59,207 nt of DNA from Candidatus Eiseniibacteriota bacterium (GTDB taxonomy: Bacteria > Eisenbacteria > RBG-16-71-46), in NCBI GenBank assembly GCA_025357055.1, contig JANXPZ010000130.1, forward strand, positions 1 to 59,207, read 5' to 3'. Each line of letters begins with the position of its first letter. The first letter of the stretch is position 1. Of the stretch, positions 1-59,207 are shown piece by piece. The notes below the pieces were generated by a model, which was not told the origin of the DNA, ran no database searches, and was given only the letters and a program-made list of their open reading frames with translations. The translations under genes and the position numbers were made by a program.

Positions 1-1
1 C

Positions 2-2122
2 AACGGCTCGATCGCGCTGTCGAACCTGCTGCCGGCCGCCGACGGCAACCTGTCGGTCTCGAACGGCGACCGGATCACGGCGAGCTACGTCGACGCGACC
101 TACTCCGCCACGCTCACCACGCAGGCGACGGTCAGCATCGACCCTCCGATCATCACCAACGTGCGCGCGACGTCGCAGGGCGTGACCGGCACGCTGGTGA
201 GCTGGACCACCGATCGCAGCGCGAACTCGCGCGTGTACTGGGGCGCGACGCCCGCGCTGGAGCTGGGTTCCGTCAGCGCCGGCGATTTCGCGTTCGCGCA
301 CGGGGTGCTGCTGACCGGGCTGGCGCCGGGGCAGACGTACTTCTACGACGTCGAGTCCGTCGGCCTCACCGGCGGCAGCGCGCGAGACGACCTCGGCGGG
401 GCGCACCGCCTGTTCACCGCGAAGGGCCAGGGCGACATCCTGCTGCTGCTGGGAGCCGCGGACTTCCCGCGCGCTTCGACGTGGACCGCGGCGCTGAACG
501 CGCTCGGCTACGACTACGACGTATGGAGCGGTGCCACCGCCGACGCGGCCAGCGTGGGCGACCTGGCGGCCGGCCTGCGTTCGTACAAGGCGGTGCTGTG
601 GCAGGTGGGCAACAACACCTACCCCGGCTTCTCCGACTCGCAGCGCGCGTCGATCGACTCGCTGCTCGCCGGCGGTGGCCGTCTGATGGTGACGGGCCAC
701 GACATCGGCTGGGGCCTGGTGGATCCGACATCGCCCGGCTACACGGCCGAGCGTGCCGCGTGGGTGCAGTCGTCGCTGCGCGTGCGCTACAAGCTCGATC
801 CCACGCTGTTCGACCGCACGGACGGATTCGCGGGCGACCCGGTCTCGGGCACGTACACGACCGGCCCGAGCTACGAGGCGTGGGGCGCGAATGGCCAGTC
901 GGGTGATGAGATCGGCACGTTCTTCGATCCGGCCGTCAACTCCGCGGGGCTGTGGAAGGACAACTACACCCCCGACACCTGCGCGATCCGCTGGGAGGCC
1001 GTGGCCCCCGGCGGCAGCGCGGCGAGCGCGTTCTGGGGCGGGCAGCCGAGCCGCCTGCTCGCCTACTTCTTCGAGTTCACGGGCATGGTCTCGCCGGCGG
1101 CGACGCCGTCCGCGACCCGCAACGACATCCTCGACCGCTCGATCCAGTGGCTGCTGGGCCGCAATCGCCCCGCGGTCACGATCACCTCGCCGAACGGCGG
1201 CGAGGTGCTGACCACGACCACCGTGGACCTGACGTGGAGCGAGACGGTGAGCCCGGGCCTGGGTGTGGGCGCGCGCACGATCGAGTACTCGCTCGACGGG
1301 GGCGACTCGTGGATCACGCTCACCACCAACGCGGGCGGGAGCCCGTACGCGTGGAACACGGCCGGCGTCCCGAACTCCGCGGACCTCAGGATCCGCGTGC
1401 GGGTCGTCGACGACGGCACCCCGGCGCTGTCGGGCGCGGACGTGTCGGATGCCGGCTGCCGGCTGCAGCGCGCGGGCGCGGACACGCAGGGTCCGGTGAT
1501 CGTGCCCGGCTCGATCCGGTCCACGCCGAATCCCCTCGTGATCGCGAGCCCCGCCACGCTGTCCGCGCGCGGGACGGACGTCCGGACGGGCGGGGCGAAC
1601 ATCGCCGCCGCGGAGTACTCGATCGGAGTCAGCCCGGCGGTCGCGGGCAGCGGCACGGCGATGACGAGCACGTTCGACTCGGCCACGGTGAACCTGGGTG
1701 CGGCCCTCAACACGAGCCTGATCGCTAGCGGCGATCGCACGATCTGGGTGCGCGCGCAGGACGCCAGCGGCAACTGGGGAGCCGCGAGCGCGTTCGCGGT
1801 GCGCGTGAACGGCACCGACCTGGTCTCGGTGGACGAGACCCCGAAGGTCACGTTCCTCGCCCCCGCAGCACCCAACCCGTCCGCCGGGGCGCTGCGACTG
1901 CGCTTCGGGTTCGCGCGCCCGAGCGTCGCCGACCTGGCGATCTTCGATGCCGCGGGCCGCCGCGTACGCACGGTGGCGAGCGGTCCCTACGGCCCGGGCA
2001 GGTATTCGATCTCGTGGGACGGTCGGGATGCCTCCGGCGGCCCGGCGGCGCCCGGCCTGTACTTCGTGCGCCTCAGGGCCGACGACGCCACATTGGAGCG
2101 GCGCATCGTCCGGCTGAACTGA
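2..2122 (+). CDS. Secreted multidomain protein with FlgD/T9SS-like C-terminal domain (5' end outside the window)
   Basis: The reading frame is open from base 2, so the true start lies upstream and only the C-terminal ~706 residues are present. Near the visible N-terminus is a fibronectin-III or phosphatase-N-type beta domain (ITNVRATSQG, VSWTTDRSANSRVYWG). It is followed by a flavodoxin/glutamine-amidotransferase-like alpha/beta segment (GDILLLLGAADFPR, then YKAVLWQVGNNTYPGFSDSQ and GGGRLMVTGHD), then Ig-like beta domains. The last ~85 residues form a FlgD-Ig/T9SS type A-like domain (APNPSAGALRLRF, FDAAGRRVRT, SWDGRDASGG, GLYFVRL). It is probably exported and surface-attached or released; no catalytic residues were recognised. 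The same alpha/beta segment recurs in the lipoprotein at 55976-57487. The domain reading is by eye; substrate and role are unknown. Confidence 0.8.
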   Translation, partial: NGSIALSNLLPAADGNLSVSNGDRITASYVDATYSATLTTQATVSIDPPIITNVRATSQGVTGTLVSWTTDRSANSRVYWGATPALELGSVSAGDFAFAHGVLLTGLAPGQTYFYDVESVGLTGGSARDDLGGAHRLFTAKGQGDILLLLGAADFPRASTWTAALNALGYDYDVWSGATADAASVGDLAAGLRSYKAVLWQVGNNTYPGFSDSQRASIDSLLAGGGRLMVTGHDIGWGLVDPTSPGYTAERAAWVQSSLRVRYKLDPTLFDRTDGFAGDPVSGTYTTGPSYEAWGANGQSGDEIGTFFDPAVNSAGLWKDNYTPDTCAIRWEAVAPGGSAASAFWGGQPSRLLAYFFEFTGMVSPAATPSATRNDILDRSIQWLLGRNRPAVTITSPNGGEVLTTTTVDLTWSETVSPGLGVGARTIEYSLDGGDSWITLTTNAGGSPYAWNTAGVPNSADLRIRVRVVDDGTPALSGADVSDAGCRLQRAGADTQGPVIVPGSIRSTPNPLVIASPATLSARGTDVRTGGANIAAAEYSIGVSPAVAGSGTAMTSTFDSATVNLGAALNTSLIASGDRTIWVRAQDASGNWGAASAFAVRVNGTDLVSVDETPKVTFLAPAAPNPSAGALRLRFGFARPSVADLAIFDAAGRRVRTVASGPYGPGRYSISWDGRDASGGPAAPGLYFVRLRADDATLERRIVRLN

Positions 2123-2197
2123 TCCATCGGGGCGGCCGGGGCTCGGCGGGCGCGCACGCGACGCCCGGGCCCCGGTACGAGCCCGAAGGCTCCAGGT

Positions 2198-2214
2198 CCG
2201 GGTGGCGGACCCGG
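2198..2214. terminator. Possible terminator hairpin between convergent genes
   Basis: CCGGGT and ACCCGG form a 6-bp stem around a 5-nt loop (GGCGG) in the 103-bp gap between two convergent genes. There is no T-tract, so this is only a candidate bidirectional stop. Confidence 0.25.
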
Positions 2215-2225
2215 CTGCGGACGGC

Positions 2226-3131
2226 CTACTGCTCCTCGGGATCGTACGGCACGCCGACCGCGCGCGGGGCCACGGCGCGGCCGATGAAGCCTGCCAGTGC
2301 GAGCATCGTGACCAGGTAGGGCATCATCTGCAGCAGCTCGTTGGGGAAGCGCGAGCCCTGCAGGGTGATCTGCAGCGCTTCGGCGGCGCCGAACAGCAGG
2401 CACGCCGCGGCCGCTCCGAACGGGGACCACTTGCCCACGATCATCGCAGCCAGGGCGATGTAGCCCCGCCCGCCGGTCATGCCGTCGGTGAACGAGTGCT
2501 GTTCACTGGCCAGCCACGCCCCGGCGAGCCCTGCCAGGGCGCCCGAGGCGAGCACGCCGGCGATGCGGTAGGCGCTCACCGAGAGCCCCAGCGTGGCCGC
2601 CGCCTCGGGCCGCTCGCCGATGCTGCGCAGGCGCAGTCCGAAGACCGAACGGAAGAGCAGCCACTGTCCGCCCAGCACCAGGGCCACGGTGATCATCACC
2701 AGCGGCGTGGCGAGGACCTGGCCGATGCCCGGCAGGTTCACGAGGCCGGCCAGGTCCCAGGTCGGCAGGCCCACCACGCGCGAGGAGTTCGACGACGAGT
2801 GGAAGACCTGCGTGAGCACGAACTTGGTCAGCCCGGCGGCGAGCAGGTTGATGCCGAGGCCGCTGGTGATCTGGTCCGCGCGGGCCACGACCGTGACCAG
2901 CGCGTGCAGAGCCCCGGTCGCGATGCCGGCGGCGAGCGCCGCGGCCACGCCCATCCAGGCGTTCCCGGTGAAGTGGGCCCCGAGCACGTAGGCCAGGGCG
3001 CCGTTCAGCATCATGCCCTCGAGCGCGATGTTGACCACGCCCCCGCGCTCGTTGATGGAGGCGCCCAGCGCGGCGAGCGTGTAGGGCACGCTGATGCGCA
3101 GCGTGGCGGCGAGGAACAGGAGCAGGATCAC
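2226..3131 (-). CDS. Nucleoside/simple-sugar ABC transporter permease, second subunit (YufQ/NupQ-like)
   Basis: A 301-residue inner-membrane permease of the BPD_transp_2 family, the second permease of BMP-type nucleoside importers. It starts with a hydrophobic helix and the family block INERGGVVNIALEGMMLNGA; further conserved blocks are INLLAAGLTKF and GLRLRSIGERPEAAATLG. The GTG at 3131 is chosen because the homologous part begins there and a promoter sits directly upstream; the frame stays open to 3368, but that extension is low-complexity and overlaps a repeat. The partner genes (ATPase, first permease, binding lipoprotein) lie 8-15 kb away on the same strand, separated by the hydrogenase and MprF-like genes, which is unusual for a transporter normally made from one operon. 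Confidence 0.88.
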   Translation of the reverse strand: MILLLFLAATLRISVPYTLAALGASINERGGVVNIALEGMMLNGALAYVLGAHFTGNAWMGVAAALAAGIATGALHALVTVVARADQITSGLGINLLAAGLTKFVLTQVFHSSSNSSRVVGLPTWDLAGLVNLPGIGQVLATPLVMITVALVLGGQWLLFRSVFGLRLRSIGERPEAAATLGLSVSAYRIAGVLASGALAGLAGAWLASEQHSFTDGMTGGRGYIALAAMIVGKWSPFGAAAACLLFGAAEALQITLQGSRFPNELLQMMPYLVTMLALAGFIGRAVAPRAVGVPYDPEEQ

Positions 3132-3137
3132 GCCCGC

Positions 3138-3166
3138 AGTCCAGCACGCCGCGCAAGGGCGGTCAA
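3138..3166 (-). promoter_or_regulatory. Sigma70-like promoter of the orphan permease gene
   Basis: On the minus strand, TTGACC (3166-3161) is separated by 17 nt from TGGACT (3143-3138), and the GTG start codon follows 6 nt later. The -35 box is good and the -10 box weak. If used, the transcript would have essentially no leader. It supports 3131 as the start and shows that the permease need not depend on the hydrogenase operon. Confidence 0.45.
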
Positions 3167-3224
3167 GCGGACGTGCCAGGAAGTGAGCGGAAGAGCATCG
3201 CCGATGGCCCCACGTGAGTACGGT

Positions 3225-3411
3225 GGTCCGGTGAGGTGGCGGGGAGCCCGCAGCGAGGGTCCGGGCCCTGGCTGACGCAGGATGCGGCAGCCAGGGAATT
3301 GCCCGGGAGCGAGCACGGCCAGGATGGCCGCGCGCAGCGGCCTCGCGGAGGGCTCCCCGCCACCTCACCGGACCGCCCTCCGAAGCGGGCTCCCCGCCGC
3401 CTCACCGGACC
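3225..3411. repeat. 24-bp inverted/direct repeat cluster with a nested hairpin
   Basis: A 24-bp sequence at 3225-3248 is present as a perfect inverted copy at 3351-3374 and again, with one change, as a direct copy of the latter at 3388-3411. Inside the 102-bp spacer lies a second hairpin: CCCTGGCTG (3266-3274) pairs with CAGCCAGGG (3288-3296) around a 13-nt loop. The element fills most of the 314-bp gap 3132-3445 between the hydrogenase operon end and the permease promoter. It could act as a terminator or be a small non-autonomous repeat. No ORF here looks real. Confidence 0.75.
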
Positions 3412-3445
3412 GCTACGCCAGACCGTTGTGGGCTTCCCGCGCCGC

Positions 3446-3910
3446 TCAGTTCCGGGCCGCGAGCAGCTCCTCGCTGATCAGCAGCGCGGCCTCGCGCACG
3501 GCGCACTCGACCGGGAAGGAGAGCCGCGTGCCGAGGCCGAAGTCCGTCCCCTCGATGCCGAAGATCACGAGCGAGGGGGGCAGCTGGTCCAGCGAGCGGG
3601 CCAGCTCGACCGCCTCGGCCAGGCCCAGGCCATGCGAGGAGCCGCGGAAGAGCTCGGCGTTCAGCGGGCCCCGCGAGGCGTCCAGGCGCCGCACCGTCCC
3701 GGCGGGTGAGCCGGAGGACATGGCGTCCACCACCACGACCACGGGCTCGCCCTGCCAGGCCTCGATCAGCGCGGCCGCACCTCCGGCGCACTCGATCACC
3801 CGGGCCTGCGGCCACAGCAATGCCCGCACCAGCCGGGCGGCACGCACGCCCGCGGCATCGTCGCAGCGGCCCTCGTGGCCGACGCCGATCAGCAGCGGCG
3901 CGTCCGTCAT
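3446..3910 (-). CDS. Hydrogenase maturation endopeptidase (HycI/HybD-type)
   Basis: A 154-residue protein of the hydrogenase maturation protease family, which removes the C-terminal peptide of the large subunit after nickel insertion. The N-terminus [16 protein letters not shown] matches the family's glycine-rich start with its conserved acidic residues. Other matches are [27 protein letters not shown] and the block [15 protein letters not shown]. The ATG at 3910 overlaps the hydA stop by 4 nt (ATGA), so translation is coupled to its substrate gene. It is the last gene of the operon. The cognate substrate is inferred to be the group 3b large subunit next door. No hypA-F genes are in the window. 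Confidence 0.88.
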
Positions 3911-5229
3911 CCCTCCACCCGGCGCAGCTTCAGGAAGTGCGTCGCACACGAGATGCAGGGGTCGTAGTTGCGCACCGCCTGCTCGCACTGCCAGGTGAGT
4001 GTCGCGTCGTCCAGCCCGAGCCGGGCCTCGATGAACTTCCAGAGATCGTCCTCGATGGATCTCTGGTTCTGCGAAGTCGGCGGGATGATCCTCGCCTCGG
4101 CGATGCTGCCGTCCGCCGCGATGCGATAGCGATGGACCAGCAGCCCGCGCGGGGCCTCGGTCGCGCCCACGCCCGTGCCGGCGCGAGGCTCGACCGGGAC
4201 CGCTGGCGCGTCCGGCGGCTCGTACGTGGCGACGATGCGCAGCGCCTCCTCGACCGCCCACAGCGTCTCGACCGAGCGCACCAGGATGCCGTGGAACGGA
4301 TTGCGGCACACCGGGCCCAGGCCCGCGTCGCGCGCGGCCTGCTGGGCGGCGGGCGTGAGGCGGTCGAAGTTGAGGCTGTAGCGGGCGAGCGGGCCGACCA
4401 GGTAGGGCTTCAACGCGCCGGGATCGCCCTCCTGCGGCGCGCGCTTCGCGCCACGCAGCGCGTTCGAGTGCTGGGCGTGCTCCTCGGTGAAGTGCCGTTC
4501 GTACTCGGACGCCGGGATCTCGAGCCCCAGGCTCGAGACGATCCGTCCCTCGTTGATCGGATACTCCAGCGGATGGCGCAGCGCGACGAACTCGTAGTCG
4601 CGCTCGAACTCGGGGAACTCGAAGCCCTTCACCCAGTCCAGCATGGCGAGCGCCTGCTCGCGGGCGCGCTCGAGCGGCTCGACCAGGGCGTGCAGTTCGC
4701 GCTTCGTCGGTGTGCGGTAGAAGCCGCCCACGCGCACGTTGATGGGGTGGATCTCGCGTCCGCCCAGCAGCGCCACGATGGCGTTGCCGGTCTTCTTGAG
4801 CGCCAGCCCGTTCGTCACGTGGCCGGCGTGGTCCTTCGCCATGTGGACGGCGCTCGGATACCCCAGGAAATCGGGGGCGTGGAGCATGACCACGTGCAGG
4901 GCGTGGCTCTCGATCCACTCGCCGCAGTAGAGCAGGCGCCGCAGTTCGCGCAGCGGGCCGTCGACGGTCACTCCGCAGGCGGCCTCCATGGCGTGGACGG
5001 AGCTCATCTGGTAGGCCACCGGGCAGATGCCGCAGATGCGGGCGGTGATGTCGGGTGCCTCGGTGAACCGGCGTCCGCGCAGGAACGCCTCGAACAGGCG
5101 CGGCGGCTCGAAGATGCGGAACTTCACGTCGGTCACGCGGCCATTGCGCACGCGCACTTCCAGCCCGCCCTCGCCCTCGACGCGGGCCAGCATCGCCACC
5201 TTGATGTTGCGGCTCCTACGGTCGCTCAT
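3907..5229 (-). CDS. hydA: [NiFe] hydrogenase large (alpha) subunit, group 3b
   Basis: Catalytic subunit of a cytoplasmic bidirectional NAD(P)-linked hydrogenase (sulfhydrogenase type). Both NiFe-binding motifs are intact: [11 protein letters not shown] near residue 65 and DPCISCATH near the C-terminus, followed by a 9-residue tail (FLKLRRVEG) expected to be removed by the adjacent protease. About 440 residues, normal for the group. The ATG at 5229 is preferred; upstream ATGs at 5244 and 5253 are possible but add a poorly conserved N-terminus. It overlaps hydD by 14 nt and the protease gene by 4 nt. Group 3b is inferred from the operon order B-G-D-A with a diaphorase-like gamma subunit and no membrane anchor. 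Confidence 0.93.
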
Positions 5230-6025
5230 GGGACTCGCTCGCATCGTGCTCATGCAGTTCGCTCGCCTTGCGGAAGGCCTCGGCGCCGCAGGTGAAGGTG
5301 CGGAAGAGCCGCATCAGCTCCTCGTGAGAATGACCGTGGCCCTGGAGCACCGCGCTCAGGGAGCCGGTGTTGGCGCTGCCGCGCAGGGGACCGAAGCACC
5401 CGAAGCAGCCGCGCCCGTAGGAAGGACACAGGGCCCCGCAGCCGGTGCGCGTCACGGGGCCGAGGCAGGCCTCGCCGCGGGCCACCGTCAGGCACACCAC
5501 GCCGCGCCGCTTGCAGTCCATGCAGACCGCGTGGCTGGGCAGGAACGGGCGACGTCCGCTGATGAACGCCAGCACCACCTCGAGCAGCTGGTGCTTGTTC
5601 ACCGGGCAGCCCTGCAGCTCGTAGTCCACCTTGACGTGGTGCGAGATGGGCGTGGAGGTCTTGAGCGTCTGGATCCAGTCCGGCGTGGGGTAGACCAGGG
5701 GCACCCAGCTGCCGACCTCGGCGAAATTGCGCAGCGCCTGGATCCCGCCGGCGGTGGCGCAGGCGCCGATGCTGACGAGCACCTTCGAGTCGCGGCGCAC
5801 GGCGTGGATGCGCTCGGCGTCGTGCGGGGTGGTGATCGAGCCCTCGACCAGGGTGAGGTCGTAGGGGCCCCTCAGCACCGCCCGCGACGCCTCCGGGAAG
5901 TTGGCGATCTCCACGGCGCCGGCGACGGCGAGCAGCTCGTCCTCGCAGTCGAGGATGCTCAGCTGGCAGCCGTCGCACGAGGCGAACTTGATGACGGCGA
6001 GGCGGGGCTTGCGCGGGGCGGCCAC
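5216..6025 (-). CDS. hydD: [NiFe] hydrogenase small (delta) subunit
   Basis: Electron-transfer subunit of the soluble hydrogenase, 269 residues. The proximal cluster region shows [23 protein letters not shown] and [11 protein letters not shown]. The C-terminal half has further cysteines ([35 protein letters not shown]) that would bind two more [4Fe-4S] clusters, as in three-cluster small subunits. There is no Tat signal, consistent with a cytoplasmic enzyme. The start is GTG with a strong GGAGG ribosome binding site 6 nt upstream, and the gene begins 1 nt after hydG ends. Confidence 0.93.
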
Positions 6026-6026
6026 C

Positions 6027-6899
6027 TCACACCTCCCGGATGCCGAGCAGCGGCGCCACCCGGTCGTAGCGGAACACCGGCCCGTCCTTGCAGACGAACA
6101 GCGGGCCGAACTGGCAGTGGCCGCAGAAGCCGACCCCGCACTTCATGTTCCGCTCCATCGAGACCCAGACGCTCTCGTCGGGCACGCCGTGGCGCTCCAG
6201 CTCGCGCTGGGTGAAGTGCATCATGATCTCGGGGCCGCAGATGAAGGCCACGGTGTTCGCCGGGTCGAACTGGGCCCGCGGGACGAGCGTCGTGACCACG
6301 CCCACGCGGCCGTGCCAGTCGGCTCCGGCGCGGTCCACGGTCACCTCGACGCTCACGTCGAAGCGGCCGCGCCAGGTCTCGATCTCCTTCGCGAACAGGA
6401 TGTCCTGGGGACTGCGGGCGCCGTACAGCAGGTTCACCCGCCCGAAGCGCTCGCGGTGCTCGAGCATGTGGCAGAGCGCCGGGCGCAGCGGCGCCAGGCC
6501 GATGCCGCCCGCCACGAGCAGCACGTCGCGCCCTTCGGCCAGGCCCACGGGCCAGGGCTTGCCGAAGGGGCCGCGCAGCCCGAGCACGTCGCCGCGCTTG
6601 AGGGTCCGCAGGGTCTTGGTCACGCGACCCGCCGCGCGGATGGTGTGCACGACCCGGTCCACCGTGCCCGAGCACCCGCTCATCGAGAGCGCCGCTTCGC
6701 CCACGCCCGGCGCGAAGAGCATGTTGAACTGCCCCGCCTCGAACGTGAACGGCGGGCCCGCCTCGACCGGGGCCAGCGTCAGCTTGAAGGCGTCGTGGGT
6801 CTCGGGCTCGGTGCGGACGACGCGCCAGGGCGCCGGCTGCATCGGGTCCGTTCGCGTCACGTTCGGGGTGGGGGCTGCGGCCGCGGCCCGTTCACTCAT
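6027..6899 (-). CDS. hydG: Hydrogenase gamma subunit, FAD/NAD(P)-binding oxidoreductase
   Basis: A 290-residue ferredoxin-reductase-like subunit that passes electrons between the hydrogenase Fe-S chain and NAD(P). The FAD-binding beta barrel comes first ([21 protein letters not shown]). The nucleotide-binding fold follows ([27 protein letters not shown]), and the C-terminus has a [2Fe-2S] cysteine set ([15 protein letters not shown], then FVCKDG), as in the PyrK/HydG family. The ATG at 6899 overlaps the cyclic-nucleotide-binding gene by 8 nt. The family is clear; preference for NADP over NAD cannot be judged from the sequence. Confidence 0.92.
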
Positions 6900-7365
6900 G
6901 TTCGCCGTCGTGGTCGCCGTAGAGGTCCAGGAGCTGGATGCTCATCGCCTCGAGCCGGCGCAGGATGAGCTGCGAGAAGCGCTGCATCAGCTCGTAGCCG
7001 AGCTCGGGGTCGTTCGCGAACTTCCCGCGCAGGCACTTGCCGTCGAACATCAGCACGCGCGTGGAGGTGACGGCGTGGATGTCGAAGCGCAGCTGGTAGG
7101 GCGGCACGAGCCACGACCAGCCGACGGCGTCGTTCTCGCCGATGGTCTGGACGGTGAGCTGCCCGCGGCCGGGGGCGTGGATCTCGAGCGCCACCCGGCC
7201 CTGCCGGATGATCCAGAACCGGTCGGCCGGTCCGCCGACGCGACCCATGAACTCACCGGCCTCGAAGCGCGCGTTCGCCGCGCAGCCGGTGATGATCTGG
7301 ATGTGCTCGGGCTTCAGCCCCTTGAAGAGCGGCAGCTCCGACACGATGGGTTCAAGCGTTTCCAC
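6892..7365 (-). CDS. Cyclic-nucleotide-binding-domain protein without a DNA-binding domain
   Basis: A 157-residue protein consisting of one cNMP-binding (CAP_ED) beta-roll, with the usual opening LPLFKGLKPEHIQIITGCA, the EFMGRVGGPADRFWIIRQGRVAL strand pattern and a C-terminal helix. It ends at ~157 residues, before the helix-turn-helix that CRP/FNR proteins carry, so it is unlikely to bind DNA itself. GTG start with a GGAGG site upstream; it overlaps hydB by 14 nt and hydG by 8 nt, so it is made together with the enzyme. A role as a regulatory or structural partner of the hydrogenase is inferred from position. The ligand (cAMP, another nucleotide, or none) is unknown. Confidence 0.85.
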   Translation of the reverse strand: METLEPIVSELPLFKGLKPEHIQIITGCAANARFEAGEFMGRVGGPADRFWIIRQGRVALEIHAPGRGQLTVQTIGENDAVGWSWLVPPYQLRFDIHAVTSTRVLMFDGKCLRGKFANDPELGYELMQRFSQLILRRLEAMSIQLLDLYGDHDGEHE

Positions 7366-8512
7366 GTGATCCCTCCTTCCCGCGCTGGTCTTGACGCAGG
7401 GCGCGGGCTTCCTCGGTGATGTCGATCCCGGCCGGGCACCAGGTGATGCACCGGCCGCATCCGACGCAGCCCGACGAACCGAACTGCTCGTGCCAGGAGC
7501 CGAGCTTGTGGGTGAGCCACTGGCGGTAGCGCGAGCGGCTGGACGACCGCACGTTCCCGCCGTGGATGTAGGTGAAGTCCACCGAGAAGCAGGAGTCCCA
7601 GCGTCGCACCCGGCGACTCAGGCCGGCCGCGAGGTCGGTGAAGTCCTCGGTCGTGACGCAGAAGCAGGTCGGACAGACCGAGGTGCAGTTGCCGCACGCC
7701 AGGCAGCGCGCGGCGGTCACGTCCCAGTGCGGGTGCTCCGGGTTCCGCGCGAGCAGGGCGGGCAGGCCCTCGGTCTCGAGCGTGCGGCCCATCCCCGCGG
7801 TGGCGCGCGCCACGGCCGCCTGCACCGCGCCGGACTCGGCCGCCGTGGTGTCGGTGGCAGGCAGTTCGGCGAGGATCTCGCCGCCGCGCTCGCTGGCGGC
7901 CTCCGCCACGAACAGGTGACGACCGTCCTCGAGCAGCTCGGTCAGGACCAGGTCGTGCCCCGAGCGGACCTCGGGACCGGTGCCCATCGAGGCGCAGAAG
8001 CAGGTGCGGCCTGCACGGCCGCACTGCACCGCGATCAGCAGGGCGCCCTCGCGCCGCGCCCGGTAGACCGGGTCGGTCGGGGTGCCGCCGAGCAGGACGC
8101 GGTCCTGCACCGCGATGGCCGCCAGCTCGCAGGCGCGCAGACCGAAAAAAGCCAGTCGCGTGGGCTGCGGCACGCACTCCAGCAGTCGCAGGGCGGGGCC
8201 CTCGCGTCGCGCGTTCAGCAGCGTGACCGCCGCCGGATGCAGCGAGGCCTTGGGCGAAGCCGGCCCCACGGTCCAGTCGAAGAGCGCCGGTCCGTCGGAG
8301 CGGACCAGGCGGTAGCGCCCGGCCTCCTGCTCGTCGGTCCAGCCGGCAGGCAGTTCGTCCGGGGTCGAGAGCTCGTCCCAGACGATGGCGCCGTCGCGGG
8401 CCACCGGTCCCATGACCGTGTAGCCGCGGGCGCGCAGGACCTCGAAGAGCCGGTGCAGGTCCTTCCGCTCGATGGTGGACTGCCGTGTCGCCGCTGCCGG
8501 GCGTTGTTGCAT
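7352..8512 (-). CDS. hydB: Hydrogenase beta subunit, 4Fe-4S ferredoxin type
   Basis: A 386-residue iron-sulfur subunit of the HydB/sulfhydrogenase beta family. It links the diaphorase subunit to the delta subunit and in archaeal relatives is tied to sulfur reduction. The C-terminal third has two ferredoxin motifs, [16 protein letters not shown] and [16 protein letters not shown], and the central region carries [10 protein letters not shown]. The ATG at 8512 is chosen because a GAGGAA site precedes it and the homologous sequence starts there; the frame stays open to 8683 without similarity. First gene of the hydrogenase operon. Confidence 0.9.
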
Positions 8513-8602
8513 GGGTTCCTCGGGCTCGTGCGGGGGCAATGCCGCCACCCCCACGCGAGCACCTTCTGCCCCGCGTCGGGAAGCGGCCAAACTCGCAACA
8601 AA

Positions 8603-8617
8603 GGCACAACCTGTGCC
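8603..8617 (-). promoter_or_regulatory. 15-bp palindrome with sigma54-like spacing upstream of hydB
   Basis: GGCACA and TGTGCC flank a 3-nt centre about 90 nt upstream of hydB. Read on the minus strand it is GGCACAGGTTGTGCC. This places GG and GC 10 nt apart, as in -24/-12 sigma54 promoters, with partial agreement to GGCACG-N4-TTGC. It could equally be a dimeric repressor or activator operator. Confidence 0.35.
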
Positions 8618-8881
8618 GTTCGCGCGCCCGCCTGCAGGTCGCGCCAGCGGAGGGGCGGGAACCCACAAGTCCCGGTGTTCCAACGGACGCCGGGTCGGGC
8701 AGGGTCCGCCCGGGATACCGGGCCGGGCCCGCTCCTGACGCCCGTGGCCGGGCCGGGCGGCAGGGCATGACGCGGCTGACAGGCCGCCATCGAGCCGGGC
8801 GTGCCTTTCGAGGACCGCGCTCGCGGGCCAGGGTGATGGGCGAGCGAAACGTCGGTACGGGCCTGCTCGATGACCGCCTGC

Positions 8882-8902
8882 GCGCCGGCGAGGAACCGGC
8901 GC
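8882..8902 (-). terminator. Terminator-like hairpin after the MprF-like operon
   Basis: GCGCCGG and CCGGCGC form a 7-bp stem with a 7-nt loop 16 nt after the stop codon of the synthase gene. No T-tract follows, which is common in very GC-rich genomes. It could separate this operon from the hydrogenase operon downstream on the same strand. Confidence 0.4.
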
Positions 8903-8917
8903 AGCCCGGCCCGTCTC

Positions 8918-10639
8918 TCAGGCCGGGTCGCTCGAATCCGACGGCTCTTCCTCGAAGGCGCGCTCCGGGCTGGCAGGCCTGCGGGTCCGCTCGGGCCGGG
9001 CGGGCCAGAACACGCTGGTCCCCGAATCGGCGAGGATCAACGCGAGGGCCACGGCGGGCAGGCTCGCCGCGCCCGGATGGATCAGGTAGCGCGGCTCCCA
9101 GCGGGGGCCGAACTTGTCCTTGAAGTCGTGGACCCCCTTGAAACTGTAGAAACGGTTCACGTGCTCGAAGATGAAGCCCAGGGCCCGTTCGACCGCGGGG
9201 GAGTCCGGGTGGCCGCCGACCAGCGCCAGGGCGCTGAGGCCCAGGTTGAAGGAGTCGTAGCCGCGCTCGCGGGCCCAGCGGAACAACTCGATGAACAGGA
9301 AGTCCATGGTGCCGCTCTCGACGTCGCGCCGGTAGCGCATCAGGTCCACGGTCAGCTCGTTGCGCCGGTACTCGGTGACGACGTTGGCGAAGGCGCGGAT
9401 GCCCCCCGCGGGGCTGATCACCGTCATCACCGGGTCCGGCCGCAGGTAGTCCTCGTCGAACCAGCCCAGGGAGAAGCGCTTCTCGGTGCCGCGCATGGTG
9501 GCCAGCCACTCGTCGCTCACCTCCCGCAGTTCGACCAGCAACGCATCGTCGAGCGGCGGTTCCACGACGACGGCGCGCGCCCCGGCGCGCTGGAGGCGGC
9601 TCACGGCGCCGCGCAACCGTTTCATCGAGTGCCCCTCGAGGCTGAAGGTCTTCAGGTCCACGATGGCCTCGTGCCCGATGCACAGCGCTTCGAGGCCGGC
9701 TGCGCGATAGTCCTCGAGCCGGTCGGGGAAGGTCTGGTAGAAGACCGCGCGCCAGTCGTTGCGGGCGCAGAACTGGACGAACCCGGCGATGGCGGCCGCG
9801 GCGTCCTGCGGTGGCCCGATGGGGTCGCCGAGGGACAGGGCCACGCGGTTCTTGACCACGAAGGGGACCACCGAACCGCCCGGCGTGAAGTGGAACGACT
9901 TGTCCTCCATCAGGGCCAGGCGGGCGAGCGAGGAGCATCCATGGGCCTCGACGATGCGCAGCGCGCGCTCGCGCTCGCTGGCGGTGGCGGGGCGCCGCAG
10001 GAGCACGGGGCGGACGATCAGGAAGAGCGCCAGGCCGCCGCTCGCCGCGCTGACCCCGTAGATCGAGTTCGCGAACCAGCGGCCGAAGTGCGTGACCGGC
10101 TGGAGCCCGGGGTCGTAGAGCTGGGTGAACATGACCACCGTCTGGCGCAGCGCCGCCCAGAATCCGAAGTTCACGCTGAAGTGGTGATCGAGCAGGTAGA
10201 AGCCGGTCACCCCGTAGAGCAGGGTGAACGTCAGCGCGCCCAGCAGCACCCACAGTCCCTGCCGCACCGAGGGCGGATCGGACCGGGCCTGGAAATGGTG
10301 CCGCTGGGAGAACAGGAAGACCGCCAGCGCGGTCGCCACGGCCGCCTCCTCGAAGTCGAGGCCCTTGACGACGTGGCTCGCCACCGAGAGGACGAGCACG
10401 GCCTCGGTCAGCAGCCAGGCTGCGCGCTTGCGCCGCGCGAGGTTGACGGCCAGCAGCAGCAGCGCGAACCCTGCCAGCGCGGCGGCGAGGTGGCCGCCGT
10501 GCCGCAGGAAGAGCGGGGACCACGAGGAGATCTGCTGGACCCGGGCGGGTTCCGACGGCGTCACGCCCGAGAGGAGGTTGACGAACCCCATCGCGGTGGT
10601 GAGGGCCGCCGCGGTCCGGACCGCGCCCCTGCCCCTCAT
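8918..10639 (-). CDS. Phosphatidylglycerol lysyltransferase-like protein (MprF C-terminal half, DUF2156)
   Basis: A 573-residue membrane protein. The first ~230 residues hold hydrophobic helices (including LAAALAGFALLLLAVNLA). The rest is the cytosolic DUF2156/LPG-synthase domain of tandem GNAT folds, with blocks SSLARLALMEDKSFHF, SLGDPIGP, HSMKRLRGAVSRLQRAG and the C-terminal FNLGLSALAL, ...SFKGVHDFKDKFGPRW, typical of aminoacyl-phosphatidylglycerol synthases. Such enzymes transfer an amino acid from tRNA to a phospholipid and lower surface charge. The flippase half is encoded by the preceding gene, overlapping by 4 nt (ATGA), so MprF is split here. The amino acid used cannot be predicted. 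Confidence 0.88.
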   Translation of the reverse strand: MRGRGAVRTAAALTTAMGFVNLLSGVTPSEPARVQQISSWSPLFLRHGGHLAAALAGFALLLLAVNLARRKRAAWLLTEAVLVLSVASHVVKGLDFEEAAVATALAVFLFSQRHHFQARSDPPSVRQGLWVLLGALTFTLLYGVTGFYLLDHHFSVNFGFWAALRQTVVMFTQLYDPGLQPVTHFGRWFANSIYGVSAASGGLALFLIVRPVLLRRPATASERERALRIVEAHGCSSLARLALMEDKSFHFTPGGSVVPFVVKNRVALSLGDPIGPPQDAAAAIAGFVQFCARNDWRAVFYQTFPDRLEDYRAAGLEALCIGHEAIVDLKTFSLEGHSMKRLRGAVSRLQRAGARAVVVEPPLDDALLVELREVSDEWLATMRGTEKRFSLGWFDEDYLRPDPVMTVISPAGGIRAFANVVTEYRRNELTVDLMRYRRDVESGTMDFLFIELFRWARERGYDSFNLGLSALALVGGHPDSPAVERALGFIFEHVNRFYSFKGVHDFKDKFGPRWEPRYLIHPGAASLPAVALALILADSGTSVFWPARPERTRRPASPERAFEEEPSDSSDPA

Positions 10640-11643
10640 CGCGCCTCCGGGCGCAGCGAGCGGAGGCGCCGCAACAGCAGGAACCCGATGAAGGTCGGGA
10701 GCCAGAAGGTGAGCCCGCGGAAGGACAGCACGATGAGGGTCGCCGGCTCGGCGTGCACGCCGAGCGAGGTGTAGACCAGCGTCATCACGCCCTCGACCAC
10801 GCCGATCCCCTGCGGAACGGGCGAGAGCAGCCAGCTCAGGATGCCGAAGGCGTAGCCCGCCACGACCACGCCCGGCCGCAGGGCCTCGCGGAAGGCGAGG
10901 AACAGCGCGCCCAGGCTCGCCACGTCCAGCACGGTCATGGTGAGCGCGAGCGCGAGCAGGCGGAGCGGCCCGCCCGGCCGCGCGTGCAGCGCCTGCGCGA
11001 CCTCCACGAACTCGCCGGCCGTGCGCGCGGCCCAGTCCGGGGCGAGCGGGCTCGACAGTCGCAGGGCCCGGGCCACGGCGGCCGTCGCACCCGCCGTCCC
11101 GCGCAACAGGGCGTCGAGTGCGCGTGGCAGCCAGAGCCCCAGCGCCAGCAGCAGGACCAGGGCGAGGATCATCGCCACGAGCGCGGCGGCGCCCCAGACC
11201 TCGAGGCTCTGCAGCTCGTGGCGCGCCGCCAGGTACGGCAGGCTCCCGAGCAGCACCAGCGCGAGCGCCGAGAGGATGGCGGTCATCGCCAGCAGCAGGC
11301 CGGCCGCGGCGCGGGCCGGCGACTCGCCGCGGCGCGCCGCATCGTCCATGAAGAGCGCCGCGCCGGCTGCGCCGCCGCTCGGCACCACGACGTTGGCGAA
11401 CATCGAGCCGAGCAGCACGGCAAGGACCTCGCGGAAGCGGCTGCGCATGCCCACCACGCCGAAGGCCGCGTGGCAGAGCGCGGCGTAGACCAGGTAGTAG
11501 ACGCCCTGCAGGACCGCCGCCGCCGCCACCCAGGGCCAGCGGCCCAGCGCCAGCGTGCGGGCCAGTTCGTCCAGCTCGGTGCGGCGCGCGATGATCACCC
11601 AGAGGAAGGCGACCACGGCGAGCGGGAGGATCCAGCGGCGCAC
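10636..11643 (-). CDS. Flippase-like membrane protein (lysylphosphatidylglycerol synthase TM region / UPF0104)
   Basis: About 335 residues with many transmembrane segments, matching the LPG_synthase_TM (AglD/UPF0104) family. Signature blocks are FANVVVPSGGAAGAALFMDDA near the middle and LLSPVPQGIGVVEGVMTL near the C-terminus. In MprF this module flips the aminoacylated lipid; here it is separate and sits directly before the synthase gene. The GTG at 11643 is chosen because AAAGG/AGGGG lies just upstream. A TTG at 11673, overlapping the permease stop, is the alternative and adds 10 residues. The operon is shared with the nucleoside ABC ATPase and permease. Confidence 0.84.
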   Translation of the reverse strand: MRRWILPLAVVAFLWVIIARRTELDELARTLALGRWPWVAAAAVLQGVYYLVYAALCHAAFGVVGMRSRFREVLAVLLGSMFANVVVPSGGAAGAALFMDDAARRGESPARAAAGLLLAMTAILSALALVLLGSLPYLAARHELQSLEVWGAAALVAMILALVLLLALGLWLPRALDALLRGTAGATAAVARALRLSSPLAPDWAARTAGEFVEVAQALHARPGGPLRLLALALTMTVLDVASLGALFLAFREALRPGVVVAGYAFGILSWLLSPVPQGIGVVEGVMTLVYTSLGVHAEPATLIVLSFRGLTFWLPTFIGFLLLRRLRSLRPEAR

Positions 11644-11669
11644 GTCCCCTGCCTTTCCGGTGGGCCGGC

Positions 11670-12709
<1,040 letters not shown>

Positions 12710-12713
<4 letters not shown>

Positions 12714-14242
12714 GGCGCGACCGCTCCCCGCCGGCCGGTCATGTGCAGCCCCAGCGTGCGCTCGTCGGTCTCGGCCGGCCGCGTCTCATGGACCAGGCGC
12801 CCCTCGTACATCACGAAGATGCGATCCGAGAGCGCCAGGATCTCGGACAGTTCCGAGGAGACCAGCAGCACCGCGCGCCCGGCGTCGCGCTCGCGCAGCA
12901 GCCTCTGGTGGAGGAACGCGATCGCCCCGAGGTCCACGCCGCGCGTGGGGTGGGCGGCCAGCACCACCGCCGCGCCGCGGCTCAGCTCGCGCGCGGCGAT
13001 GAGCTTCTGCTGGTTGCCGCCCGAGAGCTGGCGCGCCTGCCGCCCGGGCTCGGGCGGCCGCACGTCGTACTCGGCCAGCACCCCGGCGGCCCGGGCCTCG
13101 AGCGCGCGGCGCGGCAGCAGCGGCCCGTGGCCCGCGTCCGGTTCGCGCTGGCGGCCCAGCACCAGGTTCTCGGCCAGCGTCATCTCGGGCACCAGCCCGC
13201 GGCGCAGCCGGTCGCTGGGGATGTGCGCGAGGCCCGCGGCCGCCCGCCCGCGCGCCGTGAGCGCCGTGCAGTCGCGGTCCGCGATGAGGATGTCGCCGTG
13301 CTGCGCGCGCCGCAGTCCCGCCAGGCACTCGACCAGCTCGTGCTGGCCGTTCCCCTCGACGCCCGCCAGGCCGACGATCTCGCCCGAGTGCACCTCGAAG
13401 GAGGCGCGCTTCACCGCCTGCAGTCCCCGGTCGTCGAGCACGTCGAGCAGGCGCACCCGCAGCAGCGGGACGCACTCCTCGTGGTGCGCGCGGGCGTGCA
13501 GCGGCGGGATGGCGTGCCCCACCATGAGCTCGGCCATGCGCTCGACCGGATGCTCCGCGATCGCGCCGCCGCCCACCACGCGGCCCGCGCGCATCACCGT
13601 GACGCGCTGCGCCAGGGCGGTCACCTCGGCCAGCTTGTGGGTGATCAGCACGATGGTCGTGCCCTGCGCCTGCAACTCGCGCAGCACGCGGAAGAGGTCG
13701 TCCACCTCCTGCGGCGTGAGCACCGCCGTGGGCTCGTCCAGGATGAGCACCCGCGCGCCGTGGTAGAGCGCCTTGAGGATCTCGACCCGCTGCTGCGCCC
13801 CGACCGAGAGCGTCTCGATGCGCGCGCCCGGGTCCACGGGCAGACCGTGGCGTGCGGCCAGCGCGGCCACCTCGCGCTCGGCCGCGGCCGGGCTGTAGCT
13901 CCCGAGGGCGCCGAGCGGCTCGCGGCCGAGCGTGACGTTCTCCGCCACGGTGAGCGAGTCCACCAGCATGAAGTGCTGGTGCACCATGCCGAGCCCGAGC
14001 CGCATCGCGGCCGCCGGGCTGTGGATGCGCACGGCCCGGCCTGCGACTTCGATGGTGCCCGAGTCGGGCTGGAGCAGGCCGTAGAGGACGCGCATCAACG
14101 TGCTCTTGCCGGCGCCGTTCTCGCCCACGAGGCCGTGGATCTCGCCGGGCGCCAGCTCGAGGGAGACGTCGTCGTTCGCCACCACCGGCCCGAAGCGGCG
14201 GGTGATGTGGCGCAGCGAGATGGGCGGAGCGGACTCAATCAT
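12710..14242 (-). CDS. Nucleoside/simple-sugar ABC transporter ATP-binding protein (two ABC domains)
   Basis: A 510-residue tandem ATPase that powers the nucleoside importer. Domain 1 has Walker A GLVGENGAGKSTLM, signature LSVGAQQR and Walker B LILDEPTAVL. Domain 2 has a degenerate Walker A (GLAGVEGNGQHEL), signature LSGGNQQK and an altered Walker B (VLAAHPTRGVDLG); asymmetry of this kind is typical of sugar/nucleoside ATPases. First gene of an operon with permease 1 and the MprF pair, all joined by 4-nt overlaps or short gaps. The ATG at 14242 has no ribosome binding site, but a promoter -10 box lies 9 nt upstream, which predicts a leaderless message. Confidence 0.93.
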
Positions 14243-14554
14243 GGAGCGTGGAGCCTAGCCGGGGTGGCGGGAGGCGTCCAGCACGGGCGGGGCGCGGGGC
14301 ACGGCGACGCCGGGCGCGCTCCGGGCGGGCTTGCGGGTGAGTGCCGCCATCCATGAGGGGCAGGCTCGCGGGAGAAACCGGGGGGCCTGCGGGGTAGGAG
14401 GGTGGGGCGCATGCGCCGCTGAGCATCCGCCCGCGCCCGGTCGCGGCACGGAACGCGGGCGACCTGTTATAGTCACACGTCGTCGGGCTCCGGGATCCGC
14501 CCTGCCGGGTGGACGAGTCGCCGGAGTCGCCTCCGTCCTCCGGGAGACGCTCGC
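14243..14554. other. Divergent intergenic region (importer operon / secreted-protein gene)
   Basis: 312 bp between divergent genes. The left end carries the importer promoter. For the rightward gene, TATAGT at 14468-14473 is a plausible -10 box, but no good -35 box sits at the expected distance. The leader would be about 75 nt and includes GGGAG before the TTG start at 14555. No other feature was recognised. Confidence 0.45.
14252..14280 (-). promoter_or_regulatory. Promoter of the nucleoside-importer ATPase operon (leaderless type)
   Basis: Minus strand: TGGACG (14280-14275), 17-nt spacer, TAGGCT (14257-14252), then 9 nt to the ATG at 14242. The same 9-nt spacing is found before tdk, udk, rpiB and the TonB receptor gene. 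Confidence 0.5.
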
Positions 14555-15328
14555 TTGAGACTGCTGAGAATACGGCCCACCCTCTGCGTGGTGTTGCTCC
14601 TGTCCGCCGCTCCGGTCCGCGCCGCCGGCCTCAACCTGGCGTGGGACAAGTGCCTCTCGGAAGGTGGAGCCAGTTCGAAGACGTTCTCCTGCGGCACCAA
14701 CGTGGGCTATGCCGACATCGTCGGCTCGTTCATCCCGAGCCAGCCGCACCCGCTGTTCGTGGGCTTCGAGGTGAAGCTGGACGTGCAGTCGCAGACGCGG
14801 ACGCTCCCGGCCTGGTGGCAGCTCTTCAACCCCGGCTCGTGCCGTGAGACCGCCTTCGAGCTGGTGTTCGACTTCAAGACCATGCCGAAGTCATCCTGTG
14901 ACGACCCCTTCGAGGCGACCGCCTATGGCGGGGTGGGCTACTACGCCACACCCTCCAACCCGTCGCTCAGCTACCAGGGCGGGCCCAATACGGCACGCAT
15001 GTTCCTGGGCGCCGCGCTCATGTATTCGAAGAACCTGTCGCCCGGGACGGAGTACTACGCCTTCCGTCTGCGCCTCACCTACGATTCGAGCACCGGGGGC
15101 AGTGCGTGCGAGGGCTGCAGCACGCCGGTCTGCCTGACGCTGGCGGAGGTGGCGGTCTACGACGAATCGGCGGAGCCGCTCAACGACCAGCTTTCGCATC
15201 CGCCCGAGCCGGAGATCATCTCCCAGCAGGCACAGAACGTCATGATCGGCTGGCAGGACGCCGGCTCCGGTTGCCAGTCGGCGGTGAAGAACAAGACCTG
15301 GGGCCAGCTGAAGAGCCTGTACCGCTGA
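14555..15328 (+). CDS. Secreted cysteine-containing protein, unknown function
   Basis: A 257-residue protein with a signal peptide (basic start, hydrophobic LCVVLLLSAAPVRAA). The mature part begins with GLNLAWDKCLSEGG and has eight cysteines in all, suggesting disulfides. It resembles, from memory, secreted proteins common in Eisenbacteria-type genomes that open with a similar NLxWxxC motif, but I cannot assign a function. There is no C-terminal sorting domain and no lipobox. The start is TTG at 14555 with GGGAG upstream. It stands alone between divergent and convergent neighbours. Confidence 0.75.
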   Translation: MRLLRIRPTLCVVLLLSAAPVRAAGLNLAWDKCLSEGGASSKTFSCGTNVGYADIVGSFIPSQPHPLFVGFEVKLDVQSQTRTLPAWWQLFNPGSCRETAFELVFDFKTMPKSSCDDPFEATAYGGVGYYATPSNPSLSYQGGPNTARMFLGAALMYSKNLSPGTEYYAFRLRLTYDSSTGGSACEGCSTPVCLTLAEVAVYDESAEPLNDQLSHPPEPEIISQQAQNVMIGWQDAGSGCQSAVKNKTWGQLKSLYR

Positions 15329-15465
15329 GCGTCAGCCGGCGAACGTCCCCCAGGGCTCCGGCGGGACGAGGCCGGCGGGGATGAGGACGCGCGACGCCGG
15401 ACCGCCGAACGCTCCCTGTGTGCATCCGCCCCGTGGTCCGCAGGGACGGTGGTCGCCGCCGTGGC

Positions 15466-16347
15466 TCAGGCCGGCTCGCGTCCGACGGACTCCCACGTGA
15501 TGCGCACGTTCTCCCGGTGGACGTCGTCCATGGGATACGCGGCCCCCTTGCCGAGGTAGTCCATCGCCGCGAGCCGCGCCTGCGTCTCATCGAGCGGGAG
15601 ACCGGCGCGATGCGCCTCGCGCACGCCGGTCTCCATCGTGTCGAGGTAGCGCAGGTCGCGCCGCACGCGCGCGTGCGCCTCCCCGGCGCCACGCGCGATC
15701 GATCCGTGCCCGGGCACGAGCGTGTCGATCCGCCCGCAGGAGATGAGCAGGTCGATCCGCGTCAGCGTGTGCCGGTAGTGCGCGGGCTCCCGGTCGAGCC
15801 AGGGGATCTCGAGGTCCGAGAGCAGGTCGGCCGCGAACAGCAGGCGGCGGTCCTCGAGGTGGACCGTGATCTGGCTGTCGCAGTGACCCGGCGCCTCGCG
15901 CAGCACCAGCCGCCATGGCCCGAACGCGAGCGCGGACACGTCCCGGCCGAGCGACCGGTCGTCTTCGACCACGAGATCGGGCTCGAAAGGCTGGAAGCCG
16001 CGACTCCACGCCTCGCCGGACCGGGCCGCGTGTCCGGTCGCCTCGGCGAGGATCGCGCCGGCGTCGCGCCGCAGCTCGGCCCCGAGCCCGGCCTGTCCCA
16101 CCGTGCCGGCCTGCGGCCACCAGGGCCGGCCGAGCACGTGGTCCCAGTGCGAGTGGGTGAAGACGATGGAGACGGTCGGCGTCCCGGCCGCGCGCACGGC
16201 GGCCGCGAGGTCGTCGAGTTCCGAGGGCAGCACGCCCGGGTCCACGAGCACCGCGTGCTCGCGGTCGAGCAGCAGCGCGCTGTTCATCCAGCACACGCGG
16301 CTCTGCCGCACCTGCACGCCGCCACCGAGATCGGTCCAGGGAGTCAC
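15466..16347 (-). CDS. Metallo-beta-lactamase-fold hydrolase
   Basis: A 293-residue cytosolic protein of the MBL superfamily. The zinc motif HSHWDH lies near residue 64; further ligands are in APGHCDSQ, LLFAADLLSD (the bridging Asp) and PGHGS. The C-terminal helical region is typical of glyoxalase-II-like or lactonase-like members; the substrate cannot be predicted. GTG start with GAGG upstream, 35 nt after the BMP lipoprotein gene, so it is probably in the tdk-BMP transcription unit. It could act on a nucleoside-related ester or simply be a housekeeping hydrolase. Confidence 0.85.
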   Translation of the reverse strand: MTPWTDLGGGVQVRQSRVCWMNSALLLDREHAVLVDPGVLPSELDDLAAAVRAAGTPTVSIVFTHSHWDHVLGRPWWPQAGTVGQAGLGAELRRDAGAILAEATGHAARSGEAWSRGFQPFEPDLVVEDDRSLGRDVSALAFGPWRLVLREAPGHCDSQITVHLEDRRLLFAADLLSDLEIPWLDREPAHYRHTLTRIDLLISCGRIDTLVPGHGSIARGAGEAHARVRRDLRYLDTMETGVREAHRAGLPLDETQARLAAMDYLGKGAAYPMDDVHRENVRITWESVGREPA

Positions 16348-16382
16348 GCGAGCCTCAACGCGCCGGAGCCACCACCGGCGCG

Positions 16383-17414
16383 CTACTGCACCGGCACGAC
16401 GATCCGTCCCGCCACGATCTCGGCCTTGAACGCATCCACCTTCGCCTTCACGCCGTCGGGGATGAGCGCCTTGTTCTGGTCGTCGTAGACCCAGCCCACG
16501 CCGTCCTCCTTGAGGCCGAACTCACGGATGCCGCCCTGCCAGCGGCCCTCCTTGAGCTCCCGGATCGAGTCGAAGACCGAGGTCTCCACGCGCTTCACCA
16601 TCGACGTCAGGATGAAGCCCGGCGCCTCGGCCTGCTGGTCCGAGTCCACGCCGATGGCGAGCTTGCCCTTCTCGCGCGCCGCCTCGAACACGCCCAGGCC
16701 GGTCGAGCCCGAGGCGTGGAAGATGATGTCGGCTCCCTGGTTGTACTCCGCCAGGCCCAGTTCCTTGCCCTTGGTCGGGTCCTTGAAGGCCGTGCCCGTC
16801 GTGCCCGCGTATTTCACGATCAGCTCGACCTTCGGGTTCGCCGCCTTCACGCCCGCGCGGTAGCCCGCCTCGAACTTCTTGATGAGCGGGATCTCCATGC
16901 CGCCGACGAAGCCCACCTTGCCGGTCTTCGTGAGGAGCGCCGCGAGCGCGCCGACCAGGAACGAGCCTTCCTGCTCCTTGAACTCGAGTGCGACGAGGTT
17001 GGGCGGGAGCGCCTGGCCTTCCTTCAGCGTGTAGTCTACGCAGGCGAACTTGACCTCCGGGAACTCCTGCGCGAGCCCGTAGATGTCGTCGGTGAAGAGG
17101 AAGCCCACACCGAAGACCAGCTGCGAGCCGCCGGCGGCGAGTTGGCGCATCTGGGCCTCGCGGTCCGAGCCCTCGCCCGTCTCGAGCGTCGTGAAGGTGA
17201 TGCCCAACTCCTTCTGCGCGCGCTCGAGCCCGGCGTAGGCGGCGTCGTTGAAGGACTTGTCGCCGCGCCCGCCCACGTCGAACACCAGGCCGACCTTGAG
17301 CGCGCCGGCCGCGGCGGCCGGCGGGGCCGGCTTCTCAGCCGGCTTTGCGCACCCCGCGGCGAGGACGACGACGGCGAGCAGGGCGAGGACGCGCGGCAAC
17401 GGGGACAACCTCAT
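16383..17414 (-). CDS. BMP-family nucleoside-binding lipoprotein of ABC importer
   Basis: A 343-residue substrate-binding protein of the BMP/PnrA-Med family, which captures purine or other nucleosides. It has a lipoprotein signal ([15 protein letters not shown], lipid-anchored Cys near residue 22). Family blocks follow: [74 protein letters not shown] and [12 protein letters not shown]. The ATG at 17414 is preferred because GGAGG precedes it and the signal peptide begins there. It overlaps the end of tdk by 80 nt. It probably serves the ATPase and permeases at 11670-14242 and 2226-3131. Confidence 0.93.
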
Positions 17415-18021
17415 CGGAACCTCCGGGTGGGGGCGGCTCATCGGGCGCGACCGCGCGGCGGCCCAGCTCGTAGCAGCGGCGGCAGCGAGCCTCGTAGAGA
17501 TCGGCGCCCCCCACCACGACGCGGGCCGTGCGGCGCTTCTTGCGGTAGCTGCGGTTGGCGGGGTTGCCGCACACCACGCAGATGGCGAGCGTCTTGGTGA
17601 TGTATTCGGCGATGGCGAGCAGTTGCGGCATGGGCTCGAAAGGCTTGCCGAGGTAGTCCTGGTCGAGCCCGGCCACGATCACGCGCTTACCGCGCCGGGC
17701 CAGGCGCTCGCAGACCTTGACCAGGTCGGGGCCGAGGAACTGGCCCTCGTCGATGCCGATGACCTGGGCCTCGTGGGCGTAGCGGAGCACGTCCTTCGCG
17801 GTCTTGACCGCGCGCGAGGGGATGCGCAGCTCCGAGTGAGACACGAGCTGATCGCGTCCGAAACGGTCGTCGATCGAGGGCTTGAAGATGGCGACCCGCT
17901 GGCGGGCGATCTGGGCGCGGCGCAGGCGGCGGATGAGCTCCTCCGTCTTGCCGCTGTACATGCTTCCGACGATCACTTCGATCCAGCCGGAGTTGACGAA
18001 TGCCTGGGTGGGTTCGGTCAT
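17335..18021 (-). CDS. tdk: Thymidine kinase
   Basis: A 228-residue type II thymidine kinase, phosphorylating thymidine for salvage. It shows P-loop [35 protein letters not shown] (lid and substrate region) and zinc-binding cysteines [13 protein letters not shown] and CRRCYEL. After ~190 residues comes a Pro/Arg-rich tail not usual in the family; the tail coincides with the 80-nt overlap with the BMP lipoprotein gene. The ATG at 18021 has no Shine-Dalgarno, but a near-consensus promoter lies 9 nt away, so the mRNA should be leaderless. Operon: tdk, BMP lipoprotein, MBL hydrolase. Confidence 0.95.
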
Positions 18022-18030
18022 GGCGCACGG

Positions 18031-18059
18031 ACGCTAACCAGCGCGGCGGGTGCTGTCAA
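18031..18059 (-). promoter_or_regulatory. Promoter of tdk (leaderless type)
   Basis: Minus strand: perfect TTGACA (18059-18054), 17-nt spacer, TAGCGT (18036-18031), then 9 nt to the ATG at 18021. This is the clearest promoter in the window. Transcription starting about 7 nt after the -10 box would leave a leader of only 1-3 nt. Confidence 0.7.
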
Positions 18060-18088
18060 CGCCACCCCCGACCGGGCGCCGGGCGTGT

Positions 18089-18106
18089 CTTGATGCTCCC
18101 TTGATG
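18089..18106 (+). promoter_or_regulatory. Candidate KdpE operator (7-4-7 direct repeat)
   Basis: CTTGATG at 18089-18095 and 18100-18106 are identical direct repeats separated by 4 nt, an 11-bp period, the layout used by OmpR/PhoB-family regulators such as KdpE. A related CTTGAGC lies at 18121-18127, and a possible -10 box TCTAAT at 18150-18155 without a proper -35 box, as expected for an activated promoter. kdp begins at 18181. Confidence 0.45.
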
Positions 18107-18180
18107 CGCACGGCCCGACTCTTGAGCCACCCCTGACCGCTCGCCGGGCTCTAATGGGGCGGGTGGAAAGGGAGGCTCGC

Positions 18181-18267
18181 ATGCAGGATCTGGGTCTGAT
18201 CGTGCTCGTGATCGTGTTCTTCGCGCTCTCGCTGGCGTTCGTCCGCCTGTGCGCGCGGCTGCGCTGA
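18181..18267 (+). CDS. Small single-span membrane peptide at the head of the kdp operon
   Basis: A 28-residue ORF encoding a hydrophobic segment (LGLIVLVIVFFALSLAFV) with a short basic C-terminus (RLCARLR). ATG preceded by GGGAGG at a normal distance. It begins the kdp operon, 7 nt before kdpF, so it is almost certainly translated. From memory, small peptides of this type (hydrophobic span ending in a Cys/Arg-rich tail) accompany kdp in several non-model phyla, but no function is established. It may stabilise or regulate the complex as KdpF does. Confidence 0.65.
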   Translation: MQDLGLIVLVIVFFALSLAFVRLCARLR

Positions 18268-18274
18268 GGCGGCC

Positions 18275-18364
18275 ATGAACGTCCTCTACGCGGTGGGCGC
18301 GATCATCACGATCGCGCTGTTCGTCTACCTGGTCTTCGCGATGCTGCGGCCGGAGCGGTTCTGA
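18275..18364 (+). CDS. kdpF: K+-transporting ATPase small subunit KdpF
   Basis: A 29-residue single-span peptide ([18 protein letters not shown]) ending in the family motif LRPERF. KdpF stabilises the KdpABC complex in the inner membrane. Its stop codon shares one base with the kdpA start (TGATG), so the two are coupled. Too short for most automated gene finders but clear by motif and position. Confidence 0.88.
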
Positions 18365-20112
18365 TGACCACCCATGCGGTGATCGAGCTGGTGGCCTTCC
18401 TGGCTGTGCTGCTGACGCTCGGGCCGCCGTTGGGCGGCTATGTCGCGCGAGTCCTCGATGGCCGTCCGACCTGGATGGGGCGGGTGCTCGGACCCTTCGA
18501 GCGCGTCGTCTACCGCCTCGCGGGCGTGCAACCGGAGGTCGAGTCCGGCTGGCGGCGCTACGCCCTGGGCATGCTGCTCCTCAACTTCGCCGGTCTGCTG
18601 TCGCTCTACGCGCTGCAGCGGCTCCAGGCGGTGCTGCCACTGAACCCGCAGCACCTGCCGGCGGTGTCGCCGTACCTCTCCTTCAACACCGCGGTGAGCT
18701 TCGCCACGAACACCAACTGGCAGAGCTACTCGGGCGAGACCACGCTGAGCTACCTGGTCCAGATGGCTGGACTCACCGTGCAGAACTTCCTCTCGGCCGC
18801 CAGCGGCATCGCGGTCCTGGCCGCGCTCATCCGCGGGCTGGCGCGGCACTCGGCCGGCACGATCGGCAACTTCTGGGTGGACCTCACGCGCGTGACGCTC
18901 TACGTGCTGCTGCCGCTCGCGGCCGTGCTCACGCTGGCGCTGGTCTCGCAGGGCGTGGTGCAGACGCTGGCGCCCACGCACGCGGTCGCGCTGGTGCAGC
19001 CGGTCACGGGCGCGGGCGGCGGCACCGTCACGGTGCAGCACATCGCAGTCGGTCCGGCGGCCGCGCAGGTCGCCATCAAGCAGCTCGGCACCAATGGCGG
19101 CGGCTTCTACAACACCAACTCGGCCCACCCGCTCGAGAACCCCACCCCGCTCTCGAACTTCCTCGAGCTGCTGGCCATCCTGCTCATCCCGGTGGCGCTG
19201 TGCTTCGCCTTCGGCGAGATGGTCGCCGACCGGCGCCAGGGCTGGGCGGTGTTCGCGGCCATGGGGCTGCTGTTCCTGCTGTTCGTGGTCACCTGCCTCG
19301 TGAGCGAGCAGGCCGGGAACCCGCGAATCGCCGCCCTGGGCGTGGACCTGCGCGCCGGCGCGCTGCAGCCGGGTGGGAACATGGAGGGCAAGGAGGCCCG
19401 CTTCGGCATCGCCGGCTCGGCCATCTGGGCGACCGCGACCACCGCGGCCTCGAACGGCTCGGTCAACGCCATGCACGATTCCTTCATGCCGCTCGGCGGC
19501 CTGGTCCCGATGCTGCTGATGCAGCTCGGCGAGGTGGTCTTCGGCGGCGTCGGCTCCGGGCTCTACGGCATGCTGATGTTCGTGATCGCGGCGGTCTTCA
19601 TCTCCGGCCTCATGGTCGGGCGCACGCCCGAGTACCTGGGCAAGAAGATCGGGGCCTTCGAGATGAAGATGGCCTCGCTGGTCATCCTGATCCCGCCGCT
19701 GACGGTAAAGATCGGCACTGCCATCGCGGTCAGCGCCGCCGCCGGCCGGGCCGGGGTGCTGAACCCCGGCGCCCACGGGTTCAGCGAGGTCCTCTACGCG
19801 TTCTCCTCGGTGGCCAACAACAACGGCAGCGCGTTCGCGGGACTGACCACGAACACGCCGTTCTACGATCTGGCGCTGGGGCTGGCCATGCTGGTCGGCC
19901 GGTACTGGCTCGCCGTGCCGACGCTGGCCATTGCCGGCTCGCTGGCCGCGAAGAAGAAGCTGCCGGCCGGCGCGGGCACGCTGCCCACCCACACTCCGCT
20001 GTTCGTCCTGCTCCTCGTGGCCACCGTCCTGGTGGTCGGCGCACTGGCCCTGTTCCCGGCCCTGGCGCTCGGTCCCATCGTCGAGCACCTGATGGTCGCG
20101 GGCGCGCGCTGA
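18364..20112 (+). CDS. kdpA: K+-transporting ATPase, potassium-channel subunit
   Basis: A 582-residue membrane protein with the four repeated pore loops of KdpA. Selectivity-filter segments are visible in [56 protein letters not shown] and [19 protein letters not shown]. It binds K+ on the outside and delivers it to the Kdp pump. Length is as usual for the family. It overlaps kdpF by 1 nt and is followed by kdpB 20 nt later. Confidence 0.97.
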
Positions 20113-20132
20113 CGCGCAGGAGGATCGCAGCG

Positions 20133-22202
20133 ATGTCGAAGCCCAAGGCGCCGCCCCTGTTCGAGCCGCAGATCGTCCGCCGCGCGGCGCTCGATGCGTT
20201 CCGCAAGCTCGATCCGCGCGTCCAGTTCCGCAACCCGGTCATGTTCGTCGTGCTGGTGACCGCGCTCCTGACCACGGTGCTGGGCATCGAGGCGCTGCGC
20301 GGGCACGGCGAGGCCCCGGCGGGCTTCATCCTCGGCGTGTCGATGTGGCTGTGGTTCACGGTGCTGTTCGCCAACTTCGCCGAGGCCATGGCCGAGGGCC
20401 GCGGCAAGGCCCAGGCCGAGGCGCTGCGCAGGGCCCGGGGCGACGTCTTCGCCAAGAAGCTCGTGGACCCCGCCGAGCGCATGGGGTTCTGGGCCGTGCC
20501 CGCGTCCACCCTGCGCAAGGGCGACTTCGTGGTGGTCGCGGCGGGGGACGTCATCCCCTGCGACGCCGAGGTGATCGAGGGCGTGGCCTCGGTGGACGAG
20601 AGCGTCATCACCGGGGAGAGCGCGCCGGTCATCCGCGAGAGCGGCGGCGATCGCAGCGCGGTCACCGGCGGGACCCGCATCCTCTCCGACTGGCTCGTGC
20701 TGCGCGTCAGCGCCGACCCGGGCGAGACCTTCCTCGACCGCATGATCGGCCTGATCGAGGGCGCGAAGCGGCAGAAGACGCCGAACGAGGTCGCGCTCGC
20801 CATCCTGCTGGCCGCCCTGACGCTGATCTTCCTGGTGACGACCGCCACGTTGCTGCCGTTCTCGCTGTACAGCGTGCGCGTCGCCGGGTCGGGCACGCCG
20901 ATCACGGTGACGGCGCTGAGCGCGCTGCTGGTCTGCCTGATCCCGACCACCATCGGCGGCCTGCTCTCGGCCATCGGCATCGCCGGCATGGACCGGCTCA
21001 TCCGCGACAACGTCCTGGCGCTCTCGGGGCGCGCGGTCGAGGCGGCCGGCGACGTGGACGTGCTCCTGCTCGACAAGACCGGGACCATCACGCTCGGCAA
21101 CCGCCAGGCCACCGAGCTGGTCCCGGCCCCCGGCGTGAGCATCGAGCGGCTGGCGGACGCGGCGCAACTGGCCTCGCTCGCGGACGAGACGCCCGAGGGG
21201 CGCAGCATCGTCGTGCTCGCCAAGGAGCGTTACGGACTGCGCGAGCGCGACCTGCATGCGCTGGGCGCCGCCTTCATCCCGTTCAGCGCCCGCACCCGCA
21301 TGAGTGGTGTGAACCTGGACGGCCGCGCGGTGCGCAAGGGTGCCACGGATGCGATCGAGGGCTTCGTGAAGGAGCACGGCGGCGTGATGCCCGCCGCGGT
21401 CCGCGGTGCGGTGGACGCCATCGCGCGCGCCGGCTCGACGCCGCTGGTGGTGGCCGAGGACGGCGTCGTGCTGGGCGCGATCCAGCTGAAGGACGTGGTC
21501 AAGGGCGGCATCCGCGAGCGCTTCGCCGAACTGCGCCGGATGGGGATCAAGACCGTGATGATCACCGGTGACAACCCGCTCACGGCCGCCGCCATCGCCG
21601 CGGAGGCGGGCGTGGACGATTTCCTGGCCGAGGCCACGCCCGAGGCCAAGCTCGAGTTGATCCGCCAGCAGCAGGCGGGTGGGCGGCTGGTGGCGATGAC
21701 CGGCGACGGGACCAACGACGCGCCCGCGCTGGCGCAGGCCGACGTCGCGGTGGCCATGAACTCCGGCACGCAGGCCGCCAAGGAGGCCGGGAACATGGTG
21801 GACCTCGACTCGAACCCGACCAAGCTGATCGAGATCGTCGAGACCGGCAAGCAGTTGCTGATGACGCGCGGCGCGCTGACCACATTCAGCATCTCGAACG
21901 ACGTCGCCAAGTACTTCGCCATCGTCCCCGCGGCCTTCGTCGGCACCTATCCGGCGCTCGCGGCGCTCAACGTCATGCGCCTGGCGACGCCCAACAGCGC
22001 CATCCTCTCGGCGGTCATCTTCAACGCGCTGGTCATCATCGCGCTCGTCCCGCTGGCGCTGCGCGGCGTGCGCTACCGTCCGCTGGGCGCCGCGACGGTG
22101 CTTCGCAACCACCTGCTGATCTACGGCCTGGGCGGCCTGGTCGCCCCGTTCCTGGGGATCAAGGCCATCGACCTGGTCCTGGTCGCGCTCCGCCTCACCT
22201 AG
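20133..22202 (+). CDS. kdpB: K+-transporting P-type ATPase, catalytic subunit
   Basis: A 689-residue P-type ATPase that hydrolyses ATP to drive K+ uptake. Actuator motif [20 protein letters not shown], phosphorylation motif [13 protein letters not shown] (Asp near residue 314), the family-specific [14 protein letters not shown] before it, and hinge [17 protein letters not shown]. The ATG at 20133 follows a strong AGGAGG site. All catalytic residues are present. Confidence 0.97.
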
Positions 22203-22211
22203 AGGTCCGAC

Positions 22212-22802
22212 ATGCGTACCGAGTCCCGTCCCGCGCTCGTCCTGCTGCTGATCTTCACCGTGCTCACCGGAGGGGTCTACCCGCTCGTCCTGACCGGTGT
22301 GGCGAAGCTCGTCTTCCCGCGCCAGGCGGAGGGCAGCCTGATCGTGCACGACGGGCGCGCGGTCGGCTCGCGCCTGGTCGGTCAGCCGTTCTCGGCGCCG
22401 CGCTACTTCTGGGGGCGGCTATCGGCCACGACGCCGGTCCCGTTCGACGCCTCCGCCTCCTCCGGCTCGAACCTGGGGCCGCTCCACCCGGCGCTGTTCG
22501 ACGCGGCGCGGGCCCGCATCGCGGCGCTGCGGGCAGCCGACCCCACGGCGCGCGGGCCCGTGCCCGTGGACCTGGTCACCGCCTCGGGCAGCGGACTCGA
22601 TCCGCACGTCAGCCCGGCCGCGGCCGAGTACCAGGTGGCCCGCGTGGCCCGGGCGCGAGGCCTGTCCCCCGCGGAGGTCCGGGCGATCGTCAGCCGTCAC
22701 ACGGAGGGCCGCAGCTTCGGCCTCCTGGGCGAGCCGCGCGTGAACGTGCTCGAGACCAACCTGGCGCTGGACGACCTTGCCCGGCCGGGCGCGGCGCGCT
22801 GA
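22212..22802 (+). CDS. kdpC: K+-transporting ATPase subunit C
   Basis: A 196-residue protein with one N-terminal membrane span ([19 protein letters not shown]) and an extracytoplasmic domain. Family motifs are [36 protein letters not shown], and [19 protein letters not shown]. It completes the KdpFABC pump. Spaced 9 nt after kdpB with its own AGAGG site. Confidence 0.97.
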
Positions 22803-22901
22803 ACGTCGCCGGTCCGGCCCGGCGGGGCGCTGTGCTAGGCTCGTGACACGCGGCACGGCGTGGGGGCCGGACCCCCGCCCGTCCCGCGCGGAAGGCCCCG
22901 C

Positions 22902-25634
22902 ATGAACGAGCAGCGTCCCGACCCCGATGAGCTCCTGCGCCGCATCCGCGAGCAGGAGGAGCGCGAGCGCCGCGCCAAGCTCAAGATCTTCTTCGGCGCC
23001 TCGGCCGGTGTCGGCAAGACCTACGCGATGCTGGTCGAGGCGCACGAACGCCGCCGCGCCGGAGTGGACGTCGCGGTGGGCCTGGTCGAGACCCACGGGC
23101 GCGCCGAGACTGCCGCGCTGCTCGAGGGGCTGGACGTCCTGCCTTCGCGCCCGGTCGAGTACCGTGGCGCCACGCTGCGCGAATTCGATCTGGACGCGGC
23201 GCTGGCCCGCCGTCCGGGCCTGCTGCTGCTGGACGAGCTGGCGCACACCAACGCGCCGGGCTCCCGGCACGCCAAGCGCTGGCTGGACGTCGAGGAGTTG
23301 CTCGCCGCGGGCATCGACGTCCACACGACCCTGAACGTCCAGCACGTCGAGAGCCTCTACGACGTGGTCGCCCAGATCACCGGCGTGGCGGTGCGGGAGC
23401 TCGTGCCCGATTCGATCCTCGAGCGCGCGGACGAGATCGAGCTGGTGGACCTGCCGCCCGACGATCTGCTCCAGCGCCTGCGCGAGGGGCGCGTCTACAT
23501 CCCCGAGCAGGCCGCGCGCGCGGCGGAGCACTTCTTCAAGAAGGGGAACCTGATCGCGCTGCGGGAGCTGGCCCTGCGCGTGACCGCCCAGCGTGTGGAC
23601 CAGCAGATGGAGTCCTACCGCCGCGAGCACGCCATTCGCGACACGTGGGCCGTGGGCGGGCGCATCCTGGTGGGCCTGGGGGAGCCGAGGGCGGGCTTGC
23701 GCCTGATCCGCGCGGCCAGCCGGATGGCGGCGCGGCTGCAGGCCGAATGGCTGGTGGTGCACGTCGAGACCCCGGGCGAGTTCGCGCCCTCGGGCGCCGC
23801 GCGCGACCACCTCGTGGACCTGATGGGCTACGCCGAGGAGTTGGGCGCCGAGACCGCGATGCTCACCGGCACGCGCGTCACCGATCAGATGCTCGCCTAC
23901 GCCCGGGAGCGGAACGTCTCGCGCATCATCGTGGGCAAGCCGTCGCGCGCGCGCTGGCTCCGGCTCCTGCGCGGCTCGCTGGTGGAGGCGCTGCTGTCCG
24001 GCAGCGGCGGGATCGACGTCTTCGTCATGAGCGGCGAGCGCGCGGAGGACGAGAGGCCGGCCGGCCCCGCGCCCGCGCGGGCGCCCTCGCTTCACGCCTC
24101 GGGCTACGCGCAGAGCCTGCTGGCCGTCGCGCTCTGCACGGGCATCGCCTGGATCGTGCACCTGCGGCTGCCCCCGGCCAACCTGCCGATGATCTACCTG
24201 CTCGGCATCATGGCGGTGGCGATGCGCCTGGGCCGCGGCCCGGCCGTGCTGGCCTCGGTGCTGAGCGTGGCCGCCTTCGACTTCTTCTTCGTGCCGCCGA
24301 TCCTGGCGATGCACGTCTCGGACACGAAGTACCTGCTGACCTTCGCCGGCATGCTGGTCGTGGGGCTGGTCATCAGCACCATGGCGTCGCGCCTGCGCCA
24401 GCAGGCGGACTCGGCCCGGGAGCGCGAGCACCGGACCGCGGCGCTCTACATGCTCAGCCGCGAGTTGTCGGGCCTGCGCGGGACGCGGGAGCTGCTGCGC
24501 GCAGCGCTGCGGCGGGTGGCGGACGTGCTGGGATGCCGCGGCGTGATCCTCCTGCCCGACGACTCGGGCGCGCTCGCGGTCTCCGCGGGCGAGGCGTCGG
24601 TGCTGGGCGAGGCCGGCCACGACCAGGGCGTGGCCCAGTGGGTCCTCGACCACGCACAGCCCGCGGGAGCGGGCACGTCCACGCTGCCGGCGGCGGGCGC
24701 CCTGTTCCTGCCCCTGCTCGGGGCGAGCCAGACCGTGGGCGTGCTCGGTCTGGTGCCGGGCGATCCGGGGCGCGCGCTGACCCGTGACCGCCTCCGGCTG
24801 GCCGAGACCTTCGCCTCGCAGGTGGCGCTCAGCCTCGAGCGCGCGCAACTCGCCGAGCAGGCCGAGCGCACGCACGTGCTGGTCGAGTCCGAGCGCACGC
24901 GCAGCCTGCTCCTGAGCAGCGTCTCGCACGACCTGCGCACGCCGCTCTCGGTCATCACCGGTGCGACCAGCAGCCTGCTGGCCGACGGCGCGCCGTTGTC
25001 CGCACCGCTGCGCCGGGAGCTGGTGGAGACCATCGCCGAGGAGGCCCAGCGCCTGAACCGGCTGGTCGGCAACCTGCTCGACATGACGCGGCTCGAGTCG
25101 GGCGCGATGCCGGTGCGGTGGGAGTGGCACTCGCTCGAAGAGGTCGTGGGCTCCGCCCTGGGGCGGCTCGAGTCGCGCCTGCGGGGCCGGGAAGTGGTCG
25201 TGCGACTGGCGCCGGGCCTGCCGCTGGTCCAGCTCGACGACGTCCTGATCGAGCAGGTGCTCTTCAACCTGGTCGAGAACGCGCTCAAGTACACTCCAGC
25301 CGGCAGCCCGATCGAGATCGGCGCGGCGCTCGGTGATGGAGCGCTGCGCATCGAGGTGGCCGACCGTGGCCCGGGGCTGCCGCCGGGGCAGGAGGAGAGT
25401 GTGTTCGAGAAGTTCTACCGGGGCCGGCGCGAGGGGGACCCGAGCGGCGTGGGCCTGGGCCTGAGCATCTGCCGCGGCATCATCGAGGCGCACGGGGGCA
25501 CCATCTCGGCGGAGGGCCGTGAGGGCGGTGGGGCGTTGTTCCGGGTGATGTTGCCGCAGCGGGAACAACCGCCGACCGTGGTGCCGGAGAAGGAGCCCGG
25601 CCCGGGCGCCGTCGCGGGCCAGGAGCCGTCGTGA
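22902..25634 (+). CDS. kdpD: Osmosensitive K+ channel histidine kinase
   Basis: A 910-residue full-length sensor kinase controlling kdp expression. Order: N-terminal KdpD domain with P-loop FGASAGVGKTYAML; a USP-like domain (ILVGLGEPRAG to IIVGKPSRARW); DUF4118 membrane helices around residues 405-500; a GAF-like region; HisKA with SSVSHDLRTPLS (phospho-His near residue 676); HATPase_c (LVENALKY, ADRGPGLPPG, GVGLGLSI). The ATG at 22902 follows GGAAGG. It lies 99 nt after kdpC and its end overlaps kdpE by 4 nt. This is the two-domain-input type found in most bacteria, not the short N-terminal-only form. Confidence 0.96.
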   Translation: MNEQRPDPDELLRRIREQEERERRAKLKIFFGASAGVGKTYAMLVEAHERRRAGVDVAVGLVETHGRAETAALLEGLDVLPSRPVEYRGATLREFDLDAALARRPGLLLLDELAHTNAPGSRHAKRWLDVEELLAAGIDVHTTLNVQHVESLYDVVAQITGVAVRELVPDSILERADEIELVDLPPDDLLQRLREGRVYIPEQAARAAEHFFKKGNLIALRELALRVTAQRVDQQMESYRREHAIRDTWAVGGRILVGLGEPRAGLRLIRAASRMAARLQAEWLVVHVETPGEFAPSGAARDHLVDLMGYAEELGAETAMLTGTRVTDQMLAYARERNVSRIIVGKPSRARWLRLLRGSLVEALLSGSGGIDVFVMSGERAEDERPAGPAPARAPSLHASGYAQSLLAVALCTGIAWIVHLRLPPANLPMIYLLGIMAVAMRLGRGPAVLASVLSVAAFDFFFVPPILAMHVSDTKYLLTFAGMLVVGLVISTMASRLRQQADSAREREHRTAALYMLSRELSGLRGTRELLRAALRRVADVLGCRGVILLPDDSGALAVSAGEASVLGEAGHDQGVAQWVLDHAQPAGAGTSTLPAAGALFLPLLGASQTVGVLGLVPGDPGRALTRDRLRLAETFASQVALSLERAQLAEQAERTHVLVESERTRSLLLSSVSHDLRTPLSVITGATSSLLADGAPLSAPLRRELVETIAEEAQRLNRLVGNLLDMTRLESGAMPVRWEWHSLEEVVGSALGRLESRLRGREVVVRLAPGLPLVQLDDVLIEQVLFNLVENALKYTPAGSPIEIGAALGDGALRIEVADRGPGLPPGQEESVFEKFYRGRREGDPSGVGLGLSICRGIIEAHGGTISAEGREGGGALFRVMLPQREQPPTVVPEKEPGPGAVAGQEPS

Positions 25635-26347
25635 CCGACTCCGAGCCGAAGGAGGGGCTGGCCCCGCTGGTCCTGGTCGTCGAAGACGAGGTCTCCATGG
25701 TGCGCCTGCTCAAGGCGGCGCTCGGCAGCCAGGGTTTTCGCGTGGTCGAGGCCTCGAGCGGCCAGGAGGCGCTGCGCCAGGCGGCCACGCGCTCCCCCGA
25801 CCTGGTCGTGCTCGATCTCGGCCTGCCCGACCTGGACGGGCTCGAGGTCACGCGCCGGCTGCGCGAGTGGTCCGCCGTGCCTATCATCGTGGTCTCGGCG
25901 CGCGGCCAGGAGGGCGACAAGATCAAGGCCCTCGACGCGGGCGCGGACGACTACGTCACCAAGCCCTTCGCGGTCGGTGAGCTGTTGGCGCGCATGCGGG
26001 TCGCGCTGCGGCACGCGGCCCGGACCGCGCAGGAGCCGGGCGACACCGAGATGACGGTGGGCGGACTGCGGGTGGACCGGCTGCGCCGGCAGGTGTTCGT
26101 GGACGAGGCCGAGGTCCGACTGACGCCGATCGAGTACCGGTTGCTCTCGGCGCTCGCCCAGTATCCCGGCCGGGTGCTGACCCACGAGCACCTGCTGCGA
26201 CAGGTCTGGGGACCGGGCTACACGCAGCAGCGCCACTATCTGCGCGTCTACATGGCGCAGTTGCGGCACAAGCTCGAGCCAGACCCGTCGCGGCCACGCT
26301 ACCTGCTGACCGAGCCCGGGGTCGGCTACCGCCTGCGCGATTCCTGA
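25631..26347 (+). CDS. kdpE: Response regulator KdpE
   Basis: A 238-residue OmpR/PhoB-family regulator. The receiver domain has the phospho-acceptor Asp in VVLDLGLPDLDG (near residue 62), Thr/Ser and Lys in VVSARGQ and YVTKPF. The C-terminal winged helix ends with QQRHYLRVYMAQLRHKLE and PGVGYRLRD. GTG start overlapping kdpD by 4 nt (GTGA). Likely target: the CTTGATG direct repeat at 18089-18106 upstream of kdp. Confidence 0.96.
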   Translation: MTDSEPKEGLAPLVLVVEDEVSMVRLLKAALGSQGFRVVEASSGQEALRQAATRSPDLVVLDLGLPDLDGLEVTRRLREWSAVPIIVVSARGQEGDKIKALDAGADDYVTKPFAVGELLARMRVALRHAARTAQEPGDTEMTVGGLRVDRLRRQVFVDEAEVRLTPIEYRLLSALAQYPGRVLTHEHLLRQVWGPGYTQQRHYLRVYMAQLRHKLEPDPSRPRYLLTEPGVGYRLRDS

Positions 26348-26358
26348 GGGGCCGCAGC

Positions 26359-26377
26359 CCGGCCGGTGTCCGGCCGG
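26359..26377 (+). terminator. Terminator-like hairpin after kdpE
   Basis: CCGGCCGG, a 3-nt loop (TGT), then CCGGCCGG: an 8-bp GC stem starting 11 nt after the kdpE stop. No T-tract. Confidence 0.4.
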
Positions 26378-26551
26378 ACCGTCGACTTTGGTAGCATCGC
26401 GGCCGTTCTGCAGGTAGGATGCCGCTGAACTGCCACGCGCCGGAACCAGGACCTCTCGTCGGGGCGCGTACGGAATGCGACCATCGCCACCGAAGCCCCT
26501 CCGGCCCCGGTGCGCACACATGAAGAGCATGTGATCACAGGGAGGAACCCG

Positions 26552-28651
26552 ATGAGTGACCTTTCCTACGGACGGGACAGGCTCGGCGATGCGGAGGCGT
26601 CCACTCGCCTCGAGTGGCTGGTGACCAACGGCATCGGAGGCTTCGCCTCGGGCACGGTGAGCGGGGCCCTGACCCGGCGCTACCACGGTCTGCTCGTCGC
26701 GTCGCTCAAGCCGCCGGTCGGCCGCACCCTGTTGCTCGCCAAGCTGGCCGAGAGCCTCGATGTGGGCGGGGCCTGGGTGGACCTCGACGAGAACCGCTGG
26801 GCGAGCGGGACCACCTCGCCCTCCGGCAACCTGCACCTCGAGTCCTTCCGGCTCGACGAGACCGTGCCGGTGTGGACCTGGGCCATCGGGGATACGCGCC
26901 TCGAGAAGCGCGTCTGGATGGAGCACGGCGAGAACACGACCTTCATCGAGTACCGCCTGGCCTCGGCCAGCGCTCCGGCGCGGCTCTACCTGCGGGCCCT
27001 GGTCAACCACCGCGACGCCCATGAGACCAACTCGAACGGCGCCTGGACCGCGCGCGTCGAGCCTTCCGCGGGCGGGGTCTGCATCGAGGCCTGGGACGGC
27101 GCCACGCCGTTGTGGCTGTTCGCCCCCGGGGCCGAGGTGCGGCCGGTGAACGACTGGTACCGCGGCTTCCAGCTCTCGCTCGAGGCCGAGCGCGGGCTCG
27201 ATTGCGTCGAGGACCACCTGTGCGCGGCCGAGATCATCGCCACGCTCAATCCGGGCGAGGCCATCGTGATCACGGCCAGCACGCGCCGCAGCGCCGGCCG
27301 CGACGCCGGCACGCCGCTGGCGCGGGCCTTCTCGCTGCAGCGGCGGCGCGCACACGAGAAGAGCCTGCTCGACGCCTGGCGCAAGGCGCAGCCGAAGGCC
27401 TCGCGCACCGCGCCCGAGTGGGTGCGACGGCTGGTGCTGGCCGCCGACCAGTTCGTGGTCGAGCGCGCCATCCCGGGCGAACCGCAGGGCCGCAGCATCA
27501 TCGCCGGGTATCCGTGGTTCAGCGACTGGGGGCGCGACACCATGATCGCGCTGCCCGGCCTGGCGCTGGCGACCGGGCGGCCGGAGCTGGCGCGCACCAT
27601 CCTCTCCACCTTCGCGCGCTTCGTGGACCAGGGGATGCTGCCCAACTACTTCCCCGACCAGGGCGAGCCGCCCACCTACAACACCGTGGACGCGGCACTC
27701 TGGTTCTTCCAGGCGGTGCGCTCGTACGTCGAGACCACCGGGGACCTCAAGTTCCTGACCGAGGTCTACCCCACGCTCGAGGACATCGGCGCCTGGTACG
27801 AGCGCGGCACGCGCTACGGCATCCACATGGACACGGCGGACAGCCTCATCGCCGCGGGCGACGACGGGGTGCAGCTCACCTGGATGGACGCCAAGGTGGA
27901 CGACTGGGTGGTCACGCCGCGCCGGGGCAAGCCGGTGGAGGTGAACGCGCTCTGGTACAACGCGCTCGCTGCCATGGTGATGTTCGCGAACCGGCTCAAG
28001 CTGCCGGCCGACGCGCACGAGCGGCGCATGCGTGAGATCGAGATGTCGTTCCAGCGCTTCTGGAACCCCGAGACCGGCTGCCTCTTCGACGTGCTCGACG
28101 GCCCCGAGGGGAACGACCCGGCGATCCGCCCCAACCAGTTGCTCGCCGTCTCGCTGCCGGCCAGCCCGCTCACGCACGAGCAGCAGCGCGCGGTGCTCGA
28201 GACCTGCGGAACGCAGCTGCTGACCTCGCACGGGCTGCGCAGCCTGGCGCCCGGCGATTCGCGCTTCCACGGCGTCTACACCGGGGACCGGCGCCAGCGG
28301 GATGGCGCCTATCATCAGGGCACGGTCTGGACCTGGCTGCTGCCGCACTTCGCGCTGGCGCACGCCCGCGTGCACGGGCGGAAGGAGGAGGCCCTCGCGT
28401 TCCTCGAGCCGCTGGGAGAGCTGATCGGAGCCTGCGGCGTGGGCTCGTTGCCCGAGATCGCCGACGGCGCGGCGCCGTTCACGCCGCGCGGCTGCATCGC
28501 GCAGGCCTGGTCGGTGGGAGAGACGCTGCGCGCGTGGCACGCGCTCACGGTGGCCCGCCCGGTGACGGCGAAGACCGCCCGGACCCCGGCCCGCGCGAAG
28601 TCGCGCGCCCGGACGACGACGCGACCCAGGGCGCTGGCGCGCTCCCGGTAG
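26552..28651 (+). CDS. Glycogen-debranching-type enzyme (amylo-alpha-1,6-glucosidase, GH133-like)
   Basis: A 699-residue two-domain enzyme. The N-terminal beta-sandwich (GDE_N) starts with EWLVTNGIGGFASGTVSGAL and RRYHGLLVASLKPP. The C-terminal (alpha/alpha)6 barrel has PWFSDWGRDTMIALPGLAL, DAALWFFQAVRSYV, TWMDAKVDDWVVTPR, PVEVNALWYNAL, and YHQGTVWTWLLPHF, which contain the acidic and aromatic residues of the family. It would remove alpha-1,6 branches of glycogen in the cytoplasm. The ATG at 26552 follows GGAGG. The C-terminal ~30 residues are Arg/Thr/Ala-rich and not conserved. No other glycogen genes are adjacent. Confidence 0.92.
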   Translation: MSDLSYGRDRLGDAEASTRLEWLVTNGIGGFASGTVSGALTRRYHGLLVASLKPPVGRTLLLAKLAESLDVGGAWVDLDENRWASGTTSPSGNLHLESFRLDETVPVWTWAIGDTRLEKRVWMEHGENTTFIEYRLASASAPARLYLRALVNHRDAHETNSNGAWTARVEPSAGGVCIEAWDGATPLWLFAPGAEVRPVNDWYRGFQLSLEAERGLDCVEDHLCAAEIIATLNPGEAIVITASTRRSAGRDAGTPLARAFSLQRRRAHEKSLLDAWRKAQPKASRTAPEWVRRLVLAADQFVVERAIPGEPQGRSIIAGYPWFSDWGRDTMIALPGLALATGRPELARTILSTFARFVDQGMLPNYFPDQGEPPTYNTVDAALWFFQAVRSYVETTGDLKFLTEVYPTLEDIGAWYERGTRYGIHMDTADSLIAAGDDGVQLTWMDAKVDDWVVTPRRGKPVEVNALWYNALAAMVMFANRLKLPADAHERRMREIEMSFQRFWNPETGCLFDVLDGPEGNDPAIRPNQLLAVSLPASPLTHEQQRAVLETCGTQLLTSHGLRSLAPGDSRFHGVYTGDRRQRDGAYHQGTVWTWLLPHFALAHARVHGRKEEALAFLEPLGELIGACGVGSLPEIADGAAPFTPRGCIAQAWSVGETLRAWHALTVARPVTAKTARTPARAKSRARTTTRPRALARSR

Positions 28652-29018
28652 GGTCGCGTCGCGCGAACGCGGAACAAGGCGGGCCGGTCGGGCACCGCGG
28701 CGGCGAAGCCGCCGAGGTCAGGGCCGGCCCGCTTCGCCTTCGGGCGCGCGGGCATCGCGCCGGGTCGGTACGTTCCCATCGTGGTCCGGCAAGGGGTAGC
28801 CGGTGATGGTGGTGGGCGAGCGCATGGTGCCTCTGCTCGCCCACCACCATCACTGGCTACCCCACGACCTCGGCACCTCTTCAGCACCGCCACCTCGGCA
28901 CTATTCCCTCGGCACCGCTTTCTGCGGGTTGCCGGATGCCCGGGCGCGTGTTAGTGGTCCGTGACGTGTCTGGATCCCTTCGCATCTGTCGCACCGCGCC
29001 TCTGATCCGGGTCCCGGG
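28652..29018. other. Hairpin-rich intergenic region
   Basis: 367 bp between two rightward genes. A 7-bp hairpin with a GAA loop (CGGCGGC/GCCGCCG, 28698-28714) sits inside a longer imperfect palindrome (about 28679-28732) and may end the debranching-enzyme transcript. The long hairpin at 28793-28863 follows. Three copies of CTCGGCAC occur between 28868 and 28917. A weak promoter for the next operon may be TTGCCG, 16-17 nt, TTAGTG/TAGTGG near 28929-28957. No gene seen. Confidence 0.5.
28793..28863 (+). repeat. Long hairpin H1 with conserved-type loop
   Basis: Arms 28793-28821 and 28835-28863 (29 bp each) pair with a single G-T mismatch. The loop is GCATGGTGCCTCT (28822-28834), closed by GAGC/GCTC. 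The stem sequence is unrelated to those of the hairpins at 41240-41307 and 41359-41432, but the loop and closing tetranucleotide match theirs. No T-tract follows. It could stop transcription, but its length and loop conservation suggest a repeat element. Confidence 0.85.
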
Positions 29019-31007
29019 ATGCTGCTGATCCTCGCCGGCCTGGGGCTGCTCGTGCTCGGCGCCATCGCCTCCCTGATGGCCGCACGCTCGCCGCGCCGGG
29101 CCACGCTCCTGGGCGTGGGCGGCACCATCGCCGGCTGCGCCTGCGCCCTGGTCCCGGTCGTGCGCGTCCTGCTCGGCCACGCCCCCGAGAGCCTGCGGCT
29201 GCCCTGGAGCGTCCCCTTCGGTGTCTTCGCACTTGGCCTGGACGGGCTCTCGGGCTTCTTCCTGCTGCCCATCCTCGCGCTCTCGGCGCTCGCCGCGCTC
29301 TACGGGAGCGAATATCTCGGCGCCTTCCGCGGGCGCGTGGTCCCCGCGCGGGCCTGGCCCTTCTTCGCGCTGCTCGTCGCGGCCATGGCGCTGGTGGTGC
29401 TGGCGCGCAACGGCGTGCTGTTCCTGGTGGCGTGGGAGATCATGTCGCTGGCGGCCTACTTCCTGGTGGTGCTCGAGGACGAGACCCCGGCGGTGCGCTC
29501 CGCGGGCTGGACGTATCTCGTCGCCACGCACCTGGGCACGGCCTTCCTGATCGTGATGTTCGTGGTGCTGGGACATGAGGCGGGCTCGCTCGACTTCGAG
29601 CGCTTCGGCGCCGCCCTGCCGCTCGCCGCCCCGCTGGCCGGCCTGGTCTTCGTCCTCGCGATGATCGGCTTCGGCACCAAGGCCGGCTTCATGCCCCTGC
29701 ACGTCTGGCTGCCCGAGGCGCATCCGGCCGCACCCAGCCACGTCTCCGCCGTGATGTCGGGGGTGATGATCAAGCTCGGCATCTACGGCCTGCTGCGCAC
29801 GCTCACGTTCCTGGGCCCGCCGCCGGCCTGGTGGGGCTGGACGCTGGTGGCCGTCGGACTGACCTCGGGCGTGCTCGGCGTGCTCTTCGCCCTGGCCCAG
29901 CACGACCTCAAGCGGCTGCTGGCCTACTGCAGTGTCGAGAACATCGGGATCATCGCCCTGGGGATCGGCGGGGGTCTGCTCGGCGTGCACCACGGGTCGG
30001 CGGCGCTGGCCGTGCTGGGCTTCGCCGGGGCGCTGCTGCACGTCGTGAACCACGCCCTGTTCAAGGGCCTGCTCTTCCTCGGCGCGGGCGCGGTCGTGCA
30101 CGCCACCGGCACGCGCGAGATGGACCAGCTCGGCGGACTCCTGAAGCGCATGCCGTGGACCGGCTCGCTGTTCGTGGTCGGAGCCGCGGCGATCTGCGGC
30201 CTGCCGCCGCTCAACGGCTTCGCCAGCGAGTTCCTCGTGTTCCTCGGGGCGTACCAGGGCGTGCTGCACCCCGCGGCGGCGGTGGCGGGGCCCGCGCTCG
30301 CCGTGCTGGCCGGGCTCGCGCTCATCGGTGGCCTGGCGGCGGCGTGCTTCGCCAAGGTCATCGGCGTTGTGTTCCTGGGCGAGGCCCGCAGCGGGCACGT
30401 CGCGCAGGCGCACGACCCGGGCACGGCGATGACGCTGCCCATGGTGGTGCTGGCGTCGGGCTGCGTGCTGGTGGGCCTCGCGCCCGTCCTGCTGGTGGGG
30501 CGCATGGGCGGCGCGCTCGAGCCGCTGACGCGGCTGCCGGCGGTGGCGATCGAGCTGGCGCTGGCGCCCGCGTTGCTGCCGCTCCAGTGGATCACGCTCG
30601 CGGCGGCCGTGCTGCTCGCCCTGGTCGGGACGCTCTCGATCTGGCGGCGCCGGCGCCTCGCCGGCCGGCCGGTGCGCGAGGCGCTCACCTGGGATTGCGG
30701 TTACGCCCGGCCCACGCCGCGCATGCAATACACCGGCTCGTCTTTCGTGCGGCCGCTCACGCGGCTCTTCGGCGGGTTCCTGCGCACGCGCACCACGCGG
30801 GTCGCGCCCGTCGGTCCCTTCCCCGGGCCGGCGGCGCTCGCCACCGCGACGCCGGACGTCTTCCGCGACGCGCTCTTCCGCCCCGCGTTCCGCATGGCCT
30901 CCGGGACGCTGGCGAAGCTGCGCTGGCTGCAGCACGGGCGGGTGCAGCTCTACGTCCTCTACATCCTGCTCACGCTGGTCGTGCTGCTGGTGTGGAAGCT
31001 GAGATGA
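29019..31007 (+). CDS. HyfB-like proton-conducting membrane subunit (complex I / hydrogenase 4 family)
   Basis: A 662-residue polytopic membrane protein of the NuoL/HyfB antiporter-like family. Conserved residues for ion transfer lie in VAWEIMSLAAYFLV (Glu), FGTKAGFMPLHVWLPEAHPAAP (Lys), FALAQHDLKRLLAYCSVENIGII and NHALFKGLLFLGAGAV. The C-terminus carries the HyfB-type extension with WDCGYARPTPRMQYTGSSF. First gene of the membrane complex operon; it overlaps the next gene by 4 nt. It would translocate protons or sodium using energy from the peripheral subunits encoded downstream. Confidence 0.9.
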   Translation: MLLILAGLGLLVLGAIASLMAARSPRRATLLGVGGTIAGCACALVPVVRVLLGHAPESLRLPWSVPFGVFALGLDGLSGFFLLPILALSALAALYGSEYLGAFRGRVVPARAWPFFALLVAAMALVVLARNGVLFLVAWEIMSLAAYFLVVLEDETPAVRSAGWTYLVATHLGTAFLIVMFVVLGHEAGSLDFERFGAALPLAAPLAGLVFVLAMIGFGTKAGFMPLHVWLPEAHPAAPSHVSAVMSGVMIKLGIYGLLRTLTFLGPPPAWWGWTLVAVGLTSGVLGVLFALAQHDLKRLLAYCSVENIGIIALGIGGGLLGVHHGSAALAVLGFAGALLHVVNHALFKGLLFLGAGAVVHATGTREMDQLGGLLKRMPWTGSLFVVGAAAICGLPPLNGFASEFLVFLGAYQGVLHPAAAVAGPALAVLAGLALIGGLAAACFAKVIGVVFLGEARSGHVAQAHDPGTAMTLPMVVLASGCVLVGLAPVLLVGRMGGALEPLTRLPAVAIELALAPALLPLQWITLAAAVLLALVGTLSIWRRRRLAGRPVREALTWDCGYARPTPRMQYTGSSFVRPLTRLFGGFLRTRTTRVAPVGPFPGPAALATATPDVFRDALFRPAFRMASGTLAKLRWLQHGRVQLYVLYILLTLVVLLVWKLR

Positions 31008-31927
31008 CCGCGCTCGCCGCGCTGCCGCCGCTCTGCGCGCTGGTGCTCGCGCCCCTGCTGCCCGGGATCATCACCCGCACGCGCTGCTGGCTCACCGGGC
31101 GCCGGGGCCCGCCGCTGCTGCAGACTTACACGGACATCGGCAAGCTGCTGGCGAAGGGCGCAGTCTACAGCCGCACCACCACCGCGGTGTTCCGCGCCGG
31201 CCCGCTGGTGGGCCTCGCCGCGGTCGTGACGGCCGCGGCGATGGTGCCCTTCGGCACCGCGGCCGCGCCGCTGGCGTTCCCCGGCGACCTCATCCTGCTC
31301 TGCGGCCTGCTGGCGCTGATGCGCTTCGCCACCGTGCTCGCCGCGCTCGACACCGGCTCGGCCTTCGAGGGCATGGGCGCCAGCCGCGAGGTGCAGTTCG
31401 CCGCCCTCGCCGAGCCCGCGCTGGTGCTGGCGCTGGCGGTGGTCGTGCGCAGCACCGGGAACCTGTCCCTCAGCGGCGCCTTCGGCGCGCTGACGTCCGC
31501 CGCCTGGGCGAGCGAGGGCGCGGCCCTGGTGCTGGTGCTCGGCACGCTGTTCGTGGTCTACCTGACCGAGAACGCCCGCGTGCCGGTGGACGACCCGGGC
31601 ACGCACCTCGAACTGACCATGATCCACGAGGTCATGGTGCTCGACCACGGCGGGCCCGACCTCGGGCTCATCCACTACGCCGCCGCGCTCAAGCTGTGGG
31701 TGCTGGGCGCGCTGCTGGTCGGCGTCGCGCTGCCGGTGCAGGACCTCATGCCCTGGGCGGGGCTGCTCGTCGCGCTCGCGGGGATGCTCGTGCTGGCGGT
31801 GCTGGTCGGTGTGGTGGAGACGGTGATGGCGCGGCTGAAGCTGCTGCGCGTGCCGCAACTGCTGGTCGGCGCGACCGCGCTCGCGGTGCTGGCGGTGGTG
31901 CTGGTGATGCGGGGCCGGGTCGGATGA
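31004..31927 (+). CDS. HyfC-like membrane subunit (NuoH/respiratory complex I subunit 1 family)
   Basis: A 307-residue membrane protein, homologue of NuoH/HyfC that anchors the peripheral arm to the membrane. Typical blocks: LLQTYTDIGKLLAKGAVYS, FEGMGASREVQFAALAEPAL, TENARVPVDDPGTHLELTMIHEVMVLDHGGPDL. ATG overlaps the previous stop (ATGA). The acidic loop residues of the family are present. Length agrees with E. coli HyfC. Confidence 0.92.
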   Translation: MTALAALPPLCALVLAPLLPGIITRTRCWLTGRRGPPLLQTYTDIGKLLAKGAVYSRTTTAVFRAGPLVGLAAVVTAAAMVPFGTAAAPLAFPGDLILLCGLLALMRFATVLAALDTGSAFEGMGASREVQFAALAEPALVLALAVVVRSTGNLSLSGAFGALTSAAWASEGAALVLVLGTLFVVYLTENARVPVDDPGTHLELTMIHEVMVLDHGGPDLGLIHYAAALKLWVLGALLVGVALPVQDLMPWAGLLVALAGMLVLAVLVGVVETVMARLKLLRVPQLLVGATALAVLAVVLVMRGRVG

Positions 31928-32105
31928 ACGAGGGCCGCGGGATGAAGGACTCGGCCGCGTCGGGCCCTGCTCGCGGCCACGGGGCTCGAGGCGGTGGCGT
32001 GCGCCTTCGTCAAGATCGGCATGCTCTGGATGCGCCGGTCGTGAGGTCGCCTGCCATGCACGGGACGCCATCGGGGCCGGGGCTGAGAGCCGACAGGAGC
32101 CACCC

Positions 32106-32783
32106 ATGCAACTGACCCTCCGCGAAGCGACCACCTACCTCGGGGTCAACGAGGACACGGTGCGGCGCTGGATCAAGAGCCGTGGGCTGCCGGCGCACCG
32201 CGTGAACGAGCGGCTCATGCTCAACGCGATCGAGCTCTGGGAGTGGGCGACCGAGAACGGCGTCGCGGTCTCGCGCGACCTGCTCGAGCGGGAGCGCGGC
32301 TCGCCCGAGTCGGTCCCACCGCTCGGCGACATGCTCGAGGCCGGGGGCATCCACCACGACGTCGGCGGCGAGGACCGCTCGGCGGTGCTGCGCGAGGTGG
32401 TGGCGCGCCTGCCGCTGCCGCCCGGCACGGATCGCGCGTTCGTCGAGGCGGTGCTCGAAGCCCGCGAGGCGATGGGCTCGACCGGGATCGGCGCCGGCAT
32501 CGCCATCCCGCACGTGCGCAACCCGCTGCTGCTGGGCGCGGGCGAGCCGCGCGTGATGCTCTGCCTGCTGCGCCACCCGATCGAGTTCGACGCGGTGGAC
32601 GGGCTGCCGGTCTACGCGCTCTTCACCGTGGTCAGCTCCACGGTGCCGGCGCACCTGAAGATCCTCGCGCGGCTGGGCTTCGCGCTCCACGACCCGGAAC
32701 TGCGCGGGCTGCTGCGGGACCGCGCCCCGGCCGCCGACCTCCTGTCGCGCGTGCGCGCGATCGACGCGCCGAAGGGGGGCTGA
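32106..32783 (+). CDS. Excisionase-type HTH fused to a PTS EIIA(Ntr)-like domain
   Basis: A 225-residue fusion. Residues 1-55 form a MerR/excisionase-type DNA-binding domain (LTLREATTYLGVNEDTVRRWIK, then RLMLNAIELWEWA). Residues ~80-220 form a fructose/nitrogen PTS EIIA-like domain whose active-site region GIGAGIAIPHVRNPLL keeps the phospho-accepting His. No PTS EI, HPr or sugar EIIC is nearby. It is inserted between the HyfC-like and HyfE-like genes with its own AGGAG site and is followed 2 nt later by the HyfE-like gene. Inferred role: phosphorylation- or metabolite-dependent control of this operon or complex. Confidence 0.88.
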   Translation: MQLTLREATTYLGVNEDTVRRWIKSRGLPAHRVNERLMLNAIELWEWATENGVAVSRDLLERERGSPESVPPLGDMLEAGGIHHDVGGEDRSAVLREVVARLPLPPGTDRAFVEAVLEAREAMGSTGIGAGIAIPHVRNPLLLGAGEPRVMLCLLRHPIEFDAVDGLPVYALFTVVSSTVPAHLKILARLGFALHDPELRGLLRDRAPAADLLSRVRAIDAPKGG

Positions 32784-32785
32784 GC

Positions 32786-33427
32786 ATGGAACGGCTCGGC
32801 GACGCGCTCCTGCTGCTGGTGCTGCTCACGGACCTCGCGCTGCTGGTCACCGACCGGCTGAGCGGCTCCATCCGGCTGGTCGCGCTCCAGGGCGTGCTGC
32901 TCGGGCTGGCGCCGCTCACCCTGGCGCACGGCGCCTCGCTCCACCTGGCCGCCATCGTGGCCGGGACGATCGCCATCAAGGCGGTGGTGCTGCCGCGCAT
33001 CCTGCTGTGGGCGATCCGTGAGGCGGAGGTGCGGCACGAGCGCCAGCCCTCGATCGGCCATCTGCCCTCGCTGCTGCTGGGGCTGGCGGTCACGGGCATC
33101 GCCTTCCTCGTCGCGGCCCGCCTGCCGGCGCTGCCGGGGAACTCGCTGCCGCTGCTGATCCCGGTCGCGCTGTCCACGCTGATGATCGGCTTCCTGCTGC
33201 TCACCAGCCGGCGCAAGGCGCTCTCGCAGGTGCTGGGCTACCTGGTGCTCGAGAACGGGATCTACCTCTTCGGGCTCACGCTGGCCGACCGCCTGCCGCT
33301 GCTGGTCGAGATGGGCGTGCTGCTGGACGTGTTCGTGGGCGCGTTGATCATGGGTCTCGTGGTCTTCCAGATCCAGCGCGAGCTCGAGACGCTCGACTCG
33401 CGCGAACTGTCGCAGCTCACCGACTGA
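32786..33427 (+). CDS. HyfE-like membrane subunit
   Basis: A 213-residue membrane protein of the HyfE family (related to NuoK in its C-terminal part). Helices include IAIKAVVLPRILLWAI, STLMIGFLLL and the conserved stretch QVLGYLVLENGIYLFGLTL, followed by VEMGVLLDVFVGALIMGLV. The ATG at 32786 follows GGGGGG. It overlaps the next gene by 1 nt (TGATG). Part of the Hyf/Ehr-like membrane arm. Confidence 0.9.
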   Translation: MERLGDALLLLVLLTDLALLVTDRLSGSIRLVALQGVLLGLAPLTLAHGASLHLAAIVAGTIAIKAVVLPRILLWAIREAEVRHERQPSIGHLPSLLLGLAVTGIAFLVAARLPALPGNSLPLLIPVALSTLMIGFLLLTSRRKALSQVLGYLVLENGIYLFGLTLADRLPLLVEMGVLLDVFVGALIMGLVVFQIQRELETLDSRELSQLTD

Positions 33428-34869
33428 TGCTCCTGCCCGCGCTGGTCCTGGTCCCGCTGCTCGGCGCGCTCGCCGCGTACCTCGACCGCTCGACCGCACG
33501 GCGCTCGCTCTGGATCGTCGTCTGCGCCGTGCTCCACTTCGGCCTGGTGGCGCTGGCCTGGTGCCTGCGGCCGGCGCCCGCGGGCCCCGGCTGGCTGGCG
33601 TTCGATCCGCTCGGCGGGCTGGTGCTCACGCTCACGAGTGTCGTGTTCCTCGCGGTCGCGCTCTACTCGGTGGGCTACCAGCGCCACGAGCGGCTGCGCG
33701 GGGGGCGGGCGTACGCGAGCTGCCTGCTCGCCTTCCTGGCCGCCGCGACGGTGATCACGCTGACCCGGCACTTCGGGCTGCTCTGGGTGGCGATGGAAGC
33801 CACCACGCTCGCGACCGCGCCGCTCATCTACGATCCCGCGGACCGTCGCTCGCTCGAGGCGGTCTGGAAGTACCTGGTGGTCTGCTCCGTGGGCATCGCG
33901 GTCGCGCTGCTCGGCATCTTCTTCCTCGCCACCGCGCAGATCGCGGGGGGTGCCGCCACCGGGCGCCCGCTCCTGCTGGAGGACCTGCTGGCCGCGGGCC
34001 CGCTCCTGCACCCGGCCTGGCTGCGGGGCTCGTTCGTCTTCGTGCTCATCGGCTTCGGCACCAAGATGGGCCTGGCCCCGATGCACACCTGGCTGCCCGA
34101 CGCGCACGGCGAGGCGCCCTCGCCGATCTCGGCGCTGCTCTCGGGGGCGCTGCTGAACCTGGCGTTCCTGGCGATCCTGCGGGAGCTGGCGGTGCTGCGG
34201 GCGGCGGGCCAGGGTGACTTCGCGGGACCGCTGCTGGTGGGCTTCGGACTGTTCTCCGTCGCGGTGGCGGCCGCGTTCCTGTTCGGGCAGGGCAACTACA
34301 AGCGCATGCTGGCCTACTCGAGCGTGGAGCACATGGGGATCCTCGCGGTGGGCGCGGGGCTCGCCGGGGTCGCGACCTACGGCGCGTTGCTGCACGTGCT
34401 GAGCGCCTCGCTCGCCAAGGCGTTGCTCTTCCTGGTCGCGGGCAACGTGTGGCAGGCCACCGGCACCAAGCGCACGCGCGAGGTCACGGGCCTGGCGCGC
34501 CGGCTGCCGGTGAGCGCCGCACTGCTGGTCGCGGGGTTCCTGGCCATCAGCGGCTCGCCGCCCTTCGGCCCGTTCCTGAGCGAGTTCACCCTGCTCACGG
34601 GCGCGGTGCGCTCGGGTGCCACCGGCACGGTCGTGGCGCTGCTGACGCTGCAGGCGCTGATCTTCATCTCGATGGGCTCGGCCGTGCTCGGCATGGTGCT
34701 GGGGCGCCCGGCCGCGGGGACCACGCCCGCGCCGCGTGAGAGCCTCTGGCTGGTCGCGCCGCCGGCGGCGCTGCTCGCGCTCGTGCTGCTGCTGGGCGTC
34801 TGGCTCCCGGAGGGCCTGCGGCAGGCGCTGGCCGCGGCCGCCGTGGGGATCGGGGGCACGGCGCCATGA
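33427..34869 (+). CDS. HyfF-like proton-conducting membrane subunit (NuoM/L family)
   Basis: A 480-residue antiporter-like subunit, the second in this operon. Key segments: FGLLWVAMEATTLATAPLIY (Glu), GFGTKMGLAPMHTWLPDAHGEAPSP (Lys), FLFGQGNYKRMLAYSSVEHMGIL, LAKALLFLVAGNVWQATG and ISGSPPFGPFLSEFTLL. It would supply a second ion pathway. Slightly shorter than E. coli HyfF. Coupled to neighbours by 1-nt and 4-nt overlaps. Confidence 0.92.
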   Translation: MLLPALVLVPLLGALAAYLDRSTARRSLWIVVCAVLHFGLVALAWCLRPAPAGPGWLAFDPLGGLVLTLTSVVFLAVALYSVGYQRHERLRGGRAYASCLLAFLAAATVITLTRHFGLLWVAMEATTLATAPLIYDPADRRSLEAVWKYLVVCSVGIAVALLGIFFLATAQIAGGAATGRPLLLEDLLAAGPLLHPAWLRGSFVFVLIGFGTKMGLAPMHTWLPDAHGEAPSPISALLSGALLNLAFLAILRELAVLRAAGQGDFAGPLLVGFGLFSVAVAAAFLFGQGNYKRMLAYSSVEHMGILAVGAGLAGVATYGALLHVLSASLAKALLFLVAGNVWQATGTKRTREVTGLARRLPVSAALLVAGFLAISGSPPFGPFLSEFTLLTGAVRSGATGTVVALLTLQALIFISMGSAVLGMVLGRPAAGTTPAPRESLWLVAPPAALLALVLLLGVWLPEGLRQALAAAAVGIGGTAP

Positions 34870-36380
34870 GACTTCCCGGGCCCGAGGGCTTCCGCAACCG
34901 GCGCAGCATCCCGTGGGCGGAGGTGCCGTGCCGCGAGGTGGAGGAGTTCCGCGCCGAGGTCGCGGGCGCGATCGCCGAAGGGGCGCGGCTGGTCTCGTTC
35001 TTCGGCATGCCCGAGGACGACGCGCGCACGCGCCTGGTCGCCGTGCTCGCCGACGACGATCGGGCGACGCTCGGGGTGAGCAGCGCGGTGGTCGGTGCGG
35101 GCTATCCCGCGCTGACGCCCGAATGCCCGCAGGCCCACCTCTTCGAGCGTGAGATCGCCGAGCAGTGCGGCGTCATGCCCGAGGGACACCCGTGGCTCAA
35201 GCCGGTGCGCCGCCACCCGCCCGACCACCTGCCGTCCGCGCGGCGCGCGGCGGAGGCGGATCGCGAGGCCTACCCGTTCTTCCAGGTGACGGGGGAGGAG
35301 GTGCACGAGGTGGCGGTGGGGCCGGTGCACGCGGGCATCATCGAGCCCGGGCACTTCCGCTTCCAGGCCCACGGCGAGGACGTGCTGTTCCTCGAGATCG
35401 TGCTGGGCTACCAGCACCGCGGGGTCGAGCGCCTGCTCGAGACGCTGCCGCCCGCGCAGGCCATGCTGGTCGCGGAGTCCATCGCCGGCGACACGGCGAT
35501 CGGCCACGCCGAGGCGTTCTGCGGCGCGTTCGAGGCGCTGTCGCGCTGCCGCAAGCCGCCGCGGTCGCAGTCGGTGCGCGGTTGCGCGCTGGAGCTCGAG
35601 CGGCTGGCGAACCACATCGGTGACCTGGGCGCGCTCGCCGGCGACGTGGCCTTCACCCCGACGGCCGCGATCTGCGGGCGCGTGCGCGGCGACGTGCTCA
35701 ACCTGCTGCTGGCGCTCTCGGGCAACCGCTTCGGGCGTGGCCTGGTGCGCCCGGGCGGCGTGGGATTCGATCTGACGGCGGCGCTGGCCGGGGAGCTGCG
35801 CGCGCGCCTCACCGCGATCGCCGCGGAGTTCGAGCAGGCGGCGGGGCTCTTCTTCGGGAGCGAGTCGGTGCAGGGGCGGATCGAGGGCACGGGCGTGGTG
35901 CCGGCCGCGAGCTGCCGGGAGCTGGGCTTCGTCGGCCCCACGGCCCGCGCCTCGGGCGTGGCGCGCGACGTGCGCCAGGACCATCCCTGGGGCCTCTATC
36001 GCTTCGCCCACATCCCCACCGCGATCGAGACCACGGGCGACGTCGCGGGGCGCGCGATGGTGCGCGTGATCGAGGCGCGGCGCTCCTTCGGGTTCCTGCA
36101 GGAGCAGCTGGCGGCGCTGCCGTGGGGCGGCGAGCTGCGCGTCATTCCCGGAGCGCTGGTGCCCGGCGAACTGGTGGTGGCCCTGGCGGAGGGCTGGCGC
36201 GGCGAGATCGCGCACGTCGCCGTGACCGACGAGGGCGGGCGCGTGCGGCGCTGGAAGGTCACGGACCCGTCGTTCCACGACTGGACCGCGCTGGCCGTGG
36301 CGATGGCCGGCACGCCCATCTCGGACTTCCCGCTCTGCAACAAGAGCTTCAACCTGTCGTACGCCGGCCATGACCTGTAG
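34866..36380 (+). CDS. HyfG-like large subunit lacking NiFe ligands (Ehr-type, NuoC-NuoD fusion)
   Basis: A 504-residue fusion of a NuoC-like N-terminus (~1-150) and a NuoD/hydrogenase-large-like C-terminus. Where HycE/HyfG read ERICGICGFAH, this protein reads ESIAGDTAIGH, so both first-motif cysteines are replaced (Ala, Thr). At the C-terminus the DPCxxC motif is replaced by ISDFPLCNKSFNLSYAGHDL, leaving one Cys. The protein therefore cannot hold a normal NiFe centre. This matches the energy-converting-hydrogenase-related (Ehr) class, whose reaction is unknown. The rest of the fold is well preserved (GVERLLETL, LERLANHIGDLGALAGDVAF), so it is not a decaying pseudogene. Confidence 0.9.
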   Translation: MRLPGPEGFRNRRSIPWAEVPCREVEEFRAEVAGAIAEGARLVSFFGMPEDDARTRLVAVLADDDRATLGVSSAVVGAGYPALTPECPQAHLFEREIAEQCGVMPEGHPWLKPVRRHPPDHLPSARRAAEADREAYPFFQVTGEEVHEVAVGPVHAGIIEPGHFRFQAHGEDVLFLEIVLGYQHRGVERLLETLPPAQAMLVAESIAGDTAIGHAEAFCGAFEALSRCRKPPRSQSVRGCALELERLANHIGDLGALAGDVAFTPTAAICGRVRGDVLNLLLALSGNRFGRGLVRPGGVGFDLTAALAGELRARLTAIAAEFEQAAGLFFGSESVQGRIEGTGVVPAASCRELGFVGPTARASGVARDVRQDHPWGLYRFAHIPTAIETTGDVAGRAMVRVIEARRSFGFLQEQLAALPWGGELRVIPGALVPGELVVALAEGWRGEIAHVAVTDEGGRVRRWKVTDPSFHDWTALAVAMAGTPISDFPLCNKSFNLSYAGHDL

Positions 36381-36455
36381 ACGCGGAGGAACTGCGGACG
36401 TCCTGCGTCGCGGGCCGGGAGCGCGAAGGGCGCGGTGTGCGCAGCGGGGGTCGTC

Positions 36456-37229
36456 ATGTTGAAGTACCTGCTCGGCCGGCTGCGCCGGGGCAGCCACACG
36501 CTGCCCTACCCGCGCACGGTCCCCACGCTGCCCGAACGCTACCGCGGCCGGCCGGTGCTCGATCGCACGCTCTGTCCGGACGGTTGCAGGGCCTGTGCGG
36601 CCGCGGCGCCCACCGGCTTCCTGCGGCTGGACGCCGGCGGCGTGCCCGCGCTGGACCTGGGCGCCTGCCGCTTCAGCCCGGAGGAGTCCGCTGCGTGCCC
36701 GGCCAGCGCGATCCGCTTCAGCGGTGAGCACCGCATGGCCACCTCCGCGCGCGAAGCGCTCGTCACACCGACGGGCGAGGTCGAGCTGGCGCACGCGCTG
36801 GAGGCTTCGGCGCGCCGGCTCTTCGGGCGCTCGCTCCGGTTGCGCTCGGTGGTGGCGGGCAGTTGCGGAGGCTGCGAGCCGGACATCGCGGTGCTGGGCA
36901 CCGTGGTCTTCGACCTCGCGCGCTTCGGCATCCAGTTCGTGGCCTCGCCGCGACACGCGGACGGCATCGTCGTCACGGGCGTGGTCAACCCGAACATGCG
37001 CCTGGCGCTCGAGAAGACCTGGCAGGCCGTGCCCGAGCCACGGCTCGTCATCGCGGTGGGCGCCTGCGCCCTCTCGGGCGGGCCGTTCGCGGCGAGCCTG
37101 CAGGGCGGGACGGGCGTGCCGGCGGAACTGCCGGTGGACCTGTGCGTGCCGGGCTGCCCGCCCCATCCGCTCACGCTGCTGGACGGGCTGCTGCGCCTGC
37201 TGGGCAGGCTCGAACGTGGAGAGCGCTGA
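36456..37229 (+). CDS. Ferredoxin-like + NuoB/HycG-like small subunit fusion
   Basis: A 257-residue peripheral subunit. The N-terminal ~100 residues resemble a HycF/NuoI-type 2[4Fe-4S] ferredoxin but with incomplete cysteine sets (LCPDGCRACAAAAP has three of four; GACRFSPEESAACPASAI has two of four). The C-terminal part is NuoB/HycG-like with VAGSCGGCEPDIAVLG, RFGIQFVASPRHADGIVVTG, AVGACALSGG and CVPGCPPHPLTLLDGLL, so the N2-type cluster cysteines are kept. The ATG at 36456 follows GGGGG. It starts 76 nt after the large subunit. Last gene of the complex operon; it ends 12 nt from the convergent udk gene. Confidence 0.88.
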   Translation: MLKYLLGRLRRGSHTLPYPRTVPTLPERYRGRPVLDRTLCPDGCRACAAAAPTGFLRLDAGGVPALDLGACRFSPEESAACPASAIRFSGEHRMATSAREALVTPTGEVELAHALEASARRLFGRSLRLRSVVAGSCGGCEPDIAVLGTVVFDLARFGIQFVASPRHADGIVVTGVVNPNMRLALEKTWQAVPEPRLVIAVGACALSGGPFAASLQGGTGVPAELPVDLCVPGCPPHPLTLLDGLLRLLGRLERGER

Positions 37230-37241
37230 GGCAGCGCCCGC

Positions 37242-37889
37242 TCAGCGCGTCGTGACCACCTCGACGCCGCGCTCGCGCAGCAACTCGCGGATCTTGGTCT
37301 TCACCAGGTCGATGGCCACCTTGTTGTGGCCGCCCTCGGGGATGATGACGTCGGCCCAGCGCTTCGACGGCTCCACGAACTGCATGTGCATGGGCCGCAC
37401 GCTCTCCTCGTACTGACGGATGATGCTGTCCACCGAGCGTCCGCGCTCCACCAGGTCGCGCCGCAGGCGCCGGATGAAGCGCACGTCGGCGTCCGCGTCG
37501 ATGAACAGCTTGATGTCCATCAGCTCGCGCAGCTCGGCGTCGGTGAAGATGAGGATGCCCTCGAGCACGATGATGAGGTGCTCGCCGATGTGGCGGGTCT
37601 CGTCCAGACGGCGGTGGTCGGTGTAGTCGTAGATGGGCTGTTCGATCGATTCCCCCGACAGCAGCTCGCGGATGTGGCGCGTGAGCAGTCCGTTGTCGAA
37701 GGCGTCGGGATGATCGAAGTTGCGGGATTCGCGGTCGAGGAAGGGGATGTTCTCGAGGTTCTTGTAGTAGGAGTCCTGGTCGATGATGACGACTCTTCCG
37801 GACCCCAGGTCGCGCACGATGTTCCGCGCGACCAGTGTCTTGCCGGAACCCGACCCCCCGGCGATCCCGATGAGGATTCGTCGCACCAT
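37242..37889 (-). CDS. udk: Uridine kinase
   Basis: A 215-residue P-loop kinase that phosphorylates uridine/cytidine for pyrimidine salvage. P-loop GIAGGSGSGKTLVARN; further family blocks VIIDQDSYYKNL, NFDHPDAFDNGLL, PIYDYTDHRR, IIVLEGILIF, FIDADADVRFIRRLRRDL and FVEPSKRWADVIIPEGG. The ATG at 37889 lacks a good Shine-Dalgarno but sits 9 nt after a -10 box, as for tdk and rpiB. It forms part of the nucleoside-salvage gene set. Confidence 0.95.
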   Translation of the reverse strand: MVRRILIGIAGGSGSGKTLVARNIVRDLGSGRVVIIDQDSYYKNLENIPFLDRESRNFDHPDAFDNGLLTRHIRELLSGESIEQPIYDYTDHRRLDETRHIGEHLIIVLEGILIFTDAELRELMDIKLFIDADADVRFIRRLRRDLVERGRSVDSIIRQYEESVRPMHMQFVEPSKRWADVIIPEGGHNKVAIDLVKTKIRELLRERGVEVVTTR

Positions 37890-37898
37890 CGGGACCGC

Positions 37899-37928
37899 AA
37901 GTTAGCATCCGGCTCGCGTGGGGGTCAA
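37899..37928 (-). promoter_or_regulatory. Promoter of udk (leaderless type)
   Basis: Minus strand: TTGACC (37928-37923), 18-nt spacer, TAACTT (37904-37899), then 9 nt to the ATG at 37889. The promoter lies in the 76-bp gap after the M16-like gene, so udk can be transcribed independently. Confidence 0.5.
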
Positions 37929-37965
37929 CGAGCCGCCGCCGGCGCCGGGTGGCCGGACTGGCGCG

Positions 37966-39321
37966 TCAGGGCTTCGGCAAGAGGAGCAGGGTCGCCCGGT
38001 GCCTCGGATCCCGCAGCCAGTTCGCCCAGAAGGCGAACTCCGGCGACACGCCGACGTCGAAGCGGCGGCGGTATTCGGCCCAGAACACCTCGTTCCCCCA
38101 GAGCGCCTGGGAGGCGAGCGAGGTGCAGAGGAAGGTGAGCGCCGCCGGGTCGCGCCGCACGCCGTCGAGGAGCGCCCGGGGCATCGGCCCGCCCATCATC
38201 CAGAGCAGGTTGTGGCGGATGCTGCCGTAGTTCTCGCGTTCGATGATCCCGGCGCGCAGCTCCTCGACGGCCCCTTGCAGGACCCCCTCGGTGCTCCGGG
38301 GGTCGGGGGCTGACAGCGGGAGGGTGGGCGGGTAGAAGCGCGCGAAGCCGGGATCCTCCAGCAGCGAGTACTGGAAGCGCGTGGTGAGCGGGGCGGCGGG
38401 CGGGCCCCAGGACTGCTTGACGAACCCGCCCAGCACGAGCAGGGCCATGTGGAACGACGGGTGGAGGGTGTCCGAGAGCGCCGGCGCCATGAGGCCCACG
38501 ACGGCCACCGGCGCGTCCGTTCCGGACGGTCTGCGAACGACCGTGACCGAGTCGAGACGCGAAGCCGGGAGGGCGGGGAGGCGCTCGCCCGCGGGCAGGG
38601 CGCCGAACTCGCTGTCGATGATAGATCGCAGGTCCAGGCCCGAGAGGTCGCCGGCCAGCACGAGCACGCCGTTCGCCGGGACGTAGGCCCGGGCGATGGC
38701 CTGCTGCACGCTGGCGGGTGTCTCGCGGTCCAGGCCCCTGGCCGCGGCCAGCGCGGCGATGGCCTCCTGGTCCAGGCCGCGGGCATACTCGCGCACCTGC
38801 CAGTAGAGGGTCTGGTCCGCGGTGCCGGAGTATCTCTCTCCCAGCGTCCGGCGCACCGTCACGAGCGCGGCTTGAAGGTCTGCGTCCGTCACCGTCACCC
38901 CGCGCATCCGCCCGGCGATCTGGTGCAGCACCCCGGGGAATTGAGCGGTCGTGGCGGTCTCGCTGAACAGGGTCTGGCGGCGGCTCACGCGCATGCTCCA
39001 GCCCTGCGGCCGAAGGCTCTCCATCTCGTCGCGCGTGCGCTCGGGAGTGTCGCCTGCCGGGGCGGTGAAGGCCACCTCGGCCAGCAGCGAAGCCAGTCCG
39101 GGCCGGTCGGCGGGATCGTGATCCTGCCCGATACGGTAGCCCCAGGCGATGGAGATCGCGCGGGCGCCGGACACGTCGCGCGCCACGACCTCGAGGCCGT
39201 TGGGCAGCGTCCAGCGCTCCACGGTCGTGCCGTCCTCGAGCGGGAGAGGCTCGGCCAGGGTGGTCCGCGCCGCGAACAGCGCGCACAGGATCAGCAGGGT
39301 GCGGATCGCATTTCGGCTCAC
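37966..39321 (-). CDS. Exported M16-family (insulinase-fold) protein without the zinc motif
   Basis: A 451-residue protein with a signal peptide (AIRTLLILCALFAARTTLA) and an M16B-like fold: ERWTLPNGLEVVARDV at the N-terminus, GYRIGQDHDPADRPGLASLLAEVAF where active members have HLLEH. His, Glu and His of the HxxEH motif are all replaced, so it is a non-catalytic M16 protein, like the partner subunits of two-gene M16 peptidases. No active M16 gene is adjacent. GTG at 39321 with GAGGAG upstream. Probably periplasmic; its role is unknown. Confidence 0.82.
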   Translation of the reverse strand: MSRNAIRTLLILCALFAARTTLAEPLPLEDGTTVERWTLPNGLEVVARDVSGARAISIAWGYRIGQDHDPADRPGLASLLAEVAFTAPAGDTPERTRDEMESLRPQGWSMRVSRRQTLFSETATTAQFPGVLHQIAGRMRGVTVTDADLQAALVTVRRTLGERYSGTADQTLYWQVREYARGLDQEAIAALAAARGLDRETPASVQQAIARAYVPANGVLVLAGDLSGLDLRSIIDSEFGALPAGERLPALPASRLDSVTVVRRPSGTDAPVAVVGLMAPALSDTLHPSFHMALLVLGGFVKQSWGPPAAPLTTRFQYSLLEDPGFARFYPPTLPLSAPDPRSTEGVLQGAVEELRAGIIERENYGSIRHNLLWMMGGPMPRALLDGVRRDPAALTFLCTSLASQALWGNEVFWAEYRRRFDVGVSPEFAFWANWLRDPRHRATLLLLPKP

Positions 39322-39473
39322 TTGGACTCCTCGGCTGGGACGGCCCGGGCCGCCAGGACGATCGTGGACGCGTCCCCATTCTAGAGGCTCGGGGCGCATC
39401 GCGCATCCCGGGCGGGGATCCGCGGCCGCCCCTGGTACGCGTCCGGTGTCGCGCGCCAGGCCGCGCCGTGCGC

Positions 39474-39502
39474 TTGACCCCTCCGGTCGCGCTCCCTAGA
39501 CT
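39474..39502 (+). promoter_or_regulatory. Promoter of rpiB-add (leaderless type)
   Basis: TTGACC (39474-39479), 17-nt spacer, TAGACT (39497-39502), then 9 nt to the ATG at 39512. Good -35 and acceptable -10 boxes; there is no room for a ribosome binding site on the predicted mRNA. Confidence 0.6.
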
Positions 39503-39511
39503 CGCGTTCCC

Positions 39512-40087
39512 ATGCACGAATACGACGAGTCCGAGGTCCGCCGCCTGGTACGCGAGGCCGTGGACCGCTCGCTGGGCCCGGTGCCCGCCCCCGCCGCGCG
39601 ACCTGCGAGCCCCGCGAGCCCGTCCCCCTCGATCCGCCGGGTCGCCCTCGGCTCCGATCATGGCGGATTCGAGCTCAAGGAGGTGCTCCGTCAGTACATC
39701 GCGGAGGAGCTGGGCTGGGAGGTCCACGACTGCGGCACGCACTCCACCGACACGGTGGACTATCCCGACTACGCCGCCGCGGTGGCACGCGAGGTCGCGG
39801 CCGGCCGTTGCAGCCTCGGCATCGTGGTGGACGCGGCGGGCATCGGCTCGGCGATGGCGGCGAACAAGATCGCCGGCGTGCGCTGTGCCGTGGGCCACGA
39901 CGACCGCACCGTGCTCAACAGTCGCGAGCACAACGACGCCAACATGCTCTCGCTCGGCGCGCGCATCGTGAACCGCGGGCTCGCGCAGCGGCTCGCGCGC
40001 CTGTTCCTCACGACTCCCTTCGCCGGCGGTCGCCACGAGCGCCGGGTGCAGAAGATCATGGCGCTCGAGCGCGGCTCCGGCCGGTAG
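39512..40087 (+). CDS. rpiB: Ribose-5-phosphate isomerase B with N-terminal helix-linker extension
   Basis: A 191-residue RpiB/LacAB-family sugar-phosphate isomerase interconverting ribose 5-phosphate and ribulose 5-phosphate. The core begins near residue 41: VALGSDHGGFELKEVL, DYPDYAAAVAREV, DAAGIGSAMAANKIAGVRC, REHNDANMLSLGARIV. Residues 8-22 form an amphipathic helix (EVRRLVREAVDRSLG), followed by a Pro/Ala/Ser linker to about residue 40, an arrangement seen in microcompartment encapsulation peptides. Normal RpiB is ~150 residues. In this family the active-site Cys is replaced in some members; here DAAGIG replaces the more usual CGTGIG, as in several bacterial homologues. Probably cotranscribed with add. 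Confidence 0.92.
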   Translation: MHEYDESEVRRLVREAVDRSLGPVPAPAARPASPASPSPSIRRVALGSDHGGFELKEVLRQYIAEELGWEVHDCGTHSTDTVDYPDYAAAVAREVAAGRCSLGIVVDAAGIGSAMAANKIAGVRCAVGHDDRTVLNSREHNDANMLSLGARIVNRGLAQRLARLFLTTPFAGGRHERRVQKIMALERGSGR

Positions 40088-40125
40088 CGGCGCCCCGGAC
40101 CCGACACCCCGACCCCCCGAGGCCC

Positions 40126-41202
40126 ATGCGAATCACCGAGCGAGTCATCCGGCGGCTGCCCAAGACCGACCTGCACTGCCACCTCGACGGCTGCCTGCGC
40201 CCGAGCACCGTCCTCGAGCTGGCCCAGGCGCAGGACGTGAAGCTCCCGACCTACAGCCTGACGCAGCTGACCAAGGTGCTGAAGGCGGGCAAGCGCACGC
40301 GCAATCTCGGTGAGTACCTCAAGATCTTCGACCTCACGCTGGCCGTGATGCAGGAGAAGGAGGCGCTCTACCGGATCGCCTACGAGCTGGCCGAGGACGC
40401 CGCTGCGGAGAACGTCTGCCACCTCGAGGTGCGCTATTCGCCGATCCTGCACCGCAAGCGGAAGCTCAGCTTCGAGGACATCGTGGACACGGTCATCGCC
40501 GGTCTGCACGACGCGGGCAGCAAGTTCGGCATGACCACGGGCGTGATCATCTGCGGGATCCGCTCGATGGACCCGAAGTTCTCGCTGGCGCTGGCCGAGC
40601 TGGCCGTGGCCTACAAGGGCAAGGGCGTGCTGGCCTTCGATCTGGCGGGGCAGGAGAAGGACTATCCGGCCAAGGCGCACCGCGCGGCGTTCGAGCTGAT
40701 CCTGAAGAACAACATCAACTCGACCGTGCACGCGGGCGAGGCGTTCGGCCCGGCCTCGATCTCGCAGGCGCTCCACTACTGCGGGGCGCACCGCATCGGG
40801 CACGGCACGCTGCTGCTCCAGGACCGCGACCTGATGCAGTACGTCAACGACCACCGCATCCCGCTCGAGATGTGCCTGACCTCGAACCTGCAGACCGGCG
40901 CGGTGCAGAACATCAAGGAGCATCCGCTCGGCATGTACTTCCGCCAGGGCCTGCGCGTCACGGTGAACACCGACAACCGGCTCATGTCGGACACCACCGT
41001 GACGGACGAGATCAAGCTCGCAGCCAGCGCGTTCCGCCTCAGTCCTTACGAGGTCAAGCGGCTCATCATCAACGGCTTCAAGAGCTCCTTCCTGCCCTAC
41101 GCCGCCAAGGCGCGCCGTCTGCGCGAGGTGAACCTCGAGACGGACCGGATCTTCATGGAGGAGTTCCCGGACGAGTACGATCGGCGCCTGACGAGCTTCT
41201 GA
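40126..41202 (+). CDS. add: Adenosine deaminase
   Basis: A 358-residue zinc amidohydrolase converting adenosine or deoxyadenosine to (deoxy)inosine. Metal and substrate residues are in KTDLHCHLDGCLRPSTV, STVHAGEAFGP, HRIGHGTLLL, TSNLQTGAV and VNTDNRLMSDTT. The ATG at 40126 follows GAGG, 38 nt after rpiB. With the nucleoside importer, tdk and udk it completes a nucleoside-salvage set. A closely related adenine/aminofutalosine deaminase role cannot be ruled out, but the motifs and length favour adenosine. Confidence 0.9.
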   Translation: MRITERVIRRLPKTDLHCHLDGCLRPSTVLELAQAQDVKLPTYSLTQLTKVLKAGKRTRNLGEYLKIFDLTLAVMQEKEALYRIAYELAEDAAAENVCHLEVRYSPILHRKRKLSFEDIVDTVIAGLHDAGSKFGMTTGVIICGIRSMDPKFSLALAELAVAYKGKGVLAFDLAGQEKDYPAKAHRAAFELILKNNINSTVHAGEAFGPASISQALHYCGAHRIGHGTLLLQDRDLMQYVNDHRIPLEMCLTSNLQTGAVQNIKEHPLGMYFRQGLRVTVNTDNRLMSDTTVTDEIKLAASAFRLSPYEVKRLIINGFKSSFLPYAAKARRLREVNLETDRIFMEEFPDEYDRRLTSF

Positions 41203-41239
41203 GGGCTCCCGCTCGCGGGCCCGGTGCGCCCGGCCCGCC

Positions 41240-41307
41240 GGGGAGTCTGAACCGGCCAGGGCCGAGCAAGGCGCCATACGCTCGGCCCTGGCCGGTTCAG
41301 ACTCCCC
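41240..41307 (-). repeat. Long hairpin H2 with conserved-type loop
   Basis: Arms 41240-41267 and 41280-41307 are a perfect 28-bp inverted repeat. The 12-nt loop (41268-41279), read on the minus strand, is GTATGGCGCCTT, closed by GAGC/GCTC. It lies 38 nt after the add stop codon in the 308-bp gap 41203-41510 between convergent genes. Confidence 0.88.
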
Positions 41308-41358
41308 GACTACGCTTGCCGGGTGACAGAGCCAGCCGAACCCTCCGCACGCCGAAGA

Positions 41359-41432
41359 GCTGAGCCCCTGCCATACGGGAAGGTCGAGCGTACGGCGCCT
41401 TGCTCGGCCTTCCCGTATGGCAGGGGCTCAGC
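41359..41432 (+). repeat. Long hairpin H3 with conserved-type loop
   Basis: Arms 41359-41389 and 41402-41432 (31 bp each) pair with one mismatch. The loop GTACGGCGCCTT (41390-41401) differs by one base from the minus-strand loop of H2, while the two stems share no sequence apart from the closing GAGC/GCTC. It is placed to serve as the 3' end of the leftward ior-acd operon, but no T-tract is present. Confidence 0.88.
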
Positions 41433-41517
41433 GGGCCTCTTCCGGGCACTCTGCGGCGCGTCCGCGGCTCAGCGGGGCGATCCCGGGCACTTCGGAGCTG
41501 CGTCCGCGGCTCAGCGG
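41426..41517. repeat. 41/42-bp tandem repeat, about 2.2 copies
   Basis: Two imperfect units (41426-41466 and 41467-41508) share GCTCAGCGG at the start, CCGGGCACT in the middle and GCGTCCGCG at the end. A third partial unit, GCTCAGCGG (41509-41517), runs into the 3' end of the DUF4337 gene and supplies its stop codon. The first unit begins inside the right arm of hairpin H3. Confidence 0.7.
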
Positions 41518-42050
41518 CCGAACAGCAGGAACCCGTTGGCGAAGTACCAGATCCCGATCGAGCCGGACACGAGGCCGAGCAGCCAGAGCGGTTTCTTCTT
41601 GAGCAGCGCGGCCACGGACGAGAGCAGGATGGCGACCTGCAGGTAGATGACCGCCATCCCGAAGGTCTGGGAGTGTACGGTCGCGTCGTCGCGCACGGCC
41701 TCGAAGCGCTTCGCCTCGGCCTGGATCTCCGCCTTCTCCTTCTCGTAGCGCGCGAGCTTCTCGCGATAGCCAGCGAGGCGCTTCTCGACCTGGTCCCGCA
41801 CCGCCACCGTCCGCCGTCCGCCGTCCGCCTGCTGTCCCAGCTCGAGCTCCTCCTTCTGGATCTCGTAGAGGTAGCCCTTGATGCTCTTGGACTGGTAGTA
41901 GGCCCACTGGTTGGCGGCCTTCGTCTGGCTGAGCACGGAGCGCGTCGAGTACGAGCCGCCCTTGAAGGTCGAGAGCGTGGCGCACACCGCCAGGATCACG
42001 GTGGTGAGCGCCAGCCAGTTGAGCCAGGGTTCCTTCTTCTCGTCGGCCAT
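41511..42050 (-). CDS. DUF4337 membrane protein
   Basis: A 179-residue protein: one membrane span near the N-terminus (LNWLALTTVILAVCATLS), a Lys/Glu-rich, probably coiled-coil middle (YREKLARYEKEKAEIQAEAK), and two C-terminal spans (AVIYLQVAILLSSVAALL, LLGLVSGSIGIWYFANGFL). This matches the DUF4337 pattern, including STFKGGSYSTRSVLSQTKAANQWAYYQSKSIK. The function of the family is unknown. It starts 14 nt after the acyl-CoA synthetase gene and is the last gene of the operon. Confidence 0.85.
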   Translation of the reverse strand: MADEKKEPWLNWLALTTVILAVCATLSTFKGGSYSTRSVLSQTKAANQWAYYQSKSIKGYLYEIQKEELELGQQADGGRRTVAVRDQVEKRLAGYREKLARYEKEKAEIQAEAKRFEAVRDDATVHSQTFGMAVIYLQVAILLSSVAALLKKKPLWLLGLVSGSIGIWYFANGFLLFGR

Positions 42051-42064
42051 GGGTCCGTTCCTGG

Positions 42065-44305
42065 CTAGGTCCGCGCGACGGCGTCGGCCCAGCGGTTGAA
42101 AAGCCGCAGCGCGCGGTCGGCGGTGCGGAAGGTGGGCACGCCGCCCTGCTCGAGCACGGCGGCCATCGGGTCGTAGAGGTCGCCGGCGTCCACCACCGCG
42201 ACCCAGGGCTTGGTGGTCGCGTGATAGAGCCGCACCAGGCGGTTCGCGATCGAGTCCTCGCGGGTCAGGTCCTCGCCGTGGGCCCCGCCCTTCACCAGCG
42301 TGTTGAGCGCCATGGTCATGGGCACGCAGCCGACTAGTCCCGCGTCCACGCCCTCGTCGGCCAGCACGGCCCGCGCGATCTCCTCGTAGTCGCCGTCGCC
42401 GACGATGGGCGTGAGGTCCATCGGGTCCTGCACGCTGACGATCTCGGCGATGCGCGCGCGCTTCAGCACCTCGCCGAGCGCGCCGACCGTGGCGGGGGAG
42501 AAGCCGGCGAGCGTGAACGCGCCCAGGTTGTCGGCGATGGCCACGCACTCGAAGCCGGCGTTGGAGAGCGCGCCGAGCCGCCGTCCCGCGGGGCGCCGTC
42601 TGCCGAGCGCGACGAACAGGCGCACCAGGTCCTCGAAGTCCTCGAGCGTGTCGGCCAGCACGATGCCCGCGGCCCCGGCCAGTCGCCGGGTCACCGCGTA
42701 GTCGCCGGCGACCGAGGCGGTGTGGCTCGCGGCCGCGGCTGCGCCGGCGCTGGTGCGCCCGGCGCGGTAGAGGATGACCGTGCGCCCGCCCGCCACGATC
42801 CGGCGCGCGGTCTCGAGGAAGCGCAGCCCGTCGAGCGGGCGGAAGCCCTCGAGGTAGACGGCGAAGATCTCGACCGCCGGGTCGTCCTGGAGGAAGTCCA
42901 GGTAGTCGGCCGCGGTCAGGTCCATCTGGTTGCCGATGGTCAGGATGACGCGCGGATTCAGCGTCGCGAGCTTGTTCGCCTTCGAGACCGCGAAGGCGCC
43001 GCTGCCGGCGATGAACGCCACCGGGCTCTCGGCGCCGCGCCCGAGCGGCAGCTTGTGGTCGGGGATGAAGAGCGTGTTGTAGCGCCCCGGCACCGAGCGC
43101 ACGCCCAGGCAGTTGCCGCCGTTGATGACGGGGCCGCCCCAGGCGGTGGCGCGCGAGTCGGCGATGGCCTGGCGCATGCGGGCGACCAGCGGCTCGCTGC
43201 CGGACTTCTCCTCGAGCCCCCCCGGGATGAGGATGACGCTCTCGGCGCGCTGGCCCTCGGCGATCGCGGCGATGGCCTCGGGGGCCTGCGCGGCGGAGAT
43301 GCTGAGGATGAGCAGGTCCTGCCGCGCGGGCAGGGCCTCGAGCGACGGCACGCACTTCACCCCGTCGATCTGCTCGCTGCCCGGCTTGACGATGGTGATG
43401 TCCGCGGCGGGGAAGCCGTCGGCGAGCAGATTGCGCAGGATCTGCCGCCCGGGGTTCATGCCTTTCTCCGACACGCCCATCACCGCGGCGGTGCGCGGCT
43501 GCAGCAGCCGCCCGATCTTCGCCACCGGGCGCGCCGCCGGCAGGACGGGCGCGGGCGGCCCGAGCTTGAGCAGGGCGTCGAGCGCGACGAAGCGCCCGTC
43601 GGCGAGCACCAGCGGGTTGACCTCGAACTCGGCGATCGGGTCGGGCACGAACGCCACGGCCAGTTCGAGGAAGCGGCCGACGATCTCCGCGAGCCGGGCC
43701 AGCGGCACGAGCGCCGGGCGGCCGCGTCGCGGCTCGGTCACGAGCCGCACGACCGCCACCCTCGAGAGTGCGCGCTCGATCTCCCCGGCGCCGGTGAGAG
43801 CGGGCGAGAGCAGCGCGAGCGAGCGGTCCTCGCGGATGCTCTGCGCCAGGAACTCGGTGTGGATGCCGCCCGCGCCCAGCGTGACGACCGGGCCGAAGTC
43901 GGCGGTCCAGCGCATGCCGAGCAGCAGCTCGTGGCCGGGCTCCGCTTGGTGGGGGACGAATTCCATCAGCAGGAAGCCGTCCACGTCCTGCCCGGCGAAG
44001 CGCTGTTCCATCCCGGCGAGGCCGGCGCGCAGGGCGTCGGGCGTGTTGTCGAGGATGGCGACGCCGCTGGCCTCGGTCTTGTGGAGGATCCCCGGCGAGA
44101 CCACCTTGAGCACCGCGCGCGCGCCGGGGAAGGGCGGCGATCCCAGGCGCGCCGCATCCGCCGACCCCGCGAGCAGGATCCGCCGCGGGACGGGGATGCC
44201 GGCGGCCTCGAGCAGGTCCATGCCCTCGGGCTCGGTCAGCACGCCCGCGGCGCGATGGCGGGCGTTCGCGAGCAGGCTCGCGATCCGTGGCCGGTCGAGG
44301 CTCAC
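42065..44305 (-). CDS. Acetate/acyl-CoA ligase (ADP-forming), fused beta-alpha chain
   Basis: A 746-residue NDP-forming acyl-CoA synthetase that makes ATP from acyl-CoA, ADP and phosphate. The N-terminal ~230 residues are the ATP-grasp (beta) domain (AVLKVVSPGILHKTEASGVA, LLLGMRWTADFGPVVTLGAGG, FEVNPLVL). The rest is the alpha part with a CoA-binding Rossmann domain (AAVMGVSEKGMNPGRQILRN), ligase domains (GPVINGGNCLGV) and the phospho-His loop ASHTASVAGDYAV. Domain order is beta-alpha, the reverse of many fused homologues. It overlaps iorB by 4 nt. Next to indolepyruvate oxidoreductase it probably uses aryl- or indole-acetyl-CoA. Confidence 0.9.
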   Translation of the reverse strand: MSLDRPRIASLLANARHRAAGVLTEPEGMDLLEAAGIPVPRRILLAGSADAARLGSPPFPGARAVLKVVSPGILHKTEASGVAILDNTPDALRAGLAGMEQRFAGQDVDGFLLMEFVPHQAEPGHELLLGMRWTADFGPVVTLGAGGIHTEFLAQSIREDRSLALLSPALTGAGEIERALSRVAVVRLVTEPRRGRPALVPLARLAEIVGRFLELAVAFVPDPIAEFEVNPLVLADGRFVALDALLKLGPPAPVLPAARPVAKIGRLLQPRTAAVMGVSEKGMNPGRQILRNLLADGFPAADITIVKPGSEQIDGVKCVPSLEALPARQDLLILSISAAQAPEAIAAIAEGQRAESVILIPGGLEEKSGSEPLVARMRQAIADSRATAWGGPVINGGNCLGVRSVPGRYNTLFIPDHKLPLGRGAESPVAFIAGSGAFAVSKANKLATLNPRVILTIGNQMDLTAADYLDFLQDDPAVEIFAVYLEGFRPLDGLRFLETARRIVAGGRTVILYRAGRTSAGAAAAASHTASVAGDYAVTRRLAGAAGIVLADTLEDFEDLVRLFVALGRRRPAGRRLGALSNAGFECVAIADNLGAFTLAGFSPATVGALGEVLKRARIAEIVSVQDPMDLTPIVGDGDYEEIARAVLADEGVDAGLVGCVPMTMALNTLVKGGAHGEDLTREDSIANRLVRLYHATTKPWVAVVDAGDLYDPMAAVLEQGGVPTFRTADRALRLFNRWADAVART

Positions 44306-44874
44306 GCGGAGACCCTCCAGCCCGCCTCGAAGGCGGCGAAGTTCATCTCCAGCGCTCGCTCGCCCTTCGCCTCGAAGGTCTGACGGATGGCGCCGTCGAA
44401 CGACTCGCGCCGGAGCGGCAGCAGGTGCGCCGCGGCGCCGACCATGACGGTGTTCCTGCTCAGCACGTCGCCGGCCTCGCGCGCGAGACGCTCGGCCTCG
44501 ACCAGCACGGCGCGCGGCAGGCGCCGCAGCCGGGCGAGGATCTCCTCCTTCGGCGGGTAGTCCGGGATGTTGATGAACGGATCCACCGACGTGACCACGG
44601 TGGCGGTGGGCGAGAGGTACGCCAGGTAGCGCAGGCTCTCGAGCGGCTCCATCGAGAGGATCAGGTCGGCCGTGCCGAGCGGGATCAGGTCGCTCGCGAT
44701 GACCTGGTCGGAGAGCCGCAGGTGGGAGAGCACCGCGCCGCCGCGTTGCGCCATCCCGTGCACCTCGGACTGCTTGACGTGAAGGCCCTCGGCCACGGCG
44801 GCCCGGCCGATCAACGCGGCCAGCGACAGCACGCCCTGCCCCCCCACACCCGCCAGCATGATGTCGATCTTCAT
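44302..44874 (-). CDS. iorB: Indolepyruvate ferredoxin oxidoreductase, beta subunit
   Basis: A 190-residue gamma-type domain of 2-oxoacid:ferredoxin oxidoreductases. Characteristic start IMLAGVGGQGVLSLAALIGRAA and the block VKQSEVHGMAQRGGAVLSHLRLS. Together with IorA it oxidises aryl-pyruvates to aryl-acetyl-CoA and reduces ferredoxin. The ATG at 44874 overlaps the iorA stop by 4 nt. Length is typical. Confidence 0.93.
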   Translation of the reverse strand: MKIDIMLAGVGGQGVLSLAALIGRAAVAEGLHVKQSEVHGMAQRGGAVLSHLRLSDQVIASDLIPLGTADLILSMEPLESLRYLAYLSPTATVVTSVDPFINIPDYPPKEEILARLRRLPRAVLVEAERLAREAGDVLSRNTVMVGAAAHLLPLRRESFDGAIRQTFEAKGERALEMNFAAFEAGWRVSA

Positions 44875-46487
44875 GACGGCTTCACCTCCACGAGCTTGCG
44901 CCTGCGGCGCGCGGTCTCCAGGCACTCGCGCACGGCGATCACCACCGACAGGCCCGGGTGCGCGAACTCGCCGCGCAGCAGCTCGGCGATCTGCGGCACC
45001 CGGCGCGGCAGGACCTCGACCACGTGCAGGTGTCCGGGATCCACGCCCAGCCCCAGCACGATGTCCTTCAGGCGCGCCGACGGCGCGATGGACTCCTGCC
45101 CGCCGGTCATGGCCGTGGTCTCGTTGTCGAGGATGATCAATGTCATGTCGGCGTCCTCGTGCACCGCGTCGAGCAGTGGCGTGAGTCCCGAATGCAGGAA
45201 CGTGCTGTCCCCGATGACCGCCACGGCCGGGCGGAAGCCGGCCTCGGAGGCGCCCTTGGCCATGCCCACCGAGGCGCCCATGCAGACGCACGATTCGATG
45301 GCGTCGTAGGGCGGCAGGGCGCCCAGCGTGTAGCAGCCGATGTCGGCGGTCACGGTGCTCTGGGCCTGGCCCGCGAGCGCCTGCTTGAGCGCGTGGTACA
45401 TGTGGCCGTGGGAGCAGCCCTGGCAGAGCTGCGGCGGCCGCGTCGGGAGCGCCAGGTCGCCCGGGTTCGTGAGGGGCCGGGCCGGCAGTCCCAGCGCCGG
45501 ACGCACGTTGTCGGGCGTCAGTTCGCCCTCGAGCGGCACCTCGCCCGTCAGCTTCCCGAGGATGGGCAGCGGCGTGTCGAGCAGCCCGCGCAGCAGGCGC
45601 TCGACCAGCGGATAGCCCTCCTCGAACACCAGCAGCCGCTTCACCTGCCCCGCCAGCCGGCGGATCAGGGCGAGCGGGAGCGGGTAGGCGCCGATGTGCA
45701 GGTGCGATGGACGGCTCGCGAGTTCGCGCGCGTTCTCCTCGAAGTAGTTGCGCGCCAGTCCGGTGGTGATCACGCCCAGCTCGCGGTCGTCCGGGTTGAG
45801 CGTGAGCCGGTTCCAGCGGCAGTCCTCGCTCCAGGCGACCATCTCCTGCTGGCGGCCGAGCAGGTCGTGCCACTGGCGCCGGGCGTGGCTCGGCAGCAGG
45901 ATCCACGACTGCGGCCGCAGGGCCTTGCGCACCGGGTTCTCGGGCCGCGGCTCGGCGGCCACCTCGATGGCGGTGCGGCTGTGCGCGAGCCGGGTCACCA
46001 GCCGCAGCATCACGGGAACGGCGAAACGCTCGGAGAGGTCGAAGGCTGCGGCGGTCATGTCGTAGGCCTCCTGCTGCGTGGCGGGCTCCAGGCACAGGAC
46101 CCGCGCGAAATCGGCGTAGAAGCGGCTGTCCTGCTCGTTCTGCGAGGAGTGCATGCCCGGGTCGTCGGCGACCGCGACCACCAGCCCGCCGTGCGTGCCC
46201 ACCAGCGCCGCGTTGACGAACGGGTCGGCGGCGACGTTGAGGCCGACGTGCTTCATCGAGACCAGTGCCCGCCGGCCGACGAAGCAGGCGCCGAGCGCCT
46301 CCTCCATCGCGGTCTTCTCGTTGGCGCACCAGGCCGCGAACGGGCGGCCGTGCCTGCGGCGGAACTCGAGCAGGTACTCGAGGATCTCGGTCGCTGGCGT
46401 GCCCGGATAGGCGTACGCCGAGGACACCCCGGCGTGCACCGCGCCGAGCGCGACACATTCGTCTCCCAACAGGATCCTGCGGGGCAT
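44871..46487 (-). CDS. iorA: Indolepyruvate ferredoxin oxidoreductase, alpha subunit, without C-terminal ferredoxin domain
   Basis: A 538-residue thiamine-diphosphate enzyme. The N-terminal pyrimidine-binding domain has AYAYPGTPATEILEYL and SMKHVGLNVAADPFVNAA. The C-terminal TPP domain has CQGCSHGHMYHAL, TADIGCYTLGALPPY, MGASVGMAKGA and VIGDSTFLHSGLTPLLDAV, ILDNETTAMTGGQ. It stops after VVIAVRECLETARRRRK, just where usual IorA proteins (~600-650 residues) continue into an 8-Cys 2[4Fe-4S] ferredoxin domain. The stop overlaps the iorB start in the coupled ATGA form, which argues against a sequencing error. GGAGG precedes the ATG at 46487. Confidence 0.92.
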   Translation of the reverse strand: MPRRILLGDECVALGAVHAGVSSAYAYPGTPATEILEYLLEFRRRHGRPFAAWCANEKTAMEEALGACFVGRRALVSMKHVGLNVAADPFVNAALVGTHGGLVVAVADDPGMHSSQNEQDSRFYADFARVLCLEPATQQEAYDMTAAAFDLSERFAVPVMLRLVTRLAHSRTAIEVAAEPRPENPVRKALRPQSWILLPSHARRQWHDLLGRQQEMVAWSEDCRWNRLTLNPDDRELGVITTGLARNYFEENARELASRPSHLHIGAYPLPLALIRRLAGQVKRLLVFEEGYPLVERLLRGLLDTPLPILGKLTGEVPLEGELTPDNVRPALGLPARPLTNPGDLALPTRPPQLCQGCSHGHMYHALKQALAGQAQSTVTADIGCYTLGALPPYDAIESCVCMGASVGMAKGASEAGFRPAVAVIGDSTFLHSGLTPLLDAVHEDADMTLIILDNETTAMTGGQESIAPSARLKDIVLGLGVDPGHLHVVEVLPRRVPQIAELLRGEFAHPGLSVVIAVRECLETARRRRKLVEVKPS

Positions 46488-46819
46488 GGAACCTCCGAGC
46501 GGGTGTCGCAGGGTCCGCCGTGCTCGCCGGCCCGCGCTGCCGGCCGCGGAATGCCGCAGCGCAAGCGGACGAGACCACTCACGGACCCCCGGTGGATCGA
46601 CCGCGGTATCCTAACGGACCGGGGACGCCAGCAGAAGGAGCCGGGCGGGCGGGTTCGCGGCCGGGGCGCACCCCGACTGGCTCGAGGGGCCGTCTTATGG
46701 GGCCCGCGGGCCCGTGGTATCCTCACGGACGGCTCGAGTTCATCCGTTCACCATGCGTCCGCATCCCCGTCGGGGACCCGGGCATGCATCCGTCGATCCG
46801 TCTTGCGGGGACCGGTCCC
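46488..46819. other. Divergent intergenic region with a 15-bp direct repeat
   Basis: 332 bp between iorA (-) and the secreted nuclease-like gene (+). GGTATCCTAACGGAC (46605-46619) and GGTATCCTCACGGAC (46716-46730) are direct repeats, 14 of 15 identical, 111 bp apart; each contains a TATCCT that could be a -10 box for the rightward gene. No convincing -35 boxes. No gene seen. Confidence 0.5.
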
Positions 46820-48811
46820 ATGGCATCACGCGCGTTCTCTTCGTTCCGCGTCTCGCGGAGTGCCGCCCCGGCGCTGGCCGTGCTCGCGGCCCTGACCTGG
46901 CTGGTGGCCGGCGTGTCGCCGGCGTTCGCGCTGAAGGTGGCGACCTGGAACCTCACCGGCTACCCGCCCGCGGACATCTCCACGCGGCAGCCCCACCTGC
47001 GCATCGTGCTCGCCGCGCTCGATCCCGACGTCATCGCCGTGCAGGAACTCGCGACCGCGGCCGGGCGCGATTCATTCCTCACCAACGTGCTCAACGTCGT
47101 GCAGCCCGGGCAGTGGTCGGCGACGAACTACTTCGCCACCTGCCAGAGTGCCATCTTCTACAAACCGGCGAAGGCCACGCTCACCTTCGGGGGCTCCGCG
47201 ATCCCCACCGGCGGGCCGCGGGACGTGCTCGCCGTGCGGCTCAGGCACGCGGGCTACGCGTCGAAGCTGGCGGAGATCCGGCTCTACTCGGTCCACTTCA
47301 AGGCGGGCGATGTCGCGGCCGACGTCACGGCCCGCGCTCTCGAGTGCGCGAGTCTGCGGAACAACATGAATTCCGCGACCACCGCCGTGACGTCCAACTA
47401 CCTGGTCTGCGGGGACACGAACGTCTACGGGAGCACCGAGGGCGGCTACCAGCGGCTCACCGAGAGCCAGGCCGACAACGACGGCCGCTGCTTCGACCCG
47501 CTGACGATGCCCGGGACGTGGAACCAGTACGCCTACGCCGCGTACCACACGCAGTCGACCTGCAGCAGCGGCTGCCCGGCCGGCTGGGCCGGCGGCGGCC
47601 TGGATGACCGTTTCGACCTGTTCCTCACCTCACCCACGCTGCAGGACGGCGAGGGGCTGGACCTGGTCCCGGGTGGCTACGTCGCGTACGGCAACGACGC
47701 CCAGCACTACAATGCGAGCATCAACGGGGGCGTCAACTACGCCGTGGGCATGGACGTCGCCACCGCGCTGTTCTTCTCGTCCGACCACCTGCCGGTGATG
47801 GTGACGCTCCAGGCGCCGGCGAAGGTGCTGGCCGCCTCGAGGCTCGATTTCGGCACGGTCATCGTGGGCGCGACCGCGGAGCAGCCGCTCACCGTGACGA
47901 ACGGGGCGGCCGTGCCGGCGGACGAACTCAGCTACTCGCTCGTGGCGCCCGCGGGCTTTGCGGCTCCCGCCGGCCCGTTCGCCGCGAACGCGGGCGCGGC
48001 CGGCAACGTCCACGCCGCCTCCATGGTCACCACCGATCCCGGCGTGAAGAACGGCGTCCTGACCGTGTCCTGCGACGATCCGGACTCGACGGCGAAGCCG
48101 ACGCAGCTCTCGGGCACGGTGCTGGCGCACGCCGCGGCGTCGCTCGACTCCGCGAACGTCACGACCCAGGCCACCCTCGATTTCGGCACGCACGCCCCGG
48201 GCGACTTCGCCGATCTTCCGGTGAGGGTCCACAACGCCGGGTGGGGCGCCCTGCAGGCGAAGCTCGAGCTGACCGGCGGGGTCATCAGCGGCGGGAACGG
48301 CCGCTTCTCGATGGTGGGCGGCTTCGAGCCGGCGGAGATCGCGGGTGTCGCACGCGCCTACGCCCTGCGCTTCGACGGCGCCGGCGCCACCGCCGACTCG
48401 CTCTACGAGGCCACGCTGGTCCTCTCCGGAACCGATGAGCCGCTTCCCGGCGCCTCGCCCGCGGCCGACCTCGTCGTGACGCTGCGCGCGCGCACGCTGC
48501 CGGGCGACACGGGCGTGGTCACCCCGCTCCCCGAGCGGATCGCGTTCCATCCGCCGAGCCCGAACCCGTTCCGCGGGACGACCACGCTGCGGTTCGACCT
48601 GCAGCGCGAGGCCGAAGTCTCGCTCGAGCTGTTCGACCTCTCGGGCCGGCGCGTGGCCACCATCCTGAAGGGGACTCAGCCGGCGGGCAGGCACGAGCTG
48701 CCGTGGAGTCCGGTGGCGCTGGGCCGCGGCCCGCTCCAAGCGGGGCTCTACTTCGTGAACTTCCGCACGGGCGGCTTCAGCCAGACCCGGCGGGTCGTGC
48801 TGGTGCCGTGA
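46820..48811 (+). CDS. Secreted endonuclease/exonuclease/phosphatase-fold protein with T9SS-like C-terminal domain
   Basis: A 663-residue exported protein. After a signal peptide (ALAVLAALTWLVAGVSPAFA) comes an EEP/DNase-I-like domain: LKVATWNLTGYPP, DPDVIAVQELAT, VHFKAGD, YLVCGDTNVYGS, DRFDLFLTSP and SSDHLPVMVTL carry the Asn, Glu, Asp and His of the catalytic set. Two beta domains of the choice-of-anchor type follow (DFGTVIVGATAEQPLTVTN, LDFGTHAPGDFADLPVRV). The last ~85 residues are FlgD/T9SS-like (SPNPFRGTTTLRFDL, LFDLSGRRVATI, GLYFVNF). The ATG at 46820 is chosen nearest the signal peptide; 46784 is also possible. It may degrade extracellular nucleic acid. Confidence 0.87.
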   Translation: MASRAFSSFRVSRSAAPALAVLAALTWLVAGVSPAFALKVATWNLTGYPPADISTRQPHLRIVLAALDPDVIAVQELATAAGRDSFLTNVLNVVQPGQWSATNYFATCQSAIFYKPAKATLTFGGSAIPTGGPRDVLAVRLRHAGYASKLAEIRLYSVHFKAGDVAADVTARALECASLRNNMNSATTAVTSNYLVCGDTNVYGSTEGGYQRLTESQADNDGRCFDPLTMPGTWNQYAYAAYHTQSTCSSGCPAGWAGGGLDDRFDLFLTSPTLQDGEGLDLVPGGYVAYGNDAQHYNASINGGVNYAVGMDVATALFFSSDHLPVMVTLQAPAKVLAASRLDFGTVIVGATAEQPLTVTNGAAVPADELSYSLVAPAGFAAPAGPFAANAGAAGNVHAASMVTTDPGVKNGVLTVSCDDPDSTAKPTQLSGTVLAHAAASLDSANVTTQATLDFGTHAPGDFADLPVRVHNAGWGALQAKLELTGGVISGGNGRFSMVGGFEPAEIAGVARAYALRFDGAGATADSLYEATLVLSGTDEPLPGASPAADLVVTLRARTLPGDTGVVTPLPERIAFHPPSPNPFRGTTTLRFDLQREAEVSLELFDLSGRRVATILKGTQPAGRHELPWSPVALGRGPLQAGLYFVNFRTGGFSQTRRVVLVP

Positions 48812-48882
48812 CGGGGGCGGAGCTCCCGGTCGCATTCGGCGAGAGCATGGCGGAATCGCGGGGAGACAACGAGTGAACCCCT

Positions 48883-48912
48883 TTGACAACGTCCTGTCGG
48901 GGAGGGTAGGGT
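48883..48912 (+). promoter_or_regulatory. Promoter of the TonB-receptor operon (leaderless type)
   Basis: Perfect TTGACA (48883-48888), 18-nt spacer, TAGGGT (48907-48912), then 9 nt to the TTG codon at 48922. The first ATG in frame is at 48937. The 9-nt spacing matches four other promoters in the window and argues for TTG as the start. Confidence 0.6.
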
Positions 48913-48921
48913 ACAGGCACT

Positions 48922-51771
48922 TTGAATTCACTCCCTATGCATAGAGCCGCGTTCGTTCCCGTCCTCGCCTCCCTTTTCCTGACGTTCTGCGCTTCTTCCG
49001 CGCTCGCGCAGGCGAAGGGCAGTATTTCCGGCCGGGTCGTGGACCAGAGGACGAACCACGCCATCCCCTTCGCCAACGTGGCCGTGGTCGGCGCGCAGCG
49101 CGGCGGGCTCACGGACTCCGAAGGCCAGTACCTGCTCACGGGCATCCCCGTCGGGACCTACGAGCTGAGCGTGCGCTTCCTCGGCTACCGCCCCGGAAAC
49201 CGGACCGGCGTGATCGTCACGGCCGGCAAGTCCGTGGTCGTCAATTTCGAGCTCTCCGAGGTCGTGGTGCAGGAGGTGAAGACGGTCGAAGTGACCGCCG
49301 AGCGCCGCCTGGTCGAGGTCAAGCAGGGCACCACGGTCCGCAGCACCAACGCCAGCGAGATCCGCAACCTGCCGGTCCAGACCATCGGGGACGTCCTGCA
49401 GCGGCAGGCCGGCATCAGCACCGAGGGGGACCAGATCCACATCCGTGGCGGGCGCGCCGACGAGACGGTCTTCGTCATCAACGGCGTCACCAACCGCGAT
49501 CTCGTGACCGGGCAGTCCACGGCCGGCCAGATCAACGCCCGCTCGGTCGCCGAGGTGAACGTCGCCACCGGCGCCTACGACGTGCGCTACGGGAACGCGC
49601 TCTCCGGCGTGGTCGAGGTCAAGCTGAAGGAAGGTGGAGACCAGATGACGGGGGGCATCACGACGACGGCGGGAAGCTATGGCGGCCGCGCGTTCCAGCT
49701 CGTGGTCGGCGGCCCCGACCCGGTCTGGAGCCCGCTGCTGCACCTCGCCGGTCTGCCGGGCAAGGTGACGTCGATCCTCGACTTCTCGTGCAGCCTGTAC
49801 GACACCCGCTACCGCTACCTGAGCCCGGTGAAGAACGATTTCTACTCGAACACCATCGAGCCGGTCTTCGTCCCTTCCGAGACCTACCGGCTCACGTCGA
49901 GCTACGAGGACAGCTTCCTCGGCCGGCGCTTCAAGTACGGGGACATGTTCGGGCCCTCCGCGGACAACCGCTGGGCGCTGCGCTACGGCCTGACCTGGAA
50001 GCCGAGCGTCCGCGACAAGTGGGAGATGGATTTCTCGAAGCGCATCGCGATCGACCAGGGCTTCAGCCGCACGTTCATCACGGCCACCGGCGACCAGGGC
50101 GATCCGACCTACCCGTGGCGCTGGGCGCACCGGATCCAGCACGCGCCGACGATCTTCGAGGACAACGTCCAGAGCTCGGTGTCCTGGCGGCGGTCCCTGG
50201 ACGCCACCGGCTTCACGGAGCTGCACTTCTCGCGGTACTTCTTCGCCCAGCGCCAGGACGTGATGGGCAAGATGTGGTGGGACTTCCAGGGCGACACCAG
50301 TCTCTACCAGGCGCCGGACGACCTCGTCTTCCCCCGTGGCGACCCGCGCCGCTCGGACTATTTCTACGACACCGGCGACAACAACACCTGGCAGGACCGC
50401 CGCACGACCACCTACCAGCTCCAGGGCAACTACCTGCAGCGCTTCAAGCGGCACGAGGTGGAACTGGGCTTCGACCACCAGTCCCAGTCGGTCCAGTACG
50501 TGACCATCGAGGACCCCTGGACCGAGGACCAGAACCGTCTGGGCGCGGCCCACGACGTGTGGTCCGTGCATCCGTGGGTGGGGAACCTCTACGCGCGTGA
50601 CCGGCTCGACTACGAGGGGTTCACCGGCAACGTCGGGATCCGGGCCGATTACTGGTTCCTGGGCCGCGAGGCCGAGGCCGCCATCGCGGACCCCACCAAC
50701 CCGAACCTGACCTCCGAGACCCGGGAGCTGTTCTACGACGAGACGCGCTCGTTCTTCGGCCGGCGCTACAAGCTGAAGCTGTCGCCGCGCGTGATCGTGG
50801 CCCACCCGATCACCCAGAACAGCAGCTTCTTCTTCAACTACGGGCAGTTCACCCAGAACCCGTCGTACCGCTACGTCTACTCGCGGCTCACCTCGATCTC
50901 GAGCGAGTCGTTCCCGCTGCTGGGGAACCCCAACCTCAATCCGCAGGTCTCGGTCAACTACGAGCTCGGCGCCAAGCACATGTTCCTGCCCACCGCCGCC
51001 GCCAACCTGACCTTCTTCGTCAAGGACACCTACGACTACCCGGCCTCGACCCTGTTCACCGGAGGCGAGGCTGCCGCCGGAGAGGTCCCGAAGCCCGTCT
51101 TCGTGTATCTGAACGGGCACTTCGCCCGGTCGCGGGGGTTCGAGCTCGAGATCGAGAAGCGGCGCAGCCACAACTGGTCGGGCAAGATCATCTACACCTA
51201 CCAGCAGACCAAGGGGAAGAGCAGCGATCCCAACGAGCAGAAGATCGTCCAGCAGACCGGCGGCAACGCCGCCGACACCCGGCTCTCCGAGACCTTCGTG
51301 TCCTGGAACCGGCCGCACAAGCTCGCGGTCATCTTCGACGCGCGCTTCGACAAGACGGCCCCCTGGAGCTGGGTGCGGAACAGCGGGCTGAACCTCTACA
51401 TCCAGGGCTATTCCGGACGCTCCTACACGCCCCAGGACACGCTCACCACGCAGGCGGGCGAGCCCAACTCGAAGAACGGGCCGTTCCAGATCACCACGGA
51501 CCTGCGCATGAACCGGTCGCTGCACATGTTCTCGAAGCGTCTCGACCTCAGCGTGGTCGGCATCAACATCTTCAGCAACCGGCTCATCAGCCGCATCGAT
51601 CCCATGACCGGCCGGGGCCGGGTGTGGGGTGTCGGGTCGTACAATCCGCAGAATCCGGGCTTCCCGCAGGACCCCGTCTCGGTCGCCTATCTCAAGCAGT
51701 CCACCACCGACGATCCATCCAACTACGGTGACGGCGTCCAGTGGAGATTCTCGCTCGACTATGACTTCTAA
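48922..51771 (+). CDS. TonB-dependent outer-membrane receptor with carboxypeptidase-regulatory-like domain
   Basis: A 949-residue outer-membrane protein. Signal peptide to about residue 31 (PVLASLFLTFCASSALAQA), then a CarboxypepD_reg-like beta domain (GSISGRVVDQRTNHAIPFANV to LSVRFLGY). The plug domain spans ~140-240 (LPVQTIGDVLQRQAGIS, IHIRGGRADETVFVINGV, YDVRYGNALSGVVEVKLK), followed by a long beta barrel ending in the aromatic residue of LDYDF. It would import a large substrate or act in an export/assembly complex. First gene of a five-gene coupled operon. Start: TTG 48922 or ATG 48937; no Shine-Dalgarno is present for either. The ligand is unknown. Confidence 0.92.
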   Translation: MNSLPMHRAAFVPVLASLFLTFCASSALAQAKGSISGRVVDQRTNHAIPFANVAVVGAQRGGLTDSEGQYLLTGIPVGTYELSVRFLGYRPGNRTGVIVTAGKSVVVNFELSEVVVQEVKTVEVTAERRLVEVKQGTTVRSTNASEIRNLPVQTIGDVLQRQAGISTEGDQIHIRGGRADETVFVINGVTNRDLVTGQSTAGQINARSVAEVNVATGAYDVRYGNALSGVVEVKLKEGGDQMTGGITTTAGSYGGRAFQLVVGGPDPVWSPLLHLAGLPGKVTSILDFSCSLYDTRYRYLSPVKNDFYSNTIEPVFVPSETYRLTSSYEDSFLGRRFKYGDMFGPSADNRWALRYGLTWKPSVRDKWEMDFSKRIAIDQGFSRTFITATGDQGDPTYPWRWAHRIQHAPTIFEDNVQSSVSWRRSLDATGFTELHFSRYFFAQRQDVMGKMWWDFQGDTSLYQAPDDLVFPRGDPRRSDYFYDTGDNNTWQDRRTTTYQLQGNYLQRFKRHEVELGFDHQSQSVQYVTIEDPWTEDQNRLGAAHDVWSVHPWVGNLYARDRLDYEGFTGNVGIRADYWFLGREAEAAIADPTNPNLTSETRELFYDETRSFFGRRYKLKLSPRVIVAHPITQNSSFFFNYGQFTQNPSYRYVYSRLTSISSESFPLLGNPNLNPQVSVNYELGAKHMFLPTAAANLTFFVKDTYDYPASTLFTGGEAAAGEVPKPVFVYLNGHFARSRGFELEIEKRRSHNWSGKIIYTYQQTKGKSSDPNEQKIVQQTGGNAADTRLSETFVSWNRPHKLAVIFDARFDKTAPWSWVRNSGLNLYIQGYSGRSYTPQDTLTTQAGEPNSKNGPFQITTDLRMNRSLHMFSKRLDLSVVGINIFSNRLISRIDPMTGRGRVWGVGSYNPQNPGFPQDPVSVAYLKQSTTDDPSNYGDGVQWRFSLDYDF

Positions 51772-52765
51772 CCTGAAGAGAGCCGCTTCGGCGCTGGGGA
51801 TCGCGGGCCTCCTGCTCGGCGTGGGGGTCGCGCATGCCCAGTTCGATCTGGGCAGCCAGCGCGCGGGCACGTCCTCGGGAGCGTTCCTGAAGATCGGCGT
51901 GGGGGCACGGGCCGTGGGCATGGGGGAGGCCTTCGTCGCGGTGGCGAACGACCCCTCCACGATCGTCTGGAACCCCGCCGGGCTTGCGTCCATCCTTCGC
52001 CAGGAAGTGCAATTCTCGCACGCGGCGTGGCCGGGCGACATCACGTACGACTACCTCGTCTACGTGATGCCGTCGCGCCGCCTGGGCGGCTCGCTCGCGA
52101 TCCAGCTGGGCATGCTCGGGACGCAGATGGACCAGACCGACGAGTACCATCCCTTCGGCACGGGGACCACCTTCTCCTACAGCGATTTCGTGGCGGGTGT
52201 GGCCTACGGGCGGCGCTGGACGGACAAGCTCCTGATCGGCGCCGGGATCAAGTACGTGCGCGAGGACCTCGGCTCCCAGGTCGGCGGGCCGGTCAGTTCG
52301 ACCACGCTGGTGGACCTTGGCTCGATCTACTACCTGGGCTACGGCAGCGTGCGGATCGCGACCTCGCTCAGCAACTTCGGGCCCGAGATGGCCCCCGGCG
52401 GCACGTACCTTTCCCCGTACTCGGGGGAGACGCGCAGCTACGACGGCTTCGACCCGCCCATCCAGTTCCGCTACGGGCTCGCGTTCGAGGCGTTCGAGAA
52501 TCCGCGACAGCGGCTCACGGTCTCGACCGAGATCCTGCAGCCCGCCGACAACTCGCAGCGCATCAAGGCCGGGCTCGAGTGGGTCTGGCAGCGGCGTTTC
52601 GCGCTGCGCAGCGGGTACAACTTCAACGCCGACGTCATGCGCTTCTCCGCCGGGGCCGGGGTCGTGCTCCCGATGAGCCTGACGCAGGGCTCGTTCGACT
52701 ACACCTTCACCGACGGTGGCCCGCTGGGCAGCGTGAACCGCATGTCGCTCGGGTTCCGGTTCTGA
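51761..52765 (+). CDS. PorV/PorQ-family outer-membrane beta-barrel protein
   Basis: A 334-residue protein with a signal peptide (ALGIAGLLLGVGVAHA) and the family opening AFLKIGVGARAVGMGEAFVAVANDPSTIVWNPAGLA, which is typical of PorV/UPF0164 proteins. The barrel ends in LGFRF. In T9SS organisms PorV is an outer-membrane shuttle for substrates with C-terminal sorting domains; several such substrates are encoded here. The ATG at 51761 overlaps the receptor gene by 11 nt. A general FadL-like transport role is the alternative. Confidence 0.85.
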   Translation: MTSNLKRAASALGIAGLLLGVGVAHAQFDLGSQRAGTSSGAFLKIGVGARAVGMGEAFVAVANDPSTIVWNPAGLASILRQEVQFSHAAWPGDITYDYLVYVMPSRRLGGSLAIQLGMLGTQMDQTDEYHPFGTGTTFSYSDFVAGVAYGRRWTDKLLIGAGIKYVREDLGSQVGGPVSSTTLVDLGSIYYLGYGSVRIATSLSNFGPEMAPGGTYLSPYSGETRSYDGFDPPIQFRYGLAFEAFENPRQRLTVSTEILQPADNSQRIKAGLEWVWQRRFALRSGYNFNADVMRFSAGAGVVLPMSLTQGSFDYTFTDGGPLGSVNRMSLGFRF

Positions 52766-53943
52766 TGGCCGCCCGCGCACGCCATCGGCTGGCACTCGCC
52801 CTGCTCGCGGCGGCCGCCCTCGGGGGGCTGGCCGTCGGGTGCGGCACGACGTTCAAGCTTCCCACCGAGATCCGCGGGAGCAGCAGCACCGCCCAACAGG
52901 GCACGTATCAGAAGATCGACACCTGGCGCGGGATGACCAACATCCAGGACATCCTGCTCACCTCGGGCGGCGAGCTGTTCATGGTCTTCCAGGATCCCCT
53001 GACCCGGACCGGCCAGGTGCGCCAGTTCCCGCAGTCGAACAAGGTGCCGCTCTCCACGAACTTCCCGGGACTGCTCAATCCCACCGCCATCTGTTCCGGG
53101 GCGAACCGGGTCTTCGTGCTGGACCAGGGCGACACGAGCGCCGCGCGCATCACTCTCCCGGACTCGTGTCAGTACGTCGCGGAGCTCAACGCGGACGTGG
53201 ATTCGACCAGGCTGCCGCTCTATGGTTTCAAGCGGCCGATCGCGAACATCGCGGCCTACTGGCACGTGCGCGAGTACCTGCTGGACGGGACCCCGGTGGA
53301 CGCCTTCACCGACACGAGCTTCGCGTGGGTCAACGGAGTGGCGGCCGACGCCCTGGGCCGGGTCTATGTGTCGGGTGTGATCCTCTACGCCAGCGTGGAC
53401 CCCTTCCAGAGTGCGGTGACATACATCGACTTTCGCTCGCGGATCCGGCGCTACGTGCGTGGGACCGGAGACCGCTTCGTGGTCGGCGGCCAGTGGCGCC
53501 GGGATCCGACGTACGTGATCCTCGATGGCACCGGGTTCGGCTCGACCAAGGACCCGCGCGGGATGCAGTGGGCCGACGCGCAGGGCCCGGCACTCACCTT
53601 CGCCGACCGGGGCAACGATCAGGTGCAGAAGTTCGGTGACCCCGCCGGAGGTGCCTCGTCGTACAAGCTGGACTTCGGCGGATCGGGGCCGGACAGCATG
53701 CTGCTCTCGCAGCCGGTCGACGTGGCCGTGGACTCCGCGGGCTACCTCTACATGGTGGATGCCGGGAACTCGCGGGTGCTGCGTTACGATCCCGACGGCA
53801 GATTCGTCCAGCGGGTGGACTGGAACGTGGGAGAGGTCCTGGTCCCGCTCACGGGCCCGGTGTCCGTCGCGGCGGACAACCGGCAGGTGTACATCGCCAA
53901 TCGCGGCGCTGCCGAGGTGCTGCGTTACCGGAGGCGGGATTGA
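52765..53943 (+). CDS. NHL/beta-propeller lipoprotein
   Basis: A 392-residue lipoprotein (lipobox LGGLAVGC near residue 26). The mature part is a beta propeller with NHL-like repeats, clearest in LSQPVDVAVDSAGYLYMVDAGNSRVLRYDPDGRF and GPVSVAADNRQVYIANRGAAEVLRY. No catalytic residues seen. It is probably an envelope-anchored binding or scaffold protein. The start overlaps the PorV-like stop by 1 nt and its stop overlaps the next gene by 4 nt, so it is made in step with its neighbours. Confidence 0.83.
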   Translation: MAARARHRLALALLAAAALGGLAVGCGTTFKLPTEIRGSSSTAQQGTYQKIDTWRGMTNIQDILLTSGGELFMVFQDPLTRTGQVRQFPQSNKVPLSTNFPGLLNPTAICSGANRVFVLDQGDTSAARITLPDSCQYVAELNADVDSTRLPLYGFKRPIANIAAYWHVREYLLDGTPVDAFTDTSFAWVNGVAADALGRVYVSGVILYASVDPFQSAVTYIDFRSRIRRYVRGTGDRFVVGGQWRRDPTYVILDGTGFGSTKDPRGMQWADAQGPALTFADRGNDQVQKFGDPAGGASSYKLDFGGSGPDSMLLSQPVDVAVDSAGYLYMVDAGNSRVLRYDPDGRFVQRVDWNVGEVLVPLTGPVSVAADNRQVYIANRGAAEVLRYRRRD

Positions 53944-55976
53944 GAAGAGCGATGAGTCTGGCGGTGGCCCTGGTGCTGTGGACGAGTGTGGCCGCGGCGG
54001 TGGAGCGTGAGCCCGCGCCCGCGCTGGGCCCCTCTTCCGTCTTCGAGCGCATCGTCCCCGACTCGGCCCGGTTCGACCAGGAGATCCAGGCGGGGAACGC
54101 GATCGCGATGACCATGACCAACTACGGCTTCTACGGCAACAACTTCTTCCGGCGCGAGGCGTCCTTCGAGTACCCGACCAACCGGGGCTACGAGCACCTG
54201 GTCCGCGGGGGGCTGTGGATCGGGGCGCAGGCCACGGACGAACACGGCGAGTTCACCGGCGTGGCGTGCGGCGCCGTGGACGCTAACCAGGGGCCGAACA
54301 GCACCCTGGCGAGCGAGTTTACGCCGTCCGGGCTGGACATCCTCAAGCGGTCCACGCTGTCCACGAGCCCGTTCTACGATCCCCTTCGGGCGATCAGCGA
54401 ACTGGACTTCGTCTCGGGTTTCAACGATTTCAGCCCCGTTGTCGTGGCCGGCGGCGAAGCCCATCGCCCCATGAACATCGAAGTCCAGCATGAGACCTAC
54501 CAGTGGAACTTCGCTGAATTCGCGAACATCCTCTTCGTGCACCTGAAGGTGACCAACCGCGGTCCGCTGCTCAAGAACATGTATGTCGGCTTCTACGCCG
54601 AGCTGGCGAGCGGCTGCAAGAAGTGCTACGTGAACTGGCCTCCCGGCGCGAGTGATGCCGGCGGCATGGGGGGCTACTACGACAAGAAGTGGATCGCCTT
54701 CGACGACTCGCTGGGCCTGATGCGCGAGCATTACTGCGCGGGCTTCGCGGCGCCTCCGGCGGACCCGGTGAGCGGCTGCGCCGCCCACATCGAGCCGTAC
54801 TGGGTGGGGATCAAGCACCTGGGCACGCGCGGCCTGGCAGAGGACACGACGACCCGCAAGCTCTCGTTCTCGGCGTGGAGCTGGCTGCCCGGCAGCCCCT
54901 TCCGCGACGAGGATGTCGAGCGTTACGCGCTCATGAGCACGGGGCTCATCCAGCCGATCGCCGGGGACTCCCTGATGCCGAGGACCGGCGATCCAGTCAC
55001 GATCTTCAGTGTCGGGCCGTTCCCGCTGATCTATCGGGACAGCACCGTCACCGTGGATTTCGCCTTCGTGGGGGGCTCGGGGGGCGCGGGAGGCGCCGAT
55101 CCACGCGGCATCCAACTCAACTCGAAGTTCGCGCAGTTCGCCTACGACCACAACTACGTCCTGCCGGTCCCGCCCCCTTCGCCGCGCTTCGAGGTGGTCG
55201 CGCGGGAGCAGGCGCTCGATTTCTACTGGGACAACGAGTCGCAGAGCGCCTACGACGTGACGAGCCAGCCTCCCAACGACTTCCAAGGATACCGGGTGTA
55301 CATCGGTGAGGATCCGGACACCATGGCGTTGGTCGCCCAGTTCGACGTCGCCGGCGACACCGCCAGCTTCAACACCGGCTTCGACGCGATCACCATCGCC
55401 CCGACACTCGTGGACACCCTGACGGCGAACTACAAGTTCACGGTCCGCGGGCTGAAGGACGGGTTCAAGTACTACTGCGCCGTGACCGCCTTCGACCTTG
55501 GAAATAGCCAGATCACCTCGCTCGAGAGTGGCCGGTCCCAGAACCAGCGCATCGCCATACCGGGAACCCAGCCGGGTGAGCGGCCGGATTCGAAGCCGAC
55601 GGTCTTCCCGAATCCCTACCGGGTCGAGGCCCGCTGGGACCAGGGGAGCAACGTGCGCGACCACTATCTGTGGTTCGCGAACCTCCCCGAGCGCTGCACG
55701 ATCCGGATCTACACGCTGGCGGGCGACCTCCTGCTCGAGAAGGAATTCGACGGCGCCACCTACCATGGCGAGGGGGCCCGTGGCATCTACGATCCCTCCG
55801 CGTCGCTCGGCAAGCCGACGCTCTCGGGCGCCTCGTTCGGATGGAACCTGATTACGCGCCAGGGGCAGGCCATCGCGACCGGGCTCTACCTGTACTCGGT
55901 GGAAGACCACGCATCCGGCAACAAGCGCCACGTCGGCAAGTTCCTGGTGATCAAGTCCGACCGGGAGGGGCAGTGA
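53940..55976 (+). CDS. Large secreted protein with FN3-like and FlgD/T9SS-like C-terminal domains
   Basis: A 678-residue exported protein with a signal peptide (MSLAVALVLWTSVAAAV). The first ~430 residues have no recognised domain and contain several cysteines (SGCKKCYVNW). A fibronectin-III-like domain follows (~440-540: SPRFEVVAREQALDFYWDN, FQGYRVYIGEDPDTMALVAQ, YKFTVRGLKDGFKYYCAVTAFD). The C-terminus is FlgD/T9SS-like (PTVFPNPYRVEARWD, CTIRIYTLAGDLLLEKEF, ATGLYLYSVED). A TTG start at 53940 with GGAGG 5 nt upstream is preferred; ATG 53952 is the alternative. It is a likely cargo of the envelope system encoded by this operon. Confidence 0.82.
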   Translation: MRRAMSLAVALVLWTSVAAAVEREPAPALGPSSVFERIVPDSARFDQEIQAGNAIAMTMTNYGFYGNNFFRREASFEYPTNRGYEHLVRGGLWIGAQATDEHGEFTGVACGAVDANQGPNSTLASEFTPSGLDILKRSTLSTSPFYDPLRAISELDFVSGFNDFSPVVVAGGEAHRPMNIEVQHETYQWNFAEFANILFVHLKVTNRGPLLKNMYVGFYAELASGCKKCYVNWPPGASDAGGMGGYYDKKWIAFDDSLGLMREHYCAGFAAPPADPVSGCAAHIEPYWVGIKHLGTRGLAEDTTTRKLSFSAWSWLPGSPFRDEDVERYALMSTGLIQPIAGDSLMPRTGDPVTIFSVGPFPLIYRDSTVTVDFAFVGGSGGAGGADPRGIQLNSKFAQFAYDHNYVLPVPPPSPRFEVVAREQALDFYWDNESQSAYDVTSQPPNDFQGYRVYIGEDPDTMALVAQFDVAGDTASFNTGFDAITIAPTLVDTLTANYKFTVRGLKDGFKYYCAVTAFDLGNSQITSLESGRSQNQRIAIPGTQPGERPDSKPTVFPNPYRVEARWDQGSNVRDHYLWFANLPERCTIRIYTLAGDLLLEKEFDGATYHGEGARGIYDPSASLGKPTLSGASFGWNLITRQGQAIATGLYLYSVEDHASGNKRHVGKFLVIKSDREGQ

Positions 55977-57487
55977 TGCGCGCGCGCGGGATCCTGGCTG
56001 CGTCGATCGTGGTCGTCCTGGCCCTCGGTGGGCTCGCCGGCTGCTCGAAGAAGCTGCGTCCGATCCAGAACCTGCCGCCCGAGACCTATGTCTTCATCCA
56101 GGGGTCGGTGGACGTCGTGAACCATCGGGTGCACCTGTACTGGTTCGGCACCGACCCCGATGGCAGCGTCGCCAGCTACAAGTATCGCTGGGTCTACCCA
56201 CCCCCGGCTTCACAGGATCCTGCCTGGGTCACGATCCTCGATGAGCATGGCTCACTGCGCACCGATTCGATGTTCACGGTCTTCACCGGGGACTCGGGGG
56301 AGGTGACCCCGCGTTTCGAGATCTACGCCATCGACAACGAGGGCCTGGCCGATCCCACCCCGGCGGTGCAGCGTTTCCTGCTCAGCAACCTCGCCCCGCA
56401 GGTGATCTTCACCGACCCGCTGGGGCTCGCGGATTCGACCTACGCCTCCGCCACCGTGAGCTGGACGACCATCGACCCGGACGGCGGCGGGCCGGGCCTG
56501 CACTACCGGATCTGGCTGGCCGGCAACGAAGCCAGCTACGACTCGACGAGCGAGCAGACCTTCACCGTTCCGAGTTCCCGTTTTCTCCGTAACGGCGTGT
56601 ATGAGTCCCGCCGCTGCTCTCTCTACGTGCAGGCGGTGGACGACGGGGGTCGCAGGGGAGAGCCGGTGCTGATGAACTGGTACGTGCGGGCTCCGGCGGC
56701 GGTGCTCGAGAACAACCAGGGCCGGCTGCTCATCGTTGATGACCTGCCGCGCACGGGGGCGAACAAGCCGCTGTTCGACGCCTTCTACAAGAGCGTCGCC
56801 GATCTGCTTCCGAACGGCAATCTGGACTACGACGTGCTGCGGCTCTATGCCAATCCCAACATCTTCCGCAGCGGACGCGACGTCGCCCAAACCTTCCGGC
56901 AGTTCAAGGCGGTGCTCTGGTACCGCGGTGGTGAGACCACCGTCTCGCCGTTGCTCCAGGCATACCAGGACAGCATCGGCGCCTACCTGGATTCGGGTGG
57001 GAATCTCTACGTGGACGGTCTCTACCTGACCGAGGGCCTGAACGCTCCAGGCGCCTTCCGCGAGGATTTCGTGAGCCGTTACCTGGGGAGCGCCGGGTTT
57101 GTGAATTGCTTCACCAGACTCGGCTCCTCGGGACCCGTGGACTCGACTGCGGGCTGGAGCAATCGCGTCAACAGCCGTTTCCGCTCCTCCCGTTACGGGG
57201 AGGCATTCGGCGCCACCGCGTCTCCTTCCGCGCTAGTAAGCACGAGCGGCGGGATACGGGTCTTCGCCGTCGCCGACACCAACTCTGTGGCGCTCTGGGC
57301 CATGGACGGCCAGTTGATTCCTGCCAACACGGGCTTCGAAGCGCCTGTCGGGCTAACCGTTCCGCAGGGCACGGGTGGCCGGATCACCGTGCTGAGCATG
57401 CCGGTCCGTTACGCCGCCCCCGCGGTGGCCTCCCGCCTCCTGCGGCGGATGCTCCACGACTTCGGGATCGGCATCCCCCTGCCCTGA
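55976..57487 (+). CDS. Lipoprotein with FN3-like and alpha/beta (amidotransferase-like) domains
   Basis: A 503-residue lipoprotein (lipobox LGGLAGC near residue 23). Two fibronectin/Ig-like domains (VDVVNHRVHLYWFGTDPDGS; ASATVSWTTIDPDGGG) are followed from about residue 245 by an alpha/beta domain: GRLLIVDDLPRTGANKPLFD, FRQFKAVLWYRGGETTVSPL, LDSGGNLYVDGLYL. This resembles flavodoxin/class-I glutamine-amidotransferase folds and the segment in the gene at 2-2122, but no catalytic Cys-His-Glu set is visible. Last gene of the five-gene operon, overlapping the previous by 1 nt. Function unknown. Confidence 0.82.
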   Translation: MRARGILAASIVVVLALGGLAGCSKKLRPIQNLPPETYVFIQGSVDVVNHRVHLYWFGTDPDGSVASYKYRWVYPPPASQDPAWVTILDEHGSLRTDSMFTVFTGDSGEVTPRFEIYAIDNEGLADPTPAVQRFLLSNLAPQVIFTDPLGLADSTYASATVSWTTIDPDGGGPGLHYRIWLAGNEASYDSTSEQTFTVPSSRFLRNGVYESRRCSLYVQAVDDGGRRGEPVLMNWYVRAPAAVLENNQGRLLIVDDLPRTGANKPLFDAFYKSVADLLPNGNLDYDVLRLYANPNIFRSGRDVAQTFRQFKAVLWYRGGETTVSPLLQAYQDSIGAYLDSGGNLYVDGLYLTEGLNAPGAFREDFVSRYLGSAGFVNCFTRLGSSGPVDSTAGWSNRVNSRFRSSRYGEAFGATASPSALVSTSGGIRVFAVADTNSVALWAMDGQLIPANTGFEAPVGLTVPQGTGGRITVLSMPVRYAAPAVASRLLRRMLHDFGIGIPLP

Positions 57488-57566
57488 TGGGGCTTGGCAG
57501 TCCGCCGCCCGCCCCGCAGTGGCGGGCACGGTCCCTGCCTACGCCGCCCTCTGATGCCGTTTTCAG

Positions 57567-57595
57567 TTGAGTCCTGGCGCCCCGGTGGTTATAGT
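57567..57595 (+). promoter_or_regulatory. Promoter of the last secreted-protein gene
   Basis: TTGAGT (57567-57572), 17-nt spacer, TATAGT (57590-57595): a good sigma70-like match. Unlike the leaderless promoters, it implies a leader of about 175 nt before the ATG at 57780, which has an AGAGAGGGG ribosome binding site. It lies in the 292-bp gap 57488-57779, where nothing else was recognised. Confidence 0.6.
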
Positions 57596-57779
57596 TATGC
57601 CATTCCTTGTAGTCGGCTCCGGGGACCGTCACTCGGCGTGACAGCCTGGGACGAGCCTGGAGCGACCGGGGAGAGGCCCGCACCCTCGGGATTACACCTG
57701 CTGGAGGAGGGACAACGACCGCGAAGCAGTTCATGCCTCCCACACCTCGACCACCGCATCAGGAAAGAGAGGGGTCAAA

Positions 57780-59207
57780 ATGAGTCGCGTTGTTAGAACG
57801 CTGTTCGCCGTCACGCTCCTGGCGTTCGTTGCCTCCACTGCCTCCGCTGTAGACACGTATCCGCCGGGGCCGTCCTATCGCTCCTGTCCGGACAGCGTGA
57901 CCATGTTCCAGGTCCAGCAGGCCGACACCACCCTGAATCCGTGCTACCCCGCCATCGCTGACACGGTTCGCGGCATCAAGGGGATCGTCACCGGCTTCCG
58001 GCTCCGTTCCACGGGCCGCATCTACATGCAGAACTCGAACGGGTCCGACTACAACGCGCTCCAGATCTACACCGTCGGGCACACGGAGAGCCAGGGCATC
58101 GCCATCGGCGACAGCATCTCGGTCGCCGGCCTCTCGCAGGCGTACCAGGGCGAGAGCCAGGTCCAGGGCACGCTCGGCACTTCGCTGACCGTCCGCAAGA
58201 TCAGCAGCGGCAATGCGCTCCCGCCCTTCCACGTCGGCACCACGTCCGAATTCAAGTGGGCCCCCGCTGCGGGCGCTGGAAGCGCATTCGCCCATTGCAA
58301 TCCGTTGGAAGGGGCACTGGTCAGGATCAATGGCCCGCTCAAGGTCGCCCGCGTTCAGGCCGGCGCCGGCCTGTACAGCCCCACCAACTGGCTGCTCGTC
58401 AATTCCGGCGGCTCCGCCCCTGGCGACAGCATCGTCGTCGATGGCTACCAGCTCCCGATCCTCAACATCAACGCGCCGCCACTCGGTGCGCAGGTCGACT
58501 GGGTCCAGGGCATCCTGCGCCGGGCCACCAACAGCGGCGTCGACTGCTGGCTGGTCTCCCTGCGTGACGTGAACGACCAGCAGGTCGCCTCTCCTCCCGG
58601 CCTGTCGGAGGCCTACCCCATCGCTGAGAACCAGATCCGGCTCCACTTCGACAAGAACGTGGACGTTGCGACCGCGCAGAACGCCGCGAACTACACGCTG
58701 GGCTCCGCCATCGGCGGCTCCTCCGTGGATCTCGCCACGGTCGTCGGCGGTGCCGGCAACGTCGTGGATCTGACCATCACGGAGACCCTGCCGCGGCTCT
58801 CGCTCGAATCGATCCAGGCCGAACAGATCGGCGCGGCGACCTGCCCGACCTGCCTCTCGTCGCAGCAGTCGTCGAGCTTCATCCTCGGCGTGCTCTCGGT
58901 CGCCGAGGTCCAGGCACCGCTGGCGGATTCGCTGGGTGGCGTGCCTTGCCTCGACAAGTCACGGTTCGCGCAGGGCGGCTCCTCCTGGGGCTCGCGGCTG
59001 ACGGTGCGCGGTGTCTTCGTCAAGCAGTACGGCACCCTCTACTTCATGGAGGATGCGGCGGGTGGTCAGCGCAGTGGCGTCGCCGCCTACAACGTGCCCT
59101 TCGGGATGACGGCCGGTCACCAGTACCTGCTGGCCTGCCGCGTCCAGGAGTTCTACGGCATGACCGAGTTGTCCAACCCCGCGGCCCTCATCGACGAGGG
59201 TGTGGTC
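57780..59207 (+). CDS. Secreted multidomain protein with OB-fold-like and Ig-like domains (3' end outside the window)
   Basis: The frame is open from the ATG at 57780 to the last base, so only the first 476 residues are seen. Signal peptide LFAVTLLAFVASTASA. The mature part has OB-fold-like domains of the kind found in secreted nucleases and lamin-tail proteins (RGIKGIVTGFRLRSTGRIYMQ; GALVRINGPLKVARV; LTVRGVFVKQYGTLYFMED), with an SbsA/Ig-like domain between (SEAYPIAENQIRLHFDKNVD, AQNAANYTL). A C-terminal nuclease or sorting domain may lie beyond the window, but none is visible. The gene is independent of the preceding operon. Confidence 0.8.
   Translation, partial: MSRVVRTLFAVTLLAFVASTASAVDTYPPGPSYRSCPDSVTMFQVQQADTTLNPCYPAIADTVRGIKGIVTGFRLRSTGRIYMQNSNGSDYNALQIYTVGHTESQGIAIGDSISVAGLSQAYQGESQVQGTLGTSLTVRKISSGNALPPFHVGTTSEFKWAPAAGAGSAFAHCNPLEGALVRINGPLKVARVQAGAGLYSPTNWLLVNSGGSAPGDSIVVDGYQLPILNINAPPLGAQVDWVQGILRRATNSGVDCWLVSLRDVNDQQVASPPGLSEAYPIAENQIRLHFDKNVDVATAQNAANYTLGSAIGGSSVDLATVVGGAGNVVDLTITETLPRLSLESIQAEQIGAATCPTCLSSQQSSSFILGVLSVAEVQAPLADSLGGVPCLDKSRFAQGGSSWGSRLTVRGVFVKQYGTLYFMEDAAGGQRSGVAAYNVPFGMTAGHQYLLACRVQEFYGMTELSNPAALIDEGVV

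Follow-up and report, generated by a model that had tools for sequence, protein, structure and literature searches.

What does a hydrogenase-4-type membrane complex do when its large subunit has no cysteines to hold a [NiFe] center? This question is raised by a complete hyfBCEFG-(HI) operon on the plus strand (29019–37229) of the window, that is, of the whole 59,207-nucleotide stretch of DNA analyzed here. The window belongs to a 3.32 Mb genome (96.8% complete) from an organism whose nearest named relatives are Gemmatimonadota, as judged by profile search and by the HyfG tree. The operon starts with genes for a NuoL/MrpA-type antiporter-like subunit (hyfB, 29019–31007; Proton_antipo_M, 4e-53) and a NuoH-like subunit (hyfC, 31004–31927; NADHdh, 3e-29). 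HyfB scores 609 bits against the NCBIfam model of hydrogenase 4 subunit B, which is under the cut-off of 667. The gene of a PtsN-like regulator with HTH_17 and PTS_EIIA domains (HTH-EIIA, 32106–32783; PF12728 and PF00359) separates this pair from the genes for a membrane subunit with a NuoK-like part (hyfE, 32786–33427; Oxidored_q2, 2.5e-6; hydrogenase 4 membrane subunit, 91 bits), an antiporter-like subunit (hyfF, 33427–34869; Proton_antipo_M, 1e-44) and the large subunit (hyfG or EhrL, 34866–36380; Complex1_49kDa and Complex1_30kDa). The last gene is a hyfH–hyfI fusion (36456–37229; Oxidored_q6, 1e-25) that codes for a HyfH/NuoI-like N-terminus and a NuoB/MbhJ-like C-terminal domain; a homologue of this protein (HyfHI) was matched to 6cfw_J, 7z0s_G and 7z0s_F. 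Since several of these reading frames, all on the plus strand, overlap or nearly abut, the arrangement is operon-like.

Complexes of this kind are already known. Ehr (Ech/energy-converting hydrogenase-related) complexes have been described from Geobacter, Nitrospira and Methylacidiphilum (PMC7894505, PMC10284858, PMC12342949, PMC6688271) and share with the window a NiFe-free group 4 large subunit and a Hyf-type membrane arm. In the window, too, the absence of [NiFe] cysteines coincides with antiporter-like, NuoH-like and HyfE-like subunits encoded in one operon. Unlike the published examples, the window complex belongs to a clade without the ligands of a medial Fe–S cluster, its hyfB–hyfC pair apparently stems from another Ehr lineage, and HTH-EIIA is located within its operon.

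The large subunit is translated from an ORF of 504 residues with its own ATG, which overlaps the stop codon of hyfF. The sequence-only reading had described a subunit devoid of [NiFe] cysteines, and both of its diagnostic motifs were located in HyfG: ESIAGDTAIGH at about residues 204–214, where group 4 hydrogenases have ERxCGxC, and ISDFPLCNKSFNLSYAGHDL at residues 485–504, with NLSYAGHD at the position of the C-terminal CxxC of group 4 enzymes. In an alignment of 90 Ehr HyfG sequences, cysteine is found at neither of the C-terminal ligand positions (498 and 501) in any member and at position 207 in two members. Residues D209, S498 and G501 are invariant, W444 (89/90) and C491 (86/90) nearly so, and G208 is near-invariant. 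Because the ligand cysteines are missing throughout the family and their replacements are this well conserved, the alignment argues that the loss is neither chance nor decay. The same conservation shows a fixed remodelling of the active-site pocket (AGD, W444, C491, S498, G501), and as far as sequence can tell, the window complex cannot be a [NiFe] hydrogenase. The subunit types are those of E. coli formate hydrogenlyase and hydrogenase 4, but HycE has all four [NiFe] cysteines that define group 4 hydrogenases and HyfG has none. Neither does HyfG conform to respiratory complex I: Tyr87 of the complex I large subunit binds quinone, and the residue aligned with Tyr87 of the T. thermophilus protein is Gly208. 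The predicted HyfG structure (pLDDT 91, pTM 0.92) is less confident at residues 152–161 and 501–504, the loop and the tail at the former active site. Its closest PDB match is E. coli HycE in formate hydrogenlyase (7z0s; TM 0.88, 27% identity). We also considered a new metal site built from C270, C285, C449, C491 and C500. This candidate was rejected, since the covariation of C285 and C500 reflects one clade split and C491 is not strictly conserved, being replaced by Asn or Ile in four members.

A profile search of the genome collection returned more than 570 HyfG relatives from many phyla, including Gemmatimonadota, Verrucomicrobiota, Planctomycetota, Omnitrophota, Myxococcota, Geobacteraceae, Spirochaetota and others. 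The phylogeny that had been proposed as a check of the initial assignment places HyfG outside HycE, Mbh, Ech and NuoD and outside the Cys-bearing group 4 proteins. Together with the missing cysteines, this result upholds the identification as an Ehr complex instead of a hydrogenase: the 90 Ehr HyfG proteins form a single clade (SH-aLRT 100) that contains the Geobacteraceae sequences (the G. sulfurreducens sequence itself was left out), in a tree where some joins connect long branches. The four cysteines are likewise missing from plasmid-borne relatives in Rhizobium, Cupriavidus, Azospirillum, Rhodococcus, Allomeiothermus and others, most of which diverge close to the base. The sister group in this sampling consists of five proteins from the same taxonomic family (L033–L037) with ERxCGxC and CYAC motifs. 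These proteins keep all four NiFe-type cysteines, and HypD or full-length HypF was found in none of their five genomes (G013, G001, G018, G008, G005); their cysteines may bind a group different from NiFe(CN)2CO.

Among 20 genomes searched, HypD and full-length HypF occur only in G000, G002 and G040. Both are absent from eight Ehr genomes without any other NiFe hydrogenase over the cut-off (G006, G007, G009, G012, G014, G019, G033, G043), a distribution which indicates that Ehr needs no NiFe maturation by HypD and HypF. The window genome does contain both proteins, as expected from its own group 3b-like NiFe hydrogenase (3907–8683, minus strand; RICGIC and DPCISC), the only match to a NiFe large-subunit family in this genome. 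The sequence-only reading had drawn this hydrogenase, a ferredoxin-reducing oxidoreductase (indolepyruvate-type, 44302–46487) and Kdp into the context of the complex. They do share the contig with the operon without being part of it, and they did not recur as conserved neighbors in 90 Ehr loci; KdpA was not found in the nine nearest loci (7–20 kb each). We therefore rejected all three as Ehr partners. No electron-donor gene is conserved near the 90 loci.

The claim that the fold beyond the active site is intact holds for HyfG, but not for the electron-input subunit, where most ligands of one [4Fe-4S] cluster are gone. A complete chain linking the ferredoxin domain with the N2-type cluster is not part of the published definition of Ehr, but it is usual: 58 of 86 HyfHI proteins have all 12 Fe–S cysteines, eight in the ferredoxin-like part and four for the N2-type cluster. 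Because so many members keep this set, the ancestral Ehr surely moved electrons. The window protein retains the ligands of cluster I (C40, C44, C47, C81) and of the N2-type cluster (C137, C140, C204, C234). Three of the four ligands of cluster II, which by homology to NuoI we take to be the medial N6b cluster, are replaced by A51, S74 and E77. All ten members of the window clade (the Gemmatimonadota clade) have S/A74 and E77 within an [SA]P[ED]E motif, and all ten have intact N2-type ligands; cluster I is gone in some. This pattern fits a single loss of the medial cluster in the ancestor of the clade, the branch of which has a support of 100 in the HyfG tree. With no cluster II in between, the distance between cluster I and N2 should exceed what fast tunnelling allows, and the wire from ferredoxin to N2 looks cut in this clade. 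The predicted structure of the window HyfHI is of low confidence (pLDDT 66) and was set aside. The loss of the medial ligands weakens the ferredoxin part of the earlier model and argues against a ferredoxin-driven pump in the window organism.

About four to five Ehr lineages besides the window clade have lost ligands of the N2-type cluster instead. Two genera of the window's class (L029, L030) keep one of the four cysteines, a Planctomycetales member (L123) and a Verrucomicrobiia member (L118) keep none, and three further members keep one (L103), two (L079) and three (L053). Most N2-less members are MAG sequences, which counts against the reading preferred below. L137 comes from an isolate: plasmid pMESIL01 of Allomeiothermus silvanus codes for a small subunit without any N2-type cysteine. 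This N2-less Ehr-like subunit is present twice on the plasmid, identical over 268 residues. The third ligand is changed to Glu in L118, L123 and L137. In the seven members other than L137, the C-terminal HyfHI region retains its other 44 invariant positions without exception, and 92–96 of 96 HyfG invariants persist in ligand-losing members. The probability that the losses hit ligands by chance is 5e-6 for L118 and likewise 5e-6 for L123. By parsimony, the N2 ligands changed seven times on the HyfG tree and five times on a HyfI tree computed after masking of the ligand columns; well-supported branches force four and two of these changes, respectively. Since the other invariants are kept and several independent changes are seen on both trees, N2-type ligand loss is, on this evidence, a specific and recurrent event and not decay. 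Since the pump residues also stay in place, the pattern indicates that the Fe–S chain of Ehr is dispensable for whatever selection keeps.

These pump residues are E140, K221, K298, K349 and E404 of HyfB and E124, K213, K292, K331 and E386 of HyfF, all conserved with the N2-less members included. A charged HyfC loop, ENARVPVDDPGTHLELTMIHEVMVLDHGG, is near-invariant across the family. HyfB, HyfC, HyfE and HyfF are complete, so that the membrane arm is intact as had been proposed, and the conserved Glu and Lys residues keep ion translocation by the window complex plausible. The best matches of HyfB fall outside the window's own clade. The hyfB and hyfC products (29019–31927) are closer to other Ehr lineages (49–62% for HyfB, as opposed to about 42% to the nearest relatives), and HTH-EIIA, HyfE, HyfF, HyfG and HyfI are 62–74% identical to the nearest relatives. 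The hyfB–hyfC block thus seems to have been replaced by transfer, which would make hyfB xenologous to the rest of the operon. A remnant gene in the gap at 31928–32105 was considered, but no homologue was found. Between a glycogen-debranching-like gene and hyfB lies a near-perfect inverted repeat (28793–28866; RNA fold of −75 kcal/mol, z −9), parts of which recur in about a dozen other contigs.

Apart from the hyf genes, HTH-EIIA, overlooked by the sequence-only reading, is the one gene that widely accompanies Ehr in the 90 loci. In most relatives it stands immediately upstream of hyfB; its odd location between hyfC and hyfE in the window would be explained by the replacement of hyfB–hyfC. The sequence upstream of hyfG was long enough for a comparison in 63 loci; the gene lies within 7 kb upstream in 46 of them and slightly farther away in several more. 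The phospho-accepting His136 of GIAIPH is kept in 62 of 63 homologues. A full-length copy (>170 bits) was found in 9 of 11 Ehr genomes and in none of 48 genomes without Ehr among 59 related genomes, the two Ehr exceptions being G033 and G043. The genomes of L029 and L030 also lack HTH-EIIA. The window protein resembles PTS-Ntr EIIA (PtsN) in its EIIA domain with the phospho-accepting His, and HPr and EI-type genes are found in the window genome; it differs from PtsN by fusion to an excisionase-type HTH domain and by its link to Ehr. PTS-Ntr EIIA proteins regulate K+ uptake, among other targets (PMC9239096, PMC13104625), so that controlling an ion-translocating complex would be in character. 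A 2026 review of PTS-Ntr makes no mention of helix-turn-helix, DNA-binding or fused proteins, or of hydrogenase (PMC13104625). SulP anion transporter genes lie directly upstream of HTH-EIIA in two loci (L073, 2330–4237; L075, 2815–4464) and near the Ehr operon in L048, L122 and L123, where the L122 protein carries a PII domain.

How, then, might this complex work? Our best reading, to which we give not quite an even chance, is a PTS-controlled, hydrogenase-4-type complex I-like machine that translocates H+ or another cation, that is not driven here by ferredoxin oxidation through its own chain and that is possibly not redox-driven at all. The ion would still pass through HyfB and HyfF, and the coupling reaction would be located at the HyfG/HyfC interface. 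As sister lineages have lost the N2 cluster and nothing else, this coupling probably needs no electron transfer and could be a cycle that is ligand-gated or linked to the pmf. Depending on the energy/carbon or K+ state, EI, HPr and HTH-EIIA would switch the expression of the complex or act on it directly. The wider proposal that several Ehr lineages including the window's, under PTS/HTH-EIIA control, pump ions without an electron chain, having lost first NiFe and then a medial or N2-type cluster while keeping the rest, is only a little less likely than this.

The window complex may still take electrons from a partner that binds close to the N2-type cluster, the ligands of which are kept. A redox-driven pump in which another donor feeds this cluster of HyfI directly, and quinone or another small molecule is reduced in the rebuilt pocket, is a rather doubtful though substantial alternative. 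The N2-type ligands are intact throughout the ten members of the window clade and the complex I fold is kept; the genome encodes complex I and a terminal oxidase, hence a respiratory chain exists; and the invariant Trp next to the catalytic-site Arg might make stacking contacts with a ring. The Ehr subunits of G. sulfurreducens increase with formate (PMC7894505), which fits a redox role and counts against our preferred reading. Against redox coupling speak the lack of a conserved donor gene, the Gly in place of the quinone-binding Tyr, and the sister lineages that lost these very ligands with nothing else changed.

We consider it quite improbable that the complex consumes pmf for a non-redox reaction, as the DAB CO2-uptake complex does, with bicarbonate or some other anion possibly involved. 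DAB2 is a precedent for non-redox chemistry driven by a NuoL-like subunit (PMC13144422), and the SulP genes adjoining HTH-EIIA or close by would suit an anion; however, no more than 6 of the 90 loci were found to have such genes, the window not being among them, and the replacement of C491 leaves no strictly conserved zinc-site candidate. Similarly improbable is a reductase of the MBS type, with the proximal [4Fe-4S] cluster itself as the site where sulfur species are reduced. The MBS complex of Pyrococcus furiosus (6u8y) is likewise a complex I-like pump without a NiFe site, but it retains C85 and C385, two of the four cysteines of the large subunit, and a full three-cluster chain from ferredoxin (PMC7684303), whereas in the window all four are missing and the chain is broken. 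That the complex is a nonfunctional, decaying relic, as the lost NiFe and Fe–S ligands might suggest, deserves next to no credence in view of 95 out of 96 HyfG invariants kept in the window, complete and overlapping ORFs, and hundreds of relatives across phyla.

The link to HTH-EIIA and the repeated, ligand-specific loss of Fe–S clusters, including the medial cluster in the window, appear to be new; the literature, which we covered in part, yielded no account of either, and priority is not certain. For the complex I family, the way in which ion pumping is powered by electron transfer is one of the central questions. With Fe–S clusters lost repeatedly, it becomes conceivable that Ehr complexes can move ions without transferring electrons. 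Members without Fe–S clusters that keep pump and pocket residues are natural experiments on which parts of the coupling machinery work without electrons, and the conserved EIIA regulator provides a first handle on when Ehr is used.
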